DNA of 64,000 bases from positions 5,518,001 to 5,582,000 of the forward strand of contig NZ_AP022561.1 in the NCBI RefSeq assembly GCF_010726245.1, in the 5' to 3' direction. Shown here piece after piece: positions 1-64,000 of this stretch. Made by a program: the position numbers and the translations under genes. Each line of letters starts with the position of its first letter. Position 1 is the first letter of the stretch. The DNA is from Mycolicibacterium aichiense. GTDB taxonomy: Bacteria; Actinomycetota; Actinomycetes; Mycobacteriales; Mycobacteriaceae. A model generated the notes under the pieces. That model saw only the letters and a program-made list of their open reading frames with translations. It was not told the DNA's origin and made no database searches.

Positions 1-1130
1 AATCCGCCCGCGCCTCCCGCGCCGCCGACACCACCGACACCGCCTTCGCCACCGGCTCCACCGTTACCGGCTGCGCTGACGCCGTCCACGCCGTCAGCGC
101 CGGTGCCACCGGTGCCACCGGTGCCGCCCTTACCGCCGGCGCCGCCGCCACCGCCGGATCCGAAGATCATGCTGCCCTTGCCGCCCGCGCCACCCTTGCC
201 GCCGGCCTCGCCCTTGCCGCCTGCGCCGCCGGTGGCACCGGTCGAACCGGTCACCCCGGATCCGCCCGCACCGCCGAAACCGCCGCTGCCGCTGACCGAC
301 AAGCCTCCGACGCTGCCACCGTCGCCACCGTCGGCTCCGCTGCCGGCCAGGCCCGCACCGCCGTCGCCACCGCTGCCGGTGATCAGGCCACCGGCACCGC
401 CCTTGCCGCCCTTGCCACCGTTGACGGTGGCCACACCCGCTCCGCCGTTACCACCGGTGCCGAACCAGCCCGCTGCGCCGCCGTTGCCGCCGTTGAAGCC
501 GTTGCCGCCGGTGCCGAACAGGCCCGCGTTGCCGCCGTTGCACGCAGTGGTGCCGGTGCAGGAGGCCGAGGTGTAGCTGTAGCCGTTTCCGAAGAGGATG
601 CCGGCGTTGGGATGGTCGGCGGTGCCGTTGCCGACGTACATCCGGATGAAGTCAGTGATCGGGTTGCCCGCCAGCGCGGCCATCGCGGCCGCTCCGGGCG
701 ACGACACACCGGCCGCCTTGGCAGCGGGTGCGGTCGACTTGGCCGCGGGGCTCGGTGAATCGGTCGCGGGCGCGGCGGCCGCTGCCGGAGTCTCGTTCTT
801 GACCGATGGCGTCGAGTCGGAACCGCCCGCCGAGGCCGACGGCTTGGCAACGCGGTGCCGCGGGGCACTGCGCGCGGTGCCTGCCTTCGATGAACCCTTC
901 GCCGACGAGTCGTCGCTTGCGTGGGACGAACCGGTCGAGGAACGGCCCGAACCCGAACCGCCGGAGCCGCCCGCACCGCCGGTATCCGCCGCGGCAACCG
1001 GCAGGGCAGCCGAGGCGGCGCCCACACCCAGAGCAACCGCCAGCACGCCGACCCGGCCCACCCAACGGGCGTAGCCGGATGTGGAGGCCTCGGTGTGGTC
1101 GGTGCTTTGCGACAAAGTGCGCACGGTCAT
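1..1130 (-). CDS. Secreted PGRS-repeat protein without a PE domain (5' part; runs off the window)
   Basis: Read on the minus strand from the ATG at 1130, preceded by GAGGAA at a normal distance. The product starts with a basic segment and a hydrophobic stretch (residues about 24-47, ending PVAAA-DT), which looks like a Sec signal peptide. A low-complexity Ser/Ala/Lys linker follows (about 50-150). The segment containing GNPITDFIRMYVGNGTADHP and GILFGNG resembles the linker before PGRS repeats in PE_PGRS proteins. From about base 540 to base 1 it is almost pure GGxGG/GGAGG repeats. No N-terminal PE domain (about 110 residues with a Pro-Glu motif) is present. The reading frame stays open to the window edge, so the C-terminus is unseen. 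Function is unknown; cell-surface or secreted location is inferred from the signal peptide. Confidence 0.8.
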   Translation of the reverse strand, partial: MTVRTLSQSTDHTEASTSGYARWVGRVGVLAVALGVGAASAALPVAAADTGGAGGSGGSGSGRSSTGSSHASDDSSAKGSSKAGTARSAPRHRVAKPSASAGGSDSTPSVKNETPAAAAAPATDSPSPAAKSTAPAAKAAGVSSPGAAAMAALAGNPITDFIRMYVGNGTADHPNAGILFGNGYSYTSASCTGTTACNGGNAGLFGTGGNGFNGGNGGAAGWFGTGGNGGAGVATVNGGKGGKGGAGGLITGSGGDGGAGLAGSGADGGDGGSVGGLSVSGSGGFGGAGGSGVTGSTGATGGAGGKGEAGGKGGAGGKGSMIFGSGGGGGAGGKGGTGGTGGTGADGVDGVSAAGNGGAGGEGGVGGVGGAGGAGG

Positions 1131-1403
1131 CTGATTCCTCGCCCGTTTCATGCGAGAACCCCGTGCCCCCGCCCGTTACAGGGAAGTTACCGAACCCTCA
1201 CCCCTGCAGCAGGTATTTCGGAATTTTGCCCGCAGATGGGCGTTTCGCGGCACCCCGCCACCGCCGCACAATGCTCGGCAGCGAAATGTTTCGCCCCGAG
1301 CTCACCCCGAATTCAGCTGCCGATCACCATGATTTCGCGATTGCACGCCCGGTGTGCGGACCTGCCTGCGCGACGCGACGGACGATGGTGCTGGAATACG
1401 AGG
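1131..1403. other. Divergent intergenic region between the PGRS gene and the acyl-CoA gene cluster
   Basis: About 270 bases between divergently transcribed genes. It must hold both promoters, but I could not pick a convincing -10/-35 pair or a clear operator. Open frames across it are antisense or extension artefacts of the neighbours. Confidence 0.5.
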
Positions 1404-2246
1404 GTGACGACGCCCGAGCGAACCACCGGAATGCAGGACCCGGAAACTCCGGAGAGTGTCATCACCCGGTTCGGCATCGAGACACTCGACGAGAACTTCA
1501 CCGAGTTCACGGTCGTGGCTTCGATGCCGGTGGGCCATCTGACCAATCCGTTCACTCAGATGCCGACGATCGGGCCGCTGGCCATCCTGGTCGACGATGT
1601 CGGCGGCCGGGCCAACTTCTATCGCCGCGGCGCCGGCCAATGGACGGTGTCGAGCGAGCTTTCGGTCGAACTCAGCCCCGACGGGATCGACAGCCTGCAG
1701 GCCGCGCCGGACGAACCCGTCGTGGCGAGCAGTCGCCCGCTCGGACCGCACGGTGCGACGCTGCTGTCCATCTGCACGCTGAGCCACCGCGGCAGCACGA
1801 TCGGCGGCGGCACCGTGCGCACGGTCGCCATCACGGGCGGTCCCGACGCGCCTATCCAGCGGGGACCGGACACCCTGGCGCGCACGCGGGAGACGACGCT
1901 GGCGCAATTGATGTCCGCGGACGTTCGGCCGTACGACGACGGCACCTACCGGCTGGACCAGCGGCCGGATCCGATCATCAACAACCTGATCGGGATCGTG
2001 CACGGCGGGGTCAGCAGCGCCGGACTGGAACTCGTGGCCTCCGCGGCGATCAACCACGAACAGACCGACCCGCTGCGCACCGCATCGCTGCGGGTGAACT
2101 TCCTGCGCCCGTTCTTCGCCGGCGACCAATCCCGTTACGAGGGAACCGCGCTGCGGGTCGGACGCAATTCCGCGGTCGGCGACGCCCAGGCTGTGGGTGA
2201 CGACGGCAAGGTGGCCATCCTGGCGCGTGTCACGGGATACCGGTGA
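1404..2246 (+). CDS. Double-hotdog PaaI-type acyl-CoA thioesterase
   Basis: The 280-residue product looks like two hotdog folds in tandem. The C-terminal one carries the PaaI-type motif IVHGGVSSAG, about residues 194-203, followed by a typical RPFFAGD...A..VGR strand pattern. The N-terminal half has GPLAILVDDVGG. The family hydrolyses acyl-CoA to free acid and CoA in the cytosol. The start is uncertain: GTG 1404 gives a natural MTTPE N-terminus, while ATG 1431 is the alternative; neither has a strong Shine-Dalgarno sequence. It overlaps the next gene by four bases and should be cotranscribed with the two acyl-CoA dehydrogenases, which suggests removal of CoA from a beta-oxidation intermediate. 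Confidence 0.75.
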   Translation: MTTPERTTGMQDPETPESVITRFGIETLDENFTEFTVVASMPVGHLTNPFTQMPTIGPLAILVDDVGGRANFYRRGAGQWTVSSELSVELSPDGIDSLQAAPDEPVVASSRPLGPHGATLLSICTLSHRGSTIGGGTVRTVAITGGPDAPIQRGPDTLARTRETTLAQLMSADVRPYDDGTYRLDQRPDPIINNLIGIVHGGVSSAGLELVASAAINHEQTDPLRTASLRVNFLRPFFAGDQSRYEGTALRVGRNSAVGDAQAVGDDGKVAILARVTGYR

Positions 2247-3451
2247 GCACCATGGCAGACGACTTCGCCGCGTTGTGCGCCAACGAGCCCGAACTGGCTG
2301 CCCTGCGGGCCTCGATCCGGGTGTTCCTGGCCGCCGACCGTGACGAATTCGGTTGGCAGCCAACCGTCGACGCGTGGCTGTCGAGCTGGGACGAGGCGTT
2401 CAGCGCCCGCCTCGGCGCGGCGGGATTCCTCGGCCTGACCATTCCGCGCGAGTACGGCGGGCAGGGACTGAGCCACCTGCATCGCTACGTGGTGACCGAA
2501 GAGCTGCTCGCCGTCGGTGCGCCGGTGGCCGCACACTGGATCGCCGACCGCCAGGTCGCACCCGGGCTGCTGGCCTACGGCTCCGAAGAGCAACGACAAC
2601 GGTTACTGCCCAAAATCGCTGCTGGACAATATTTCTCCGCGATCGGCATGAGCGAGCCGCAGGCCGGCTCCGACCTGGCCGCCTCGGCCGCCAAGGCGAC
2701 CAAGACCGATGGTGGCTGGCTGCTGTCGGGCACCAAGGTGTGGACCAGCGGAGCGCACCTGGCCCATCAGATCGTGGTGCTGGCTCGCACCAGCCCGGTC
2801 GACCCCGACCGTCGGCACGCCGGATTCAGCCAGTTCATCGTCCCGACAGACAGATCGATTCCCGGGTCGCTGCGCTCCTGCCCGCCGGAACCCGGCATCA
2901 CGATCAGCCCCATCGTGATCATGTCGGGTGAACATCATTTCAACGAGGTGACCTTCGACGAGTTGTTCATCAGCGACGACAATCTGCTCGGCGAGGTCGG
3001 CAACGGCTGGCATCAGGTCACCGCCGAGCTGTCGTTCGAACGCAGTGGCCCGGAACGAATCCTGAGCACCGCTGCGCTGCTGACTGCGCTGGTGCGCGCA
3101 CTGGCCGGCCAGGACCATCTCGACGACCATGCCGCCGCGGCCGTCGGCGACTTGCTGGCCCGGGCCATCTCGTTGCGGCAGTTGTCGGTGTCGGTGGCCA
3201 GGGCACTGGCCGCCGGGCAGGCACCGGTCAACGAGGCCGCGCTGGTCAAGGACCTGGGTACCCGCTTCGAGCAGGAGTCGGTGGAGTTGGCGGCCGATCT
3301 GTTCAGCTACGCGGCGAGCGACTCACCGGATCGCGACCGGGTGGCCGCGCTGCTGAATGTGGCACGGCTGCACTCGCCGCTGTTCACCCTGCGCGGCGGA
3401 ACCAACGAGGTGCTGCGCGGTGTGGTGGCGCGCGGAATGGGGCTGAGATGA
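2243..3451 (+). CDS. Acyl-CoA dehydrogenase, large FadE-type subunit
   Basis: 402 residues, the usual acyl-CoA dehydrogenase length. Visible blocks are the N-terminal helical domain (LGLTIPREYGGQG), the FAD/substrate beta domain (AIGMSEPQAGSDLAA and TKVWTSGAHLA) and the C-terminal RGGTNEVLRG segment. The place of the MCAD-type catalytic Glu (EGT) is occupied by Gly (GGT), so any catalytic base must lie elsewhere, as in the isovaleryl-CoA and steroid-type enzymes. It oxidises an acyl-CoA to the enoyl-CoA with FAD. It begins with GTG 2243 overlapping the previous stop (ATG 2252 is possible) and overlaps the next dehydrogenase by four bases. Such adjacent pairs often form alpha2beta2 enzymes in actinobacterial steroid side-chain breakdown. 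Confidence 0.85.
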   Translation: MSTMADDFAALCANEPELAALRASIRVFLAADRDEFGWQPTVDAWLSSWDEAFSARLGAAGFLGLTIPREYGGQGLSHLHRYVVTEELLAVGAPVAAHWIADRQVAPGLLAYGSEEQRQRLLPKIAAGQYFSAIGMSEPQAGSDLAASAAKATKTDGGWLLSGTKVWTSGAHLAHQIVVLARTSPVDPDRRHAGFSQFIVPTDRSIPGSLRSCPPEPGITISPIVIMSGEHHFNEVTFDELFISDDNLLGEVGNGWHQVTAELSFERSGPERILSTAALLTALVRALAGQDHLDDHAAAAVGDLLARAISLRQLSVSVARALAAGQAPVNEAALVKDLGTRFEQESVELAADLFSYAASDSPDRDRVAALLNVARLHSPLFTLRGGTNEVLRGVVARGMGLR

Positions 3452-4494
3452 CAAGCGCCTTGACCGGTGGGGTCTTCGTGACCACCAGCGGCACAGATGA
3501 ATTGGCTGACCTGCGGCAGCTGGCCGACGACATCGGTGTCCGGTCCTTCGACGAGCGGATCGGCCGCCGCGGCCTGCCGGACGACTTCGACTCCGTCGCC
3601 TGGAAAAATCTGCAGGACGCCGGCCTGACCCGGCTGACCAGCGATCCCGAATCTGGCGGTGGCCCAACGGAATCTGCGGTTGTTCTGCGGGCGCTGGCCC
3701 GGCACGCGGTCACCGTACCGCTGGCCGAGACCGATGTGCTCGCCGCCTGGTTGGCTGCGAAGGCCGGGCTGGCGGTTCCCGACCGGGGGCCGCTGACGAT
3801 CGCGATCGGCAACACCGGGGCGAGGACCGTCAGCGGCGTTCCGTACGCGGGTGCCGCCGGCGCGGTGGTGGTGGCCCTACGGGACGGCGCCGCACTCGCG
3901 GTCGCGATCACCGATCCCGCGACGGTGGAGACGGGGCACAACCTGGGTGGTGAACCCCGCGACACCATCGCAGTGCCGGGTGACGGGCTGGTCACCCTCG
4001 ACGGCGCCGCCGAGGAACTGGCGCGGCGCGGCGCCTGGGTCCGGTGCATCCAGGCACTCGGCGCACTGGATGCCGCGGTCGAGTTCTCGGTGGCACACAC
4101 CCGGGAACGGGAGCAGTTCGGCCGTCCGTTGAGCGCGTTTCAAGCCGTTCAGCACACGCTGGCCTCGATGGCCGGCGAGGTGGAGCGGGCGCGCGCGGCC
4201 ACCGAGTTGGCCGTCGCCGCGGTCGCTGTGCACGGATTCGACAGCGCCCAAGCCGATTACGCCGTCACCGTCGCCAAGGTGGTGCTGGGCAGGGTGGTGC
4301 CGACCGTGGTCACCGCCGCCCATCAGCTGCACGGTGCCATCGGGGTCACCATCGAGCACCGGTTGTGGCTGGCCACGATGCGAGCCCGCAGCTGGATCGA
4401 CGAATTCGGTGACACCGCTTGGCACGCAAGGAAACTGGGCCGGATGGCGTTGACGGCAGGCGACCCGTGGGACTTTGTGGTCGGCGCGGTTTAG
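3448..4494 (+). CDS. Acyl-CoA dehydrogenase, small FadE27/FadE29-type partner subunit
   Basis: 348 residues. The ATG at 3448 overlaps the preceding stop (ATGA). The C-terminal half contains REREQFGRPLSAFQAVQHT (FAD-binding helix) and HQLHGAIGVTIEHRLWLATMRA, typical of the shorter acyl-CoA dehydrogenase subunits whose N-terminal substrate domain is weakly conserved. The TxEIxR segment seen in the large subunits is absent. I infer that it pairs with the product of the preceding gene as a heterotetramer. The exact substrate cannot be told from sequence. It ends 14 bases from the convergent crotonase gene. Confidence 0.82.
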   Translation: MTSALTGGVFVTTSGTDELADLRQLADDIGVRSFDERIGRRGLPDDFDSVAWKNLQDAGLTRLTSDPESGGGPTESAVVLRALARHAVTVPLAETDVLAAWLAAKAGLAVPDRGPLTIAIGNTGARTVSGVPYAGAAGAVVVALRDGAALAVAITDPATVETGHNLGGEPRDTIAVPGDGLVTLDGAAEELARRGAWVRCIQALGALDAAVEFSVAHTREREQFGRPLSAFQAVQHTLASMAGEVERARAATELAVAAVAVHGFDSAQADYAVTVAKVVLGRVVPTVVTAAHQLHGAIGVTIEHRLWLATMRARSWIDEFGDTAWHARKLGRMALTAGDPWDFVVGAV

Positions 4495-4508
4495 CTCAGA
4501 CCCGGCGC

Positions 4509-5291
4509 TCAGCTGCCCGTCCAGTTCGGGGCGCGCTTCTCGGCGAACGCGATCGCGCCTTCCTGGGCGTCCTTCGACCCGAACACCGGCATCATGATCT
4601 TTGCCTGCTTCTTCCACTGCTCCTCGGGCGACCAGCCGCGCGACTCGGTGATGATCCGCTTTGTTGCGGCGACCGCCAGCGGGCCATTGACGGTGATTCG
4701 CTCAGCGAGCTCGATGGCCGCATCGAGCGCATGGCCCGGTTCGGCCAGCGCGTTGACCAGACCCAGTTCGTGGGCACGCACCGCGGACAGGTTCTCGCCG
4801 GTCAGCGCCAGCTCCATCGCGATCTGATACGGGATGCGCTGCGGCAGTCGCAACAGTCCGCCGCCGCCGGCCACCAGGCCACGCTTGACCTCCGGGATGC
4901 CGAACGCCGAGTCCTTGGCCGCCACGATCAGATCGGTGGCCAGCGCCAGCTCCGTGCCGCCGGCCAGCGCGTACCCCTCGACCGCGGCGATCAGCGGCTT
5001 GAGCGGCGGGCGCTCGGTGAAGCCCAGGCCACGGCCCTCGGCCACCACGTTCTCCCCGCGGGCGAACGCCTTGAGGTCCATGCCCGCACAGAACGAACCG
5101 CCGGCCCCGGTGACGATCCCGACGGACAGGCCGGCATCGTCGTCGAGCTCGTCCATGGCGGCGGCCAGACCATTGCTGACCGCGGCATTCACCGCGTTCT
5201 TGGCTTTGGGCCGGTTGATGGTGATGATCAGAATTCGGCCGCGGCGCTCGGTGAGGACGGCGGGCTCTTCGGTAACGGCGTTTTCAGTCAC
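4509..5291 (-). CDS. Enoyl-CoA hydratase (crotonase family)
   Basis: 260 residues from the GTG at 5291 (N-terminus VTENAVTEEP); a slightly longer form starting near 5315 is possible. The CoA-binding oxyanion segment is GGSFCAGMDLKAF. Both acidic residues of true hydratases are present: Glu in YALAGGTELAL and Glu in FGIPEVKRGL. It therefore probably adds water to an enoyl-CoA rather than being a catalytically divergent crotonase. It is transcribed divergently from the acyltransferase at 5381, with the KstR-type box at 5351-5364 between them, so cholesterol-linked control of both sides is plausible. Confidence 0.85.
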   Translation of the reverse strand: MTENAVTEEPAVLTERRGRILIITINRPKAKNAVNAAVSNGLAAAMDELDDDAGLSVGIVTGAGGSFCAGMDLKAFARGENVVAEGRGLGFTERPPLKPLIAAVEGYALAGGTELALATDLIVAAKDSAFGIPEVKRGLVAGGGGLLRLPQRIPYQIAMELALTGENLSAVRAHELGLVNALAEPGHALDAAIELAERITVNGPLAVAATKRIITESRGWSPEEQWKKQAKIMMPVFGSKDAQEGAIAFAEKRAPNWTGS

Positions 5292-5350
5292 GTTCGGAAT
5301 GGTAACTATCACTTTAGGAAGACGGTCGCGACCCCGGTAGCATGAAAAAC

Positions 5351-5364
5351 TAGAACACGTTCCA
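5351..5364. promoter_or_regulatory. KstR-type operator
   Basis: TAGAACACGTTCCA fits every fixed position of the published mycobacterial KstR consensus TnnAACnnGTTnnA. It lies between divergent lipid genes, 59 bases from the crotonase start and 16 bases before the GTG of the acyltransferase. KstR is the TetR-family repressor of cholesterol catabolism. Binding here is inferred from the motif only. Confidence 0.7.
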
Positions 5365-5380
5365 ATTCCTAGGAGGATGT

Positions 5381-6187
5381 GTGAGCACCAGCGACGCGAC
5401 ACCCGCCGAGACGGAGAAGTGGGACCCCGGTCTGGTCGAGAAGACCATGGGCGTGCTGCGCCCCTTCCTCAAGCTCTACCACCGCAGCGAGGTCCGCGGC
5501 CTGGAGTCGTTCCCGCACGGCGGTGCCCTGGTGGTGTCGAACCACTCCGGCGGCCTGTTCGCGATGGACGTGCCGGTGTTCGCGCTCGGCTTCTACGAGC
5601 ACTTCGGCTATGACCGGCCGGTCTACACGCTGAGCCACGACCTGGTGCTGACCGGCCCGACTGCGGGCTTCTTCAAGCGCAACGGCTTCATCCACGCCAA
5701 TCATGAGAACGCCGACGAGGCCCTGCGCTCCGGCGGCGTCGTAGTGGTGTTCCCCGGCGGTGACTACGACGTCTACCGGCCGACCCTCGCCCAGAACAAG
5801 ATCGACTTCGATGGTCGCACCGGCTACGTGAAGGCCGCCATCAACGCCGGGGTTCCCATCGTCCCGACAGTGGCGATCGGCGGGCAGGAGAGCCAGATTT
5901 TCCTGTCCCGCGGGACCGGCCTGGCCAAGACACTGCGACTGGACAAGCTGTTGCGGGCCAAGATTCTGCCCATCTCGTTCGGCTTCCCGTTCGGGCTGAG
6001 CGCCGTTGTTCCGCTGAATGTGCCGCTGCCGACCAAGATCGTCGTTCGCACCCTCGAGCCGATCGACATCATCGAGCAGTTCGGCGAAGACCCCGACATC
6101 CACGCCGTCGACGCCTACGTGCGCGGCGTCATGCAACGGGCGCTCGACGAATTGGCCGCCGAACGTCGCCTCCCGGTGATCGGCTGA
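5381..6187 (+). CDS. Lysophospholipid/diacylglycerol-type acyltransferase (Rv1428c-like)
   Basis: 268 residues, GTG start four bases after a perfect AGGAGG at 5371-5376. It carries the PlsC/LPLAT hallmarks: SNHSGGLFAMD (the His/Asp active-site block, with a longer spacing than the usual HxxxxD) and VVVFPGGDYD (the substrate phosphate or glycerol pocket). These enzymes transfer an acyl group from acyl-CoA to a lipid hydroxyl at the membrane. The order acyltransferase, FadD12-like synthetase, LipO-like esterase matches Rv1428c-Rv1426c of M. tuberculosis. It overlaps fadD12 by one base (TGATG). The KstR box just upstream suggests sterol-responsive expression. Confidence 0.8.
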   Translation: MSTSDATPAETEKWDPGLVEKTMGVLRPFLKLYHRSEVRGLESFPHGGALVVSNHSGGLFAMDVPVFALGFYEHFGYDRPVYTLSHDLVLTGPTAGFFKRNGFIHANHENADEALRSGGVVVVFPGGDYDVYRPTLAQNKIDFDGRTGYVKAAINAGVPIVPTVAIGGQESQIFLSRGTGLAKTLRLDKLLRAKILPISFGFPFGLSAVVPLNVPLPTKIVVRTLEPIDIIEQFGEDPDIHAVDAYVRGVMQRALDELAAERRLPVIG

Positions 6188-7812
6188 TGGACCTGCTGTC
6201 CCGGTTGACGTCCGTCGGCGACGCCGTCGTCACGCTGGCCAAGGCCGGCTTCCTGACCCCGATGCGTCCGGACCGGACGGTCGCGATGGTGAACGCCGCG
6301 CGCGCCGAAGGGTTGTCGATCGCCACCGGGTTCGCGACCGCCGCGGCCCGCCGTCCCGACAGCCCCGGCCTGATCGACGAACTGGGCACGCTGACCTGGC
6401 GCGAACTCGACCAGCGGGCGCACGCCCTGGCGGCCGCGTTGCAGCAGCTGCCCGGCGGCACGCCAGAAGTGGTCGGCATCATGGCCCGCAACCACCGCGG
6501 GTTCGTCGAGTCGCTGATCGCCGCCACCCGCATCGGCGCCGACGTGCTGCTGCTCAACACCTCGTTCGCCGGCCCGGCGCTGGCCGAGGTGGTCAACCGC
6601 GAACACGCCGACGTCGTGATCTACGACGAGGAGTTCACCGCCTCGGTGGACCGGGCGGTCGCTGACCGGCCAGCCGCCATCCGCATCCTGGCCTGGACCG
6701 ACGAACCGACCACCGCACCTACCGTCGAGAAGCTGATCGAGGCGCATTCGGGTCAACGGGCGGCCACCAGCGAGCGCAAGAGCAAGCTGATCCTGCTGAC
6801 CTCGGGTACCACCGGAACACCCAAGGGCGCCAAGCACTCCGGCGGCGGGGCGAGCAATCTCATCGCCATCTTGAGTCGCACGCCGTGGCGGCTGGGTGAG
6901 ACGACAGTGGTGGTGGCCCCGATGTTCCACGCCTGGGGCTTCTCGCAGCTGGTGTTCGCCTCGGCGATGGCATGCACCGTGGTGACCCGCCGCAAGTTCG
7001 ATCCGGAGGCGACGCTGGCCCTGGTCGACAAGTACAAGGCCACCGGGTTGTGTGTGGTTCCAGTGATGTTCGACCGCATCATGGACCTGCCCGATGACGT
7101 TCGCGCGAAATACAGCGGCCGCAGCCTGCGGTTCGCGGCCTGCTCGGGATCGCGGATGCGGCCCGACGTCGTCACCAAATTCATGGACGAATTCGGCGAC
7201 GTCATCTACAACAACTACAACGCCACCGAAGCGGGCATGATCGCCACCGCGACCCCGACCGATCTGCGGGCCGCACCCGATACCGCGGGAAAGCCGGCCG
7301 TGGGCACCGAGATCCGGATCTACGACGACGAGTTCAACGCGGTTCCCACCGGCGAGGTCGGGCGGATCTTTGTGAAGAACTCCACCCAGTTCGACGGTTA
7401 CACCTCGGGTAACACCAAGGACTTTCACGACGGCTTCATGTCCTCGGGCGACATCGGCCGCCTCGACGATGCGGGCCGGCTGTTCGTGGTGGGCCGTGAC
7501 GACGAGATGATCGTCTCGGGCGGTGAGAACGTGTACCCGATCGAGGTGGAGAAGACGCTGGCCGGGCACGCCGAGGTGGCCGAAGCCACGGTGCTGGGCG
7601 TCGACGACGAACAGTTCGGCCAGCGACTGGTGGCCTTCGTGGTCCTCACCGACGGCGCGACGGCGAACCCTGACGACCTGAAGGCGCACGTCCGGGAGAA
7701 CTTGGCCAACTACAAGGTGCCGCGGGAGATCACCATCCTGAGCGAACTGCCGCGCGGAAGCACTGGCAAAATCCTGCGTAATGAACTCATCGCTCACACG
7801 GCTGACGGCTGA
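6187..7812 (+). CDS. fadD12: Fatty-acyl-CoA synthetase (FadD12-like)
   Basis: 541 residues of the ANL (AMP-forming) superfamily. Visible are the P-loop LTSGTTGTPKGAK, the acyl-binding motif NNYNATEAG, the GRDDEMIVSGGENVYPIEVE hinge region and the C-terminal catalytic lysine motif PRGSTGKILRNEL. It activates a carboxylic acid to its CoA thioester with ATP, in the cytosol. It sits between the acyltransferase and the LipO-like esterase, as fadD12 does in M. tuberculosis, which is why I use that symbol. The N-terminus has an extra 50-60 residues before the adenylation core. The acyl substrate is not known. Confidence 0.85.
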   Translation: MDLLSRLTSVGDAVVTLAKAGFLTPMRPDRTVAMVNAARAEGLSIATGFATAAARRPDSPGLIDELGTLTWRELDQRAHALAAALQQLPGGTPEVVGIMARNHRGFVESLIAATRIGADVLLLNTSFAGPALAEVVNREHADVVIYDEEFTASVDRAVADRPAAIRILAWTDEPTTAPTVEKLIEAHSGQRAATSERKSKLILLTSGTTGTPKGAKHSGGGASNLIAILSRTPWRLGETTVVVAPMFHAWGFSQLVFASAMACTVVTRRKFDPEATLALVDKYKATGLCVVPVMFDRIMDLPDDVRAKYSGRSLRFAACSGSRMRPDVVTKFMDEFGDVIYNNYNATEAGMIATATPTDLRAAPDTAGKPAVGTEIRIYDDEFNAVPTGEVGRIFVKNSTQFDGYTSGNTKDFHDGFMSSGDIGRLDDAGRLFVVGRDDEMIVSGGENVYPIEVEKTLAGHAEVAEATVLGVDDEQFGQRLVAFVVLTDGATANPDDLKAHVRENLANYKVPREITILSELPRGSTGKILRNELIAHTADG

Positions 7813-9097
7813 GCTGCGGCGCCCGCGCCCGCTGGCCCGCGCGCTCGTCGAACTGGCCAATGCCGCCAACGGATTTCGCCCACTGGGGCGCCAGGGCTAC
7901 AAGACGCTGGTGGTCTTCTCGTTCGGCTGGCCCACCTCGGAAGTACCGATGCTCTACCTGGGCGGCTCCGTTCTCGACGCGGCACGGCGCGGCCTGCGCG
8001 GCGACTTCCGCGGCCGGCGGGGTGTCGCCGCGCTGGCGTTGACGGCCGCGTCATGGCTGTTCCTGCTGGCGATTCAGCGCCGCAACGTGACCACACCCCG
8101 ACCGGTGTTGCGCGACGCGCTGGTCGAGGGGCTCGGCGAGGACTTCACCGACGTCCTGGACACGTTGCCGGGCACACCGTCCCCGTCGGGGCGACCCAGC
8201 GGCTTTTCTCCCGTCGCTGCGCTCGCCCCGGCGTGGCGGACCACCTGGTCGCGGCGACGTTTCGTCGACAAGACGAGCACGATCAGCTACGGACCGCACG
8301 GGCGGGCCAATCTGGCCGACGTATGGCGCCGCCGCGACCTGCCCCGCGAGGGCAAGGCGCCGGTGCTGCTGGAGGTTCCCGGTGGCGCGTGGGCCATCGG
8401 CTGGCGCCGCCCTCAGGCCTACCCGTTGATGAGCCACCTCGCCGACCGCGGCTGGATCTGTGTGGCGATGAACTACCGGGTCAGCCCGGCGCACACCTGG
8501 CCGGACCACATCGTCGACGTCAAGCGTGCGCTGGCCTGGATCAAGGAGAACATCGCAGACTACGGCGGTGACCCGAATTTCGTTGCCATCACCGGTGGTT
8601 CGGCCGGCGGGCATCTGGCGGCGCTGGCGGCCTTGACTCCCAACGACCCGCAGTACCAGCCTGGCTTCACCGACGCGGACACGTCGGTGGTGGCGGCGGT
8701 CCCGGTGTACGGGCGCTACGACTGGTACACCACGCACGGCAACGGCCGCCGCGAGTTCATCGGCTACCTCGAGCGCCTCGTCGTCAAGCGGCAGTTCAGC
8801 CGGTTCCGGGATATCTACACCGCCGCATCACCGATCCGGCGGTTGCGCGCGGACGCCCCGCCGTTCTTCATCCTGCACGGCGAGCACGACTCGGTGATCC
8901 CGGTCGACGAGGCGCGGGACTTCGTCGCCGAATTCCGCACGGTGGCACAGGCGCCGGTGCTCTACGCCGAATTGCCCGGCGCACAGCACGCTTTCGACAT
9001 CTTCTCCTCGCCGCGGGCACATCAGTCCGCCGAGGCGGTCGGGCAGTTCCTGTCGTGGGTATACGCCAAATGGTCGACTAAGGGGGAGCATGCGTAA
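7781..9097 (+). CDS. lipO: LipO-like alpha/beta-hydrolase esterase
   Basis: 438 residues, starting at ATG 7781 inside the 3' end of fadD12 (32-base overlap). The N-terminal third contains hydrophobic segments (about residues 40-60 and 80-100), consistent with membrane attachment. The catalytic domain has the nucleophile elbow ITGGSAGGHLA, an oxyanion region EVPGGAWAIG in place of the usual HGGG, the acid in HGEHDSVIP and the His in PGAQHAFDIF. It hydrolyses a carboxylic ester; the natural substrate is unknown. Position and length agree with Rv1426c. A related esterase lies at 11501-12697. Confidence 0.8.
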   Translation: MNSSLTRLTAELRRPRPLARALVELANAANGFRPLGRQGYKTLVVFSFGWPTSEVPMLYLGGSVLDAARRGLRGDFRGRRGVAALALTAASWLFLLAIQRRNVTTPRPVLRDALVEGLGEDFTDVLDTLPGTPSPSGRPSGFSPVAALAPAWRTTWSRRRFVDKTSTISYGPHGRANLADVWRRRDLPREGKAPVLLEVPGGAWAIGWRRPQAYPLMSHLADRGWICVAMNYRVSPAHTWPDHIVDVKRALAWIKENIADYGGDPNFVAITGGSAGGHLAALAALTPNDPQYQPGFTDADTSVVAAVPVYGRYDWYTTHGNGRREFIGYLERLVVKRQFSRFRDIYTAASPIRRLRADAPPFFILHGEHDSVIPVDEARDFVAEFRTVAQAPVLYAELPGAQHAFDIFSSPRAHQSAEAVGQFLSWVYAKWSTKGEHA

Positions 9098-10028
9098 ACA
9101 CGTCCGGCGGGTCCGCGATATCGGGCTACGCCGAGTGATCATCGCTGCCGCCCTGCTGGTGGCCGTGCTCGCGGCGAGTGTCGCGGGGTATGCCTCCAGC
9201 CGGAACAACACCGACCAGGAAAGTTTCTTTGGCGACGGCGACAATGCCGACCGGGTCAACGTCACCGCCTGGATCACGAAGGTCGACTCTGCGACCCAAC
9301 AGCTTTCGGTGACCATCATCCAGGTGGCACCGAATGGCAAGCTGGCCAACCCGGACGGCAACTTCATCCAGGACGTGACACTGACGACGGCCGCGATCGG
9401 CAACTGGAAGGCCGAGATCAAGGCGGGCGATCCCGCCCCGGACATCGAGCAGAGGGTCGGCGTCGACGGCGCGGTCACCGACTATCCGTTCGATCGCTAC
9501 ACCGGTCAGCTGGAGGTTCACGTCTTCACTCCCGAGGGAAACAATCTTCCGGTGGCCCTCACCGTGGTCAACACCGATCCGTTCTTCGGGCTCAACACCT
9601 CCTCGGTGACATCCCAGGGCGGTGTCGCGGTGAATCTCGGCCTGCACCGCACCATGCCCACCGTGATCTTCGCGGTGTTCATCATGGTGCTGATGCTGGG
9701 CCTGGCGCTCGGCGCGGTGGTCGCCGCCTTCTACATCCTGCATTGGCGACGGGGCCTGATCTTCCCGGCCTGCTCGATGATGGCGGCCATCCTGTTCGCG
9801 TTGATCCCGCTACGCAATGCGGTGCCTGGTAACCCGCCGATCGGTTCGATCATCGACTTCGGGTCGTTCTTCATCGCCGAAGCGGTGATCTCGATCTCGC
9901 TGATCTCCAGCATCGTTCTGGGCTTCCGGCATCAGCGCAAGATCGAACTCGCCGAAAGCGCCGCCACCGAGGTTCTGGAGAAGAACCCCGCCGAGGACAG
10001 CCCGACGACCGCCACCGAGTATCGCTAG
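9090..10028 (+). CDS. DUF4436 membrane protein
   Basis: 312 residues. One N-terminal transmembrane helix (about residues 18-38) is followed by an extracytoplasmic domain of about 150 residues (contains DYPFDRYTGQLEVHVF) and three C-terminal helices (about 190-290, with the conserved loop PLRNAVPGNPPIGSIID). The order and the PLRNxxPGxPP loop match DUF4436. Its function is unknown. It overlaps the esterase end by eight bases, follows a purine-rich ribosome site (AAGGGGGA), and overlaps the convergent WS/DGAT stop by four bases. A paralogue is encoded at 40603-41508. Confidence 0.75.
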   Translation: MRKHVRRVRDIGLRRVIIAAALLVAVLAASVAGYASSRNNTDQESFFGDGDNADRVNVTAWITKVDSATQQLSVTIIQVAPNGKLANPDGNFIQDVTLTTAAIGNWKAEIKAGDPAPDIEQRVGVDGAVTDYPFDRYTGQLEVHVFTPEGNNLPVALTVVNTDPFFGLNTSSVTSQGGVAVNLGLHRTMPTVIFAVFIMVLMLGLALGAVVAAFYILHWRRGLIFPACSMMAAILFALIPLRNAVPGNPPIGSIIDFGSFFIAEAVISISLISSIVLGFRHQRKIELAESAATEVLEKNPAEDSPTTATEYR

Positions 10029-11443
10029 GCTTGCGCCATCGCGGTCTCGACGACCGCCAGTTCACCGGAAAGCCCTGCCGCCACTCGTATTTCGGAGAAC
10101 GCCGCCAGCATGGCCTCGGTGACCTCGTGCGGGTCGCCGACCGTGATGCTGTCGGTGAGCACCGAGATGTTGAGCTGGTCGACGTAGCTCCACACGGTGA
10201 TGTTCATCCCGCTGCCGGTGGTCAGCGGACCGACGGAGTAGATCTCGGTGACCAGTGCCCCGCCGACCCGGCCGTGTTCGCGCGGTCCGGGCACGTTCGA
10301 GATCGGCAGATTCAGCACCTTGTTCTGGCCGTCCTTGGTGGACAACCACTTGAACAGCGCCTGGGCCGGCGCAGGCGGCAAATAGGTGGACCACCGGCTG
10401 ATGAGTTCTGGACCGACGAGCTGGTGGCTCTCCTTGGCCAGTACGGCGGCGTCATGGGTCTGCCGCACCCGCTCCAGTGGATCTTCGACGTCGACCGGGA
10501 CGGCCACCATCATGCCGGTGAAGTAATTGCCCGACACCCGATCCGGGTCGAAGTTGAAGCTCACCGGCACCGAGGCCAGCAGCGGGTGATCGGCCACCCC
10601 GTCGTAGCGCAGCAGCAGCGTGCGCAGGGCGCCTGCGGCGGTGGCCAGCACCATGTCGTTGATCGTGACACCGAGGAGCTTGCTGGTCTCTTTGACTTCG
10701 GCGAGCGCCAAAGTTGCTGTGGCGAACCGTCGTTCGGGGGCGAGCATGTGGTTGAGGAAGGACGGCGGCGGGGTGAAGGGCATGGTCAGCTCGGGCGACA
10801 GCTTGCGGTTGCTGCGGCGCACTCGGGACATACCGTCGGCGGTGTACTTGATCACGCTCGGCAACTTGGCGATCTGCCGGAAATGGTCGGCGAATGCCGA
10901 GCGCACCAGCTCACCGCGGCGGGGTGAGGGGTCGGTCGAGAAATCCTGGTCCGGGTCGGGACCGCTCTGCAGATCCATCCCGCGCGCCATCAGGTTCCCG
11001 GAGGCGACACCGTCGGCCAGCGCGTGATGGATCTTGCCGACAACGGCGATGCGCCCGTTGGCAAGACCCTCGACGAAGTACATCTCCCACAGTGGACGGT
11101 CCCGGTCCAGCGGGGTGCTGGCGATCTCGCCGATCGCCTCATCCAGTTCGCGCCGCCCACCCGGCTCCTTCACCCGCCACGGGCGGATGTGGTACTCGAG
11201 GTCGACGTCGCAGTTCTCCCGCCACATCGGGTGGTGGAACTTGAACGGGATGGTGACCAACTGGTACCGGAACGGATCGAGCTTGTAGAGCCTGCCCCGG
11301 ATCACCTGACGGAACTCTTCGACACCGAAGGTGCGCTCACCGAGGTCCTGCAATTCGATGATCGCCACCTTGAGGGTGTGCATGTGCACATTGGGAGCCT
11401 CGCTGTACAGCAGCACAGCATCCCAGCCACGCAATCTCTTCAT
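10025..11443 (-). CDS. Wax ester synthase / diacylglycerol acyltransferase (Rv1425-like)
   Basis: 472 residues, the usual WS/DGAT size. The condensing motif GKIHHALADGVASG (HHxxxDG) near residue 130 marks the active site. The conserved C-terminal segment LNLPISNVPGPRE is present, as is VPVSFNFD. These enzymes esterify fatty alcohols or diacylglycerol with acyl-CoA and build wax esters or triacylglycerol stores. In M. tuberculosis Rv1425 is also convergent with lipO. It is probably cotranscribed with the esterase upstream (57-base gap), so synthesis and turnover of the same lipid could be linked. Confidence 0.88.
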   Translation of the reverse strand: MKRLRGWDAVLLYSEAPNVHMHTLKVAIIELQDLGERTFGVEEFRQVIRGRLYKLDPFRYQLVTIPFKFHHPMWRENCDVDLEYHIRPWRVKEPGGRRELDEAIGEIASTPLDRDRPLWEMYFVEGLANGRIAVVGKIHHALADGVASGNLMARGMDLQSGPDPDQDFSTDPSPRRGELVRSAFADHFRQIAKLPSVIKYTADGMSRVRRSNRKLSPELTMPFTPPPSFLNHMLAPERRFATATLALAEVKETSKLLGVTINDMVLATAAGALRTLLLRYDGVADHPLLASVPVSFNFDPDRVSGNYFTGMMVAVPVDVEDPLERVRQTHDAAVLAKESHQLVGPELISRWSTYLPPAPAQALFKWLSTKDGQNKVLNLPISNVPGPREHGRVGGALVTEIYSVGPLTTGSGMNITVWSYVDQLNISVLTDSITVGDPHEVTEAMLAAFSEIRVAAGLSGELAVVETAMAQA

Positions 11444-11500
11444 CCGTGCGCCTCTCCGCCCCTGCCCCGTCCCGATCGGGACGATACAGCCGAGTAGGTC

Positions 11501-12697
11501 TCAGATGACCTCTTTGGTGGACATCGCCGCGCGGTCGCGGTGGATCCGATTGAGGAACAGACCGATCGCTGTCGACACCGACCCGGTGCGAGCACCGTCG
11601 GTCATGTCGAAACCGTGTCCGGCGCCGGGCAATTCGACATATCCCACCGGAGAGTGGGACACGCTGCGCAACCGCTCGACGAAGCTCTGGGCCTGCGCGA
11701 CGGGAATGACGCTGTCGCCGGAGCCGTGCACCACCAGGAACGGCGGGGCGTCGGGATGGATCCGCGCGATCGGTGACGCCTTGCGGAAGAGATCACCGTG
11801 CTTGCTCTGCTTCTTGTTGACCACCACGCGCTCGAGGAAGTCGACGAACCGCATGCGTTCCGGCGTCGAGCGGTCTTCCCAGTCGTACCGGCCGTAGATA
11901 CCCACGACGGCGTCGACTGCGGTGTCCGAACCCTCCGGCAGGTGCTCCTGGAACTCGGGGTCGTCGATGGTCAGTCCGGCCAGCGCGGCCAGGTGACCGC
12001 CGGCCGAACACCCGGCGACGGCAACGAAGTCGCGGTCGCCACCGAAGCGGTCGACGTTGGCGCGGGCCCAGGCGATCGCGGCCTTGATGTCGTGGATGTG
12101 CTGCGGCCACGGGTGGTGCGGCGCGACGCGGTACTCCACGGACAGGCACACCCAGCCCTGGGCGGCCAGATGCGACATCAGTGCGTAGCCCTGCAGGATG
12201 CGGCTGCCATGAACCCAGGCGCCGCCCGGGACGAACACGAGAACCGGTGCGGGCTCGGCGGGCAGATCCTCGCGACGCCAGACATCGAGAACCTGGGTCG
12301 GGTGATCGCCGTAGCGAACCGACGAACGGTAGAGATGCTTGCGGTGCTCCAGGGCCCTCGCCACCGGCGGCTTGGTGTCGGGCGCCGGCCAGTCGATCTG
12401 CAGGTCCTCGGGCAGCACCACACCCCGCAACCCGGTTTCGGCGACCTGGCGGGTGCTCTCCCGCTGAACTCGGCGCACGCGGCCGGCGTCGGGCGCCAGC
12501 CACGACTTGGCGGCCGCACCGAGGAGCTCGGGCATCTGCTTGGCGCCCCACACACTCATGGCGCTCAGCGCGCCCAGCGGCTCCAGATGCTTGCCGACCA
12601 CGGGCAGCTGGGCTGAGGCCATGCTCATCGCCATCAGATAGTCGGCCGGACCCGCCTGCATCATCCAGCGGGCCGTCGTCCACGGATTAACCGTCAT
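11501..12697 (-). CDS. LipO/LipM-type alpha/beta-hydrolase esterase
   Basis: 398 residues from the ATG at 12697. The hydrolase domain (about residues 130-390) shows VAGCSAGGHLA (nucleophile Ser), FVPGGAWVHGS (oxyanion region), VHGSGDSVIP (acid) and LPGAGHGFDMT (His). The N-terminal 120 residues have no recognisable domain but include hydrophobic stretches. It is clearly related to the esterase at 7781-9097 (shared YRV.P.HxWP.HI.D.K and IYGRYDW blocks), so the two are likely paralogues flanking the WS/DGAT and DUF4436 genes. A carboxylic ester hydrolase for a lipid substrate is inferred. Confidence 0.8.
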   Translation of the reverse strand: MTVNPWTTARWMMQAGPADYLMAMSMASAQLPVVGKHLEPLGALSAMSVWGAKQMPELLGAAAKSWLAPDAGRVRRVQRESTRQVAETGLRGVVLPEDLQIDWPAPDTKPPVARALEHRKHLYRSSVRYGDHPTQVLDVWRREDLPAEPAPVLVFVPGGAWVHGSRILQGYALMSHLAAQGWVCLSVEYRVAPHHPWPQHIHDIKAAIAWARANVDRFGGDRDFVAVAGCSAGGHLAALAGLTIDDPEFQEHLPEGSDTAVDAVVGIYGRYDWEDRSTPERMRFVDFLERVVVNKKQSKHGDLFRKASPIARIHPDAPPFLVVHGSGDSVIPVAQAQSFVERLRSVSHSPVGYVELPGAGHGFDMTDGARTGSVSTAIGLFLNRIHRDRAAMSTKEVI

Positions 12698-12826
12698 GGC
12701 GCGAAGCGTACCCCGCTGGCACTTTCTGAAACGACAAATTCTTCGGAATGTTCACTGCTTTGCTGGCCGAATCGAGATTCAGTCGTGCCCAGCGAATCCC
12801 GCGGTGCGCCGGGGTTTGCCCGGACG

Positions 12827-13837
12827 TCAGTGTCCGGCGTTTCGCGCCAGCTCGATCGCGAATGAATTCACGAAGTGACCCGGGCCCGGATCGCCCCGGC
12901 CGCAGGACCCGTCGGAGTCACCCGGACGCTTGACCCACAGGAACGCGTCGATGTGGCCGTTTCCGGTGTTGGTGGTCGGCTGGACGCCGAGCGCCCGGCC
13001 GCTCGGGTTGCACCAGTACAGCTCCCCGTCGGCCGGTCCGTTGCCGTTGCGTGAGGTGTCGATGACATACGGCTTGCCGCCGGTCATGCCGGAAATCGCT
13101 TCGCCGTAACCGATTTCCTCATCGGTGGTGAAGAAGTTGGAGACGTTGAGGCTGAAGCCGCGGGCTTTCTCGATACCCACCTGGTTGAGCCGATTGGCGA
13201 TCTCGTCCGCGGGAAGCCACCGCGAGTGTCCGGCGTCGACGTACACCGCGGCGGCGGGGTTGCGGGTCAGCGTGTCCACGCCGTAACGAATCAGGTCGAA
13301 GCGCTCCTGACGCGCGCTGCCCGACAGGCAGTCGGCCATGTCGAGGGCATCCGGTTCCAGGATGACCGTCACCGGGCCGCCGCCGATCTGGGAGGCGACG
13401 CGGTCGATCCACCCGCGGTAGGCCTCGCCCGAGCCGAAACCGCCTGCCGCGAAGCTGCCGCAGTCGCGGTTCGGCAGCGAGTAGATGGCCAGCATCGGCA
13501 TGGCGCCGGCCGCCCAGGCCCCGTTGAGATAGGTGCTCACCGCAGCGGCCGGCACCAGGTTGTCGATGAAGTAAGCCTGGGGGGTGTTGGCGATGTAGGC
13601 CAGTTCGGGGCTGTCCGGATTCGCCTTCGAGGCCCGCATGGCCGCCGAGTTCGGATCGACGTAGAACGGCGATCCACCGATCGGGGCGGCGTCATCCGCG
13701 AGGCGGATGGGGCCGGTGTGAACCGGCGCGGTGCCGAGTACCAGCCCGGCGACGACAGCGAGGGTCAGGAACGGGGCGATCCACCGTGCGACGGCACCGG
13801 CAGCGAAGGACATCACCGAAGAAAAGCTAGTGCGCAC
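12827..13837 (-). CDS. Glycoside hydrolase family 6 (endoglucanase, CelA-like), exported
   Basis: About 336 residues from the GTG at 13837; ATG 13813 is an alternative, and a longer start at 13900 would nearly reach the divergent gene. A hydrophobic segment near the N-terminus (IAPFLTLAVVAGLVLGTAP) acts as signal or anchor. The GH6 core is clear: VILEPDALDMADC (contains the Asp acting as acid), YVDAGHSRWL, YVIDTSRNGNG and LWVKRPGDSDGSCG, followed by a C-terminal HFVNSFAIELARNAG. GH6 enzymes invert beta-1,4-glucan bonds; M. tuberculosis CelA1 (Rv0062) belongs here. It is divergent from an amidohydrolase. The natural glucan target in a mycobacterium is uncertain. Confidence 0.85.
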   Translation of the reverse strand: MRTSFSSVMSFAAGAVARWIAPFLTLAVVAGLVLGTAPVHTGPIRLADDAAPIGGSPFYVDPNSAAMRASKANPDSPELAYIANTPQAYFIDNLVPAAAVSTYLNGAWAAGAMPMLAIYSLPNRDCGSFAAGGFGSGEAYRGWIDRVASQIGGGPVTVILEPDALDMADCLSGSARQERFDLIRYGVDTLTRNPAAAVYVDAGHSRWLPADEIANRLNQVGIEKARGFSLNVSNFFTTDEEIGYGEAISGMTGGKPYVIDTSRNGNGPADGELYWCNPSGRALGVQPTTNTGNGHIDAFLWVKRPGDSDGSCGRGDPGPGHFVNSFAIELARNAGH

Positions 13838-13914
13838 CCGCGGCAAACGCCAACTGTCGGCCACGTCGAACCGGACTTCGTCCCTAGACTCAGACGACAC
13901 TGAAGGAGGCCGGG

Positions 13915-15552
13915 ATGACCATGGCTGCGGATGCGATCTATGTGGGCGGCACTATCGTCACGATCGACGACCTCAACCCGTCGGCAACCGCCCTGGCGGT
14001 GCGGGCCGGGCGGATCACCGCGGTCGGCGACCGAGACGACGTCATAGCCGCGCATCGGGGGCCCAGTACCCGGGAGATCGACCTCGACGGTGCGACGTTG
14101 TTGCCGGGTTTCCTCGACCCGCACAGCCACTACATCAACTCATTGACCGTCGCCAACCAGGTGAACGTGTTCGCTCCACCTGCCGGGCCAGGCGCCGACG
14201 TCGGCGCGATCGTGGATTCCCTCAGGTCATTTCGGGACACACACCGGGTGCCCGCCGGCGAGATGATCGTCGCTTACGGCTACGACGACACCTTGATGCC
14301 CGGCGGACGGACGCTGCACAAGGAGGACCTCGACGCCGACTTCCCGGCCAATCCGGTACTGGTGGGCCATGTTTCGATGCACGGCGCGGTGCTCAACTCG
14401 GCGGCGATGCGGATGTTCGGTATCACCGCGGACACCGAGACTCCCGCAGGCGGGGTGATCGTGCGCAAAGAGGGTTCCACCGAGCCCGACGGGCTGGTGA
14501 TGGAGACGGCGTTCTTACCGATCTTCGCCGCCATGCCCAAGCCGACACCGTCGCAGGAGATCGCCTGGAGCAAGGCGGGGCAGATGCTCTACGCCGCGGC
14601 GGGCATCACGACGGCGCATGAAGGCGCCACCCACGCCTCAGACGTGGAATTGATCTACCGGGCCGCCGAAGGCGGAGCGACCCTGATCGACGTCGTTGCC
14701 TATCCGTTCATTCTCGAACTCGACGAGGTGCTGCAACGTCACCCTCCGGAGACGTTCGGCAGCTACCACAACAGGGTCAAGCTCGGCGGGGTGAAAGTCA
14801 CCCTGGACGGCTCGCCACAAGGACGCACGGCATATTTCACAACGCCGTACCTGACCGATGGCCCTGACGGACAGCACAACTGGTGCGGTGAGCTCGGCTT
14901 CTCCCAGGAGACTGTCAACGGCTGGTTCAAGAAGGTCTACGACCTCGGCCTGCCGCTCGACATTCACGCCAACGGAGACGCGGCCATCGACGTCGCGCTT
15001 GCCGCCCACGAATTCGCGGGCGCCGGCGATCTCGGCAAGGACCGTCTCACGGTCATGGTCCACTCTCAATTCGTCCGCCGGGACCAGCTTCAGCGCTACG
15101 TCGACTATCGGATCATCCCGTCGTTCTTCACCCCGCACACTTTCTACTTCGGCGACGCGCACGTCCGGTTGCGCGGTAAGACCCAGGCAGACTTCCTGTC
15201 CCCGATGCGCGCGGCGATCGACCTCGGGCTCTCCCCCACCAACCACACCGACTTCGTCGTCACCCCGCTGGATCAGATGTTCGTGGTGTGGACGGCGGTG
15301 AACCGAATCTCGCGCGGCGGCGACATTATCGGGGCCGACCAGCGCGTCACCGCACTAGAGGCGCTGAAGGCCATCACGATCAACGCCGCACGCCAGTACC
15401 GCGAGGCGGACGTCAAGGGCTCGCTGGAGGTCGGCAAACTCGCCGATCTCGTTGTGCTGGATGATAATCCGCTGACGGTTGACCCGATGACCATCAAGGA
15501 CATCACGGTCGTCGAGACGATCAAGGAAGGGTCTACCGTCTACCGCGCCTAG
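13915..15552 (+). CDS. Amidohydrolase, YtcJ-like (amidohydrolase family 3)
   Basis: 545 residues; GAAGGAGG stands a few bases before ATG 13915. It has the metal-binding HxH motif LPGFLDPHSHYIN (about residue 70), a second histidine block in LDIHANGDAAID, and the C-terminal NHTDFVVTPLDQM and GSLEVGKLADLVVLDDNPL segments seen in metal-dependent hydrolases. The YtcJ family includes N-substituted formamide deformylases and related amidases; the substrate here cannot be assigned. It is separated from the divergent GH6 gene by under 80 bases and ends convergently with the alcohol dehydrogenase gene. Confidence 0.8.
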   Translation: MTMAADAIYVGGTIVTIDDLNPSATALAVRAGRITAVGDRDDVIAAHRGPSTREIDLDGATLLPGFLDPHSHYINSLTVANQVNVFAPPAGPGADVGAIVDSLRSFRDTHRVPAGEMIVAYGYDDTLMPGGRTLHKEDLDADFPANPVLVGHVSMHGAVLNSAAMRMFGITADTETPAGGVIVRKEGSTEPDGLVMETAFLPIFAAMPKPTPSQEIAWSKAGQMLYAAAGITTAHEGATHASDVELIYRAAEGGATLIDVVAYPFILELDEVLQRHPPETFGSYHNRVKLGGVKVTLDGSPQGRTAYFTTPYLTDGPDGQHNWCGELGFSQETVNGWFKKVYDLGLPLDIHANGDAAIDVALAAHEFAGAGDLGKDRLTVMVHSQFVRRDQLQRYVDYRIIPSFFTPHTFYFGDAHVRLRGKTQADFLSPMRAAIDLGLSPTNHTDFVVTPLDQMFVVWTAVNRISRGGDIIGADQRVTALEALKAITINAARQYREADVKGSLEVGKLADLVVLDDNPLTVDPMTIKDITVVETIKEGSTVYRA

Positions 15553-15560
15553 GTCAGCGG

Positions 15561-15595
15561 GTCACGGCGTGAGCGCCCCATGTCACGGCGTGAGC
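15561..15595. repeat. Two 14-base direct repeats between convergent genes
   Basis: GTCACGGCGTGAGC occurs at 15561-15574 and again at 15582-15595, the second copy covering the stop region of the alcohol dehydrogenase gene. It looks like a small local duplication; no function is evident. Confidence 0.6.
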
Positions 15596-16608
15596 AGGAC
15601 CTTGACGACCTCGCCCGACCGCGCCGCGACGGCGGCGTAGCCGTCGGCCGCTTGCTCCAGTGGCAGGGAGGTGGTGAAGATCCCGTCGACGTCGAGGCGC
15701 CCGCTCTGCAGCAGCGGGATGAGTTCGGGCCAGGTCTGCTGGACCGGCGCAGTGGTCATCCGGAAGGTGAGGCTGCGCAGCAGGGCGGTGATCGCCGGGA
15801 ACGGATAGGGGTTGAGGTTGTGCACCCCGACCACCGACACCGTGCCGCCGGCACGCACGGTGGCCAGCGAGTCGTCGAGCGTGGTGTCGTTGCCGACGGC
15901 GTCGATCACCGAATGCGCCCCGAGGCCGTCGGTCGCCTCCATGACGGTCGGTGCGGCTGCCGGTTCGATCGCGATCGCGCCGAGCCGGGCGGCCCGCTCC
16001 CGGCGCTGCGCGACCGGGTCGACGGCGTAAACCCGTGCCGCACCCTGGAACAGCGCGCTGCGCACCGCGCACAGCCCGACCGCACCCAGCCCGATGACCA
16101 CCACAGTGCCGCCGAGCGGGATGTCGGCGCGTTTGGCCGCGATCCAGCCGGTGGACAGGTTGTCAGTGAGCAGCAGGGCCTGCTCGGTGTCGATGTTCTC
16201 CGGCATCTTGAGCAGCTGGAAGTCGGCGGCCGGCACGGCCATCAGTTCTGCCTGCGCGCCGCCGAGCACCCCGGAACCGAAGACCTGCGGACCCGATGCG
16301 CACAGGATCGGATCCTTGGTCGCGCAGCCGGTGCAGGCGCCGCAGCCGGCCACCGACGACACGATGACCTGGTCGCCGACCTTCACCGTGCGCACATCCG
16401 AGCCGACCTCGACGACCGTGCCGATGGCCTCGTGGCCCAGCGAGAGAGGCTGGAACAGCGGGTAGTCGCCCTCGTAGAAGTGCAGGTCCGAGCCGCAGAT
16501 GGCGGCCGCCGTCACCTTGACGATCGCGCCTGTCGATCCGGGCAGCACCGGGTCCGGCCAGTCGTCGACCCGGACCGATCCCGGTGTGTCGATGAGCACC
16601 GCGCGCAT
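15583..16608 (-). CDS. Zinc-dependent alcohol dehydrogenase (MDR superfamily)
   Basis: 341 residues from ATG 16608. The catalytic zinc site is visible (AAICGSDLHFYEG, then GHEAIGTVVEVG). The structural zinc loop has four cysteines, in CGACTGCATKDPILC. The nucleotide fold has VIGLGAVGLCAV followed by AVDP. It oxidises an alcohol to an aldehyde or ketone with NAD(P). Its start lies seven bases after the stop of the Baeyer-Villiger monooxygenase gene, so the two form an operon. In that setting it most likely supplies the ketone for the monooxygenase, or oxidises the alcohol released after ester hydrolysis. Confidence 0.85.
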   Translation of the reverse strand: MRAVLIDTPGSVRVDDWPDPVLPGSTGAIVKVTAAAICGSDLHFYEGDYPLFQPLSLGHEAIGTVVEVGSDVRTVKVGDQVIVSSVAGCGACTGCATKDPILCASGPQVFGSGVLGGAQAELMAVPAADFQLLKMPENIDTEQALLLTDNLSTGWIAAKRADIPLGGTVVVIGLGAVGLCAVRSALFQGAARVYAVDPVAQRRERAARLGAIAIEPAAAPTVMEATDGLGAHSVIDAVGNDTTLDDSLATVRAGGTVSVVGVHNLNPYPFPAITALLRSLTFRMTTAPVQQTWPELIPLLQSGRLDVDGIFTTSLPLEQAADGYAAVAARSGEVVKVLLTP

Positions 16609-16615
16609 GGTGTCC

Positions 16616-18559
16616 TCACTCTCCCTTTGTCACAACGAAGTTCGACCAGTCCGGGGTTCGTATCGCATTCCAGTAGACCGGCAACCGCCACGGACTCACG
16701 GTGTGGATCTCCCCGTCGGGATTCTTGAAGTAGGAGTGTTCGATCGACGGGTGCGCCCACACCATCAGATTGATCTCGTCCTGATGCTTACGGTGCCACG
16801 CCGCGGTGGCCTCGGCCGTCGGTTCGATTGTCTTCCAGTTGTTTTCGACGATGTCAGCCAGACAGCTGTTGATGTAGCGCATCTGCAGCTCGGAGTTGAA
16901 GATCAGGCTGCCGCCGTGCGCCAGGTGGTTGCCGGGGCCGTACAACATGAAGAAGTTCGGGAACCCGGGCACGGTGATGCCGAGATATGCGGCTGGCCGC
17001 TCACCCCACGAAGCGCGCAGATCCACTCCGTCGCGGCCGGTGATCCGCATCGGGTAGAGCACCTCGGTGGCACGAAACCCGGTGGCGTACACGATGATGT
17101 CGATATCGTGGGTCACCCCGTCGGCCGTCACCACACCGTGCGGCGTGATCCGCTCGATCGGGGTGCGCACCAATTCGACGTCGTCGCGGCGCAGGGTGGT
17201 GAGCCAGGTTCCGTTGTCCTGCAACGTGCGTTTGCCGGTCGCAGGATAGTCGGGCAGCACCTTGGCCAGCAGTTCCTGGTCGTCGCCGACCTGGGTGGTG
17301 ATCCAGTCGGTGAACATCAGGCGGGCCATCGCGTTGATCTCGCTGACCGCGTAGTTCGGGTCGTCGGGGTGGACGTAGTCCGGGTCGGATCGGGCCGCCT
17401 CCAGTCCCTTGTCGGCACCGGGCCACAGGAGCAGGAAGCGGTACCAACGGTTGTAGTAGGGAAGATGATTCATCGCCCACCGCACGCCGTCGGGAACGCT
17501 GTCGTGATACATCGGGTTCGGGAACATCCACTGCGCGGTGCGCTGGAACACCGTCAGGTGCGCCACCTGGTCGGCGATCGCCGGAGCGATCTGAAAGCCG
17601 CTGGCCCCCGCGCCGATGAGCGCGACGCGCTTGCCGGTCAGGTCTACGGAGTGGTCCCACGCCGCGGAGTGGAAGGCCGGCCCCTCGAACTCATCGGCGC
17701 CCTCGATGTCGGGCAGCGCGGGCCGGTTGAGTTGACCGACTGCGGTGATGACGGCCCGTGCGTCAAGAGCGGATTCGGCTCCGTCCTTGTCCCGCACTAT
17801 TACTCGCCAGATACCGTCGTCGTCGCTCCATTCGGCCGAGACAACCTCGGTCTGCCAGCGGACGTTGGCGTCGAGCTGATGGCGGGCCAGCACGGTCTCG
17901 AAGTAGGCCCGCAGTTCGGGTTGTTCGGCGAAGTAGTGCGACCAGTCGTTGCTCGGCTCGAAGCTGTAGCAGTAGAAGTGATTCGCCACATCCACTCGGG
18001 CGCCGGGATAGCTGTTCTCCCACCAGGTTCCGCCCGGGCCGGCGTTCTTCTCCACGATCGTGAACGGGATGTTGGCCTGCTTGAGCCGGATGCCGGCAAG
18101 CAGACCCGACTCCCCACACCCGATCACGACGACCGGGAAGTCGGCGGTCGCAGCCGGGTCGAGCGCGGCCGGGCGGCGGGGGTCGACGTCTTCGAGGTCC
18201 ATCTCCTCGAGAACCATCGGACGGTACTCGTCGTCGACATGCTCGCAGGCCGTCCAGTCCAGCATCTCCCCGATCAGTTCGGGGCTCAGCGGCACCGGAC
18301 CCGGGCAGCCCCGGTCGCGGTAGTCGGCGATGATCGGAAGGGCGAGCGCCCGAGCCTTGGCCTTGTCCTCCTCGGACATGAAGCCCTGCACCTCGTTGAG
18401 GAAGACGCCGGCCTGCGTGAACTCGCGGATGAAGCGCGGATCGCCGGTGATGTGGACCAACGACAACAGCAGCGTGGGAATGCTGACCTGCTCCAACGCC
18501 GCCGCGATCTCCTGATCGCTTGACGTGAACGGTTGGCCCGCATACGGATTGGTCGTCAT
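16616..18559 (-). CDS. Baeyer-Villiger monooxygenase, HAPMO-like with N-terminal extension
   Basis: 647 residues from ATG 18559, preceded by GAGAGGAC; a start at 18586 is less likely because it would enter the inverted repeat. Residues 1 to about 125 form the N-terminal extension (IPTLLLSLVHITGD) known from 4-hydroxyacetophenone monooxygenase. The FAD fold follows (VVVIGCGESGLLAG, then GPGGTWW), then the Baeyer-Villiger fingerprint FEGPAFHSAAWDH and the NADPH fold ALIGAGASGFQIA. The family inserts one oxygen atom beside a ketone, giving an ester, using NADPH and O2. It is cotranscribed with the alcohol dehydrogenase and divergent from an esterase, which fits a ketone-degrading role. Confidence 0.88.
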   Translation of the reverse strand: MTTNPYAGQPFTSSDQEIAAALEQVSIPTLLLSLVHITGDPRFIREFTQAGVFLNEVQGFMSEEDKAKARALALPIIADYRDRGCPGPVPLSPELIGEMLDWTACEHVDDEYRPMVLEEMDLEDVDPRRPAALDPAATADFPVVVIGCGESGLLAGIRLKQANIPFTIVEKNAGPGGTWWENSYPGARVDVANHFYCYSFEPSNDWSHYFAEQPELRAYFETVLARHQLDANVRWQTEVVSAEWSDDDGIWRVIVRDKDGAESALDARAVITAVGQLNRPALPDIEGADEFEGPAFHSAAWDHSVDLTGKRVALIGAGASGFQIAPAIADQVAHLTVFQRTAQWMFPNPMYHDSVPDGVRWAMNHLPYYNRWYRFLLLWPGADKGLEAARSDPDYVHPDDPNYAVSEINAMARLMFTDWITTQVGDDQELLAKVLPDYPATGKRTLQDNGTWLTTLRRDDVELVRTPIERITPHGVVTADGVTHDIDIIVYATGFRATEVLYPMRITGRDGVDLRASWGERPAAYLGITVPGFPNFFMLYGPGNHLAHGGSLIFNSELQMRYINSCLADIVENNWKTIEPTAEATAAWHRKHQDEINLMVWAHPSIEHSYFKNPDGEIHTVSPWRLPVYWNAIRTPDWSNFVVTKGE

Positions 18560-18580
18560 CGACGGTGTCCTCTCACCCAA

Positions 18581-18615
18581 CGGCAATTACGCTACGCATA
18601 GTTCCGTAATTGCCG
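18581..18615. promoter_or_regulatory. Perfect 11-base inverted repeat in a divergent promoter region
   Basis: CGGCAATTACG at 18581-18591 and its exact reverse complement CGTAATTGCCG at 18605-18615, separated by 13 bases. It lies 22 bases before the monooxygenase ATG and 73 bases before the esterase GTG. Its position between divergent genes and its AT-rich core suggest an operator for a dimeric regulator; no regulator gene is adjacent. Confidence 0.65.
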
Positions 18616-18688
18616 CCACAACGATACTGTCGGCGCCGTCGAGGATCAAGGTCCAGTCCTAGGATGCGGTCTTGCCATACTGGGCGGC

Positions 18689-19576
18689 GTGGCGAACACC
18701 GACATCCATCCCGAACTGCGCAAAGCCGCGCGGTTTACCCCGCGCGCGCTGATCTCCCCCAAGACTCTGCCGATCCTGCGGCGGCTGACGGGCCTGCAAC
18801 GGCCGAAGAACGACGGAGTCGAGGTGCTGACATTGGAGTCGGGCGTCGGTATCCGCCTTTATCGGCCTGCCGGTGCGACCACGACCACCCCGGCGCTGCT
18901 GTGGATCCACGGCGGCGGCTATGTCCTGGGGACCGCGGCGCAAGACGATGCCCTGTGCCGCCGGTTCGTCGCGGCGTTGGGCATCACAGTCGCCTCCGTC
19001 GACTACCGCCTGGCCCCCGAACACCCGTACCCCGCTCCGCTGGAGGACTGCTACACCGCCCTGCAGTGGCTGGCCGGCCTGCCCGCCGTCGACGCGGACC
19101 GGATCGCGATCGGCGGGGCCAGCGCCGGCGGCGGACTTGCCGCCGCACTGGCGCTGCTTGCCCGCGACCGCGATGGCGTGAAGCCGGTCTTCCAGCTGCT
19201 GGTCTATCCGATGATCGACGACCGCAGCGTGGGCCAGCACCTCAACGATCCGGGGCAGCGCCTCTGGAACGCCACCAGCAACCGGTTCGGCTGGCAGGCC
19301 TACCTGGGTGGCGCCGATCCCGAGATCGCGGCGCCCGGGCGTCGCACCGATCTCGCGGGGTTGCCGCCGGCCTGGCTCGGCGTCGGCACATTGGACCTCT
19401 TTCACGACGAGGACCTCGACTATGCGGCACGACTGCAGGCAGCGGGTGTGCCGTGCGAAGTCCACGTGGTGCCCGGCGCGTTCCACGGGTTCGACGGCAT
19501 CGTCGCCAAAGCCGACGTGTCCAGAAAGTTCTTCAACAGCCAGTGCGAAAGCCTGCGCGCAAGTTTCGGGAGCTGA
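18689..19576 (+). CDS. Alpha/beta-hydrolase esterase of the hormone-sensitive-lipase family
   Basis: 295 residues from GTG 18689. It has the HSL-family oxyanion motif WIHGGGYVLG, the nucleophile elbow IGGASAGGGLA, the acid in LDLFHDEDLDYA and the His in PGAFHGFDGI. It hydrolyses short- or medium-chain esters. Lying divergent to a Baeyer-Villiger monooxygenase, it is a natural candidate for cutting the ester that enzyme makes. It is followed after five bases by an acyl-CoA dehydrogenase gene. Confidence 0.83.
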   Translation: MANTDIHPELRKAARFTPRALISPKTLPILRRLTGLQRPKNDGVEVLTLESGVGIRLYRPAGATTTTPALLWIHGGGYVLGTAAQDDALCRRFVAALGITVASVDYRLAPEHPYPAPLEDCYTALQWLAGLPAVDADRIAIGGASAGGGLAAALALLARDRDGVKPVFQLLVYPMIDDRSVGQHLNDPGQRLWNATSNRFGWQAYLGGADPEIAAPGRRTDLAGLPPAWLGVGTLDLFHDEDLDYAARLQAAGVPCEVHVVPGAFHGFDGIVAKADVSRKFFNSQCESLRASFGS

Positions 19577-19580
19577 GCCG

Positions 19581-20681
19581 ATGTCCGCGTTGAGCACCGA
19601 ACAGCGGGACCTGGCCGAGGCGGTGACCGACCTGATGGCCAAGCGGTCCCCGGAAGCCGAGGTGCGCCGGCTGATGGCCACCGACACCGGGTACGACCCC
19701 GCGGTGTGGGCCGAGCTCGCCGCCATGGGTCTGCTGGGCCTGGCGATACCCGAAGAGTTCGGCGGGTCCGGGGCCGGTGCCGTCGAGGTGGGTCTGGTGA
19801 TGGAGGCCATGGGACGGGCGCTGCTCTGCGCGCCATACCTGTCCACCGCGGTCTTGACCACGCATTTACTTGCGGCACTGGGCGACTCGGACGAGCAGGC
19901 TGACGTGCTGCCGCGGATCGCCGCCGGCGAGCTGATCACGACGGTGGCGTTCGCCGAGCAGGGGTCGGCACGACCACCCGTGGCCTCGACCACGACGGCA
20001 CGCGCCGACGGCTCGGGATGGCGGCTGTCGGGCAGCAAGACCTACGTCTTGGACGCGGCCAGCGCCGGGCGCATCTACGTGCTCGCCGGGGACGGGGTGT
20101 TCGCGGTGGACGCCGGCGCACCGGGCCTGGAAGTCGACGTGCTGTCCACGGTTGACCCGACCCGCAAGCAGGGCCGAGTCATGGTGAACGACACCCCCGC
20201 CCGGCTGGTCGGTGCGGCAGGCTCCGGTGCGGCAGCGCTCGATCACGCGCTGGACCTCGCCGCGGTTGCACTGCTCGGCGAGCAGGCCGGCGGCGCGATG
20301 TGTGCGATGCGGATGGCTGCCGACTACGCCAAGACCCGGTTTCAGTTCGGGCGGGCTATCGGTAGCTTCCAGGCGATCAAGCACATGTGCGCCGACATGC
20401 TGCTGGAGGCTGAGTCGGCATTGTCGGCGGCCCGGCATGTCGCAGCAGCGTTCGATGCCGCCGACGAGTCCCGTTTCGTGGATCTGGCTGCCGCACAGGC
20501 ATATTGCTCGGATGCCTTCGTCACGGTCGCGGCGAACAGCATTCAGGTGCACGGCGGGATCGGGTTCACCTGGGAGCATCCCGCTCACCTCTACCTGCGG
20601 CGGGCCCGGACCGATGCCGAACTGTTCGGCGACCCGGCGTGGCACCGGGAACGTTACGTGCGACTGCGAGAGGCACAGTGA
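19581..20681 (+). CDS. Acyl-CoA dehydrogenase, small FadE29-type partner subunit
   Basis: 366 residues from ATG 19581, four bases after the esterase stop. N-terminal block MGLLGLAIPEEFGGSG and C-terminal blocks KTRFQFGRAIGSFQAIKH and IQVHGGIGFTWEHPAHLYLR are typical of the FadE29-like subunit. The C-terminal catalytic segment of the larger subunit is missing. The stop overlaps the next dehydrogenase start by one base (TGATG), so the two are likely a heteromeric enzyme. The substrate may be the acyl-CoA of the acid released by the upstream pathway, but this is inference. Confidence 0.83.
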   Translation: MSALSTEQRDLAEAVTDLMAKRSPEAEVRRLMATDTGYDPAVWAELAAMGLLGLAIPEEFGGSGAGAVEVGLVMEAMGRALLCAPYLSTAVLTTHLLAALGDSDEQADVLPRIAAGELITTVAFAEQGSARPPVASTTTARADGSGWRLSGSKTYVLDAASAGRIYVLAGDGVFAVDAGAPGLEVDVLSTVDPTRKQGRVMVNDTPARLVGAAGSGAAALDHALDLAAVALLGEQAGGAMCAMRMAADYAKTRFQFGRAIGSFQAIKHMCADMLLEAESALSAARHVAAAFDAADESRFVDLAAAQAYCSDAFVTVAANSIQVHGGIGFTWEHPAHLYLRRARTDAELFGDPAWHRERYVRLREAQ

Positions 20682-21844
20682 TGACCGACGACGAGGTGCG
20701 CAACGAGGTCCGGGGTTGGCTGGCGGACAACTGGGACCCCACGCTGGACCGCGGCGCCTGGGCACAGCGGGTGTTCGACGCCGGCTGGGCGGTACCCAGC
20801 TGGGAGCCGCAGTGGTGGGGCCGCGGCCTCAGTGACCCGCAATCCCGCATCGTGGCAGCCGAATTCGCCGCCGTGGGCGCGCCGGGTACCGGCCACGACC
20901 GGGCGAATCTGTTCGCCTGCACCCTGCACGACCTCGGCACCGACGAGCAGAAGCAGCGTCTGATCCCGCCATCGATCCGCGGCGAAACCAAGTGGTGCCT
21001 GCTGTACTCCGAGCCCGGCGCCGGGTCGGATCTGGCCGGGTTGCGCACCCGCGCCGACCGAGACGGCGACGACTGGGTGATCAACGGCCAGAAGGTGTGG
21101 ACGTCGTTCGCCAAGACCGCCGACTACGGGCTGCTGGTGGCGCGCACCGACTGGGATCTGCCGAAGCACAACGGGATCAGCTTCTTCATGTTCCCGATGC
21201 GGCAGCCCGGCGTCGAGGTCCGTCCGATCCATCAGATCACCGGCGAGTCGGAGTTCAACGAGGTCTTCATCTCCGGGGCGCGGGTGCCGGACGCCAACCT
21301 GGTGGGGCAGCCCGGCGCCGGCTGGTCGGTGCTGCAGGTGGCGCTGGCCTACGAACGGCGACTGATGGGCGACCTGGCCCGCACGTCGCGCGGGGCACGC
21401 AAGCCCCAGGCCGATACCGACAGCCTGGTGGCGATGGCCCGCAGTGCCGGAAAGCTGGACGACTCGTTCATCCGCCAGGAGATCGCACGGGTCGAAGGGT
21501 ATGCGGCGGTGAATCGGTGGAACACCCAGCGCGCCAAGGCAACCTCTGATCGGGCTGAGGCCGCGACGCTGCTGGCACTGGGCAAGATCGCGATGTCGCG
21601 GATCCTGCACGAGACGGCGAAGGTGCAGACCGAGATCGCCGGCCCGGAGGCGATGTTGACCGGGCCGGACAATCCGGTCGGCGACGCTGTCACGTTCCGC
21701 ACCCTCAATGCGTACTTCACCTCGATCGGCGGCGGCACCGACCAGATTCAGCGCAACATCGTCGGCGAGCGGGTGCTGGGCTTACCGAAAGAGCCGGAGC
21801 CGTACCGCAATACCGCGTTCCGGGAGTTGCCGACGTCGAGCTAG
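20681..21844 (+). CDS. Acyl-CoA dehydrogenase, large FadE28-type subunit
   Basis: 387 residues from ATG 20681; in-frame sequence further upstream belongs to the preceding gene. It shows CLLYSEPGAGSDLAGL and VINGQKVWTSFAKTADYG (FAD and substrate beta domain), NEVFISGARVPDANLVG, and the C-terminal SIGGGTDQIQRNIVGER. As in the pair at 2243-4494, a small- and a large-type dehydrogenase gene lie side by side, here with the small one first. This favours an alpha2beta2 acyl-CoA dehydrogenase. The gene is convergent with the carbamoylase gene 32 bases away. Confidence 0.85.
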   Translation: MTDDEVRNEVRGWLADNWDPTLDRGAWAQRVFDAGWAVPSWEPQWWGRGLSDPQSRIVAAEFAAVGAPGTGHDRANLFACTLHDLGTDEQKQRLIPPSIRGETKWCLLYSEPGAGSDLAGLRTRADRDGDDWVINGQKVWTSFAKTADYGLLVARTDWDLPKHNGISFFMFPMRQPGVEVRPIHQITGESEFNEVFISGARVPDANLVGQPGAGWSVLQVALAYERRLMGDLARTSRGARKPQADTDSLVAMARSAGKLDDSFIRQEIARVEGYAAVNRWNTQRAKATSDRAEAATLLALGKIAMSRILHETAKVQTEIAGPEAMLTGPDNPVGDAVTFRTLNAYFTSIGGGTDQIQRNIVGERVLGLPKEPEPYRNTAFRELPTSS

Positions 21845-21876
21845 GGCCGGCACCTTGCCGCCGCATCCGTCACCGA

Positions 21877-23133
21877 TCAGGGCAGCTCCACGTCAGCGGC
21901 GACGAGTGCGCGCAGTAGCACATTCGCGCCGAGCACCAGATCATCGGGATCCGTATCCTCATGCGGGGAATGGCTGACCCCGTTGACGCTGGGCACGAAC
22001 ACCATGGCCACCGGCGCCAGCGCCGCCATGACCTGCGCGTCGTGACCTGCTCCGCTCGTCAGCTCGCACCAGCGGGCGCTCAGCCCTTCGGCGGCGTCGA
22101 CGATGTGCCCGGCCAGCCGCCGATCGGTGGCCACGGGGCTCTGGACCGGCCCAGCAGTCAAACGGATCGTGGTGCCGGTTCGCGCAGCCACCTCGCTGGC
22201 CTGCCGGCCCAGTAGCTCGAGCGCGGCGGCCATCCGCCCGACGTCATCATCACGGATGTCGATGCCGAGCACCGCCTCGCCGGGGATCACGTTGCGGGCG
22301 CCCGGCGCCAGCGCGAGGATGCCGGTCGTCGCGACCCGCACATGACCGCCCGTGGCCAAGGACTCGACTGTGAGCACCAAATGCGCGGCGGCCACCGCCG
22401 CGTCGCGCCTTCGCGTCATCGGGGTGGTACCGGCGTGATTGGCTGCTCCGGTGATCGTCGCGGTGACCCCGACCTGGCCGGTGATCGAGCTGACCACTCC
22501 GATGCGAGCATCTTCGGCTTCCAGCACGGGTCCCTGTTCGATGTGCATCTCGACGAACGCCGCGACCCGGTCCGGCGACCACGCCGCCCGGCTGATGCGT
22601 TCCGGATCACCGCCCGCCGAGCGCAGACGGTCGGCCAGGGTGACGCCGCCGTCACCGGGCCGCGCCAGATCCTCCGGTGTGAGCAGTCCGGCGATCGCCT
22701 TGGAGCCGACCATGCCAGGGGTTCCGCGGGTGCCTTCCTCGTTGCCGAACGCCACCACGACGAGGTCGTGGCGAAGCGCCGCGCCCGCGTCTCTGAGCGC
22801 CTGCGCGGTCGCGAGCCCGGCTATCACGCCGGCCGGACCGTCCAGCGGCCCGGCCCTCGTCACGCTGTCGAGGTGGCTTCCGGTCAACACAGCACCCGCC
22901 TGCGGATCGCGGCCGGGCAACCGGCCGAACAAGTTGGTGGCCTCGTCGACCCAGACCTGAAGACCCGCCGCAGCCATCCAGTCCGCCACGGTGTCGCGCG
23001 CGTCGACATCCTCCGGCGCGTAGGCCAACCGGGTGACGCCGCCGCAGGGATCGGCGCCGATTGCGGACAACTGCCGCAACCGATCGAGGAGCACGCCGCC
23101 GTCGACCGCGAGATCAGAAGCCGAGGACGTCAT
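21877..23133 (-). CDS. M20-family N-carbamoyl-amino-acid hydrolase / allantoate amidohydrolase type
   Basis: 418 residues from ATG 23133, which lies inside the 3' end of the upstream gene. The M20 metal ligands and dimer blocks are visible: GSHLDSVTRAGPLDGPAGV, NEEGTRGTPGMVGSKA, MHIEQGPVLE, TSGAGHDAQVMA and SHSPHED. Members cut the carbamoyl or ureido group from N-carbamoyl-amino acids, beta-ureidopropionate or allantoate. It is the last gene of the operon and would catalyse a late step, after ring opening by the hydantoinase. Whether the substrate is an alpha- or beta-ureido acid cannot be read from sequence. Confidence 0.85.
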   Translation of the reverse strand: MTSSASDLAVDGGVLLDRLRQLSAIGADPCGGVTRLAYAPEDVDARDTVADWMAAAGLQVWVDEATNLFGRLPGRDPQAGAVLTGSHLDSVTRAGPLDGPAGVIAGLATAQALRDAGAALRHDLVVVAFGNEEGTRGTPGMVGSKAIAGLLTPEDLARPGDGGVTLADRLRSAGGDPERISRAAWSPDRVAAFVEMHIEQGPVLEAEDARIGVVSSITGQVGVTATITGAANHAGTTPMTRRRDAAVAAAHLVLTVESLATGGHVRVATTGILALAPGARNVIPGEAVLGIDIRDDDVGRMAAALELLGRQASEVAARTGTTIRLTAGPVQSPVATDRRLAGHIVDAAEGLSARWCELTSGAGHDAQVMAALAPVAMVFVPSVNGVSHSPHEDTDPDDLVLGANVLLRALVAADVELP

Positions 23134-23533
23134 CAACCCTGGCATTTGCCGCCAAATGTGCCTGATAGGACCGCCAGCCGCCGAAGTCGGCAATGTCGAC
23201 GACCTTGTCTCCGGTGGCAATCCGGTCCGGTTGCAGGATCATGGCCCGCACCGTGGTCCCGTCGGCGAGCTGGATCGAACCCAGTTCGAGCTCCTTCGGC
23301 TCCTGCGGCAGCAGGATGTCGAACAGCAACTCGTCGGACATCTCGTAGAGCTCCCCGGTGATTGCCAGCCCACTGCGCTCCACCGGAAACAGACCGGGGA
23401 ACTCGTCGCGCACGGCGAAGAACCGGAAGTCCGGTGCGGTGCTGGCCGGGCCGACAAGCGTCGCCAGACCGGCGATGCAGCCGTGGTCCTTCTGTCCGGA
23501 CATGGCGGTGCCATTGAGGAACATGTGTTGCAC
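23114..23533 (-). CDS. Stand-alone allophanate-hydrolase C-terminal-type domain protein
   Basis: 139 residues from the GTG at 23533, preceded by GAAAGG; ATG 23524 is an alternative. It begins MFLNGTAMSGQ and contains FRFFAVRDEFPGLFPV and a long beta-rich segment ending WRSYQAHLAAN. This pattern is that of the gamma-glutamylcyclotransferase-like domain found at the C-terminus of allophanate hydrolase (AtzF/DUR1,2) and as free-standing relatives. No amidase domain accompanies it here. Its place between the regulator and the carbamoylase suggests that it handles a small carbamate or ureido product, but the reaction is unknown. Confidence 0.65.
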   Translation of the reverse strand: MQHMFLNGTAMSGQKDHGCIAGLATLVGPASTAPDFRFFAVRDEFPGLFPVERSGLAITGELYEMSDELLFDILLPQEPKELELGSIQLADGTTVRAMILQPDRIATGDKVVDIADFGGWRSYQAHLAANARVDDVLGF

Positions 23534-23559
23534 GTGAAGACCTTTCGGGTGAGAGTCGC

Positions 23560-24267
23560 TCAGGACAGAGCGGTGTCGGTATGGGCGCGTTGTGCGTCGT
23601 CGGCCCCGCGGCGCACGTGCGCCTCGGCGGCGGCCACGGCGCGGTCGACATGTCCGCTGCACACCTCGTTGAGCAGGTGCTCATGCTGCTCGACTGCCGG
23701 CAGCGTGCGTCCGGGGTCGCGATAACTCAACTCCGCAGCGACGTCGAGGCACTGCAGCAGATAGCCATCGAGAAGGCCGGCGAACCTGTCGCCGAATGCG
23801 ATTCGATAGATCGAGCTGTGGAACGCCAGATGGACCTCGGCGAACTCCTCAGAACCCACTCCGTGGGTGTCGATCACCGTGGCCATCGTCGCCAGCAGTG
23901 CGCGGGGTTCGGCCCACTGCTCGGGTTTGGCACGCTCGCAAGCCAGCCGGGCCGCCAACTTCTCCAGTTCGGCGCGGACCAAGAACAGGTCCTCGATCTC
24001 CTCGGCGACAATCCCGCGCGACCACAGGCCGCCGCCGCTGCCACGCTCGGCGAACCCGTCGCTCTCCAGCCTGCGCAGCGCATCGCGCACCGGTGTCCGG
24101 CTAACTCCGAGCTGGGCGGCGAGTTCGGTCTCCACCAGGTGGGTGCCGTGCGGGATCTGTCCGGTGATCAGCGCATGCCGTAGCGCCCGATACACGTGCT
24201 CGTAGGTCTTGCGCCGGATCTGCGCCGACAGCGACGGGACGGCTCCGAGCCGCTCCGACCCGCTCAC
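23560..24267 (-). CDS. GntR-family transcription regulator, FCD type
   Basis: 235 residues. The N-terminal winged helix (about residues 20-85) contains LVETELAAQLGVSRTPVRDALRRLESDG. The C-terminal FCD all-helical ligand domain has the metal/ligand pattern FHSSIYRIA and AVEQHEHLLNEV. FCD regulators usually respond to an organic acid or pathway intermediate and repress their own operon. It overlaps the hydantoinase stop by four bases and lies inside the operon, so it is the prime candidate to bind the palindromic site at 32251-32267. Confidence 0.88.
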   Translation of the reverse strand: MSGSERLGAVPSLSAQIRRKTYEHVYRALRHALITGQIPHGTHLVETELAAQLGVSRTPVRDALRRLESDGFAERGSGGGLWSRGIVAEEIEDLFLVRAELEKLAARLACERAKPEQWAEPRALLATMATVIDTHGVGSEEFAEVHLAFHSSIYRIAFGDRFAGLLDGYLLQCLDVAAELSYRDPGRTLPAVEQHEHLLNEVCSGHVDRAVAAAEAHVRRGADDAQRAHTDTALS

Positions 24268-25646
24268 AGTTGACCGCTCGCGTCACGTCGGAGGTACCGC
24301 CCTGAGCCGTGTTTACCGACGAAGAGGCCATTGACGATCACCGGCCGGCCCGCAGCGACCACTGTGCGCACCGCACCGGTCAGCGTCCAGCCCTCGTAGA
24401 GGCTGTAGTCCACCTTCATATGATGAGTCTGCGCGCTGATGGTCGTCGAGCCGGACGGATCGAAGATCACCAGGTCCGCGTCGGAGCCGACAGCGATAGT
24501 GCCCTTGCGCGGGAACAACCCGAACAGCCGCGCCGGTGTGGTCGAGAAGACTTCGACCATCCTTCGCAGCGAAAGATGCCCTGCGAGAACTCCACCGGAG
24601 TACAGCAGCTGAAGACGGTGCTCGATGCCCGGCCCTCCGTTGGGGATCTGGGAGAAGTCGTGTGCCCCGATCGACTTCTGCCCGTTGAGACAGAACGGGC
24701 AGTGGTCGGTGGAGACCACCTGGACATCATCGGTACGCAGACCCCGCCACAGATGCTCGTGGTGGTGAGCCGCGCGCAACGGAGGGGTGAGCACGTACTT
24801 TGCGGTGTCGAAGCTCTCGTCGTCGTAGACGCTGGAGTCCAGGAACAGGTAGTGCGGGCACGTCTCGGCGAACACCGGGCGGCCGCGGTCACGCGCCGCG
24901 GTCACCTCACTCAGCGCCTCCGCGCACGACAGGTGGACGAAATACACCGGCGAATCAGCCATTTCGGCCAGCGCGATCGCGCGGTGAGTGGCTTCGGCCT
25001 CGGCCAGTTCGGGCCGGGTACGACCGTGCCAGGACGGGTTGGTTCGCCCTTGGGCTAGCGCGCGCCGCACCAGGACGTCGATGACCGGTCCGTTTTCGGC
25101 ATGGATGCAGCACAGCGCACCTCGCTGGCCCGCCCGCTCGATGACCTCGAACAGGGTCGCGTCGTCGACCATCAATTCCCCGGGGTACGCCATGAACATC
25201 TTGATGCTGGTGACGCCTTCGTCGACGAGTTCGTCTATCTCGCTGAGTGATTCGGTTGCCATGTCGGTGATCACGATGTGTTGGGCGTAGTCGATGACGG
25301 CATTGCCCTCCGCCGCGGCAAGCCCGTCGTCGATGGCGGCCCGCAGGTGTTGTCCCCTGCGCTGCTGCGCGAAGTTCACCACCGTCGTAGTCCCGCCCGC
25401 CGCGGCAGCAATCGTGCCCGACCCGTAGTCGTCGGCGGTGGTGGTACCGGCCAGGCTGAACGCGAGATGGGTATGTGGATCCACCCCACCCGGCAACAGA
25501 TAGCAGCCGCTCGCGTCGATCACCTGATCGGCCGGGATATCCAGGGCCGCACCGATGGTGGTCACCTTGTCGTCGGCCACATACACGTCGGCGACATAGT
25601 CGTCGGCGGCGGTGACAACCCGCGCGCCGGTGATCAGCAAGCTCAT
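24264..25646 (-). CDS. Dihydropyrimidinase / hydantoinase
   Basis: 460 residues from ATG 25646. Metal and catalytic blocks of the cyclic amidohydrolases are visible: GGVDPHTHLAF (HxH), SIKMFMAYPG with the lysine that is carbamylated to bridge two metals, CIHAENGPVI, FVHLSCAEAL and STDHCPF. The enzyme opens dihydropyrimidine or hydantoin rings to N-carbamoyl acids. It overlaps the deaminase upstream and the GntR gene downstream by four bases each. Together with two downstream amidases it gives the ring-opening and decarbamoylation steps of a heterocycle pathway. Confidence 0.88.
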   Translation of the reverse strand: MSLLITGARVVTAADDYVADVYVADDKVTTIGAALDIPADQVIDASGCYLLPGGVDPHTHLAFSLAGTTTADDYGSGTIAAAAGGTTTVVNFAQQRRGQHLRAAIDDGLAAAEGNAVIDYAQHIVITDMATESLSEIDELVDEGVTSIKMFMAYPGELMVDDATLFEVIERAGQRGALCCIHAENGPVIDVLVRRALAQGRTNPSWHGRTRPELAEAEATHRAIALAEMADSPVYFVHLSCAEALSEVTAARDRGRPVFAETCPHYLFLDSSVYDDESFDTAKYVLTPPLRAAHHHEHLWRGLRTDDVQVVSTDHCPFCLNGQKSIGAHDFSQIPNGGPGIEHRLQLLYSGGVLAGHLSLRRMVEVFSTTPARLFGLFPRKGTIAVGSDADLVIFDPSGSTTISAQTHHMKVDYSLYEGWTLTGAVRTVVAAGRPVIVNGLFVGKHGSGRYLRRDASGQL

Positions 25647-27166
25647 AGCGTCCCCACCCATGCCCGTTCGTCGTCGCTGAACCTGTTGATTCCCAATTCC
25701 TCTCGGCAGCACCGCTGGTATATCGCGCGGAAGTGCGGCATCAGCTCACGGTTGCGCCGCTCGATATCGGCGTAACGGGCCAGGTACTCCCCGCCGAGTT
25801 CCCGCACCTCGGCCAGTACCGCGTCCTCGTCGATGTTCAGGCAGCGCCCGTCGCGCACGACCACCTCGCCGTTGACCCACACCTCGGTGATCGAGTCACC
25901 GTTCTCCACGTAGACCAGATGCTGCGCGATGTCGTTGACGGGGGTGAAGTTGAGCGAGTTGAGGTCCAGCATCACCAGGTCGGCCTTGCGGCCGGGAGCG
26001 ATGGCGCCGACGTCGTCGGTCAGCCGGGCCGACCGGGCGCCGCCGCGGGTCGCCGCCCATAGCACTTCATCGGCAGTGGGCCAGGCATCGAAATCGGGTT
26101 GCGTCACCTTGTGCAACAGGGCGGCCGATTTGACGACGTCGAACATCCGCGCAGAGTCGTTGCTGGACAACCCGTCCGAGCCCAATCCGATGTTGACCCC
26201 GGCATCGAGCAGCGCCCGCCACGGCGCAATACCCGAACCCAGCTTCAGATTCGAGATCGGGTTGTGCGCCACCGACGCGCCGACTGCGCCGAGGCGTTCG
26301 ATGTCACCGTCGGTGAGCCAGATTCCGTGCGCGAGAGTGGCCCGGTCGGTCAGCACACCGAGCGAGTCCAGGTACTCGACGAGGGTCGACCCGTAGAACT
26401 CGCGGCCGGTCACGGCCTGCATCTTGGTTTCCAGGACGTGCACATGGAAGGTCGTGTCGTGCTCGCGCGACAATTCGTTGGCCGCGACGAACAACTCGGC
26501 GGTGCACCGCTGGGGGCCGCTCGGGGCGACCACATAGCGAAGCCGGCCCGCGCGGCCGTCGAACCGCGTCAGCGCCTCCTTGCTGAACTGCAAGTAGTCC
26601 TCGGTGGTCCGCGGCGCGACCGCGCGGGCCTCGGCGAGCAGCCCGGCCGGCACCATCTCGTCGACGAACGGGATCGTGTCGATGTAGAGCCGGTTGACGA
26701 TGTTGCCCGAGCAGTTGGCCCGGATCCCGATGTCCTCGTACCCCCGGAAGACGGCCTCCAGGGCGGTCAGACTCTGCGTGGGCGACTCGATGACGTCGTC
26801 GAGCAGGCAGGTGGCGCCGTTGCGCAGTGACTCCATGCCAACCAGCAGGGTTCGCAGGTAGATCAACCGCTCCGACATCGGCTCCAGGCCAAGGACCGGA
26901 TAGGACAACAACATCCACAATTCCAGCGGCAGATTGTCGTAGCGGCCCTTGAACAGCGCCTCCCACGAATGCACATGGGCGTTGACCAGTCCGGGCATCA
27001 GCAGCCGGTGGGTGCAGTCGATCACCTCCGCGCTCTCGAGCACGGGCAGATCCGGCGCCACCGCGCTGATCCGGTCGTCTACCACCAGCACGTCGGAGCG
27101 GAAGGGCTTGCTGCGGTGGGCGTCGTCCATCGCGACCACGAGGGCGTTGCGGAACAGGGTGCTCAT
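25643..27166 (-). CDS. Amino-heterocycle deaminase / amidohydrolase of the Atz/Trz-SsnA type
   Basis: 507 residues. Metal-binding blocks of the cytosine-deaminase-like amidohydrolases are PGLVNAHVHSWEA (HxH), FHVHVLETK, LAHGIWL and GSDGLSSNDSARMF (Asp). No mixed carboxylysine site is seen, which fits the mononuclear deaminase and chlorohydrolase subgroup. Such enzymes hydrolyse C-NH2 or C-Cl bonds on triazines, guanine, 8-oxoguanine or methylthioadenosine. It overlaps both operon neighbours by four bases. I infer deamination of the imported heterocycle before the hydantoinase acts. A C-terminal extension of about 60 residues is rich in charged residues. Confidence 0.82.
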   Translation of the reverse strand: MSTLFRNALVVAMDDAHRSKPFRSDVLVVDDRISAVAPDLPVLESAEVIDCTHRLLMPGLVNAHVHSWEALFKGRYDNLPLELWMLLSYPVLGLEPMSERLIYLRTLLVGMESLRNGATCLLDDVIESPTQSLTALEAVFRGYEDIGIRANCSGNIVNRLYIDTIPFVDEMVPAGLLAEARAVAPRTTEDYLQFSKEALTRFDGRAGRLRYVVAPSGPQRCTAELFVAANELSREHDTTFHVHVLETKMQAVTGREFYGSTLVEYLDSLGVLTDRATLAHGIWLTDGDIERLGAVGASVAHNPISNLKLGSGIAPWRALLDAGVNIGLGSDGLSSNDSARMFDVVKSAALLHKVTQPDFDAWPTADEVLWAATRGGARSARLTDDVGAIAPGRKADLVMLDLNSLNFTPVNDIAQHLVYVENGDSITEVWVNGEVVVRDGRCLNIDEDAVLAEVRELGGEYLARYADIERRNRELMPHFRAIYQRCCREELGINRFSDDERAWVGTL

Positions 27167-28065
27167 GCGATCTCCTCGGCAGCGGGGAAAAGGTCGGTGC
27201 GGCGATGTTCGAAATAGCGCAGCGTGCGCCGTGTTTCGGCCAGGACGTCAAGATCGATCTCGGCGATCACCAATCCTGGGCCGTCGGCGCCGGGACGGTG
27301 TGCGATCAGTTCGCCGTCGGGCCCGACGATGCAGGACTCGCCGTAATTGTCGACCGGCTGGCCGCTCACCCATTCGATGCCGATCTTGTTGGCCACCACG
27401 GCGAACAGACCGTTCTCGCGGGCGTGGGTGCGCAGCTCGGCCAGGAAGAAGTCGACGCTGTCACCGCCACTGCCGGCGACCGGGACTGCCACGAGATCGG
27501 CATGGAGCGCCCTCAACTCCCGCCAGCACTCGGGGAAGCGCCGGTCGTAACAGATCAGGACCCCAAGCCGCGTGCCCAGCACTGTGTGTACCCCGAGCCA
27601 CTGTCCGGGGGTGAAGTGCGCGGGCTCGTCGAAGCCGGGCGCCGGGTGGTCGCCGACAGGCAGATGCAGCTTGCGGGCGACCAGGTGGGACTGTCCGGTG
27701 CGGTCGACACACGGGACCGTGACACCTTGCTCGTCGAGGACCACCGCTGAGTTATGGAAACTGGGGGCGCTACCGTGGGCGCCGTCGTCGCGCTCGAAGA
27801 GCGGGAATACCACCGCCACACCGAGTTCGGCCGCACGCTCGGCGATTCGCTCGGACTGCGGGCCGGGCAGCGACTGCGCCTGGTCGCGGTAGGCACCGGG
27901 CGGTTCGCCGCCGAAGTACGGCGTGGTGGCCAGCTCTGGGAACACCACGAGATCGGCACCGGCCGCGGCCGCGTCGGTGAGCGCTGCCTCGACGACCGCC
28001 AGGTTCTGCTCCGGGTCGTGGCCACACGCCGGGAGTTGCGCTGCCGCAACCACGAGCGCACTCAC
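27163..28065 (-). CDS. Carbon-nitrogen hydrolase (nitrilase superfamily, beta-ureidopropionase or amidase type)
   Basis: 300 residues. The Glu-Lys-Cys triad is complete: Glu in LVVFPELATTPYF, Lys in LVARKLHLPVG, and Cys in LGVLICYDRRFPE. A C-terminal RRTDLFP tail is typical of N-carbamoyl hydrolases and related amidases. It would hydrolyse an amide or ureido C-N bond in the cytosol. The operon also encodes an M20 carbamoylase, so the two may act on successive products or on different isomers. Confidence 0.85.
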   Translation of the reverse strand: MSALVVAAAQLPACGHDPEQNLAVVEAALTDAAAAGADLVVFPELATTPYFGGEPPGAYRDQAQSLPGPQSERIAERAAELGVAVVFPLFERDDGAHGSAPSFHNSAVVLDEQGVTVPCVDRTGQSHLVARKLHLPVGDHPAPGFDEPAHFTPGQWLGVHTVLGTRLGVLICYDRRFPECWRELRALHADLVAVPVAGSGGDSVDFFLAELRTHARENGLFAVVANKIGIEWVSGQPVDNYGESCIVGPDGELIAHRPGADGPGLVIAEIDLDVLAETRRTLRYFEHRRTDLFPAAEEIA

Positions 28066-28880
28066 CTACGCGCCCTTTCCTGCTGGGCGAAGGCGCGGTC
28101 GACCTCATCGGCCAGCAGATCGACGAGCTGATCGTGCAGGGCGTGGTACTCCGGCGACCGCGGATCGCGAGGGCGCTGCATGTCCACCTCCACCATCGCC
28201 TTGATGCGGCCGGGGCGCGCGGTGAACACCACGATGCGGTCCGCCAGCGCCACCGCCTCGTCGATGCTGTGAGTGACAAACAGGACCGAGGCGCCGCTCT
28301 CCTCACGCAGCGAGGCCACGTAGTTCTGCAACTTTGCGCGCGTCTGCACGTCCAGAGCTGCGAAGGGCTCATCCATCAGCACCACCCGGGGCTGCATCGC
28401 CAGCGCGCGGGCGATCGCGGCACGCTGGCGCATTCCGCCGGACAGGCCGTCCGGATGCGCATCGGCGAAGTCACCCAATCCCATGGTGTGCAACAGATCC
28501 CGTGCGATCTCTCGTCGATCGGCCTTCGGCATACCGCGCAGCTTCAGCCCGAAGCAGACATTGTCGACGACTGACATCCACGGATAGAGCGAGGACTGCT
28601 GGAAGATCATGCAGCGGTCAGGCCCGGGCCCGACGACCGGGGCGTCGTCCGCCACGATCTCACCGGAAGTAGTCGGTTCCAGGCCGGCGATCATCGATAG
28701 GAGCGTGCTCTTCCCACAGCCGCTGGGGCCGAGGATGACGACGAACTCGCCAGGGGCGACGTCGAGGTTGACGGAGTCGACGGCGAGCACTTCGGATCCG
28801 TTGTCGCCGAACACCTTACTGACGGCACGGCAATGCACCGCCCCGGTAGCCTGCTTTCCTCCGACTGCGGCGGGTGTCAT
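28062..28880 (-). CDS. ABC transporter ATP-binding protein (SsuB/TauB/NrtD type)
   Basis: 272 residues from ATG 28880, which overlaps the permease stop. Walker A is GPSGCGKST, the Q-loop is in FQQSSLYPW, the signature is LSGGMRQR, Walker B is VVLMDEPFAALD, and the switch His is in FVTHSIDEA. The family energises import of sulfonates, nitrate, thiamine precursors and similar small organics. It works with the permease and two binding proteins just upstream in the operon. Confidence 0.9.
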   Translation of the reverse strand: MTPAAVGGKQATGAVHCRAVSKVFGDNGSEVLAVDSVNLDVAPGEFVVILGPSGCGKSTLLSMIAGLEPTTSGEIVADDAPVVGPGPDRCMIFQQSSLYPWMSVVDNVCFGLKLRGMPKADRREIARDLLHTMGLGDFADAHPDGLSGGMRQRAAIARALAMQPRVVLMDEPFAALDVQTRAKLQNYVASLREESGASVLFVTHSIDEAVALADRIVVFTARPGRIKAMVEVDMQRPRDPRSPEYHALHDQLVDLLADEVDRAFAQQERARR

Positions 28881-29770
28881 CGACGGGCACCTCCACCGGC
28901 TGGCTGCCACCACAGCAATCGGTTCTGCAGTTGGCGGAAGGCGATGTCGAGCAGGTAACCGGAGACGCCGATGACGGTCATCGTGAAGAACACCAGACTC
29001 GAGTTGAATGTGTTGCGGGCGAGCATGACCACCTGGCCGAGTCCGCTGCCGACGCCGACGGCCTCGGCCAGCAGGACCACCATCCACGCGGCAAACAGGT
29101 TCAGCCGCAGACTCTGCAGCAGGCCGGGCAGGATGGCGGGCAGAACGACCTGGAACAAGATTTGGCGCCGCGAGGCGCCCATCGTGCGCGCCACGTTGAT
29201 GTACGTCGCAGGAACCTCGTTGATCAAGCCGATGGTGGCCAGGGTCATGACGAAATACACACCGATGAACACCATGAATATCGCCGGCGGGTTACCGATA
29301 CCGAACAGGAAGATCGCCACGGGCAGCCAAGCAATCGGCGAGATCGGCGCCAGCAGCGTGATCGTGGGCAGTACCAGTCCGCGCACGATCAGGAACTGGC
29401 TGATGAGTACCCCGGTGATGAGGCTGGCGACGAAGCCGAGGGTTAATCCGGCAAGTACCCGCAGCACTGTCGCGAGCACCGTGGTCGCGACCGCGACCAC
29501 CGGGGGCGTCTGGTCGGCGCCGATCGTCGAAGTGTCGAAGAACCGGGCCTGGCTGCTGAAGTGCTGCAAGAAGATATGCGGCGGCGGCAGCAGCAACTCG
29601 GGCGCCCACCCCATCAGCCAGGCCAGTTCCCAGAGACCGGCGAACAGGGCAACCGACGCCAGCCACCACGCCGCGGCTGTGCCGAGTCGGCGGTACCTGC
29701 TGCGCGAACGTCGTTGCGTAGCGGGCGCCGTGCGCTGGGCGGGTAGGTCGAAGTGGGTGATGGCGGTCAT
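28877..29770 (-). CDS. ABC transporter permease (SsuC/TauC type)
   Basis: 297 residues with about six hydrophobic segments. The EAA cytoplasmic loop is seen in YINVARTMGASRRQILFQVVLPAILPGLL, which contacts the ATPase. The N-terminal 35 residues are basic. It forms the membrane channel of the importer with the ATPase (28062-28880); both ends overlap operon neighbours by four bases. Confidence 0.88.
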   Translation of the reverse strand: MTAITHFDLPAQRTAPATQRRSRSRYRRLGTAAAWWLASVALFAGLWELAWLMGWAPELLLPPPHIFLQHFSSQARFFDTSTIGADQTPPVVAVATTVLATVLRVLAGLTLGFVASLITGVLISQFLIVRGLVLPTITLLAPISPIAWLPVAIFLFGIGNPPAIFMVFIGVYFVMTLATIGLINEVPATYINVARTMGASRRQILFQVVLPAILPGLLQSLRLNLFAAWMVVLLAEAVGVGSGLGQVVMLARNTFNSSLVFFTMTVIGVSGYLLDIAFRQLQNRLLWWQPAGGGARR

Positions 29771-30837
29771 GCGGTCTTCAACTTCAGCGAGTTGTACAGG
29801 CTCTGGTTCTCATTGATGACTTCCTCGAGCAGCGACCAGTCGGCGATCTTCTCGTCGGGCAGCTTCTTCAGGTAGCCAAGGTCTTTCATACCGACGGCAC
29901 GCTCGAGCATGAACTGGGTCTTGTTGCGTTGGTCGACGACGTTGGGTTGCTTGGTGGAGGCGGCCAGGGCGTCGTCCAGGCTGGTTTTGAAGTAACTGCC
30001 CACGACCTGTGAGACGGCGGCCCTGCGATCGGTCTCAGCCTGCTGCTGCGCCTCGAACAGGCCCTTGATCACCGCCTTAACCGCCTTCGGGTTCTCCGTC
30101 AACAACGGATTACGCACGGCCAGAACGCAATCGGTGTAGCCGGGGCCGTAGACGTCCTTGCCGTCGGAGAGCAGCACCGAACCGCCGCGGGCGTTGAGCG
30201 CCTGGGTGACGTAGGGCTCGATATGACTCATGCTGTCGATGGAACCGCTGATGAACGCCTGCGCGAGTTCAGGTGAAGTGCCGAAGTAGCGGACGTTGAT
30301 GTCCTTGAACGACAGGCCGGCCTTCTTCAGGTAGTCGTACGGCAGCATCTCGAGGGTGTCGGCCTGGAACGTGCCCAGCGTCTTGCCCTTCAGGTCCGCA
30401 GCCGAGGTGATACCCGGTTGCGCCACGATCGAACAGCCCTCGACACCGCCGCCGGCGACGATCCTCACCGGTGCGCCGGCGTCGTAAAGGGTCAGGAACT
30501 GGGTGTACGGGATCAGCGACATGTCGACCTGGCCGGCTCCAAACAGCGTGACGATGTCGGCATTGGTGGGTGTGACAACGAAATCGATAGCAGCACCGTC
30601 GGTTTCGCTGAGCTTGCGCTCCTTGGTCAGGAAGATGCCGAGGTTGCACAGGCCGGTGCCGTGGGTCGCCTTCAGCGTGGTGAGGCCGGCAGCGTTGGGC
30701 GCGGGTGCGGTGCCCGCGCTGCCTGCACCCGAGCAGCCGCTGAGCAGCCAGGCCGGCACGGCGACCGCGGTGCCTGCGATCGCGGCGTTGCGGAAGAACT
30801 TACGGCGGTTGAGGGGTGCGGTGAACGTATCTCTCAT
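29767..30837 (-). CDS. ABC transporter substrate-binding lipoprotein, NMT1/THI5-like, Tat-type signal
   Basis: 356 residues from ATG 30837. The signal region has NRRKFFRNAAIAG, a twin-arginine motif, followed by a lipobox ending LLSGC, so the mature protein would be a lipid-anchored cell-envelope protein exported by Tat. The body matches the NMT1/TauA-like periplasmic fold: THGTGLCNLGIFLTKERKL near the start, DIVTLFGAGQVDMSL and DLKGKTLGTF. It should capture the imported molecule. Relatives bind pyrimidines, sulfonates or nitrate, so a nitrogen heterocycle is reasonable but unproven. Confidence 0.86.
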   Translation of the reverse strand: MRDTFTAPLNRRKFFRNAAIAGTAVAVPAWLLSGCSGAGSAGTAPAPNAAGLTTLKATHGTGLCNLGIFLTKERKLSETDGAAIDFVVTPTNADIVTLFGAGQVDMSLIPYTQFLTLYDAGAPVRIVAGGGVEGCSIVAQPGITSAADLKGKTLGTFQADTLEMLPYDYLKKAGLSFKDINVRYFGTSPELAQAFISGSIDSMSHIEPYVTQALNARGGSVLLSDGKDVYGPGYTDCVLAVRNPLLTENPKAVKAVIKGLFEAQQQAETDRRAAVSQVVGSYFKTSLDDALAASTKQPNVVDQRNKTQFMLERAVGMKDLGYLKKLPDEKIADWSLLEEVINENQSLYNSLKLKTA

Positions 30838-31742
30838 CGGGCGATCTCCTTGGCTGCTGGTACGGCGGTGAGCTCGGCGTTGAGCAGGTCGAGATTGACC
30901 GCATGAAGCGGCATTTCGGCGTCCTGTGACACCAGGTCCAAGGACCGCAGGCTGTCCCATCTCCCGTAGACGGTGGCGGTGAGGTCACGGATATCGATCC
31001 TCGAGGGCTGGCGTCCGACGGCGTCCGCGAGTTCGTCGAGGGAGTACCCGGGGAAGTAGTCGCGCGCGTGACGCAGGGCCGCAGGAAGGTCGGTGAGGAT
31101 CAGGTCGTGGGCGCGTAGCATCGCGCGGATGGCAGCCCGCACCTGGTCGGGACGTTCTCGAAGGAATCGGCTCGACGCCACCAGGGTGGTGTCGGGGAAC
31201 GGGTCTCCCCACACGTCGGTGCCATCGCTGAGCACGTGTGCACCGGCGGCGCACACCCGGCCCGCGTACGGTTCGGCCAGGGTCAGCGCGGCCAGTTCAC
31301 CGGCCTCGAACGCCTCGATAGCGTGGTTGAGCACGTCGAAATAGCGGATCTCGACGTCGCTCATGGCCAGTCCGGCGGCATTCAGAACATCGTGGAGCAA
31401 CACCTCCATCGGATCCGTGCGGAAGGTCCCGACGGGCGCGCCGGCCAGCGCAGCGGCGTCAGGCAACATCTCCCGGGTAAGGACGAAAACTCCCATCAAC
31501 CCACTGCCTGCGACCAGTACGGGGGGGTCGGTCCGCCCTGAGTCGATCAGCGGCTGGGTGAAGCCCGCAGTGCCGAGGTCGGCGACACCTGTGGCGAGAA
31601 GCTCTGCGGTGGACGTGATGTCGTCGAAGTACGGCGCCTCTACGCGCAGACCCTGGTCGGCGAAGAGGCCTTCGCCGACGGCGACGAATAACGGAAGGTT
31701 CGACAGGGAGCACCCGTGGGTGAGGACCAGGGTCTCGCTCAT
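30834..31742 (-). CDS. Second NMT1-like substrate-binding protein, no signal peptide
   Basis: 302 residues from ATG 31742. It starts directly with the mature fold (LVLTHGCSLSNLPLFVAVGEG) and lacks a signal peptide or lipobox. It shares the layout of the lipoprotein that follows it: TAELLATGVADLGTAGF, GAPVGTFRTD, and FEAGELAALTLAEPYA. It could be a cytosolic sensor or a binding protein whose export signal was lost. An upstream start encoding a signal is not apparent. It overlaps both neighbours by four bases. Confidence 0.75.
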   Translation of the reverse strand: MSETLVLTHGCSLSNLPLFVAVGEGLFADQGLRVEAPYFDDITSTAELLATGVADLGTAGFTQPLIDSGRTDPPVLVAGSGLMGVFVLTREMLPDAAALAGAPVGTFRTDPMEVLLHDVLNAAGLAMSDVEIRYFDVLNHAIEAFEAGELAALTLAEPYAGRVCAAGAHVLSDGTDVWGDPFPDTTLVASSRFLRERPDQVRAAIRAMLRAHDLILTDLPAALRHARDYFPGYSLDELADAVGRQPSRIDIRDLTATVYGRWDSLRSLDLVSQDAEMPLHAVNLDLLNAELTAVPAAKEIAR

Positions 31743-32272
31743 GCCGCACATCCCGCGCGGTGTCCGGTGGCCAGGCTGGTGTGGAGTGGCACCGCATCCA
31801 CACCGGCAATCACCACGCGCCAACCGGGCCACTCGCGTTCAGGCGGGCAGGCCAGGACGGCGACGGTGCGCACGACGAGCCGACCATCGTGGTCCGCGGC
31901 CAACAGCGCCGCCGCGTCGTCGTAGCTGATGGCGATCACCGGGCCACCGAGATCGGCGACCGCGCGGACGCGAATGTTCACGCCCGGCGCCGCGATCCAG
32001 CCGCCTGCGACCTCCGCGAGATCCGTGGAAGCAACTGCGCTACCCGGCGCCAGCACAGCCAGAGCCGCGCGTGTCGCGGCCGGCAGCGTGCGATCGTCGG
32101 TCTGCAGCGCTACCAGTTCGGTCTGTGCCCCGCAGCACGGGCGACTGCCGCCTGCCGCGATGTGCAGGCGGCGGCTCACTACCCCGTCGAGGTGCAGGAA
32201 TGCGTGATCGGGGGCTACACCGTGCCACTCGACAACGGTCAGCTGACCGGTTGTGTCCTGTATACAACGCAT
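31739..32272 (-). CDS. Unrecognised protein, first gene of the heterocycle operon
   Basis: 177 residues from ATG 32272; its stop overlaps the next start by four bases, so it belongs to the operon. I recognise no family. It has no signal peptide, contains a CCG motif near residue 46 and a central hydrophobic alternating segment suggesting beta strands. The palindromic site at 32251-32267 lies inside its first seven codons, so the real start may be downstream (for example the GTG before SRRLHIAAGG) and the upstream part may be the operator region. Confidence 0.55.
   Translation of the reverse strand: MRCIQDTTGQLTVVEWHGVAPDHAFLHLDGVVSRRLHIAAGGSRPCCGAQTELVALQTDDRTLPAATRAALAVLAPGSAVASTDLAEVAGGWIAAPGVNIRVRAVADLGGPVIAISYDDAAALLAADHDGRLVVRTVAVLACPPEREWPGWRVVIAGVDAVPLHTSLATGHRAGCAA
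32251..32267. promoter_or_regulatory. Candidate GntR/FCD operator in front of the heterocycle operon
   Basis: TTGTGTCCTGTATACAA is an imperfect palindrome (TTGTGT / ATACAA) with a perfect 8-base core TGTATACA at 32259-32266. FCD GntR proteins often bind TTGTATACAA-like sites. It lies at the head of the 11-gene operon that contains such a regulator gene. Binding is inferred. Confidence 0.5.
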
Positions 32273-32396
32273 AGTCAGCCATTAGAGGCGGCGGCCGTTT
32301 CGATCGCGTTACCCAGACCGGCGCTCCGTGTTAACGGTTCCTCACCACGATCGGGGGACCGCCGCGGCGCACGACTACGCCGACACCGACCGTTCG
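32273..32396. other. Intergenic region with the likely operon promoter
   Basis: 124 bases between two minus-strand genes. It should carry the promoter of the 11-gene operon; GTTAAC occurs near 32330 but no clear -10/-35 pair could be chosen. Confidence 0.4.
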
Positions 32397-33686
32397 CTAG
32401 TGGGCGCGGCCGCCGATGACGGTGGCGGTCACGAGTTCGGCGTCGAGGGCGTCGAGCACCTCGGCGGGCGCTGCGCTCAGCACACACAGGTCACCGGGCT
32501 GGCCCGGTTCGACGGTCCTGGGCACGTCGGGACGCTCGGCATGCCCGGTGAACAAGGTCAGTGCCGTTGTGGCCGACACGCATTCGGCCGGGTTCAGCAC
32601 CACACCGGTCTTGGTGGTGCGGTGTACCGCGGCGCGCATGGACGCCCACGGGTCGGCGTCGCCGAAGGGCAGGTCGGTCGACAATGCCACCCGCACACCC
32701 GCGTGTTGCAGTGATGCCAGCCGCCACAGTGCGGGCTGGTCAGCGGCTTCTACATCGATCAGGTACTGGTCACCACGCTCGGCGACGAAGTTCGGCTGGG
32801 TCACCACCAGCACGCCACTGTCGGCCAGGTCGGCGAGCGAGTCGTCGGGTACCACCGCGGCATGCTCGATCCGGTCGTCGGGGTGGGTGCCCGCCGCCCG
32901 CAGCGCGGCCAGGGTCACCACCAGCTGGCCTGCCGTCACACAGTGCATCGCGACAGCTCTGTTCTCACGGTGCTGCGCGGCGATCCACCCGGCGAGTTCG
33001 TCGAGATCGAGCGAATCGTCATGCAGGATGCGCTTTCCCGGCGCCAGCCAGTGCACATGCTGATGCAACCCGCCGTGCCGCTGCTCCTCGGTCAGGGTGA
33101 TGATGTCATCGGCCCCGAGGTTCGGGGTGGCATCGGTGACACCGGTGACGCCATAGCCGAGGAGCCGCCTGCTGACCGTGGCCAGCGATGTGTCGCGGCG
33201 CGCGACCGCATCCGACCAGTTGTCGTAGCTGCGTAGCCTGCCGTCGGGATGGTCGGGCAATCCCACTGCCGACAGGCCGGCGGAGTTGAGGTACCACAGC
33301 ACGCCGCTGCGATGTTGAATGCGCACCGGCACAGCAGGAGTGAGCTCGTCGAGCAGCCGGCGGTCCAGTGTCCCCGCGGCGGATTCGTGGTAGCCGACGG
33401 CCCGGATCCAGCCGTCCTCGCCGACCGGCGCGTTCGCGAGCACGGCGGCGAATTCCGCGCGGCTGTGGACCAGCGCGGGGCCGACCTGCACGGAGTCCAG
33501 CGCCGCCGCTGCGGCCCGCAGGTGTACATGGTGATCATGCAGGCCCGGGATGACCGTGCCGCCCGCGGCGTCGAGGGCGTCCTCGCCACGGCGTGGGGTC
33601 AGCGAGTCGGCGACCTCGCCGATCGCGGCGCCCAGCCTGATGTCGACCATTCGCCCGTCCAAGAGGTGGGCTCGCTGGATCAGCAT
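32397..33686 (-). CDS. Amidohydrolase (metal-dependent hydrolase, YtcJ-like)
   Basis: 429 residues from ATG 33686. The HxH motif is in PGLHDHHVHLRAA. Other metal-site candidates are AMHCVTAGQLV, RIEHAAVV and ALSTDLPFGDADPW. The C-terminal GQPGDLCVL block is typical of the amidohydrolase small domain. It overlaps the end of the CoA-transferase gene by seven bases and is probably cotranscribed with it. It may feed substrates to either adjacent pathway; the substrate is unknown. It is shorter than the YtcJ-like protein at 13915-15552. Confidence 0.78.
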   Translation of the reverse strand: MLIQRAHLLDGRMVDIRLGAAIGEVADSLTPRRGEDALDAAGGTVIPGLHDHHVHLRAAAAALDSVQVGPALVHSRAEFAAVLANAPVGEDGWIRAVGYHESAAGTLDRRLLDELTPAVPVRIQHRSGVLWYLNSAGLSAVGLPDHPDGRLRSYDNWSDAVARRDTSLATVSRRLLGYGVTGVTDATPNLGADDIITLTEEQRHGGLHQHVHWLAPGKRILHDDSLDLDELAGWIAAQHRENRAVAMHCVTAGQLVVTLAALRAAGTHPDDRIEHAAVVPDDSLADLADSGVLVVTQPNFVAERGDQYLIDVEAADQPALWRLASLQHAGVRVALSTDLPFGDADPWASMRAAVHRTTKTGVVLNPAECVSATTALTLFTGHAERPDVPRTVEPGQPGDLCVLSAAPAEVLDALDAELVTATVIGGRAH

Positions 33687-34864
33687 GGGACCGTATTTCG
33701 TTGGGCGACAATGGCGTCGACGGTGGCGTTGTCGGCACCCGGTGGCGCCGCTGCGGTGAGGCGCCGGGGTGGTCGCGGGGGCACTGCCGGGATCGCCGAC
33801 AGCGACGGGTCGGTGGGCAAGGCCGCGTACGTGGCCGCGACGCCGGCCATCGCCACGTCGATGGTCTCACCGCCACCGCGGCGTAGCGAACGGGCCAGGG
33901 CCAGTGCGGCTTCCAGCCCGGTCAGGGGATCGGCGACGGCGTCGGCGCAGAACACCGGGCCGCTCGCGCTGGTGCCGACCAGCCCACCCGCGACGGCCGC
34001 GTCGTCGCCGAACGCGGTGCGTTGTGATCGCGGCCCGTGGCCGGTGATGCGTAACCACACCCGGCCATCCGGGCCGGGTACGGCCTCCGGACTCACTCCC
34101 CGCCGCGCGAGCACACCGGGCCTGGACCCCTCGATGACCACGTCGGCGGCCGCCAGCAATGCGCGCAGCCGGTCGTCGCGCTCGAAATCGACTGTGTACG
34201 AGAGCTTCCGCTGGTTCATCCAGTTGTAGAACGCGAGGTCTCCCGAGCGGGTGCCATCGAGGCGGCTCGGGCTTTCCACCTTCACGACAGTGGCCCCCGC
34301 CGCCGCCAGGAGCTGACCGCACAGCGGTCCGGCCCACATCGACGACAGGTCGGCGACCAGAAGTCCCTCCGGGGAGCGGGGCGCAGCCCGGCGGCCATCC
34401 GCTCGCATCGTGGGTGCTGCCGGCGCCGTCTCGCCCAGGCGCGCGGCGGGCAGGTCCAACAACGTGGCCCGGTCCAGGACTTCGTCGCTGCGACGATCGG
34501 CACACCACTGCGCGATCACCGGCCAGGGATCCTCGGGCACCGAGTCGGCTTCGACGAGCGCCGGGACAGCCTCGATATCGTCGGCGCGGGACAGCGTCAG
34601 CGCCCACCAGCCGTCGCGGGTGCGCATCAGGTGGCTGGCCCCGCCGGCCGAGACACGCCCGCGCCGGTGCAGGCCGAGCAGAGCGGCCCGTCCCGTCAGG
34701 CTGGTGGCGGCGTCGACCTGGACGCCCAGCAGATCAGTGAGCTCGGCGGCGACGCGGTCGGCGCGGGTCAGCACCGCCGACCGGGAGTGGTCGGGCGGGC
34801 CGTCGGATGGGCCGGTCAGCCAGGCCATGCCACTGCCGGCCCAGTCGGCGCCGGTGACGTTCAC
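33680..34864 (-). CDS. CoA-transferase family III (CaiB/BaiF) protein, domain order unusual
   Basis: 394 residues from GTG 34864 (N-terminus VNVTGADWAG). Residues from about 165 onward are the standard CaiB N-terminal Rossmann part (LLVADLSSMWAGPLCGQLLAAAG, ATVVKVESPSR, LRITGHGP). The first 160 residues look like the small C-lobe that normally follows it (RTRDGWWALTLSRADDIEA ... WCADRRSDEVLD). The family moves CoA between carboxylates. The catalytic Asp could not be assigned with confidence. It is probably cotranscribed with the amidohydrolase downstream. Confidence 0.72.
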   Translation of the reverse strand: MNVTGADWAGSGMAWLTGPSDGPPDHSRSAVLTRADRVAAELTDLLGVQVDAATSLTGRAALLGLHRRGRVSAGGASHLMRTRDGWWALTLSRADDIEAVPALVEADSVPEDPWPVIAQWCADRRSDEVLDRATLLDLPAARLGETAPAAPTMRADGRRAAPRSPEGLLVADLSSMWAGPLCGQLLAAAGATVVKVESPSRLDGTRSGDLAFYNWMNQRKLSYTVDFERDDRLRALLAAADVVIEGSRPGVLARRGVSPEAVPGPDGRVWLRITGHGPRSQRTAFGDDAAVAGGLVGTSASGPVFCADAVADPLTGLEAALALARSLRRGGGETIDVAMAGVAATYAALPTDPSLSAIPAVPPRPPRRLTAAAPPGADNATVDAIVAQRNTVPC

Positions 34865-34918
34865 CCGCCCATTGTCGCGCGCGCCGACGGGCCTCCGCAG
34901 AGGTCCTGCGTTTGTCGC

Positions 34919-35077
34919 CCGCCTCCGAGCGACAACCAACGGTCGGGTCGGCCCCTATCGGTGATCGAGATCGACGCGAGCGCGCGCAAGTGCGAGTGCG
35001 CGTCACGCCAGCGTCGATCTCGCCGACGCGGACAGGTGACCGCCGGGAATGCGCTCTTGTTTGTCGCTCGGAGGCGG
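34919..35077. repeat. Nested inverted repeats in the gap between two minus-strand genes
   Basis: Outer arms of 17 bases, CCGCCTCCGAGCGACAA (34919-34935) and its exact reverse complement (35061-35077). Inside lie 12-base arms CGAGATCGACGC (34966-34977) and GCGTCGATCTCG (35011-35022), also perfect. A local 7-base TTGTCGC/GCGACAA pair overlaps the left outer arm. It fills most of the 246-base gap after the MaoC gene stop, so it may act as a terminator-like structure or be a dispersed palindromic element. No gene is seen here. Confidence 0.75.
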
Positions 35078-35110
35078 ACACCACCGGTCTAGTTCAGGCA
35101 GGCCTGTCGC

Positions 35111-36124
35111 TCAGAAATGCAGGGCGGTGAAGCGCCAGTCCAGCACCTGCCGGTCGTCTCCCTCGTCGGCGACGGCATAGACCACCGAGCGCAGAGTGAG
35201 CACCCCACCGCGATCGTCGGGCAGCGGATCGGCCGCCTCGATGTGCAGGTCGCTGTAGAGCGTGTCACCCTCGTGCACTGGACCGGTGTGGTCACACGAC
35301 GCCCACCCCAGCACCGTCGCGAGATTCGGCAGCAGCTGACCGGCTTGGGCCAGCGCCAAACCGATCGTGTGCCCGCCGTACACCAGGCGCCGGCCACCAA
35401 CCCGCGAATCGTGATGGGTAGCAGCGACATTCAGTGTCAGTCGGGTCAACTCGGGCGCGGAGCTCACCACGTCGCCGGTGCCGCGCAGAACCGAGCCGGC
35501 CATGTCGGGGTAGAAGTGCGGGCCGGGAACCCGCTCGCGGAACGCCACCGCGTTCCAGTCGGCTGTCGGCTGCGGCGGCGCGGGCAGCTCGGCGCCGATC
35601 AGCGACAGGTCGTCGGCGTGCCCGGTGTCCGGCGCGCCCGGGCTCATCGGGAGCATCGCGCAGCGGTAGAAATCGAGGACCAGCCGGCCGACCTGATCGA
35701 TCGTGGTCATTCGCAGCGCCGCCAGCCCCGTCGGCGCCCGCCCGGGCTTGGCGCTGTTCTGCCGCAGCCCGACCACCTCGGTTCGGGTGAAGATCGTGTC
35801 GCCGATGACCGGATAGCGGTAGAACGTCAGCCCCCGGTAGAACAGGTTGGCCTTGACCCGCTGGGTGGCCAGCGTGCTCTGGCCGATCGCGACGTCGCAC
35901 ACCAGCGCCGGATGGGCCAGCTCAGTGGTGCTGCCCACCACGGCGTATGCCAGCCCGGCGTCCAGGGACAACCGCAGCCGGTCTCCGACGATGGCCTGAT
36001 GGCTGGCGGCGGCACCGGAGGTCAGCGTCATCGACGGCGCCCAGTCGAAGACCTGGCCTACCACCAGGTCGTCGAAATACGGTCCGCCCGACTCGCCTCC
36101 GCCAATATGGCCGTACAAAGTCAC
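35111..36124 (-). CDS. MaoC-like double-hotdog enoyl-CoA hydratase
   Basis: 337 residues from ATG 36124. The N-terminal YFDDLVVGQVFDWAPSMTLT and the second-half segment YGGHTIGLALAQAGQLLPNLA, with VHEGDTLYSDLHI, match the two-hotdog MaoC dehydratase fold. The family hydrates enoyl-CoA in beta-oxidation of steroids and other branched acids. It is divergent from the acyl-CoA dehydrogenase at 36200, and the two would catalyse consecutive steps. The first copy of the 15-base direct repeat lies within its first codons. Confidence 0.8.
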   Translation of the reverse strand: MTLYGHIGGGESGGPYFDDLVVGQVFDWAPSMTLTSGAAASHQAIVGDRLRLSLDAGLAYAVVGSTTELAHPALVCDVAIGQSTLATQRVKANLFYRGLTFYRYPVIGDTIFTRTEVVGLRQNSAKPGRAPTGLAALRMTTIDQVGRLVLDFYRCAMLPMSPGAPDTGHADDLSLIGAELPAPPQPTADWNAVAFRERVPGPHFYPDMAGSVLRGTGDVVSSAPELTRLTLNVAATHHDSRVGGRRLVYGGHTIGLALAQAGQLLPNLATVLGWASCDHTGPVHEGDTLYSDLHIEAADPLPDDRGGVLTLRSVVYAVADEGDDRQVLDWRFTALHF

Positions 36125-36174
36125 AGTCGCTCATCCTGGTGCTTCTGTCTAGTCCATGTCAATATGGCCGTACA
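36103..36174. promoter_or_regulatory. Two 15-base direct repeats in a divergent promoter, candidate operator
   Basis: CAATATGGCCGTACA occurs at 36103-36117 and 36160-36174, start to start 57 bases apart, about five turns of B-DNA. Each copy holds an imperfect palindrome TATGGCCGTA. The second copy is 26 bases before the acyl-CoA dehydrogenase GTG, and the first overlaps the MaoC start. The GntR-UTRA regulator encoded at 37364 is the obvious candidate to bind it. Confidence 0.6.
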
Positions 36175-36199
36175 TTTCACGATCTTTGGAGCGGACTAG

Positions 36200-37357
36200 G
36201 TGAGCACTGCACTCAACGACGAAGAGGCCCTGCTGGTGGAGACGGTGCGGGCGTTCGTCGACCGCGACGTCAAACCTTCGGTCCGCGAGGTCGAGCACGC
36301 CAACACCTACCCCGAGGCGTGGATCGAGCAGATGAAGCAGATCGGGATCTACGGCCTGGCGATCAGCGAGCAGTACGGCGGCAACCCGGTGTCGATGCCC
36401 TGCTACGTCGAGGTCACCCAGGAACTCGCCCGCGGCTGGATGAGCCTGGCCGGCGCCATGGGCGGGCACACGGTGGTGGCCAAGCTGCTGGAGATCTTCG
36501 GCACCGAGGAGCAGAAGCAGACCTACCTACCGAGGATGGCCACCGGCGAGGTGCGCGCGACGATGGCGCTGACCGAGCCTGGCGGCGGTTCGGATCTGCA
36601 GAACATGGCGTGCATCGCCCGCGCCGACGGCGACGACCTGGTGATCAACGGAGCCAAGACGTGGATCTCCAACGCCCGCCGGTCAGGTCTGATCGCACTG
36701 TTGTGCAAGACCGATCCGCAGGCCACGCCGCGCCACAAGGGCATCTCGGTGGTGCTCGTCGAGTCACCCACGGCCGGGCTCACGATCTCACGAGACCTGC
36801 CCAAGCTCGGCTACAAAGGGGTGGAGTCCTGCGAGCTGGCCTTCGACGACTGCCGGGTGCCGGCCTCGGCGATCCTGGGTGGTGCGCCCGGGCGCGGATT
36901 CAGCCAGATGATGAAAGGCCTTGAGACCGGCCGCATTCAGGTTGCCTCGCGTGCCCTCGGTGTGGCGACCGCAGCCTTGGAGGACGCGCTGGCCTACGCC
37001 CAGGATCGCGAGAGCTTCGGCCAGCCGATCTGGAAGCACCAGGCGATAGGCAACTACCTGGCCGATATGGCCACCAAGCTGACCGCCGCCCGCCAGCTCA
37101 CCCGCTACGCCGCCGAACGCTACGACAGCGGGGAGCGGTGCGATATGGAGGCCGGGATGGCGAAACTATTCGCCTCCGAGGCGGCGATGGAGATCGCGCT
37201 GAACGCGGTCCGCATCCACGGCGGCTACGGCTATTCCACCGAATACGACGTCGAACGGTACTTCCGGGACGCGCCGCTGATGATCGTCGGTGAGGGCACC
37301 AACGAGATCCAGCGCAATGTGATCGCGGGCCAACTGGTCGCGAGAGGCGGCATCTGA
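36200..37357 (+). CDS. Acyl-CoA dehydrogenase, canonical EGT type
   Basis: 385 residues from GTG 36200, about ten bases after TTGGAG. It has MALTEPGGGSDLQNM, WISNARRSGLIALL, the FAD block RESFGQPIWKHQAIGNYLADM and the C-terminal IVGEGTNEIQRNVIAGQL. Here the EGT motif with the catalytic Glu is kept, unlike the paired enzymes at 2243 and 20681, so it likely works as a homotetramer. It is followed six bases later by the GntR-UTRA gene and is divergent from MaoC. Confidence 0.88.
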   Translation: MSTALNDEEALLVETVRAFVDRDVKPSVREVEHANTYPEAWIEQMKQIGIYGLAISEQYGGNPVSMPCYVEVTQELARGWMSLAGAMGGHTVVAKLLEIFGTEEQKQTYLPRMATGEVRATMALTEPGGGSDLQNMACIARADGDDLVINGAKTWISNARRSGLIALLCKTDPQATPRHKGISVVLVESPTAGLTISRDLPKLGYKGVESCELAFDDCRVPASAILGGAPGRGFSQMMKGLETGRIQVASRALGVATAALEDALAYAQDRESFGQPIWKHQAIGNYLADMATKLTAARQLTRYAAERYDSGERCDMEAGMAKLFASEAAMEIALNAVRIHGGYGYSTEYDVERYFRDAPLMIVGEGTNEIQRNVIAGQLVARGGI

Positions 37358-37363
37358 CCGGAC

Positions 37364-38083
37364 ATGAAACCCGAACCCGCGTATCAGGTTCTCCAGCAAC
37401 GGCTTCGCGACGAGATCGCAGCCGGGGCCTACCCTGACGGTGTGCGGTTGCCGACCGAGTCGGAGCTGGTCGCCGAGCACGGACTGTCCCGGCAGACGGT
37501 CCGCCGCGCGTTTCAGGATCTGGTGGCCGACGGTGTGGTGTACCGGGTTCCGGGTCGGGGGACGTACGCCAACCGGGGATATTTTCGGCAGCTCGGTTCG
37601 ATCGAGGACCTGATGAGCCTGTCCGAGGACACCACGATGGAAGTGCTGCAGGGACTTTCGCGTCGGGTCGACGTGGCGGCGGCCAGTCGGCTGCGGCTGG
37701 AGCACGACGTGGTGTACACCGTGGTGTTCCGACGTGTCCATGATGAGATTCCGTTCGTGGTGACCACGGTGCACTTACCGGAGCACATGGCCCGGCGGGT
37801 GTTCGACTCGCCGGAGCTGGCCGACGGCGCCGTCGGCACCAACACCGTGATCGGTGTCCTCGAACCGCACCTGGATCAGCCGATTGCCGAAGCGGCCCAG
37901 TCGATCACGGTTGCCCCCGCCGACGACCTGGTCGCAGGCGCCGTGGGCTGCGCGCCCGGCCACCCGATGCTGCGGGTGGACCGGCTGTACTCCGATACCA
38001 CCGGCACCCCGGTGGAGCTGTCGGTCAGCCACTTCCTGCCCGAGCAGTACACCTACCGGGTCACGCTGCGCCGCTCGAGCTAG
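37364..38083 (+). CDS. GntR-family regulator with UTRA ligand domain (HutC type)
   Basis: 239 residues from ATG 37364. The N-terminal winged helix contains RLPTESELVAEHGLSRQTVRRAFQDLVADG. From about residue 85 a UTRA ligand domain follows (VVYTVVFRRVHDEIPFVVTTVHLPEHMA, and PVELSVSHFLPEQYTYRVTLRR). UTRA regulators bind a small effector and are often local repressors. Its position just after the dehydrogenase gene suggests control of this catabolic cluster, probably through the 36103/36160 repeats. Confidence 0.88.
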   Translation: MKPEPAYQVLQQRLRDEIAAGAYPDGVRLPTESELVAEHGLSRQTVRRAFQDLVADGVVYRVPGRGTYANRGYFRQLGSIEDLMSLSEDTTMEVLQGLSRRVDVAAASRLRLEHDVVYTVVFRRVHDEIPFVVTTVHLPEHMARRVFDSPELADGAVGTNTVIGVLEPHLDQPIAEAAQSITVAPADDLVAGAVGCAPGHPMLRVDRLYSDTTGTPVELSVSHFLPEQYTYRVTLRRSS

Positions 38084-39018
38084 GCGACCTCGTCGACCAG
38101 GCCCCACGCCAGTGCGGTAGCCGGGTCGATGGTCCGGCCGGAGAGCACCAAATAGGCTGTGCGCCAACGCCCGATCCGCCGGGTGATGCTCACGGTGCCG
38201 CCGGCGCCCGGGATCAGCCCCAATGTCAGCTCAGGCAATCCCAGCACCGCGTCCGGGTGGCAGCTCACCCAACCGCAGAACGACGCCATCTCCAGTCCGC
38301 TGCCCAGAACGCGGCCGTGGATGTCGGCCCGGCAGGCCCGGCCGAGGCGGCGACTCAGTTCGTCGAGCGCCAACGCGGGGCTGTGTCGGGTGCGTGCCAG
38401 GTGCGCCGACGCCGGGTCGGCGAAGGTGCCGAACTCGCCGAGATCACCACCGCTGCAGAAGGATGCACCGTTGCCACTGAGCACCAGCTCGATCACGGTG
38501 TCGTCGAGCAATGCCACGGTCAGCGCCTCCAGCAGCAGGGCCCGGGCGTCGGTGCTGAACGCGTTATGTCGCTGCGGACGGTTGAATCGGATCCGCAGCG
38601 TGCCGCCGTCACGCTCGGCGAGCACCGGGTCGGCAATGTCGGGCAGCGATGCCGGGCCGCGCGACTCCAGCCAGCGGGCGAATTCCGGCCCGGACTGCAG
38701 CGTCGAGTACGCCAGTGACTCGGTGATGATGCCGGGGAGCGCGGGGCCGGTCACGTCGACCGACCGCAGCACGTCGTCGCAGACCGCACTGGCGTGCGGC
38801 CAGCGGCGGCACCGGTCACGCAGCAGAGCCACGGTGTCGCTCACTGACTCCACCGCGACGAAGCGGCGGTCGTCCTGTTCCTGCTCGGCCAGGGCGAAGG
38901 TGGCTGTGTCAAGCCAGAATTCGCCCTCGGGTGTCGACGGCTCCCCGACCGCGACGACGACGCCCGGCGCACCGGTGACCCCGATCGGAGGCGGGTCGGA
39001 CAGGTCGACGAGACGCAT
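38080..39018 (-). CDS. Crotonase-family enoyl-CoA hydratase with a 130-residue N-terminal extension
   Basis: 312 residues, about 50 more than a usual crotonase. The crotonase domain occupies residues about 130-312: FCSGGDLGEF oxyanion segment, Glu in LGSGLEMASF and Glu in LGLPELTLGLIPGAGG. The first 130 residues contain no motif I know and may be a remnant second crotonase-like domain. The start sits directly against the stop of the acyl-CoA synthetase gene (zero-base gap), so the two are an operon. It overlaps the convergent GntR stop by four bases. Confidence 0.8.
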   Translation of the reverse strand: MRLVDLSDPPPIGVTGAPGVVVAVGEPSTPEGEFWLDTATFALAEQEQDDRRFVAVESVSDTVALLRDRCRRWPHASAVCDDVLRSVDVTGPALPGIITESLAYSTLQSGPEFARWLESRGPASLPDIADPVLAERDGGTLRIRFNRPQRHNAFSTDARALLLEALTVALLDDTVIELVLSGNGASFCSGGDLGEFGTFADPASAHLARTRHSPALALDELSRRLGRACRADIHGRVLGSGLEMASFCGWVSCHPDAVLGLPELTLGLIPGAGGTVSITRRIGRWRTAYLVLSGRTIDPATALAWGLVDEVA

Positions 39019-40551
39019 CTAGCCGGTCGGCGCGGGCGAGTACTTGACGATCAGTTCCTGCTTGTACAGCTTGCCGGTGTCGGTGCGCGGCAGCTCGGAC
39101 TCGAAGGAGATCGATCGCGGACACTTGTAGTGCGAGAGCCGTTCACGCAACCACGCCAGCAACTCGGCGGCGAATTCCTCCGTGGCGTTCGAGGCGTCGA
39201 CCAACTGGACCACACCCTTGACGCTTTGGCCCATCTCCTCGTCGGGCACGCCGAACACCGCGGCGTCCATCACCAACGGGTGCGTGACGAGCATGTTCTC
39301 GGCTTCCTGCGGGTAGATGTTGACCCCGCCCGAGATGATCATGTGGTGCCGGCGGTCGGTGAGGTAGAGGTAGCCCTCCTCGTCCAGATAACCGATGTCG
39401 CCGACCGTCTTCCAGCCGTGGCTGTCGCGCGATTTGGCGGTCTTCTCAGCGTCATTGAGGTACTCGAAGTCCATGCCGCCCTCGAAGTAGATCTCCCCCG
39501 CCTGACCGGGCGGCAACTCGTTGCCGTCCTCGTCGAGGATGTGCAGGGCGCCCATCATCGGCTTGCCGACCGAGCCCGGGTGGGTGAGCCAGTCCTCGGC
39601 GAAGATCAACGTGGACCCGATCGCCTCGGACGAGGCGTAGTACTCGTCGACGATCGGACCCCACCAGTCGATCATCTGCTTCTTGATCTCGACCGGGCAG
39701 GGCGCTGCGGCGTGCATGACTCGCTGCAGACTCGAGATGTCGTACGAATTGCGCACTTCCTCAGGCAGTTTCAGCATCCGGGTGAACATCACCGGGACGA
39801 ACTGGCCGTGGGTGACCTTGTGGCGCGCGATCGCGTCCAGGCAGCCCTGCGCGTCGAACTTCTCCAGCACAACGGTGGTGATGCCCGCTGCGAGCGTCTG
39901 CATCGACCACACCGACGGCGCGGTGTGATACAGCGGGGCGGGGCTGATGTAGACCGCGTCGGGGTTCATCCAGAATCCGATGAGTGCGGCCATCATGCCG
40001 GGCACCTCGGAAGGCGGCAGGTGCGGAAGCTCGCGCTTGATTCCCTTGGGCCGCCCGGTCGTTCCCGACGAGTACTGCAGCAGGTCACCCTCGATCTCGT
40101 CATCGATCGGCGTAATCGGCTGGTCCGCAACGCATTCCGGGTAGCTGCGCCAGCCCTCGAGCTCACCGTCGGTGATGATGAGCAGCGGCGGCATCGTCGG
40201 CAGCTCCGCGGCCAGCCCGGCGAGGGTGTCCTTCAGCCCGGCCGAGCCGACGACGGCCTTGGCCTCACTGTTGTCGATGATGTACGCGGCTTCGGCCGCC
40301 GTCAGATGCGTGTTGATCGGCACGTAATAGAGCCCGGAACGCCGCGCCGCCCACAACACGGTGTGGAAGTGCTCGTTGTTCTCGATGAGGATCGCGACCG
40401 AGTCGCCCTCACGCAGCCCGGCCTGCCGGAACAGGTGTGCCAGCTGGTTGGCCCGGGCTTCCATCTCGCCGAACGTGACGGTTTTTCCGGACGGATACAG
40501 GATGACGGCCGGCTTGTCGGGAGTGGCCTGCGCATGCTCGCGGATCTGCAT
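39019..40551 (-). CDS. Fatty-acid / aromatic-acid CoA ligase (FadD family)
   Basis: 510 residues from ATG 40551. AMP-binding blocks are LQYSSGTTGRPKGIKRE, VDEYYASSEAIGS, KTVGDIGYLDEEGYLYLTDRRH (hinge) and the catalytic lysine near PRTDTGKLYKQEL. It activates a carboxylic acid to its CoA ester with ATP, opening the pathway for the dehydrogenase, MaoC and crotonase products encoded nearby. The substrate is unknown. A 14-base palindrome lies upstream. Confidence 0.86.
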   Translation of the reverse strand: MQIREHAQATPDKPAVILYPSGKTVTFGEMEARANQLAHLFRQAGLREGDSVAILIENNEHFHTVLWAARRSGLYYVPINTHLTAAEAAYIIDNSEAKAVVGSAGLKDTLAGLAAELPTMPPLLIITDGELEGWRSYPECVADQPITPIDDEIEGDLLQYSSGTTGRPKGIKRELPHLPPSEVPGMMAALIGFWMNPDAVYISPAPLYHTAPSVWSMQTLAAGITTVVLEKFDAQGCLDAIARHKVTHGQFVPVMFTRMLKLPEEVRNSYDISSLQRVMHAAAPCPVEIKKQMIDWWGPIVDEYYASSEAIGSTLIFAEDWLTHPGSVGKPMMGALHILDEDGNELPPGQAGEIYFEGGMDFEYLNDAEKTAKSRDSHGWKTVGDIGYLDEEGYLYLTDRRHHMIISGGVNIYPQEAENMLVTHPLVMDAAVFGVPDEEMGQSVKGVVQLVDASNATEEFAAELLAWLRERLSHYKCPRSISFESELPRTDTGKLYKQELIVKYSPAPTG

Positions 40552-40575
40552 GGGAGCACTGTACGACAGCCCGAA

Positions 40576-40589
40576 TTGACAGGCGTCAA
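40576..40589. promoter_or_regulatory. 14-base palindrome upstream of the acyl-CoA synthetase gene
   Basis: TTGACAGGCGTCAA is a perfect 5-base inverted repeat with a 4-base spacer, 25 bases before the ATG at 40551. It may be an operator or part of the promoter; read on the minus strand it also offers a TTGACG -35 box, but no matching -10 is clear. Confidence 0.4.
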
Positions 40590-40602
40590 CTAGGTGCGCT
40601 TG

Positions 40603-41508
40603 TCAGTCGCTGTGCCGCGCCCAGGACACCAGGTAGATCACCAGCGCCACGACCAACGCCACCAGCACCCAGAAGACCAGCGCCTCGTCGATCCAGGATC
40701 CCGGCGGCGGGTCACCCGGGAGCACATTGCGGATCGGGACGACCGCGAAGAGCATCGCGGCGAACCACGTCGAGAACGGCGGCTGGAATTTCTTCTTGCC
40801 GAGGAGCATTTCGATCGCGGCGTACAGCGCCAACGCGGGCAGCGTGAGCAACACCAGGCAGATGCCGAAGATCAGGGACAGCGGTCCGCGGGATCGGGAG
40901 AAGGTGACGGTCGCGTTGTCGTCGGCGCCGCCGGAGTGGGTGGCCGGCCCCGTCCTATCGCTGCGAACGTCCCAGCCGTACAGCGATCCGCTCACCTCGA
41001 CCCGGGCCGGCACAAAACGCCTCGAATTCCCCGAGCCGACGTACACGTCGGCACCGATGGTCTCGGTGGCGTACTTGTCGAACGGCCACCTGTCGGCGTC
41101 GCCGGTGGCCAGCAGCGAGGTCTTGGCGACTCTGGGAACCTGCCCTTTGGGGAAGGTCAGTTCGCCGAATTCGATGCACGGGCACAGCTGCACCACCATG
41201 TCGGTGGTGAGGTTGCCGAACTCGGGATCCAGGAAGCTCTTCTGCGGTATCACCAGAACCTCGACGTCCACCCGATTGTCGAGTGGATGAATGGCTGTCA
41301 GTTCCAGCAGGACAACGGTCTCGTCGGCGGTGTCCATGCTGGTGGGCTTGAGCGAATGCGCCGAACTGTCGATCCAGAAGTAGCCCGCCACCGATCCGAT
41401 GTAGATGGCGAGAATGACGGCGACCGTCGCGATCCGTCGCCACCACGACTGGGCGGGCGCTGGCGCATTCCGCGCCGGCGCCGGCGCATCGGCCGACGGG
41501 ACCCCCAC
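40603..41508 (-). CDS. DUF4436 membrane protein (second paralogue)
   Basis: 301 residues. The layout is the same as in the protein at 9090-10028: N-terminal helix (about residues 26-48), extracytoplasmic domain (contains DRWPFDKYATETIGADVYV), and three C-terminal helices with the conserved loop PIRNVLPGDPPPGSWID. Function unknown. It is transcribed with the same polarity as pckA and ends 51 bases from the acyl-CoA synthetase start. Confidence 0.75.
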   Translation of the reverse strand: MGVPSADAPAPARNAPAPAQSWWRRIATVAVILAIYIGSVAGYFWIDSSAHSLKPTSMDTADETVVLLELTAIHPLDNRVDVEVLVIPQKSFLDPEFGNLTTDMVVQLCPCIEFGELTFPKGQVPRVAKTSLLATGDADRWPFDKYATETIGADVYVGSGNSRRFVPARVEVSGSLYGWDVRSDRTGPATHSGGADDNATVTFSRSRGPLSLIFGICLVLLTLPALALYAAIEMLLGKKKFQPPFSTWFAAMLFAVVPIRNVLPGDPPPGSWIDEALVFWVLVALVVALVIYLVSWARHSD

Positions 41509-41556
41509 CGAACGGATATTAGCTGGGGTCAGGCGCCCAACAGGCCGTAACGGCTG

Positions 41557-43383
41557 TTAGTCGGCTTCGGCAAGGCGCTGCTTGAGCGCCTCGAACTCAT
41601 CCTTCACCCCGGTCGGCAGCTTCTCGCCGACGAAGGAGAACCACTCCTCGATCTGCGGCAGCTCGTCGCGCCATTCCTGGACGTTGACCGCCAACGCCTC
41701 GTTGACGTCGGCCGGGTCGGCGTCCAGGCCCTCGAGGTCCAGGTCGGCGGCGCTCGGCACGATGCCGATCGGCGTGGTGGAGCCGTTGGCCTTGCCCTCG
41801 ACCCGCTCGATGATCCACTTCATCACGCGGCTGTTCTCGCCGAAGCCCGGCCACAGGAAGCGGCCGTCGTCGCCGCGGCGGAACCAGTTGACGAAGAAGA
41901 TCTTCGGCATCTTCGACTCGTCGGCGTTCTTGCCGAGGTTGATCCAGTGGGCGAAGTAGTCGCCGACGTTGTAGCCGAGGAACGGCAGCATCGCCATCGG
42001 GTCGCGGCGGACGGTGCCGACCTTGCCCTCGGCGGCGGCGGTCTGCTCGGAGCCCAGCGTCGCGCCGATGAAGACGCCGTGCTGCCAGTCGCGAGCCTGG
42101 GTCACCAGCGGCACCGTGGTCTTGCGGCGGCCGCCGAACAGAATCGCCGAGATCGGCACGCCCTGCGGATCGTCCCATTCGGGGGCCAAGGTCGGGCATT
42201 GCGACATCGGGGTGCAGTAGCGCGAGTTCGGATGAGCTGCCTTGTCACTGGACTCGGGCGTCCAGTCGTTGCCCTTCCAGTCGATCAAGTGCTGGGGGTC
42301 GCCTTCGAGGCCCTCCCACCACACGCCGCCGTCATCGGTCAGTGCGACGTTGGTGAAGACGGTGTTGCCTGCCGCGACGGTCTTCATGGCGTTGGGGTTG
42401 GAGCTCCAGTTGGTGCCCGGCGCGACGCCGAAGAAACCGAACTCCGGGTTGGTGGCATACAGCCGGCCGTCCTTGCCGAAGCGCATCCAGGCGATGTCGT
42501 CGCCGACGGTCTCGGCGCGCCACCCGGGGATGGTCGGCTGCAGCATCGCGAGGTTGGTCTTGCCACACGCCGACGGGAACGCGGCGGCGACGAAGTACGA
42601 CTTGTTCTCCGGGGAGATGAGCTTGAGGATCAGCATGTGCTCGGCGAGCCAGCCCTCGTCATGCGCCATGGCCGAGGCGATGCGCAGCGAGTAGCACTTC
42701 TTGCCCAGCAGCGCGTTGCCGCCATAACCCGAGCCGAAGCTCCAGATCTCGCGGGTCTCCGGGAAGTGGGTGATGTACTTGGTGTCGTTGCACGGCCACG
42801 GCACGTCTTGTTCGCCCGGCGCCAGCGGCGCGCCCAGTGAATGCAGCGCCTTGACGAAGAAGCCGTCCTCGCCGATCTTCTCCAGCGCGGCCTTGCCCAT
42901 CCGGGTCATCGTCCGCATCGAGACGACCACATATTCGGAGTCGGTGATCTCGACACCGAGCTTGGGGTCGTCAGCACCGAGCGGACCCATGCAGAACGGC
43001 ACCACGTACATGGTGCGACCGCGCATCGAGCCGCGGTACAGGTCGGTCATGAGGCCGCGCATCTCGGCCGGGTCCATCCAGTTGTTCGTGGGGCCGGCGT
43101 CGATCTCCCGCTGCGAGCAGATGAAGGTGCGCGACTCGACGCGCGCGACGTCCGACGGCGCCGAACGGGCGAGATAGGAGCTGGGCTCCTCGGTGTCGCT
43201 GAGTTTCGTGAAGGTTCCGGCGGCGACCAATTCCTCGCACAACCGCTGGTATTCCTCTTCGGAGCCGTCGGCGAAGACCACCCGGTCGGGCTGCGTGAGT
43301 TCGGCGACTTCTTGGACCCAAGCGAGCAGGCCCTGATGCTTGGTCGGTGCGTTATCCAGACCGGGGATGGTCGCTGAAGTCAT
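41557..43383 (-). CDS. pckA: Phosphoenolpyruvate carboxykinase (GTP)
   Basis: 608 residues, the normal length for the GTP-dependent enzyme. The kinase P-loop is in [13 protein letters not shown]; the reactive Cys of the GTP class lies in this loop. [27 protein letters not shown] and [25 protein letters not shown] are further family blocks. It converts oxaloacetate plus GTP to phosphoenolpyruvate, the first step of gluconeogenesis from lipids. The ATG at 43383 is preceded by GCAGGAGAA. In M. tuberculosis pckA (Rv0211) has the same neighbours. Confidence 0.95.
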
Positions 43384-43464
43384 CGCTCTATTCTCCTGCT
43401 TACTTTTATGGCCAGGACGCAGGCCGGATTCCGCGCCGAGACACGGTCCTCCCTGAAAAGTAGG

Positions 43465-43492
43465 TTAACGCGGGTGAGATACCCGCGGTTAA
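43465..43492. promoter_or_regulatory. Near-perfect palindrome upstream of pckA
   Basis: The 28-base segment has arms TTAACGCGGGT and ACCCGCGGTTAA around GAGAT. The inner 7-base arms (CGCGGGT at 43469-43475, ACCCGCG at 43481-43487) are perfect; the outer TTAA extends them with one inserted base. It lies 82 bases or more before the pckA ATG and could be an operator or the terminator of the gene upstream. Confidence 0.5.
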
Positions 43493-43512
43493 TCGGGATT
43501 ATGTCCGATCAC

Positions 43513-44970
43513 TCACAGGAACGATTCAGAAGCCCGCGAATTGGCCTGTTTAGCGGTATCAATCGCGCCGAGTTCTTCTCGCACGGCCGCCAGCGCACTC
43601 TCGATCACCGGGACATGACGGTCCCGGGCCGCGGCCGCGCGAGCACCGGCGGTCGCGTGTTCGCGGATCTCCCGGTCGATGCGGGCGATGGTGTCCTCGG
43701 TTCGGGCATGGTCCGCGGCGTCGCGTTCGGCGGCGGCACCGCCCAGTGACGCCTCGGCCGCCAGCACGCGGGCGCCCACCCATTCCTCCACCGCGGTGCA
43801 CTGCCGGCCGACGACCTGCACCACCCACCGGTCGAGGACGGCTCGGTCGTGCAAGAGGCCACGGACTCCGACCACCCACACGGTCAGGACAACCCCGATC
43901 ACGGCGCCGCCGAGCGCGCCGCCGACCGCCCATTGCGGTGCCAGGTCCGCGAACACCCGGCTCAGGGTCAAGGCCGCCCCGAAACCGAAGCCGCCACCCA
44001 GCAGCAGCATCAATCGGGTCTCCGCACCGCGGGCCCGCGACGGGGCTGCGCCCACCTCCACCGCGGGGCGCGAGTGCACCGGCTCGACCACCAGACCCAG
44101 TTCCTCGCCGACATCCGCCAGGTGCCGGGTAACGCCGGCGGCGACGTCGTCGGCCACCTCCTCGGCGCGGCGTCGAACCTCGTCGGGGAAGCGGGCAAGG
44201 TCGCGTCGGCTCAGCCCCGCCAGGTCTTCCTGCAACTCGGTCCGCACCGACGCGCACCGGTTGCGGGCGAAATAGGTCAGCGCAAGGCGGGCCTGCGCAA
44301 TCTGGGCGCGCAGCGCGATGGACCTCTGCGACTTGTCCACCCGGTATCGGTGCACCGCCGCGGCGCGCTCGGCCCGCAGGGCAGCCAGCCGTGCATCCCG
44401 GCCGGTGCCCACGGCGTCGAGTTCCAACCGCCGGTGCACTCCGAGCAGCCGATTCTCGATGGCCCGCAGGCGATTTCGTCGATCTCGGGTTTCGTCGGTG
44501 AGGAGCTCGCGCAACGCGGTGACGAGGTCGTCGATCACGGGAGCCCCCAGATCGGGCGCGGCGGCCGTGCCGACCCACCGCATGTCGCGGTAGCGCGGCG
44601 CCCGCCGCGCCAGCAGCACACGGTCGGCGTCGAGCACGTCGCGCCACGTGCGATGGACGTCGATCTTGGCCACCACGCCGATGACGGCGTCGGTGTCGGC
44701 GGCGACGGAATCCAGCAGCGCACAGTCCGACTCGGTGAGCGGCGCGGTGGCCGACACGACGAACACCACCGCTGCGGGTGCGTGGCCTGCGGCCAGTTCC
44801 TCGGCTTCGACCACGGTGTGCTCGGGCAGCCGCTCCCGCAGAGCGGTGGCCACACTGCTGGTCCCGGCCAGCCACGGACCGGCCACCAGCGCCACGTCGC
44901 GCCGGACGATCGCGGGCGTCGGCAGGGCCGCGTCGATCTGAGATACCAGCAACTCGACGCGGTCGGTCAC
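43513..44970 (-). CDS. GTPase-like membrane protein with degenerate P-loop (Rv0210-like)
   Basis: 485 residues from GTG 44970, which overlaps the stop of the partner gene by four bases. A Walker-A-like segment ALVAGPWLAGTSSVATAL lacks the lysine. VGVVAKIDVHRT resembles a G4 (T/NKxD) motif. The central region is long and helical, rich in Arg/Ala (coiled-coil-like). Two adjacent hydrophobic segments at about residues 325-385 (LMLLLGGGFGFGAALT and VGGALGGAVIGVVLTVWVV) could form a membrane hairpin. The arrangement recalls dynamin-like proteins, but GTP binding is doubtful. Gene order matches Rv0210. Confidence 0.65.
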   Translation of the reverse strand: MTDRVELLVSQIDAALPTPAIVRRDVALVAGPWLAGTSSVATALRERLPEHTVVEAEELAAGHAPAAVVFVVSATAPLTESDCALLDSVAADTDAVIGVVAKIDVHRTWRDVLDADRVLLARRAPRYRDMRWVGTAAAPDLGAPVIDDLVTALRELLTDETRDRRNRLRAIENRLLGVHRRLELDAVGTGRDARLAALRAERAAAVHRYRVDKSQRSIALRAQIAQARLALTYFARNRCASVRTELQEDLAGLSRRDLARFPDEVRRRAEEVADDVAAGVTRHLADVGEELGLVVEPVHSRPAVEVGAAPSRARGAETRLMLLLGGGFGFGAALTLSRVFADLAPQWAVGGALGGAVIGVVLTVWVVGVRGLLHDRAVLDRWVVQVVGRQCTAVEEWVGARVLAAEASLGGAAAERDAADHARTEDTIARIDREIREHATAGARAAAARDRHVPVIESALAAVREELGAIDTAKQANSRASESFL

Positions 44971-45866
44971 GGCAGCGCTTCCGGGATACCGCCTGCGCGT
45001 TCCCACAGCCGCAGCGAGCCGCGGGCGATGTCGGCGCCGCACCGGCTGTGCAGCCGCGACACCGGCCCACCCGAATACCGCTGCCAGACAACGGCGCGCC
45101 GCAGGTGGGCTTGAGCGCTGACGTCGGCATCCACGGTCATCCCCGCGGCCTGCACCACGTCGATCGCCGCGGCCATCCTCGCGGCGACGGCCTCCTCGGC
45201 CGCCGAATCGCCGAACTCCTCGGTCAACCGGCGGTAGCGCACCGGTGCCGCGGCCGCCTCGAGCCCGGCGAGCAATCCGTCGAGTGCGCTCGCCTGGCGC
45301 AGCGCCGAGATCACTGCGGTTCGGTCCGCACCATTGCGCAGCGCCAGCACCGCGTGCGCGATACCGAACAGGTCGAGGTCGACGAGCAGTCGCCGGCGCA
45401 CCGCGTCCGGCAGCGCATGCCGACCCGTCGCGAACCGGTCGGTGGAGCCCAGGTCGGCCGGGTCGACGGTCAGTCTCCGCAGCGCGCCGAGCATCTCGTC
45501 GTCCAGGATCCGATCGTCCACAGCGGCCGCCGCCGCCAGCCCGGCCAACGGATAGACCGGCACACCCACTCGCTCGCTGAGCAGCCGGCAGCGCTCGGCC
45601 GCCGCCGCGACCGGCCCGCTTCCGCCGAATCCGGTCAGGTCGGCCTTGTTCAGGACGGCGACGACAGGCCTCGGCGAGGTGGTCAGCGCGTGCCGGTCCT
45701 CCGGCTTCACGGTCTCGGCGAAGACGTGAACGTCCAGGTCGGCAGCCGCAGTCGATGTCACCACCGCCACACCGGCCCCACGCAGCACGCGAGTCACAGT
45801 GCGCCGGCCGCACCCTGGCCTGCCGACCACCCTGACCCGCACCGGCAGCCCCACCACATCGGACAT
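44967..45866 (-). CDS. GTPase-like protein with Arg-substituted P-loop (Rv0209-like)
   Basis: 299 residues from ATG 45866 (N-terminus MSDVVGLPVRVRV). In-frame GTG codons at 45938 and 45935 would add about 24 residues, and I cannot decide among them. The P-loop reads VVGRPGCGRRT, with Arg in place of the invariant Lys; VAVLNKADLTG is a good G4 NKxD motif. The rest is mostly helical. It overlaps the following gene by four bases, so both form one unit as Rv0209-Rv0210 do. The pair may be a dynamin-like membrane system, but this is inference. Confidence 0.65.
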   Translation of the reverse strand: MSDVVGLPVRVRVVGRPGCGRRTVTRVLRGAGVAVVTSTAAADLDVHVFAETVKPEDRHALTTSPRPVVAVLNKADLTGFGGSGPVAAAAERCRLLSERVGVPVYPLAGLAAAAAVDDRILDDEMLGALRRLTVDPADLGSTDRFATGRHALPDAVRRRLLVDLDLFGIAHAVLALRNGADRTAVISALRQASALDGLLAGLEAAAAPVRYRRLTEEFGDSAAEEAVAARMAAAIDVVQAAGMTVDADVSAQAHLRRAVVWQRYSGGPVSRLHSRCGADIARGSLRLWERAGGIPEALP

Positions 45867-45959
45867 GCTGGCATCAGCGGGCGTGTGGCGCGAGCCACTA
45901 CCAGGAGAAGGCAACTGTTGGGTATCAATCTGCACCACGGAGCGGGTACACCTCTGTTC

Positions 45960-46718
45960 ATGAGCGACCATGGACGGATGCATGCGCAGCGCCAAGGTGG
46001 CTCAGCCACGCCCGATGCCTGGCCGGCGCATCCCTATCCCCGGATCACCAGCTTCCGTTCCCGACGTTCCACGTTGACCGAATCCCAGCAGGACGCGTGG
46101 GACCGGCTGTGGCCGGAAATGGGCACGATGGCCCGTGATGGCCAGAGGCCCGCGGGGCTGCTGGACACCGCGGCATGGTTCGGCAGGCAGGCACCCGTCG
46201 TCCTGGAGATCGGCTGCGGAACCGGTACGTCGACCCTGGCGATGGCGATGGCCGAGCCGGACATCGACGTGGTGGCGGCCGAGGTCTACAAACGCGGGCT
46301 GGCTCAGCTGCTCAGCGCTGTCGGGCGCGAAGGCGTGACCAACATCCGACTGGTCCGCGGCGATGCCGTCGACGTCCTGGAGAACATGTTCTCCCCCGGA
46401 TCGCTGACCGGGGTCCGGGTGTTCTTCCCGGACCCGTGGCCGAAATCACGGCACCACAAACGCCGGCTGCTGCAGCCGAACACGATCTCGCTGATTGCCG
46501 ACCGACTGCGGCCGGGCGGTGTGCTGCACGCCGCCACCGACCACGCGGGCTACGCCGAGCAGATCGCCGAGGCCGGCGATGCCGAACCCCTGCTGCGCCG
46601 CGTGCGGCCGGGTGACGAGCTGCCGATCTCGGTGCAACGCCCGCGGACCAAATACGAGACGAAGGCCGCTGAGGCGGGCAGCGCGGTGGCCGAACTTCTG
46701 TGGGTGAGACAACGATGA
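45960..46718 (+). CDS. trmB: tRNA (guanine-N7-)-methyltransferase
   Basis: 252 residues from ATG 45960 (N-terminus MSDHGRMHAQ); ATG 45978 is an alternative. SAM-binding block VLEIGCGTGTSTLAMA and the TrmB signature VFFPDPWPKSRHHKRRLLQ are clear. It methylates G46 in the variable loop of tRNAs in the cytosol. The stop overlaps the following NYN gene (ATGA). In-frame sequence upstream of the start is not part of the protein: it is antisense to the GTPase-like gene. Confidence 0.9.
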   Translation: MSDHGRMHAQRQGGSATPDAWPAHPYPRITSFRSRRSTLTESQQDAWDRLWPEMGTMARDGQRPAGLLDTAAWFGRQAPVVLEIGCGTGTSTLAMAMAEPDIDVVAAEVYKRGLAQLLSAVGREGVTNIRLVRGDAVDVLENMFSPGSLTGVRVFFPDPWPKSRHHKRRLLQPNTISLIADRLRPGGVLHAATDHAGYAEQIAEAGDAEPLLRRVRPGDELPISVQRPRTKYETKAAEAGSAVAELLWVRQR

Positions 46719-47404
46719 GTGTGATCGAAGACGCGACGGCACCCGCGCTGCCGGGCAGCGGCGATCAGCCGGCGGGTCCGCCGATTCAGCGGGTACTACT
46801 GGTCTGGGACGCGCCCAACCTGGACATGGGCCTGGGTTCGATCCTCGGCGGCCGACCGACCGCCGCACACCGGCCGCGATTCGACGCCCTGGGCCGCTGG
46901 CTCCTGACCCGCACCGCCGAACTGTCGGCCGGCCACCCGGATATCTCGGTGGAACCGGAGGCGACTGTGTTCACCAACATCGCGCCCGGCAGCGCGGACG
47001 TCGTTCGCCCCTGGGTGGAGGCGCTGCGCAACGTGGGTTTCGCGGTGTTCGCCAAGCCCAAAATCGACGAGGACAGTGACGTCGACTCCGACATGCTGGC
47101 CCACATCGAGTTGCGTCGCACCGAGGGTCTGGCAGCCGTGCTGGTCGCCTCGGCCGACGGGCAGGCGTTCCGCGCGCCGCTGGAGGAAATCGCGAAGTCG
47201 GGCACCCCCGCCTACGTGCTCGGATTTCGCGAACATGCCAGCTGGGCGTTAGCGTCGGATACCTTGGAGTTTGTCGACCTGGAGGACATTCCTGGTGTTT
47301 TCCGAGAGCCGCTGCCGCGAATCGGCCTAGATTCGCTCCCAGAGCAGGGGGCATGGCTACAACCGTTCCGGCCGCTGTCCTCATTACTGACATCGCGCGT
47401 CTGA
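46715..47404 (+). CDS. NYN-domain (PIN-like ribonuclease fold) protein, Rv0207c-like
   Basis: 229 residues from ATG 46715, overlapping the trmB stop. The NYN fold is marked by VLLVWDAPNLDMGLGSILG at about residue 30, with the acidic residues DSDVDSDMLAHIEL and VLVASADGQAFRAPL downstream, where the PIN-type acidic cluster is expected. NYN proteins are usually nucleases acting on RNA; activity here is not shown. It is followed by mmpL3 after a 49-base gap, as in M. tuberculosis Rv0208c-Rv0206c. Confidence 0.82.
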   Translation: MSVIEDATAPALPGSGDQPAGPPIQRVLLVWDAPNLDMGLGSILGGRPTAAHRPRFDALGRWLLTRTAELSAGHPDISVEPEATVFTNIAPGSADVVRPWVEALRNVGFAVFAKPKIDEDSDVDSDMLAHIELRRTEGLAAVLVASADGQAFRAPLEEIAKSGTPAYVLGFREHASWALASDTLEFVDLEDIPGVFREPLPRIGLDSLPEQGAWLQPFRPLSSLLTSRV

Positions 47405-47453
47405 GTAGGAGAAACCGATGCGCAGGTCGCAGAAGATTTGGTTAGGAGCTTAG

Positions 47454-50400
47454 GTGTTCGCCTGGTGGGGTCGAACTGTGTATCGATATCGATACATCGT
47501 GATCGCGGTGATGGTCGCACTATGCCTCGGTGGCGCCGTATACGGGGCCTCGTTGGGCAAGCATGTCACCCAGAGCGGTTTCTACGACAACAGCAGCGAG
47601 TCGGTACGGGCCTCGACGCTCGCCGACGAGGTGTACGGCCGTGACCGCACCAGCCACGTGGTCGCCATCCTGACGCCGCCGGGCGACGAGAAGGTGACTG
47701 ACAAGACCTGGCAGAAGAAGGTCACCGATGAGCTTGACCAAGTGGTCAAGGACTACCCCGATCAGATCGTGGGCTGGGTCGGCTGGCTGAAAGCTCCCGA
47801 CACCACCGACCCGACCGTCAATCAGATGAAGACGGCGGATCTGCGTCATACCTTCATCAGCATCCCGCTCAAGGGCGACGACGACGACACGATCCTGAAG
47901 AACTACCAGACCATCGAGCCGGCTCTCAAGAAGGTCAACGGCGGCACTATCCAGCTCGCCGGCCTCAATCCGCTTGCCAGCGAGCTCACTGGAACTATCG
48001 GCACCGATCAGCAACGCGCCGAGCTCGCGATCGTCCCGTTGGTGGCCGTGGTCCTGTTCTTCGTCTTCGGCGGTGCCGTCGCGGCTGCGTTGCCCGCCAT
48101 CATCGGTGGCCTCACGATCGGCGGGGCCCTCGGCATACTCCGGCTGACCGCCGAGTTCGGACCGGTGCATTTCTTCGCCCAGCCCGTCGTGACGATGATG
48201 GGCTTCGGCATCGCCATCGACTATGGATTGTTCGTGGTCAGCAGATTCCGGGAGGAACTTGCCGAAGGCTACGACGTCGAAGCGGCGGTACGGCGGTCGG
48301 TGATGACGTCGGGACGCACCGTGGCCTTCTCCTCGGTCATCATCGTGGCGTCATCGCTACCGCTTCTGCTGATCCCGCTGGGCTTCCTGAAGTCGATTAC
48401 CTACGCGATCATCGCGTCGGTGCTGCTCGCGGCCTTCCTGTCGATCACAGTGCTGCCCGCGGTCCTGGGAATCTTGGGCGCCAACGTCGACGCGCTCGGG
48501 GTGCGGACTCTGCTTCGAGTGCCGTTCTTGGCCAACTGGCCATTCTCGCGACGGATCATCGACTGGTTCATTGAGAAAACCCAGAAGACGAAGACCCGTG
48601 AAGAGGTCGAAAAGGGATTCTGGGGCCGCCTGGTCAATGTGGTGATGAAACGACCCATCGCTTTTGCCGCGCCCATCGTGATCATCATGACGTTGCTCAT
48701 CATCCCGATGGGGCAGCTGGCGTTGGGTGGGCTCAGCGAGAAGTACCTGCCGCCGGACAACCCGGTACGCAGCGCCCAGGAGCAGTTCGACAAAGAGTTC
48801 TCCAGTTTCCGTACCGAACCGCTGACCCTGGTCATCAAGACCAACGACGGCTCACCGGTCACCGACCAGCAGCTCGACGATCTCCGTGCCGAAGCGCAGA
48901 CGGTGTCCGGCTTCGCCGGCAGCGACGACCCCTCAAAGATGTGGGAGGAGCGCTCGCCCCAGAACGGCGGATCGAAGGATCCGTCCGTGCGGGTGATTCA
49001 GAACGGCCTGATAGACAGCAGTACCGCACCGCAGAAAATCCAGCAGCTACGCGCGCTGACCCCACCCAGGGGCACTACGGTCCTGGTCGGCGGTACCCAG
49101 GCGCTGGCACAGGACAGTATTTTGACGCTGTTCGACAAGCTGCCGCTGATGGTGCTGATCCTGGTACTCACCACCACAGTCTTGATGTTCCTGGCGTTCG
49201 GCTCGGTGGTGCTTCCCATCAAGGCCGCATTGATGAGCGCACTGACGCTGGGCTCCACGATGGGCATTCTGACCTGGATGTTCGTCGAGGGCGGACACGG
49301 TTCGGGGCTGTTGAACTACACGCCACAGCCCTTGTTCGCCCCGATGATCGGTCTGATCATCGCGGTGATCTGGGGTCTGTCCACGGACTACGAGGTTTTC
49401 CTGGTCTCCCGGATGGTGGAGGCCCGCGAGCGCGGCCTGTCCACCGCGGAGGCCATCCGGATCGGCACGGCCACCACCGGCCGGCTCATCACCGGTGCCG
49501 CCCTGGTACTCGCCGTGGTGGTCGCCGCGTTCGCGTTCTCCGACCTGGTCGTGATGAAGTATCTGGCCTTCGGTCTGCTGATCGCTTTGCTGCTGGACGC
49601 CACCGTAATCCGGATGTTCCTGGTGCCGGCCATCATGAAGCTGCTCGGCGACGACTGCTGGTGGGCGCCGCGCTGGATGAAGCGCCTGCAGGTCAAGATC
49701 GGCCTCGGTGAGACCCACCTGACCGACGAGCGCAAGCGGCCGGTCATGCGGGACCCGGACCCCGCCCTGGTGGGTGCGGGGGCGCCGGTGTCGGCAGCCG
49801 GGGCCCGACGCCCGGCGCACGACCCGACCCACCCCGTCGAGGGCCGCGCGATGCCGCGTGTGGTGGGCCGCGCCGAATACCGCAACCCGCCGCCGCCGCA
49901 GGAGGCCCCGTCGGCCGCCGGAACCGCGCGGATGCCCGATCCGGTCGAAGCCCGCAGCGAGATCACCGCCGGCGGGCAGGAGCGCAGCGACCGGGGAATC
50001 ACCGCCGGCGGGCAGGAGCGCAGCGACCGGGGAATCACCGACGCACCCACCACGCGGTTCTCGGTAGCCAAGAACGCCGTCAAGAACGCGGTGAACTCGG
50101 CTGCTTCGGCGGCCAGGACCAACCGCCCGCCCACGCCGCCTGCCCCGGATCGGGAGATCGAGTCGTGGCTGGGTGAGCTGCGGGGATCCGGCGGGCAGGA
50201 GCGAAGCGACCGGGGGTCGATGCAGCCCGGTGCGCCGACTCCCCCGCCGCAGCAGCCGTCGGCACAACCGACTCAGGCGATGTCGGCTCCGGAGGACGCG
50301 ACGACAGCGATCCCGGCCCAGCGCGAGCAGAACGACGACGTCTCGCCCTCGCTCAGCGCCGAGGAGACTCGCGCCATCCCGGTCAGCCGGCCCGAGCAGG

Positions 50401-50531
50401 GCGACTCCGAGGTCGCGACCGAGAAGCTGAACGCGCGCGGCAAGAAAGAGGGCGAGGACCGCCCGCGTCGTGGCGGCGGGGCCGGCGGGGTGAGCGCGGC
50501 GGACCTGCTGCGCCGCGAAGGGCGGCTGTAA
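47454..50531 (+). CDS. mmpL3: Trehalose monomycolate flippase/transporter MmpL3
   Basis: 1025 residues from GTG 47454, preceded by TTAGGAG. It is an RND-family transporter with two blocks of transmembrane helices (about residues 185-345 and 400-425, 560-715) and two large periplasmic domains. The proton-relay pairs are at the expected places: Asp256-Tyr257 (AIDYGLF) and Asp645-Tyr646 (STDYEVF). It moves trehalose monomycolate across the inner membrane and is essential in mycobacteria. The last 280 residues are a Pro/Arg-rich disordered cytoplasmic tail containing two copies of a 12-residue repeat ITAGGQERSDRG and a third partial copy. Confidence 0.95.
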   Translation: MFAWWGRTVYRYRYIVIAVMVALCLGGAVYGASLGKHVTQSGFYDNSSESVRASTLADEVYGRDRTSHVVAILTPPGDEKVTDKTWQKKVTDELDQVVKDYPDQIVGWVGWLKAPDTTDPTVNQMKTADLRHTFISIPLKGDDDDTILKNYQTIEPALKKVNGGTIQLAGLNPLASELTGTIGTDQQRAELAIVPLVAVVLFFVFGGAVAAALPAIIGGLTIGGALGILRLTAEFGPVHFFAQPVVTMMGFGIAIDYGLFVVSRFREELAEGYDVEAAVRRSVMTSGRTVAFSSVIIVASSLPLLLIPLGFLKSITYAIIASVLLAAFLSITVLPAVLGILGANVDALGVRTLLRVPFLANWPFSRRIIDWFIEKTQKTKTREEVEKGFWGRLVNVVMKRPIAFAAPIVIIMTLLIIPMGQLALGGLSEKYLPPDNPVRSAQEQFDKEFSSFRTEPLTLVIKTNDGSPVTDQQLDDLRAEAQTVSGFAGSDDPSKMWEERSPQNGGSKDPSVRVIQNGLIDSSTAPQKIQQLRALTPPRGTTVLVGGTQALAQDSILTLFDKLPLMVLILVLTTTVLMFLAFGSVVLPIKAALMSALTLGSTMGILTWMFVEGGHGSGLLNYTPQPLFAPMIGLIIAVIWGLSTDYEVFLVSRMVEARERGLSTAEAIRIGTATTGRLITGAALVLAVVVAAFAFSDLVVMKYLAFGLLIALLLDATVIRMFLVPAIMKLLGDDCWWAPRWMKRLQVKIGLGETHLTDERKRPVMRDPDPALVGAGAPVSAAGARRPAHDPTHPVEGRAMPRVVGRAEYRNPPPPQEAPSAAGTARMPDPVEARSEITAGGQERSDRGITAGGQERSDRGITDAPTTRFSVAKNAVKNAVNSAASAARTNRPPTPPAPDREIESWLGELRGSGGQERSDRGSMQPGAPTPPPQQPSAQPTQAMSAPEDATTAIPAQREQNDDVSPSLSAEETRAIPVSRPEQGDSEVATEKLNARGKKEGEDRPRRGGGAGGVSAADLLRREGRL
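49962..50033 (+). repeat. Two tandem copies of a 36-base repeat in the mmpL3 tail
   Basis: Identical 36-base units at 49962-49997 and 49998-50033 code for ITAGGQERSDRG. A third, partial unit with one change lies near 50189-50217 (SGGQERSDRG). The repeat changes only the disordered C-terminal tail and is a likely site of length polymorphism. Confidence 0.8.
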
Positions 50532-50545
50532 GTCCATCCGGGACT

Positions 50546-50577
50546 GGGAGCGACGAGTCGGCGCGAACGTCGCTCCC
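50546..50577 (+). terminator. Terminator-like hairpin after mmpL3
   Basis: Perfect 10-base arms GGGAGCGACG (50546-50555) and CGTCGCTCCC (50568-50577), 12-base loop, 15 bases past the mmpL3 stop. No T-tract follows, as is common in mycobacteria. Confidence 0.6.
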
Positions 50578-50642
50578 TGTTCCGGCACGCGCCGAAATCT
50601 ATTTGCTGTGTGCGCCCACGTCGCGCGTAGTTGCCTGTTATA

Positions 50643-50705
50643 TATAGTGCTGGAGCTTTTTCACAAGTAACTTCCAGTCATCTCACAGGCAGCTCGGGGG
50701 AGTCC
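50643..50705 (+). promoter_or_regulatory. Candidate -10 box and leader of the large repeat-protein gene
   Basis: TATAGT at 50643-50648, within an AT-rich run unusual for this region, could be a -10 element; no good -35 is seen. GGGGGAG at 50696-50702 is the ribosome site just before the GTG at 50706. Confidence 0.35.
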
Positions 50706-53700
50706 GTGTCGGGACAGCAGTCACACAAGCGCGCACGCGCACCACGTCAGAACAACCGTCGGTTGATCCCCTTCCAGTGGCTGGGTGCTGGAGCGATCGC
50801 CGTGGGAATCGGTGCGGGCCTAGCCGGCGCTACCGGAATTGCGCACGCCGACGGTGACTCGGCTGCCGCCCCGGGCGGCTCCCCGGCTGACCGAGCCTCG
50901 GCGGCATCATCACCCGGACCGAAGGCGACCACCAAGACGTCACGCACGGGATCATCGAAGACCGGGGTCAGTGCTCGTGTGCAACCGTCGCGTGCGTCCA
51001 ACGTGCTCGGCTCCGTGAAGTCCAAGCGGCCCGTCACCGTCGCGACCAAACCGTCAGGCGACCAAACCCCGGGCGCCCCAAATGCCGAGGTGCTGGCGGC
51101 GGAGCTAACGGCCACCACCCGCCGCGACACCGCGGCATCGCCCGACAAAACGAGGGCACCCGAGAAAACGGCGGCCGCGATCTCTGCGCCCGTCGCCAAC
51201 CCACCCGCCGAAATCAGTCGCGAAAAGACTGTCGCCGAAATCAACATGTCGGTCGGCTGGGTTCCGGGCGTCGGCACACTCGTCAATGGGATAAGCCTGG
51301 TATCGGATTTCGTCGACTTCACCAAAGCGGCGCTCCGCGGCGATGCCGTGGATATGCGCGACGAAATCGGCGACATGGCCCTCGACGTGGTCGGGATGAT
51401 TCCGGTGATCGGGGCGCCTGTGGCGGCGACGATCTACCGGTCAACGGTGCCGGGCAATCGCGCTCCTCGCCCCGTCGACGACAGCTACAGCATCGACCAG
51501 GACACGCAGCTCACCGGCAATGTGTTGACCAACGACACCGACGCCGACGGTGACACCCTGACCGCCACGGTCGACGATGGCCCCAGTCATGGCAGCCTCA
51601 CCCTGAACAGCAACGGATCGTTCACTTACACGCCGGATGAAAACTACTACGGCACAGACAGTTTCAGTTACATCGCCTCGGACGGCAACGGCGGCACCGC
51701 AGTTGCAACCGCCTCCATCGCGGTCAAGTACGTCGCTCCCCCACCCGTCGTCGACCAGCAACATCCGTACACGATCGACGTAACCGACCCCGCGACCGGA
51801 ACGATCAGCGGGCACTTCAACGTCACCCACGACAAGCCCTTCACCTATCACGTGGTCGGCGCACCGGATCCGGCCCTGGGCAGCTTCGAGCTCAATGAAC
51901 AAACCGGCGAGTGGACCTTCACCCCGAATCCACGCACCCGCGTCCTCGCCGGTACTCTTGGGCCGACTTCTCCTGCGGCAGTGAAGCTTTCATTCTCGGC
52001 CACCGCCACCGACGGTATAGCCACTACGGCACCGATCGTGGTGACCGAACACATCGCCGGGGCCGACCGTGCCGCGCTTTCGTTGCCGCCCGGCACGATG
52101 CCGGTGCTGTCATTCGTCGATTCCCGCACCGGTAACGCCTACATCTTTGGTTATCGCGGGAACCTCATCGACGCCCCCGACGATCAGAGCGTCTCCTACC
52201 TGGCCGCAGTCATCCACGCCGACGGCACGTCAAGCATCCCGTCCGGCGCCAGTCCAGTATCCGGTCTGGTGCGCGAGGCGTTCGCCGTCGGTGACACCAC
52301 CTTTGTGGTGTCGCAGACAGGTGGCGACGAATCCAGCTTCCAGACTTACCTCTCGATATTGGGGTCAGACGGCCTGACTCCTCTCGGTGAGCCGATTCCT
52401 GGCGACTTCAGACAACCGCTGACGGTTGCCGGCACGACCTACCTGGTGACTCAGGCCGGCACCTACGAATCCGGCTACCAGACCAACCTAACCGCGCTGG
52501 GACCCGGCGGCGTCACCTCGACGACCGAGATACCCGGCACGTTCAACGACCACAAGCTCATCATCGGCGACACCACCTACCTGGTGACTCAGACCGGCAC
52601 TTACGAATCCGGCGACCAAAGCCACCTAACCGCGCTGGGACCCGGCGGCGTCACCTCGACGACCGAGATACCCGGCACGTTCAACGACCGCACGCTCGTC
52701 GTCGGCGGCACCACTTACTTGGTGACTCATGCCGGCACGTACGACACCGGCTACCAAACCCACCTGACCACGGTGGGACCCAACGTCATGACAGCGACGA
52801 CGTCGATACCCGGGGAGTTCTACGAAGACTCCAGCGGTTATTCAATCGTCAAGGGCGACATCACCTACATTGTGACGCAGTCGGGCAAGTACGACACGGG
52901 CTACGACACCAACGTCACGGCATTGGGCCCTGACGGTGGGACGCCCACCGTGACGATCCCCGGCTGGTCCTGGGGCGGTCCGATCAATATCGGCGACACC
53001 ACGTATCTGCTCGTCCCCACGCAGTCGGGCAATGTGACCCAGGCGGTGGCGTTGACGTCTGCCGGCGCCACACCCGTGGGATCGATTCCCGGTGTGCTGA
53101 GCGGGGATCCGATCGTGGTCGGCGACACCACGTACTTCATCTCGCACATCGGCGACTCCGGTGTGGCCGCGACGTGGCAGTCCGTGGTGACGACGCTGGC
53201 ACCGACGCCGGGCGGGGTCACGGTGATCGGTGATCCGATCCCGGGATACCGGTGGGCGATGCGCCCAATCGTTGTCGGTGACACCACCTACCTGGTGACG
53301 GAAACCTGGAACTCCTCGGTCGGATACGAGACCCACCTGACCGCTTTACTGCCGGACGGTGTGGCGCCACTTGGCCCCGCCATCCTCGGCACCGTGAGCG
53401 GAAACCCGACCGTCGTGGTGGTCGGCGAAACCTCATACCTGATCACGACAGCGAGGTACTACTGGAACTCCGACGGGACCTACGCCTACACCAGGACCTT
53501 CCTGACCGCGGTGCAGCCCGAAGGACTGACCCGATGGGGTGACCCGGTGGACGGGTACCCGGGCATCGCTCCGATCACGATCGGAGACACCACGTATCTC
53601 GTGATGGAGACCGATGATTCGCCTGACGGCTACCGGCTGCAGTTGGTATCGGTCACGGCCAGCGGCGTCACACCGATCGGCGCCCCGACATCGGGACGGG

Positions 53701-54566
53701 TGAATTCCCACAGCGAGTTCGACATGATCGTCGTCGGCGACACCACATATCTGATGGTGGAAACTCCCGATTCCGCCGGCGGTCACCAAACCTCACTTGT
53801 GAAGGTACAGCCCGGCGGACTCACCGCGGTGCCAGGCACATTGCCAGGACATCCGGTCAGCGTCCCGATCGTGGTCGGCGACACCACCTATTTGGTAACT
53901 CAGACAGGCCAATACGATTCGGCCCAAACCCATTTCACCGCATTAAATCCCCAGGGCGTCTTGCAGCTCGCCTATACCGTCTCCGGCACATTGGCGTATG
54001 AACCGCTCATTGTCGCGGGTGATCTCACCTATGTGAAGACGGACGGATGGGAGGCAACGGGCGAGGGCAGCCACTCCACGAATCACGTTTACGTCACTGC
54101 GTTGACACCCGAAGGTCCGTCGTCGGTGGACTATCCCGTGCAATACGGTGAACCAGCGATCGTCGTCGGCGACACCACATACCTAGTGTCGACGGTGTTT
54201 CCGGACGAATCCGGCATCGGAACCGATACCACCAAGACCTACATCGTGGCGCTGACACCCCATAGCGCGATGCAACTCAACGAGCCGGTAAGAGGCTATA
54301 ACTACTCGCTCAGTCCGTTCGTCATCGGCGACGCCACCTACAGCGTGTTCACCTCGTACCCCGATGACGTCGACGACGTCGACGACGTCACGACCTACCT
54401 CGTGGCGATGACGGCCGACGGCCCGGCGCTGGTAGAGCCGTTCCCCGGGCTGGCACCGTTCTATATGGATCCGATCTTCACTCTCGGGGATACCACGTAC
54501 GTGACTACGACTTCAGGGGTGTGGGCGATCGGTGTCGACGCGCCAAGCCCCGCCAGCCGGTTGTAA
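50706..54566 (+). CDS. Large exported repeat protein with cadherin-like domains and 16 GDTTY repeats
   Basis: 1286 residues from GTG 50706. A signal peptide occupies residues 1-48 (basic start, hydrophobic core, cleavage at AHA-DG). Residues 50-185 are Ser/Thr/Ala/Pro-rich. A hydrophobic module follows at about 185-250 (GWVPGVGTLVNGISLVSDF). One tandem-95/cadherin-like Ig domain lies at about 253-345 (DQDTQLTGNVLTNDTDADGD) and a second beta domain at 350-450. The rest, about 527-1286, contains sixteen units of 43-53 residues, each with a [VI]GDTTYLV strand and a GYQT.LTAL strand, suggesting beta-propeller or beta-helix folding. It has no known enzymatic motif. It lies between mmpL3 and the PerM-like gene, where M. 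tuberculosis has no such gene. Surface adhesion or binding is only a guess. Confidence 0.8.
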   Translation: MSGQQSHKRARAPRQNNRRLIPFQWLGAGAIAVGIGAGLAGATGIAHADGDSAAAPGGSPADRASAASSPGPKATTKTSRTGSSKTGVSARVQPSRASNVLGSVKSKRPVTVATKPSGDQTPGAPNAEVLAAELTATTRRDTAASPDKTRAPEKTAAAISAPVANPPAEISREKTVAEINMSVGWVPGVGTLVNGISLVSDFVDFTKAALRGDAVDMRDEIGDMALDVVGMIPVIGAPVAATIYRSTVPGNRAPRPVDDSYSIDQDTQLTGNVLTNDTDADGDTLTATVDDGPSHGSLTLNSNGSFTYTPDENYYGTDSFSYIASDGNGGTAVATASIAVKYVAPPPVVDQQHPYTIDVTDPATGTISGHFNVTHDKPFTYHVVGAPDPALGSFELNEQTGEWTFTPNPRTRVLAGTLGPTSPAAVKLSFSATATDGIATTAPIVVTEHIAGADRAALSLPPGTMPVLSFVDSRTGNAYIFGYRGNLIDAPDDQSVSYLAAVIHADGTSSIPSGASPVSGLVREAFAVGDTTFVVSQTGGDESSFQTYLSILGSDGLTPLGEPIPGDFRQPLTVAGTTYLVTQAGTYESGYQTNLTALGPGGVTSTTEIPGTFNDHKLIIGDTTYLVTQTGTYESGDQSHLTALGPGGVTSTTEIPGTFNDRTLVVGGTTYLVTHAGTYDTGYQTHLTTVGPNVMTATTSIPGEFYEDSSGYSIVKGDITYIVTQSGKYDTGYDTNVTALGPDGGTPTVTIPGWSWGGPINIGDTTYLLVPTQSGNVTQAVALTSAGATPVGSIPGVLSGDPIVVGDTTYFISHIGDSGVAATWQSVVTTLAPTPGGVTVIGDPIPGYRWAMRPIVVGDTTYLVTETWNSSVGYETHLTALLPDGVAPLGPAILGTVSGNPTVVVVGETSYLITTARYYWNSDGTYAYTRTFLTAVQPEGLTRWGDPVDGYPGIAPITIGDTTYLVMETDDSPDGYRLQLVSVTASGVTPIGAPTSGRVNSHSEFDMIVVGDTTYLMVETPDSAGGHQTSLVKVQPGGLTAVPGTLPGHPVSVPIVVGDTTYLVTQTGQYDSAQTHFTALNPQGVLQLAYTVSGTLAYEPLIVAGDLTYVKTDGWEATGEGSHSTNHVYVTALTPEGPSSVDYPVQYGEPAIVVGDTTYLVSTVFPDESGIGTDTTKTYIVALTPHSAMQLNEPVRGYNYSLSPFVIGDATYSVFTSYPDDVDDVDDVTTYLVAMTADGPALVEPFPGLAPFYMDPIFTLGDTTYVTTTSGVWAIGVDAPSPASRL
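52288..54510 (+). repeat. Sixteen protein repeats of about 49 residues
   Basis: Repeat cores ([VI]GDTTYLV and variants) begin near 52288, 52429, 52564, 52702, 52852, 52990, 53119, 53275, 53422, 53581, 53737, 53875, 54018, 54168, 54328 and 54487. Units two to four are nearly identical even at the DNA level (shared run beginning ACCGCGCTGGGACCCGGCGG), which points to recent duplication. Confidence 0.75.
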
Positions 54567-54580
54567 TCCATACAGAACTC

Positions 54581-54634
54581 AGCGCGGACAAGTCAGACCA
54601 GATGTCGCTCTGGGTCTGACTCGACGCCCGCGCT
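54581..54634. terminator. Bidirectional terminator-like hairpin between convergent genes
   Basis: Nine-base arms AGTCAGACC (54591-54599) and GGTCTGACT (54613-54621), nested within seven-base arms AGCGCGG (54581-54587) and CCGCGCT (54628-54634). It fills the gap between the repeat-protein stop and the PerM-like stop. Confidence 0.65.
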
Positions 54635-55787
54635 AGTCCTTCTCGCGCTTCGGCGGGACGACGTCGGGCTCGGCGTTGAGGATGATGCCGTCATCGTTCT
54701 CCTCGAGCGCGGCGGCTTCCTCGGCTGGATCGTCGGCCACCAGAACCCGAATGGCGCTGTTGAGGAATGCCACCAACGGCACCGAGAGCAGCGCGCCGAC
54801 GATGCCGGCCAGCACGGCACCGGCCGAGATGGCGAGCACGATCGCCAGCGGGTGGATGGACACCGCCCGGCCCATCACCAGCGGCTGCAGAATGTGCGCC
54901 TCCAGCTGCTGCACCGCGATGATCAGCCCCAGCGTGATCGCCGCGTAGACGACACCTTTGGCCAGCAGCGCGACCACCACCGCGAGGAATCCGGTGACCA
55001 CGGCGCCCACCAAGGGGATGAACGCACCGAGGAAGACCAAGGAGGCCAGGGGCAGCGCCAGCGGGATGCCCATGATCGCCAGGCCGGTGCCGATACCGAC
55101 GGCGTCCACGAGTGCGACGAGCGCGGTGGCCCGCACGTAGCCGATCAGCGAGCCGAAGCCGGCCCGGCCTGCGTCCCGCACCCGCTCGCGGGCGTGCGAC
55201 GGAATGATCTTGGTGACGAAGCTGTAGATGTTGCGGCCGCCGTGCAGCAGGAAGATCAGGGTGAACAGCACCAGCAGTGCGCCGGTGACGAGCTCGGTGA
55301 GGGTGGCCGCTGTTGACAGGGCGCCGGTGGTCAGCTGCTCCTGGTTGTCGCGCAGCGCCTTGATGGCCGTGTTGCCTGCGTTGTCGATCTGTTCGCGACT
55401 CAGGTGCGCAGGGCCGTCGACGAGCCAGCGCCGCAAGCCGTCGATGCTGTAGGTGACCTGTTCCACCAGCCCGGGCAGGCCCGAAACGAATTGGCTGACA
55501 ACGAAAGTCAAAATCCCACCGAAGATCGCGAAGCCGCCGAGGAGGATCAGGGCCACCGCCCCGCCCCGCGGAGCTCCGCGACGGTCGAGCCAGTCCACGG
55601 CAGGCAGCAGCAGAGCCGCCAGCATGGTGGCCAGGGCCACCGGAACCACGATGACCTCGAGGCGGCTGACGACCCACAGCAAGGCCACGATGGCCGCCCC
55701 GACGACCAGCAGACGCCAAGACCACGCTGCGGTTTTACGAAGGAAGGGATCGACCGAGTCGTCGTCCGAAACGCGGGTGGCCGGCAT
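54633..55787 (-). CDS. AI-2E / PerM-family membrane protein (Rv0205-like)
   Basis: 384 residues with about seven or eight transmembrane helices. Two helices occur at residues about 20-65, a long soluble loop of about 100 residues follows ([18 protein letters not shown]), then a C-terminal helical bundle with the conserved [31 protein letters not shown] and a final ...[17 protein letters not shown]. This is the AI-2E transporter/PerM superfamily, whose members include putative permeases and Na+/H+ antiporters. Substrate unknown. In M. tuberculosis the equivalent gene lies beside mmpL3. Confidence 0.85.
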
Positions 55788-55914
55788 GCGGCCAAGCGTA
55801 ATGGGAGATGGTCCGAATGCTTGCCGAACTTCGTGTGACGCGATTCGGCGCCCATTGCAAGACGATCGTCACCCCGAACAGCTCGTCGACTGCGGCCACC
55901 TAGGCAGACCGGTC

Positions 55915-55949
55915 CGACATCCCGCGGCGGACACCGTCGCGGGATGTCG
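55915..55949. promoter_or_regulatory. Perfect 12-base inverted repeat upstream of the YbhN-like gene
   Basis: CGACATCCCGCG (55915-55926) and CGCGGGATGTCG (55938-55949), 11-base loop, ending 20 bases before the GTG at 55970. It could be an operator, or a 5' leader hairpin that hides the ribosome site. Confidence 0.55.
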
Positions 55950-55969
55950 ACGGCGTTACCCTGATCTGC

Positions 55970-57145
55970 GTGTCCTACGACGCGTCGGTGAACGCCGCCC
56001 GCGAGGATCACGGCCCCCCGGCGCGCGGGAAGTACTGGTGGGTCCGCTGGGCGGTGCTCGGCGTCGCGCTGATCGTGCTGGTCGTCGAGGCCACCCTGGT
56101 GTGGGATCAACTGGCCAAAGCCTGGACGAGCCTGATCTCGGCGAACGGCTGGTGGGTGCTGGCGGCGGCGGCCGCGGCCATGCTGTCGATGCACAGCTTC
56201 GCCCAGATCCAGCGCACGCTACTGCGCTCGGCCGGGGTGATCGTCCACCAGTGGCGCTCCGAAGCGGCGTTCTACGCAGGCAATGCGCTGAGCACCACGA
56301 TGCCCGGCGGTCCCGTGCTCTCCGCGACGTTCGTCTACCGGCAGCAGCGGCTGTGGGGCGCCTCCCCGGTGGTCGCGTCATGGCAGCTGGTGATGTCCGG
56401 TGCGCTGCAGGTAGTCGGGCTGGCACTGCTGGGTCTCGGCGGCGCATTCCTGTTGGGCGCCAAGAACAATCCGTTCTCGCTGCTGTTCACCCTCGGCGGG
56501 TTCATCGCCCTGCTGTTGCTCGCGCAGGCAGTGGCGACCCGGCCCGAACTCATCGACGGCATCGGCGTCAAAGTCCTGGGCTGGGTCAACTCGGTACGCG
56601 GCAAGCCCACCGACACCGGTTTGCGCCGGTGGCGCGAAACCCTCAACCAACTCGAATCGGTCAGCTTGAGCCGCCGCACCCTCGGGGTGGCGTTCGGCTG
56701 GTCGTTCTTCAACTGGGTGTGCGACGTGGCGTGCCTGGCGTTCGCCGCCTACGCCACCGGCGGGCGGCCGTCGCTGGCCGGTCTGACCGTCGCCTATGCC
56801 GCCGCCCGCGCGGTCGGCTCGATCCCGCTGATGCCGGGCGGCCTGCTGGTCGTGGAGGCCGTGCTCGTGCCCGGACTGGTCTCCAGCGGAATGGCGCTGT
56901 CCGGAGCCATCTCGGCGATGCTGATCTATCGGCTGGTCAGCTGGATCTTCATCTCGACGATCGGCTGGGTGGTGTTCTTCTTCCTGTTCCGCACCGAAGG
57001 CCCCCTGGACCCGGACGCCGTCGCCGACGAGATCGCCGCGGCCGAAGCCGAAAACGGCACCGCCGTCGACGACCCTGCCGACACCGCGCTGCAGGGCCCG
57101 GTACCGCCGCCGTGCCCGGACCCCGACGACGACGCCCGGCCCTGA
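55970..57145 (+). CDS. YbhN/UPF0104-family membrane protein (LPG-synthase TM-like), Rv0204c-like
   Basis: 391 residues from GTG 55970. About eight hydrophobic segments span residues 25-330. Conserved blocks ALSTTMPGGPVLSATFVYRQQ and GSIPLMPGGLLVVEAVLVPGL are the glycine/proline-rich loops of the lysylphosphatidylglycerol-synthase-type flippase domain. The C-terminus is a charged tail. The catalytic synthase domain of MprF is absent, so the protein may be a lipid flippase or membrane organiser rather than an enzyme. Its order with the PerM-like gene follows Rv0204c-Rv0205. Confidence 0.8.
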   Translation: MSYDASVNAAREDHGPPARGKYWWVRWAVLGVALIVLVVEATLVWDQLAKAWTSLISANGWWVLAAAAAAMLSMHSFAQIQRTLLRSAGVIVHQWRSEAAFYAGNALSTTMPGGPVLSATFVYRQQRLWGASPVVASWQLVMSGALQVVGLALLGLGGAFLLGAKNNPFSLLFTLGGFIALLLLAQAVATRPELIDGIGVKVLGWVNSVRGKPTDTGLRRWRETLNQLESVSLSRRTLGVAFGWSFFNWVCDVACLAFAAYATGGRPSLAGLTVAYAAARAVGSIPLMPGGLLVVEAVLVPGLVSSGMALSGAISAMLIYRLVSWIFISTIGWVVFFFLFRTEGPLDPDAVADEIAAAEAENGTAVDDPADTALQGPVPPPCPDPDDDARP

Positions 57146-57172
57146 TCGGCGGGCGTGTGCTTGAATCCGAGC

Positions 57173-57550
57173 ATGGCAGTTCGTAGGGACATCCGCCCGG
57201 CGGTACTGGCGCTGGCCGGCGACATCGTCTGCGTGGTGGTGTTCTGCGCGATCGGTCGCCGCAGCCACGCCGAGGGCCTGACGCTTGCCGGAATCGCCGA
57301 GACGGCATGGCCGTTTCTGTCCGGCACCCTGGCCGGTTGGCTGATCTCCCGGGCCTGGCGGGCACCGACCGCGATCGCGCCGACCGGCCTGATCGTCTGG
57401 CTTTCGACCGTCGTGGTGGGAATGGTGTTGCGCAAGGCCAGTTCTCAGGGCGTTGCGGTGAGCTTCATCATCGTCGCGTCGGTAGTGACGGCGGTGCTGC
57501 TGTTGGGCTGGCGCGGCATCGCCGCCGTCGTCGCCAAACGCAGCGGCTAG
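57173..57550 (+). CDS. DUF3054 small membrane protein
   Basis: 125 residues from ATG 57173. Four hydrophobic helices are spread over residues 10-115 (VLALAGDIVCVVVFCAIGR, then FLSGTLAGWLIS, LIVWLSTVVVGMVLR and VSFIIVASVVTAVLLLGWR). The pattern RxSHAEGLTLAGIAETAWPFL is the DUF3054 hallmark. Function unknown. It ends convergent with the sensor kinase gene (four-base overlap) and is not part of the M. tuberculosis block as I recall it. Confidence 0.75.
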   Translation: MAVRRDIRPAVLALAGDIVCVVVFCAIGRRSHAEGLTLAGIAETAWPFLSGTLAGWLISRAWRAPTAIAPTGLIVWLSTVVVGMVLRKASSQGVAVSFIIVASVVTAVLLLGWRGIAAVVAKRSG

Positions 57551-58875
57551 GACTGCCCCGCCGGGGCGACGGGTTCCGGGGCGGTCGAGACCGTCAAGAC
57601 AGCGCGCAAGCCGCCGAGCGGGCCGTCGGAGAGTTCGATGTCGCCGCCGTGCAGCGCGGCCTGCTGAGCCACCAACGCCAAGCCGAGACCTGAGCCGCCG
57701 GCGGTGGCGGTGCTGCCACGAGCGAAGCGGCCCAACACTTTTCGATGCTCTTCGGCAGGCAGGCCGCGGCCGTTGTCGTCGACGGTGATAGCCAGCAGCG
57801 GGCCCTGACGGCGGGCCCGCAGCACGATGCGGGTTGCTTCCCCGTGGGTGATCGCATTGCGCACCAGGTTGTCCACGGCCAACCGCAGCCCGGCCGGCCA
57901 GCCCCACACCGTGCCGGCCTCGTCGGCCTCCACGATGATCTCCCCCACCCCGGACCGGATGTTCTCCCGCGCAACCCGATCGAGCATCTCCGCGACATCG
58001 ATCGGCTCGCGGTCCTCGGCGCGGGCCAGCTGCCCCGACGCCAACTGCCCCAGCGCGGTGATGATGGCCTCCACCCGCCGCTGCGCGCGCGCCAGGTCGG
58101 CGACCACCTCGTCGCGCTCCTCCGGCGGCAGGTCGTGGATGCGCAGAGTGTCCAGATCGGCGCGCATCGCGGTCAGCGGGGTGCGCAGTTCGTGAGCGGC
58201 GTTGGCCGCGAAATCCTGCGCCGCCTGAAGCGAATTCGTGGTCGCCGCCTGGGCATCCGCCAACCGGTTGAGCATCGCGATCATCGCCTCGGACAGGTCC
58301 TCGGCCTCCCGGGAGCCGTGCACCGGATCGAGGCGATCGTGGCCGGTCCCCAACCGCCTGGTCTGCTCGGTGAGTTTCAGCAGCGGCCGGATCGCCGGCC
58401 CGGCCAGGATCCAGCCCAGCGCCAGCGCGACCATCACCGCGAGGCAGACGATCAACACATAGAGCGGAATCCTGGCGCGGCTCAGCAGGATACTGTCGGC
58501 GCGGATACCGATCGAGACCAGAATCCCGCCGGACTGGTCGACGTTCACCGTCCGCACCCGGTAGTCGAAGTTGTTGACGGTGACCGTCGTGGTCCCCGGC
58601 GGAAGCGGCGGCAACTGGAACCCGCGCTGGAACATGACCTGACCGGTGGACCGTGATCGTCCGGTCGTCACCACCCGGCTGGGATCACGCAGCTGTTCGG
58701 GATACATGCTGGCGTCGACGATCGAGTCCAGGCGCTTATCCAGCTGCGCCTCATCGTTGTTGGCCAGCACGACCGACGTCAGCGCCGCCAGCAGCGCGAC
58801 CACGATCGCGGCGGCCACCGCGGCGGCCAAGGCGACCCGGCTGCGCAGGGACAGGCTCTGGCCCAGTGAACTCAC
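57547..58875 (-). CDS. Sensor histidine kinase, PrrB-like
   Basis: 442 residues from GTG 58875. It has one N-terminal transmembrane helix (about residues 14-38), an extracytoplasmic domain to about 155, a second helix (about 137-165), then a HAMP linker, the dimerisation box DFAANAAHELRTPLTAMRAD with the phospho-acceptor His, and an ATPase domain (N-box LRLAVDNLVRNAITHG, G-boxes DDNGRGL and GGSGLGLAL). The sequence closely recalls M. tuberculosis PrrB (Rv0902c), including LDRKLD-like and YRVRTV segments in the sensor. It lies seven bases after the response regulator gene. Confidence 0.88.
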   Translation of the reverse strand: MSSLGQSLSLRSRVALAAAVAAAIVVALLAALTSVVLANNDEAQLDKRLDSIVDASMYPEQLRDPSRVVTTGRSRSTGQVMFQRGFQLPPLPPGTTTVTVNNFDYRVRTVNVDQSGGILVSIGIRADSILLSRARIPLYVLIVCLAVMVALALGWILAGPAIRPLLKLTEQTRRLGTGHDRLDPVHGSREAEDLSEAMIAMLNRLADAQAATTNSLQAAQDFAANAAHELRTPLTAMRADLDTLRIHDLPPEERDEVVADLARAQRRVEAIITALGQLASGQLARAEDREPIDVAEMLDRVARENIRSGVGEIIVEADEAGTVWGWPAGLRLAVDNLVRNAITHGEATRIVLRARRQGPLLAITVDDNGRGLPAEEHRKVLGRFARGSTATAGGSGLGLALVAQQAALHGGDIELSDGPLGGLRAVLTVSTAPEPVAPAGQS

Positions 58876-58882
58876 GACCGGA

Positions 58883-59602
58883 TCACGGCTCCGACCGCAG
58901 GACGTACCCGATGCCGCGCACCGTGTGGATCACCCGCGGCACACCTTCGCGTTCGAGCTTGCGCCGCAGATAACTGATGAACACGTCGGCGACGTTGGTG
59001 TCGACGTCGAAGTCGTAACCCCACACCAGCTCCAGGAGCCGCTGCCGGGACAGCACCACACCCGAGTTCTCGGCGAGTACGGCCAAGAGGTCGAACTCGC
59101 GTTTGGTCAGCTCGACCCGGTCGCCGTTGACGAACACCAGCCGTCGGGCGGTGTCGATGGTCAGTGGTCCGATCGTGACGGCGTCGGAACCCTCGTGTGA
59201 ATGCGACGCCCGCCTCAGCAGCGCATGCAATCTGGCCACCAGCTCGCCCAGATCGAACGGCTTGGTCAGATAGTCGTCGGCGCCCGCCTCCAGGCCGGCG
59301 ATCCGGTCGTTGACGGTGTCGCGTGCCGACAGCACGCAGATCGGAATGTCGTTGCCCAGTGCCCGCAGTGCGGTCACCACCGCCACACCGTCGAGCTCCG
59401 GCATCTGGACATCGAGCACCAACGCGTCGTGATTCTCGTTCGCCAACAGCCGCAACGCTTCCTTGCCGGTCGCCGCGACCCGGACGTCGAAACCCGAGTG
59501 CCGCAAACCGCGGGCAACCGAAGTCCGGACGTCCGGGTCGTCGTCGACCATCAGGACGGTGCGGCCAGCGCCTTCCTGGGCGGGCTGTTGTCCTACCCGC
59601 AC
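58883..59602 (-). CDS. Response regulator, OmpR/PrrA-like
   Basis: 239 residues from GTG 59602. The receiver domain has [10 protein letters not shown], the phospho-acceptor Asp in [13 protein letters not shown], and [28 protein letters not shown]. The C-terminal winged helix of the OmpR type has [54 protein letters not shown], almost the PrrA pattern. It forms a two-gene operon with the kinase and sits beside the haem-binding protein genes. It could regulate those genes or mmpL11; the target site is not known. Confidence 0.9.
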
Positions 59603-59608
59603 CGCGGG

Positions 59609-59980
59609 TTAGGCGCCAGGAACGTCAGGAGCGTTACCGCAGCGGTTCTTCAGATCGACCAGCGGCTGGCGGATGCCCTGCAGGTCGGCCTTCACCGAAG
59701 GGTTGTAGTCCAGGTACTGCTTCACCTCGGACCGGATGGTGTCGCGCGGCGCACCCTCCAGACCGGTGAAGAACGCGTTGACGTCCGGGTGCGTGAACAG
59801 GTAGGCCGACGTCGCCGCGGACACACCCGCGGCCACACCGGCGAGGTCGGCGGCGGTGCAGTTCGGCGGCGGATCGGCCAGCGCCGACGGGGCTGCGCCA
59901 ATCAGCATCGCGCCGGCGACGGCGCCCGTGCCGATCGCTCCGACGACCGCGCGACGGGCCAGACGGGCATTAAGCAACAT
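59609..59980 (-). CDS. Exported haem-binding (Rv0203-like) protein A
   Basis: 123 residues from ATG 59980, preceded by TAAGGAG; longer frames start upstream without a ribosome site. A signal peptide ends at SALADPP (about residue 36). The mature part NCTAADLAGVAAGVSAATSAYLFTHPDVNAFF...LVDLKNRCGN has the two cysteines and helices of the Rv0203 haemophore family, which carries haem to MmpL3 and MmpL11 in M. tuberculosis. It stands six bases upstream of the response regulator on the same strand and close to mmpL11. Confidence 0.75.
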   Translation of the reverse strand: MLLNARLARRAVVGAIGTGAVAGAMLIGAAPSALADPPPNCTAADLAGVAAGVSAATSAYLFTHPDVNAFFTGLEGAPRDTIRSEVKQYLDYNPSVKADLQGIRQPLVDLKNRCGNAPDVPGA

Positions 59981-60013
59981 GCTCGGACTCCTTAGCGTTG
60001 GGAGAAGCACTGC

Positions 60014-60028
60014 CAGTAACCGGTACTG
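60014..60028. promoter_or_regulatory. Near-palindromic site upstream of haem-protein A gene
   Basis: CAGTAACCGGTACTG at 60014-60028 has 5-base arms CAGTA/TACTG around ACCGG. It lies 33 bases before ATG 59980 and is a candidate site for the neighbouring response regulator. Inferred only. Confidence 0.35.
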
Positions 60029-60146
60029 ACAGAAGAAAGCTAAGCAGAATTGCTGCAGACTTTCGCGCCTTGAGCTTAACCAATCGTAAGAATGTTCCGA
60101 TATCGCTGCTCAGGGGCAATTCTGAGCGAGCGCCGAGCGTGCCGAT

Positions 60147-60695
60147 TCAGCGAGTACCGATCGTGGCCGGGCCCGGCAACGGGCCGTTGCCCAGGGGCGC
60201 CTGGCTGCCGGAGAGTTGTTGCGCCGGTGTCGTAGCGGTCAGCAGGCCCGGCGCCGTTGCGGGCAGGCCGCCGCTCTGAGCCGACTGCATCAGGCCGAGC
60301 AGCTGCGGCAGGCTCACCGGCAACTTGCACTGCGTGGACATACTCGTCAGCGGCTGCTGAATGGCCTGCAGGTCCTTGGCGGCTTGCGGGTTGGCGTCGA
60401 AGTAACTCTTCAACGCCACCACGGTCTGCGGACCGGCCTGCTGCTGGGAGATCGTCGTCAGCGCCTGATTGGTCTGCGGGTGCGCGTCCAGATAGGTGCC
60501 GGTGTTGGTGGCCACGGTGCCGACTGTCTTGGCGAGCTGACTGGCCGCGCACGGGTCGGGTGCGGCGGTCGCCTCCGACATCGACACCGATGTCGACAGC
60601 GCCAGCAGCGCGGCGCCGCCGGCCGTGGTGGCGGCCAGCACAGCACACAACCCGCGGCGCAGGCCGGCGGTCGCGGAGACGGTGGACGCAGACAT
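60147..60695 (-). CDS. Exported haem-binding (Rv0203-like) protein B
   Basis: 182 residues from ATG 60695, preceded by GAGGAG. Signal peptide to about residue 45 (TSVSMSEATAAPDP). The mature N-terminal 80 residues CAASQLAKTVGTVATNTGTYLDAHPQTNQAL...STQCKLP resemble protein A and the haemophore family, while the C-terminal 70 residues are Gly/Pro/Ala-rich and unlike it. It is transcribed away from mmpL11 across a 278-base gap. Two such genes side by side look like a duplication. Confidence 0.72.
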   Translation of the reverse strand: MSASTVSATAGLRRGLCAVLAATTAGGAALLALSTSVSMSEATAAPDPCAASQLAKTVGTVATNTGTYLDAHPQTNQALTTISQQQAGPQTVVALKSYFDANPQAAKDLQAIQQPLTSMSTQCKLPVSLPQLLGLMQSAQSGGLPATAPGLLTATTPAQQLSGSQAPLGNGPLPGPATIGTR

Positions 60696-60973
60696 GGGGA
60701 CTCCTCGACTTCGCTGACGTTTGAATGACGTCACGCCGCGGCGCAGCATCGCTTCGCCGTCGGCACGGTCCCCGACCCTTGACGTGGTCGGTGGACATCC
60801 TGCCATCGGCAACGGCCGGGCCGCCACTCGTGCGCGGGTAACGAGAGCCTGATCGCCGAGGTCTCAATCCAGCTAAGACCGCGGATCACGACAGGTCAGC
60901 GCACAGGCATCTGCGGTACGCTCGCAGCCACGCAATCCGGGGAGAATGCGGGGAGACAGCCATCCAGCAGTTC
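60696..60973. other. Divergent gap between haem-protein B and mmpL11
   Basis: 278 bases that should hold two promoters. A perfect octamer TGACGTCA lies at 60727-60734. No gene or strong hairpin is seen. No IdeR-like iron box was found by eye. Confidence 0.4.
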
Positions 60974-63913
60974 ATGATGCGCCTCAGCAGCAACCTGCGC
61001 AGATTCCGCTGGCTGGTGTTCACGTGCTGGTTGCTGGCATTGGTGCCGTCGGTATATCTGGCCCTCACCGAGTCCAATCACCTGACCGGTGGTGGCTTCG
61101 ACGTGGCCGGCTCCCAGTCGCTGCATGTGCAGTATCAGCTCGAGGACCATTTCCCCGACCAGGGCGCGTCCCCGCTGGCCTTGGTGGCGGCGCCCCGCGC
61201 CGACGCCAGCTACGCCGACATGAACACCGCCGTCGCGCAGTTGGAGGAGGCGGCCAAGCAGGTCCCCAGCGTCGTGGTGGTGCCCAACCAAGGTCAGCCC
61301 GCACCTGCCCCGGACCGGCCCTACGTGGTGTCGTTGCGGCTGGACTTCAACAACACCGGTGCGGTCGACGTCGCGCGGCAGCTGCGCCAGAAGATCGGTG
61401 TGACCGGCGACCAGCCCGGCCAGATCCAGAACGGCCGGGTCAAGCTGTACGTGATCGGTCAGGGCGCGCTCGGCGCCGCCGCTCAGACCAGCACCAAACA
61501 CGACATCGCCGAGGCCGAGCGATGGAACCTGCCGATCGTTCTGATTGTTCTGCTCGCGGTGTTCGGCTCGCTGGCGGCCGCGGCGGTGCCGCTGCTGCTG
61601 GCGGTGTGCACCGTCGTGGTGACGATGGGCGTGGTCTATCTTCTGTCGACCGTCATGAGCATGTCGGTGTTCGTGACGTCGACGGTGTCGATGTTCGGCA
61701 TCGCGCTGGCCGTCGACTATTCACTGTTCATCCTGATGCGCTACCGCGAGGAACTTCGGGCGGGCCGCGACCCGCAGCAGGCGGCCGATGCGGCGATGGC
61801 CACCTCGGGTCTGGCCGTGTTGCTGTCCGGTCTGACCGTGATCGCCTCGCTGACCGGCATCTACCTGATCAACACACCGGTACTGCGGTCGATGGCCACC
61901 GGCGCGATCCTGGCCGTCGCCGTCGCGGTGCTGACCTCGACGACGTTGACCCCCGCGGTGCTGGCCACGTTCGGCAGACCGGTGGCCCGACGCTCGCCGC
62001 TGCTGCAGTGGTCCCGCCGAGCCGAGGCGACCCAATCGCGGTTCTGGACCCGCTGGGTCGGCGAGGTGATGCGACGGCCATGGCTGTCGGCGCTGGGTGC
62101 CACGGCGGTCCTTCTGCTGATGGCCGCGCCGGCGTTCTCGATGGTGCTCGGCAACAGCATGCAGCGACAGTTCCCGGCCACCCACGAGGTCCGCGGCGGG
62201 GTGGCCGCGGCCGCCCAGGCACTCGGGCCCGGCGCGCTGGGCCCGGTCCGGGTGCTGGTCACCTTTCCGGGCGGCGCGGCCTCCGACCCGAAGAACGCCG
62301 CCGCGCTGGACGCGATCAACACCGAGATCTCGAAGGCGCCCGACGTCGTCTCGGTGTCGACGCCGGTGTTCGCCGACAACAACAGCAGCGCGCTGATCTC
62401 GGCGATCCTGTCGGTGGACCCGGAGGATCTCGCCGCCCGCAATTCGATCGACTGGATGCGCAGCCACCTCACCGCACTGCCCGCGGCGAAGGGCGCGCAG
62501 ATCGACGTCGGCGGCCCGACCGCACTGATCAAGGACTTCGACGACCGGGTCGGGCACACCCAACCGCTGGTGTTCGTGTTCGTCGCGGCGATCGCGTTCG
62601 TGATGCTGCTGATCTCGGTGCGGTCGGTGTTCCTGGCCTTCAAGGGCGTGCTGATGACGGTGCTGTCCGTCGCCGCGGCCTACGGCAGCCTGGTGATGGT
62701 CTTCCAGTGGGGCTGGCTGGAAGAGCTGGGCTTCCATCGGATCACCTCCATCGACTCGACGATCCCGCCGCTGGTGCTGGCGATGACGTTCGGCCTGTCG
62801 ATGGACTACGAGATCTTCCTGCTCACCCGCATCCGGGAGCGCTACGTGCAGGTCGGTGACACCCGCGACGCGGTCGCCTACGGCGTGTCCACCAGTGCCC
62901 GCACGATCACCAGCGCCGCGCTGATCATGATCGCGGTGTTCATCGGGTTCGCATTCGCCGGCATGCCGTTGGTCGCCGAGCTGGGGGTGGCGTGTGCGGT
63001 GGCCATCGCCGTCGACGCCACGATCGTCCGGCTGATCCTGGTGCCTGCGCTGATGGCGATGTTCGACCAATGGAACTGGTGGCTGCCGGCCTGGCTGGCC
63101 CGGATCCTGCCGTCGGTCGACTTTGAGAAGCCGCTGCCCAAGGTCGACCTCGGCGACCTCGTCGTCATCCCCGACGACATCTCGTCGCTGGTGCCGCCGA
63201 CCGCTGATCTGAAGATGGTGGTCAAGGGTGCGGCCAAGCTGAAGACCCTGGCCCCGGACGCGGTCAGCGTGGCCGATCCGCTGGCGTTCACCGGATGCAG
63301 CGAGCTGGCGGGCAAGGTCAAGGGCAGTGACGACGCCCGCGCCCGACCGGTGCGCATCGGCCCGGGCGGCACTTCGACGGTCAAGCTGATCCGCGGTTAC
63401 CGCAGTGCCAGGACGTCGACGCCGCGGCCGGTGCATCCGGTCACGATGTGGCGGGGCCGGCTCGCGATCGCCCTGGACGCGTTGGAGACCGGGGCCGCCG
63501 ACGACATGCATGGCGGCGTGGAGCGTCTCAGCCCGGTGGAGACCACCCACGTCCAGTTGCCGACCGGTGACCGGTTGCAGATCCCGACGTGTGCAGAGAC
63601 GCTGCGCATGCAGGCGTTTCTGATCATGTGCCGCAACAGCCGGTCGGATTTCGCCGAGTTCGCCGACCTGGTCGGCGGGATGGATACCGAGACCGCCGCG
63701 GTGGTACTCGCAGGGATGGACCGGTATTACTGTTCTGGACAACCTAAGCGACAATGGGTGGCGACTCAGCTGGTCCGCCGGCTGGCCGACCCCGACCCGT
63801 CCGATCTCGGCGACGACGAGCGGTGGGCTGGGCCGGAGGGGGCCGCCGAATGGGAGCGGATCAGGCAGCGTTGCCTTGCGGTGGCGGTGGCGATCCTGGA
63901 GGAGGCGAGGTGA
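60974..63913 (+). CDS. mmpL11: RND-family lipid transporter MmpL11
   Basis: 979 residues from ATG 60974 (ATG 60977 also possible). Two transmembrane blocks and two periplasmic domains follow the MmpL plan, with proton-relay pairs in ALAVDYSLFILMRYREEL and GLSMDYEIFLLTRIRERY. A long cytoplasmic tail of about 280 residues ends the protein. In M. tuberculosis MmpL11 exports mycolate-containing wax esters and long-chain triacylglycerols and takes part in haem uptake. The neighbours (haem-binding proteins and the Rv0201c-like gene) agree with Rv0202c. Confidence 0.93.
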   Translation: MMRLSSNLRRFRWLVFTCWLLALVPSVYLALTESNHLTGGGFDVAGSQSLHVQYQLEDHFPDQGASPLALVAAPRADASYADMNTAVAQLEEAAKQVPSVVVVPNQGQPAPAPDRPYVVSLRLDFNNTGAVDVARQLRQKIGVTGDQPGQIQNGRVKLYVIGQGALGAAAQTSTKHDIAEAERWNLPIVLIVLLAVFGSLAAAAVPLLLAVCTVVVTMGVVYLLSTVMSMSVFVTSTVSMFGIALAVDYSLFILMRYREELRAGRDPQQAADAAMATSGLAVLLSGLTVIASLTGIYLINTPVLRSMATGAILAVAVAVLTSTTLTPAVLATFGRPVARRSPLLQWSRRAEATQSRFWTRWVGEVMRRPWLSALGATAVLLLMAAPAFSMVLGNSMQRQFPATHEVRGGVAAAAQALGPGALGPVRVLVTFPGGAASDPKNAAALDAINTEISKAPDVVSVSTPVFADNNSSALISAILSVDPEDLAARNSIDWMRSHLTALPAAKGAQIDVGGPTALIKDFDDRVGHTQPLVFVFVAAIAFVMLLISVRSVFLAFKGVLMTVLSVAAAYGSLVMVFQWGWLEELGFHRITSIDSTIPPLVLAMTFGLSMDYEIFLLTRIRERYVQVGDTRDAVAYGVSTSARTITSAALIMIAVFIGFAFAGMPLVAELGVACAVAIAVDATIVRLILVPALMAMFDQWNWWLPAWLARILPSVDFEKPLPKVDLGDLVVIPDDISSLVPPTADLKMVVKGAAKLKTLAPDAVSVADPLAFTGCSELAGKVKGSDDARARPVRIGPGGTSTVKLIRGYRSARTSTPRPVHPVTMWRGRLAIALDALETGAADDMHGGVERLSPVETTHVQLPTGDRLQIPTCAETLRMQAFLIMCRNSRSDFAEFADLVGGMDTETAAVVLAGMDRYYCSGQPKRQWVATQLVRRLADPDPSDLGDDERWAGPEGAAEWERIRQRCLAVAVAILEEAR

Positions 63914-64000
63914 CGGTGGCAGCGGAACGCGATGCCGCACCGGCCGCGCAAACTTTCATCGACCCCCGTCCTGTCGAGTTCTGGCCAACGGCCTCCATCC
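63910..64000 (+). CDS. Start of an Rv0201c-like gene (cut by window end)
   Basis: A GTG at 63910 overlaps the mmpL11 stop (GTGA), and the frame stays open to the window edge, giving TVAAERDAAPAAQTFIDPRP and onward. In M. tuberculosis Rv0201c, of unknown function, follows mmpL11 in this way. Only 30 codons are visible, so no domain can be named. Confidence 0.6.
   Translation, partial: MTVAAERDAAPAAQTFIDPRPVEFWPTASI

Follow-up and report, generated by a model that had tools for sequence, protein, structure and literature searches.

A conserved eleven-gene operon of Mycolicibacterium as a candidate route for scavenging nitrogen from an imported heterocycle

Eleven minus-strand genes, with outer limits at 21877 and 32272 of a 64,000-nucleotide stretch of Mycolicibacterium aichiense (NZ_AP022561.1; the whole stretch is referred to here as the window), form a predicted operon whose arrangement recurs in other Mycolicibacterium loci. 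We propose, tentatively and at rather less than even confidence, that it serves nitrogen scavenging: an imported heterocycle with an exocyclic amino or imino group, 2-iminohydantoins (2-amino-imidazol-4-ones) being the likeliest class, would be converted by deamination to a cyclic ureide. The genes are as follows.

21877..23133, minus strand: M20 carbamoylase (hydantoinase/carbamoylase family amidase, allantoate-amidohydrolase-like); TIGR01879 392 bits (cut-off 204)
23114..23533, minus strand: stand-alone allophanate hydrolase C-terminal-like domain (AH_C), 139 aa; PF21986 91.7 bits (cut-off 27)
23560..24267, minus strand: GntR/FCD transcriptional regulator; PF00392 68.4 bits and PF07729 67.8 bits
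24264..25646, minus strand: D-hydantoinase/dihydropyrimidinase; TIGR02033 574.5 bits (cut-off 393.25)
25643..27166, minus strand: Atz/Trz-type amino-heterocycle deaminase of its own subfamily; PF01979 177 bits
27163..28065, minus strand: nitrilase-fold amidase, D-carbamoylase-like; PF00795 153.8 bits
28062..28880, minus strand: ABC importer ATPase; PF00005 111.9 bits
28877..29770, minus strand: ABC importer permease; PF00528 68 bits
29767..30837, minus strand: SBP1, substrate-binding lipoprotein (NMT1/SsuA type); PF09084 59 bits
30834..31742, minus strand: SBP2, SBP-fold protein without signal peptide; PF09084 53 bits
31739..32272, minus strand: 177-aa protein, the head gene; no Pfam match

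With gene starts set from overlaps and orthologue alignments, eight of the ten junctions are 4-base overlaps (six ATGA and two GTGA), while the GntR and AH_C genes are separated by a 26-base gap and the AH_C and M20 genes overlap by 20 bases. The gene number, strand, limits and eight 4-base junctions given in a first-pass annotation were all recovered exactly, and its domain calls agree with the Pfam/NCBIfam profiles. It had also suggested searching other genomes for the same gene order. All eleven genes, with order and orientation kept, are present in L009 (M. rhodesiae DSM 44223), L036, L037 and L039, thus in five loci counting the window, and part of the order is seen in L038, a contig of 7.6 kb cut at both ends; the four conserved-order loci outside the window are Mycolicibacterium. 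Because the same genes recur in the same order and orientation, the arrangement is more than chance. No close copy was found on plasmids, where all 36 records at E <= 1e-100 are below 60% identity and come from rhizobial genera. Just upstream, at 32397-34939 on the same strand, lie Amidohydro_3 and CoA-transferase genes, which L009 also has; they were left out of the operon because they were not seen upstream of it in L036, L037 and L039, although some ORF maps of the compared loci were made mechanically and miss some true genes. A sigma-70 scan gave no promoter-like site, a terminator scan gave three terminator-like sites versus 4.4 in shuffles, and an Rfam scan of 21000-36000 gave no match.

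Among solved structures, the ring-opening enzyme is closest to proteins with the name D-hydantoinase or dihydropyrimidinase, the highest score being 496 bits. It stays under the equivalog cut-off of the allantoinase model TIGR03178 (266.5 versus 357.85 bits), and the genome holds two further matches to it at E <= 1e-20, with 29% and 32% identity. The motifs HTH, IKMFMAY, HAEN, HLSC and STDHCP are all there, and we take them to be the metal ligands and the bridging Lys. Two unrelated carbamoylase-type enzymes accompany it. The M20 enzyme has N-carbamoyl-L-amino acid hydrolase 3n5f as its closest solved relative (283 bits), scores just above the cut-off of the allantoate amidohydrolase subfamily model NF006771 (404 versus 399 bits), and contains SHLDS, LDGPAG, NEEGT, HIEQGP and SHSPHED, presumably metal-site motifs. 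The nitrilase-fold enzyme contains FPELA, ARKLH and ICYDRRFPE, which we assume to be the Glu-Lys-Cys triad plus an Arg pair with a role in N-carbamoyl-D-amino acid amidohydrolase. ICYDRRFPE aligns with ICNDRRWPE of that enzyme (1erz), CxDRR being common to both; overall similarity to 1erz is modest (77 bits) and close to that to N-carbamoylputrescine amidase 5h8i (80 bits), and the score against the N-carbamoylputrescine amidase equivalog TIGR03381, 117 bits, is under the cut-off of 410. With predicted hydantoinase and carbamoylase genes lying close together in one orientation, the operon resembles a hyu-type cluster.

The same enzymes can be read as a pyrimidine route, in which the deaminase would take a cytosine-like base, or the dihydro form of one, as substrate, the hydantoinase would be a dihydropyrimidinase and the amidases would be beta-ureidopropionases. 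TIGR02033 is a dihydropyrimidinase equivalog, and the M20 enzyme aligns with N-carbamoyl-beta-alanine amidohydrolase 8c46 (227 bits). Moreover, members of this hydantoinase family also open dihydropyrimidines, as stated in PMC3546935, which counts against the iminohydantoin reading, as does an SBP family that is not diagnostic. However, the operon is without a reductase; PreA-type dihydropyrimidine dehydrogenase, the one reductase type searched, reaches at best 45.2 bits in the genome (cut-off 335) and is over the cut-off in two of 14 control genomes. The nitrilase is closest to solved N-carbamoylputrescine and N-carbamoyl-D-amino acid amidases, with beta-ureidopropionases at about half the score. 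The classical reductive uracil route was set aside as first choice because no PreA-type enzyme reaches the cut-off genome-wide, and we regard the pyrimidine route as a whole as unlikely, while giving it real weight.

The deaminase carries the HxH, HxHxxE, H and D motifs. By score, 54 NCBIfam families match, and among the best 25 of these none is over its cut-off, including 8-oxoguanine deaminase (243/532 bits), N-ethylammeline chlorohydrolase (271/609) and 5'-deoxyadenosine deaminase (270/522). Its superfamily, and the likeness of AH_C to the C-terminus of allophanate hydrolases, would suit an s-triazine (Atz/Trz) degradation operon, and L011, L014 and L073 do have AtzD-type genes close to their distant deaminases, the L014 copy passing the cut-off for cyanuric acid amidohydrolase (435/360). 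Nevertheless, the triazine-type models are far from reached (271/609 and 237/540, among the best 25 of 54 families), and the operon has neither an AtzD-type ring opener nor an allophanate hydrolase amidase domain. Triazine degradation was rejected as first choice because the deaminase is under every Atz/Trz-type cut-off among those 25 families and no AtzD-type ring opener is present, and we give it hardly any credence.

Relatives of the deaminase were surveyed in 29 loci (38-59% identity to the window deaminase; neighbours at E <= 1e-15; several contigs short). Hydantoinase/allantoinase-type matches occur in only three of them (L016, L017 and L077), which lowers our confidence in the iminohydantoin reading. 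M20 matches also occur in three (L016, L017 and L073), creatininase in four, racemase-family matches in four and AH_C in none of the 29. An allantoinase-type and an M20 gene stand beside the deaminase in both L016 and L017, with a racemase-family gene in L017, and a creatininase-type gene adjoins it in L011, L014, L015 and L016; two of these creatininase-type genes were scanned and gave 359 and 291 bits with TIGR04448 (cut-off 235). The creatininase-type neighbours would also suit a route from creatinine through N-methylhydantoin and N-carbamoylsarcosine to sarcosine, and Corynebacterium does deaminate creatinine to N-methylhydantoin (PMC8864220). We think this improbable for the window: the Corynebacterium genes codA, hyuB and cshA are of other families, as far as that source names them, and the operon families include no creatininase and no sarcosine-oxidising enzyme. 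Six of the 29 deaminases are mycobacterial paralogues, flanked by PucR and NCS1 permease genes in 6/6 loci, and one relative, from Ensifer, has as neighbours a nucleoside hydrolase gene (280 bits with the RihA model, cut-off 433) and a BMP-type ABC transporter. These neighbourhoods fit nucleobases at least as well as a hydantoin-class substrate; they speak for the pyrimidine route and against the iminohydantoin reading.

AH_C gives a more general link to ring opening. A profile search found no amidase domain in the gene, its GTG start is consistent with 139-aa orthologues, and against allophanate hydrolase TIGR02713, which comprises amidase and C-terminal domain, only the C-terminal part matches (55.8 bits, cut-off 511). 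Among 41 AH_C matches in 37 genomes, a set that includes the one in the window, its orthologue in M. rhodesiae and, from at least one full-length allophanate hydrolase (L155), the C-terminal domain, 27 have a hydantoinase/allantoinase-type gene within 10 kb (0.43 expected; 14 of 18 genera), the hydantoinase-type set also taking in dihydroorotase-like proteins. Since one genus (g181) supplies seven of the 37 genomes and six of the 27 cases, the expectation is a guide and not a probability. Stand-alone status comes from an amidase-domain search in 39 fetched loci, which did not recover the L152 AH_C found by an earlier search; of the 24 fetched loci with both genes, 22 have them on one strand. 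Because of this excess, AH_C looks like a ureide-pathway protein.

Elsewhere AH_C shares clusters with PF00860 permease, allantoinase-type, deaminase and PucR-like genes, and one of these deaminases, in L138, is an 8-oxoguanine deaminase equivalog (669/532). This, together with the M20 score just over the allantoate amidohydrolase model, could point to a purine-derived ureide, whereby a purine or oxidised-purine base would be deaminated to allantoin or a related compound, whose ring would be opened to give allantoate for the M20 enzyme. It too seems improbable, as the hydantoinase passes the D-hydantoinase cut-off (574/393) and not that for allantoinase (266/358), and the window deaminase is under the 8-oxoguanine deaminase cut-off. 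The idea that AH_C processes carbamate goes back to studies of the C-domain of allophanate hydrolase. Removing the C-terminal fragment of AtzF left activity equal to that of the complete protein, and a part in organising oligomers was proposed for the fragment (PMC3944691); this argues against a catalytic role of AH_C.

For transport, the SaoA, taurine and nitrate profiles score highest with the importer ATPase, all under cut-off. The first-pass annotation listed two NMT1-like binding proteins; the family match stands for both (PF09084), but they are not equivalent. By eye, SBP1 has a Tat-like NRRKFF at residue 10 and a lipobox-like LSGCS at residue 32, whereas no export signal is recognisable in SBP2 in six loci. 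In L036, L038 and L039 there is no in-frame SBP2 start more than six residues ahead of the fold; such starts do occur, 27-30 residues upstream, in the window, L009 and L037, where the extensions are not hydrophobic by eye. SBP2 is thus probably cytosolic. By fold, its structure model is similar to SBPs, CmpC/NrtC regulatory domains, THI5 and DszB. DszB appears among fold matches that include many SBPs, and a Cys in SBP2 (THGCSLSN) may correspond to the DszB catalytic Cys. For the 177-aa protein, 20 matching proteins were found including the window's own, all six with an organism name being mycobacterial, and there are matches in three of 201 family genomes (its own, G112 and one weak); its AF2 model (pLDDT 82) has weak fold matches only, to MacB/LolE/YbbP extracytoplasmic domains.

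Under the iminohydantoin reading, the substrate would enter by SBP1 and the ABC pair, the deaminase would release the exocyclic nitrogen as ammonia to give a hydantoin, and the D-hydantoinase would open the ring, producing an N-carbamoyl amino acid. Removal of the carbamoyl group would then fall to the nitrilase-fold enzyme for the D-form and to the M20 enzyme for the L-form or an allantoate-like form, yielding amino acid, ammonia and CO2. AH_C, a recurrent partner of ring-opening enzymes, may act on a carbamate-type product or have an organising role among the enzymes, the GntR/FCD protein would control expression, and SBP2 may either sense a ligand in the cytosol on behalf of the transporter or be an enzyme with the SBP fold. 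This reading draws on the gene order in five loci with its overlapping starts, the TIGR02033 and TIGR01879 scores, CxDRR in the nitrilase, the creatininase-, allantoinase-, M20- and racemase-type neighbours of distant deaminases, the AH_C linkage and the failure to find PreA; the lack of a racemase in the operon stands against it. The route of import, deamination, ring opening and C-N cleavage put forward in the first pass fits the families and the conserved co-linearity, with its substrate still a matter of prediction. A bolder version, distinctly improbable as a whole, would have the operon salvage imino-hydantoins (guanine-oxidation products of the iminoallantoin/guanidinohydantoin type or arginine-glycation imidazolones), with deamination to hydantoin or allantoin, ring opening, decarbamoylation of both enantiomers, AH_C as a carbamate-processing enzyme common to actinobacterial and enterobacterial ureide pathways, and SBP2 as a free-standing cytosolic sensor gating the importer.

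Several known systems resemble parts of the operon. The hyu clusters (e.g. of Arthrobacter crystallopoietes and Aminobacter) share hydantoinase/dihydropyrimidinase and carbamoylase genes, and in Aminobacter DSM24755 ABC transporter genes adjoin the dihydropyrimidinase gene (PMC3546935); by comparison, the window operon adds the amino-heterocycle deaminase, the second carbamoylase type, stand-alone AH_C, GntR/FCD, the signal-less SBP and the 177-aa protein, and is without a racemase. Creatine and creatinine use in Corynebacterium glutamicum (crnT, codA, creT, crnA, hyuB, cshA) shares iminohydantoin deamination followed by ring opening and decarbamoylation, as proposed for ATCC 14067, but with other genes for each step, several operons and AmtR control (PMC8864220). 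The actinobacterial clusters of PF00860 permease, allantoinase-type and AH_C genes likewise pair a ring-opening cyclic amidohydrolase with AH_C; those scanned have allantoinase equivalogs in L131 and L132 and an 8-oxoguanine deaminase equivalog in L138, from which the window differs in its D-hydantoinase and in a deaminase of another subfamily. In the arcC-DUF1116-fdrA-DUF2877 cluster of E. coli CFT073 (C_RS22500 to C_RS22530), a stand-alone AH_C (PF21986 141.6 bits) lies beside nitrogen-compound genes and a cytosine permease, with carbamate kinase and FdrA instead of hydantoinase and carbamoylases. NrtC/CmpC ATPases with a cytosolic SBP-like regulatory domain are also among the closest known systems.

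The first pass knew of no described pathway with this exact gene set, and none was found in the open-licence PMC literature as covered by titles and abstract openings. Within that coverage, our best reading of the gene families is a variant of hydantoin/ureide utilisation, in which each kind of enzyme is known and the combination would be new. The operon offers a compact candidate for how soil actinobacteria may use a nitrogen heterocycle. Two kinds of orphan protein also gain a setting: AH_C domains that stand alone, associated through gene position with hydantoinase- and allantoinase-type genes, and an SBP paralogue that has no signal and is encoded beside its own importer. A catalytic role of AH_C in ureide breakdown, if it has one, could account for a step so far unrecognised in the catabolism of hydantoins and purines.

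The eleven packed minus-strand genes of the first-pass annotation were confirmed in the genome, a single contig of 5.93 Mb in which the window occupies positions 5518001-5582000. Successive genes overlap by 4 bases at eight of the ten junctions, and the remaining two junctions are a 26-base gap and a 20-base overlap.

21877-32272, minus strand: operon; in transcription order a 177-aa protein, SBP2 and SBP1 (substrate-binding-fold proteins of NMT1/SsuA type), permease, ATPase, nitrilase-fold amidase, Atz/Trz-type deaminase, hydantoinase, GntR/FCD regulator, AH_C (a stand-alone allophanate-hydrolase-C-like domain protein of 139 aa) and M20 carbamoylase.
32397-34939, minus strand: Amidohydro_3 and class III CoA-transferase-like genes, mutually overlapping, just upstream of the operon.

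All eleven genes were also found in the same order and orientation in four other loci, L036, L037, L039 and L009, the last from M. rhodesiae DSM 44223, the closest named relative among those seen (deaminase 96% identical). Among the compared operon loci, the upstream pair was seen only in M. rhodesiae. A further operon-type locus, L038, judged by length and content to be the same contig as L010, is truncated at both ends; at 893-2634 of this metagenome-assembled contig, only the last 70 residues of the hydantoinase are left between the deaminase and GntR genes, through a true deletion or an error of assembly. The G+C content of the operon (66.9%) is close to that of its flanks (67.6 and 68.3%), so composition gives no sign of recent import. 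The operon is real, conserved and catabolic, with parts of known kinds. The first-pass annotation knew of no described pathway with exactly this gene set, and none of the open-licence papers listed, as judged by their titles and abstract starts, describes the combination.

The deaminase family is rare. Matches at E <= 1e-120 occur in 10 of 297 genomes of the genus; the operon type (83-100% identity) is found in six genomes and a paralogue of 51-53% identity also in six, two of which carry both. Searches with the deaminase alignment gave 2 of 345 genomes in the window's class, both from its genus (E <= 1e-150), and, at E <= 1e-145, 10 of 289 in the class of the Aminobacter genome and 1 of 246 in the order of the Lachnospiraceae MAG, namely that MAG itself. 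In protein searches, Pseudonocardia aurantiaca and two Streptomyces hold relatives of the deaminase (78-82% identical, among the best 120 of 1323 matches) and of AH_C (75-77%, best 120 of 459). These relatives lie on contigs of equal size, an indirect sign of linkage, and the occurrence of the cluster among other actinobacteria therefore seems sporadic. For the 177-aa protein there are 20 matches including itself; an organism is named for six of them, all mycobacterial, so it looks like an accessory rather than a core component.

The hydantoinase scores far above the dihydropyrimidinase/D-hydantoinase equivalog cut-off, and its best solved relatives are named as one or the other. The M20 carbamoylase exceeds the TIGR01879 cut-off and, narrowly, that of an allantoate amidohydrolase subfamily; among solved structures an L-N-carbamoylase matches it best, and an N-carbamoyl-beta-alanine enzyme comes lower in the list. 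The nitrilase-fold enzyme aligns to N-carbamoylputrescine amidase about as well as to D-carbamoylase, but its cysteine motif CYDRRFPE resembles CNDRRWPE of the latter and not CWDQWFPE of the former. The deaminase carries the expected motifs and stays under the cut-off for all of the best 25 models listed; the blocks NxPLExWM and PQRC are invariant in all 14 aligned deaminases. No PreA-type dihydropyrimidine dehydrogenase was found in the genome (45 bits against a cut-off of 335), so it cannot be taken for granted that the hydantoinase is supplied from plain uracil. A hydantoin arising by deamination would require no reduction, and a D-hydantoinase, a D-carbamoylase-like enzyme and the M20 carbamoylase together would empty both stereochemical branches. 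On these grounds iminohydantoin-type substrates are tentatively ranked first, and pyrimidine-type substrates, rather improbable, second.

Gene content was also mapped in 29 loci whose deaminases are more distant, leaving out L009, L010, L019, L020 and the operon-type loci. At E <= 1e-15 these gave hydantoinase/allantoinase-type (3), M20 (3), creatininase (4), racemase family (4), AtzD-type (3), CodA-like (5) and NCS1 (6) matches, and AH_C in none. In L011 (Rhodospirillaceae MAG) two deaminases are accompanied by polyamine-type ABC genes, two cytosine-deaminase-like enzymes, an AtzD-type gene and a creatininase that exceeds its cut-off; L014 has a similar content, and there the AtzD-type gene scores above the cyanuric acid amidohydrolase cut-off. 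These uncultured alphaproteobacterial clusters (L014 1-11268; L011 3467-16598, which adds an amidase) each hold two deaminases of the operon's subfamily and possibly serve natural triazine- or barbiturate-like degradation. L016 (Bacillota) and L017 (Lachnospiraceae) both hold ABC genes, an allantoinase equivalog and M20; L016 adds PucR and a creatininase that exceeds its cut-off, and L017 adds a PucR-like gene, two deaminases and a gene of the Asp/Glu/hydantoin racemase family. All six mycobacterial paralogues (L040-L045) have PucR and NCS1 permease genes near them, one of each profile-scanned, with no hydantoinase or carbamoylase matches there; the L045 paralogue has one in-frame stop within the match. 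In Ensifer canadensis a deaminase relative has a nucleoside hydrolase and a BMP-type ABC beside it. The megaplasmids of Ensifer (L084 3020-13515) and Sinorhizobium (L085 3036-13515) hold alike clusters with a 47-48% identical relative, annotated with BMP-type ABC, uracil-DNA glycosylase, GMC/choline dehydrogenase and NIPSNAP, and in Ensifer the nucleoside hydrolase. From these neighbourhoods, the substrates of the subfamily seem to be nitrogen heterocycles that bear an amino group. The neighbourhoods are mixed as to five-membered rings versus nucleobases, and the deaminase-hydantoinase link outside the window's operon is thin.

Of the two proposed binding proteins, SBP1 stands, with a Tat-like RRKFF stretch and lipobox-like LSGCS at its N-terminus; SBP2 (about 28% identical to SBP1) shows no recognisable signal peptide and is probably cytosolic; it starts directly in the fold. 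No in-frame start lies more than 6 residues upstream of the fold in L036, L038 and L039, and a possible 27-30 residue extension in the window, L009 and L037 is, by eye, non-hydrophobic. Its predicted structure, of moderate quality (pLDDT 69.5), matches ordinary binding proteins, the cytosolic regulatory domains of CmpC and NrtC, THI5 and DszB. The C-terminal domain of CmpC is regarded as a regulatory domain that binds solutes (PMC11349869). SBP2 may be either a free cytosolic sensor or an enzyme with the fold of a binding protein.

The isolated AH_C domain is the operon's most informative orphan. At E <= 1e-12 there are 41 AH_C matches in 37 of 249 order-level genomes, and these 37 hold 106 hydantoinase/allantoinase/dihydroorotase-type matches (E <= 1e-20). 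The nearest such match lies within 1 kb for 15 of the 41 (0.07 expected under uniform placement), within 2.6 kb for 19 (0.14) and within 10 kb for 27 (0.43); with the window and its M. rhodesiae orthologue set aside, the 10-kb figure is 25 of 39. The 27 are spread over 14 of 18 genus labels, and both genes share a strand in 22 of the 24 loci where the fetched stretch includes them. Among four partner genes scanned, three exceed a cut-off: allantoinase (358) in L131 (380) and L132 (401), and D-hydantoinase in L121 (406 against 393); that of L119 falls just below the allantoinase cut-off (350). L119, L131 and L132, with AH_C, a GntR gene, a ring opener and ABC genes, are smaller versions of the window's operon. 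Among the 14 AH_C matches with no such neighbour, seven stretches (L127, L129, L136, L137, L146, L151 and L159) hold a gene resembling the PF00860 permease of L129; among the others are two on contig ends or very short pieces, one allophanate hydrolase of full length and a second AH_C gene from the window's genome (L130, G000:C1:3789805-3790164, 39% identity), which lies more than 700 kb from any hydantoinase-type match. In E. coli CFT073 a stand-alone AH_C gene lies between carbamate kinase and cytosine permease, beside DUF1116 and fdrA; this cluster (L134 16190-19001, L133 1-5403) also holds DUF2877 and a cysteine hydrolase. Positions kept in at least 80% of 29 aligned sequences include N7, R37, E61, E78, D91 and W120 (window numbering). 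For the C-terminal fragment of AtzF, one reported experiment points to oligomer organisation (PMC3944691). We infer that AH_C has a role in ureide breakdown, which may be either catalytic, in carbamate handling, or structural.
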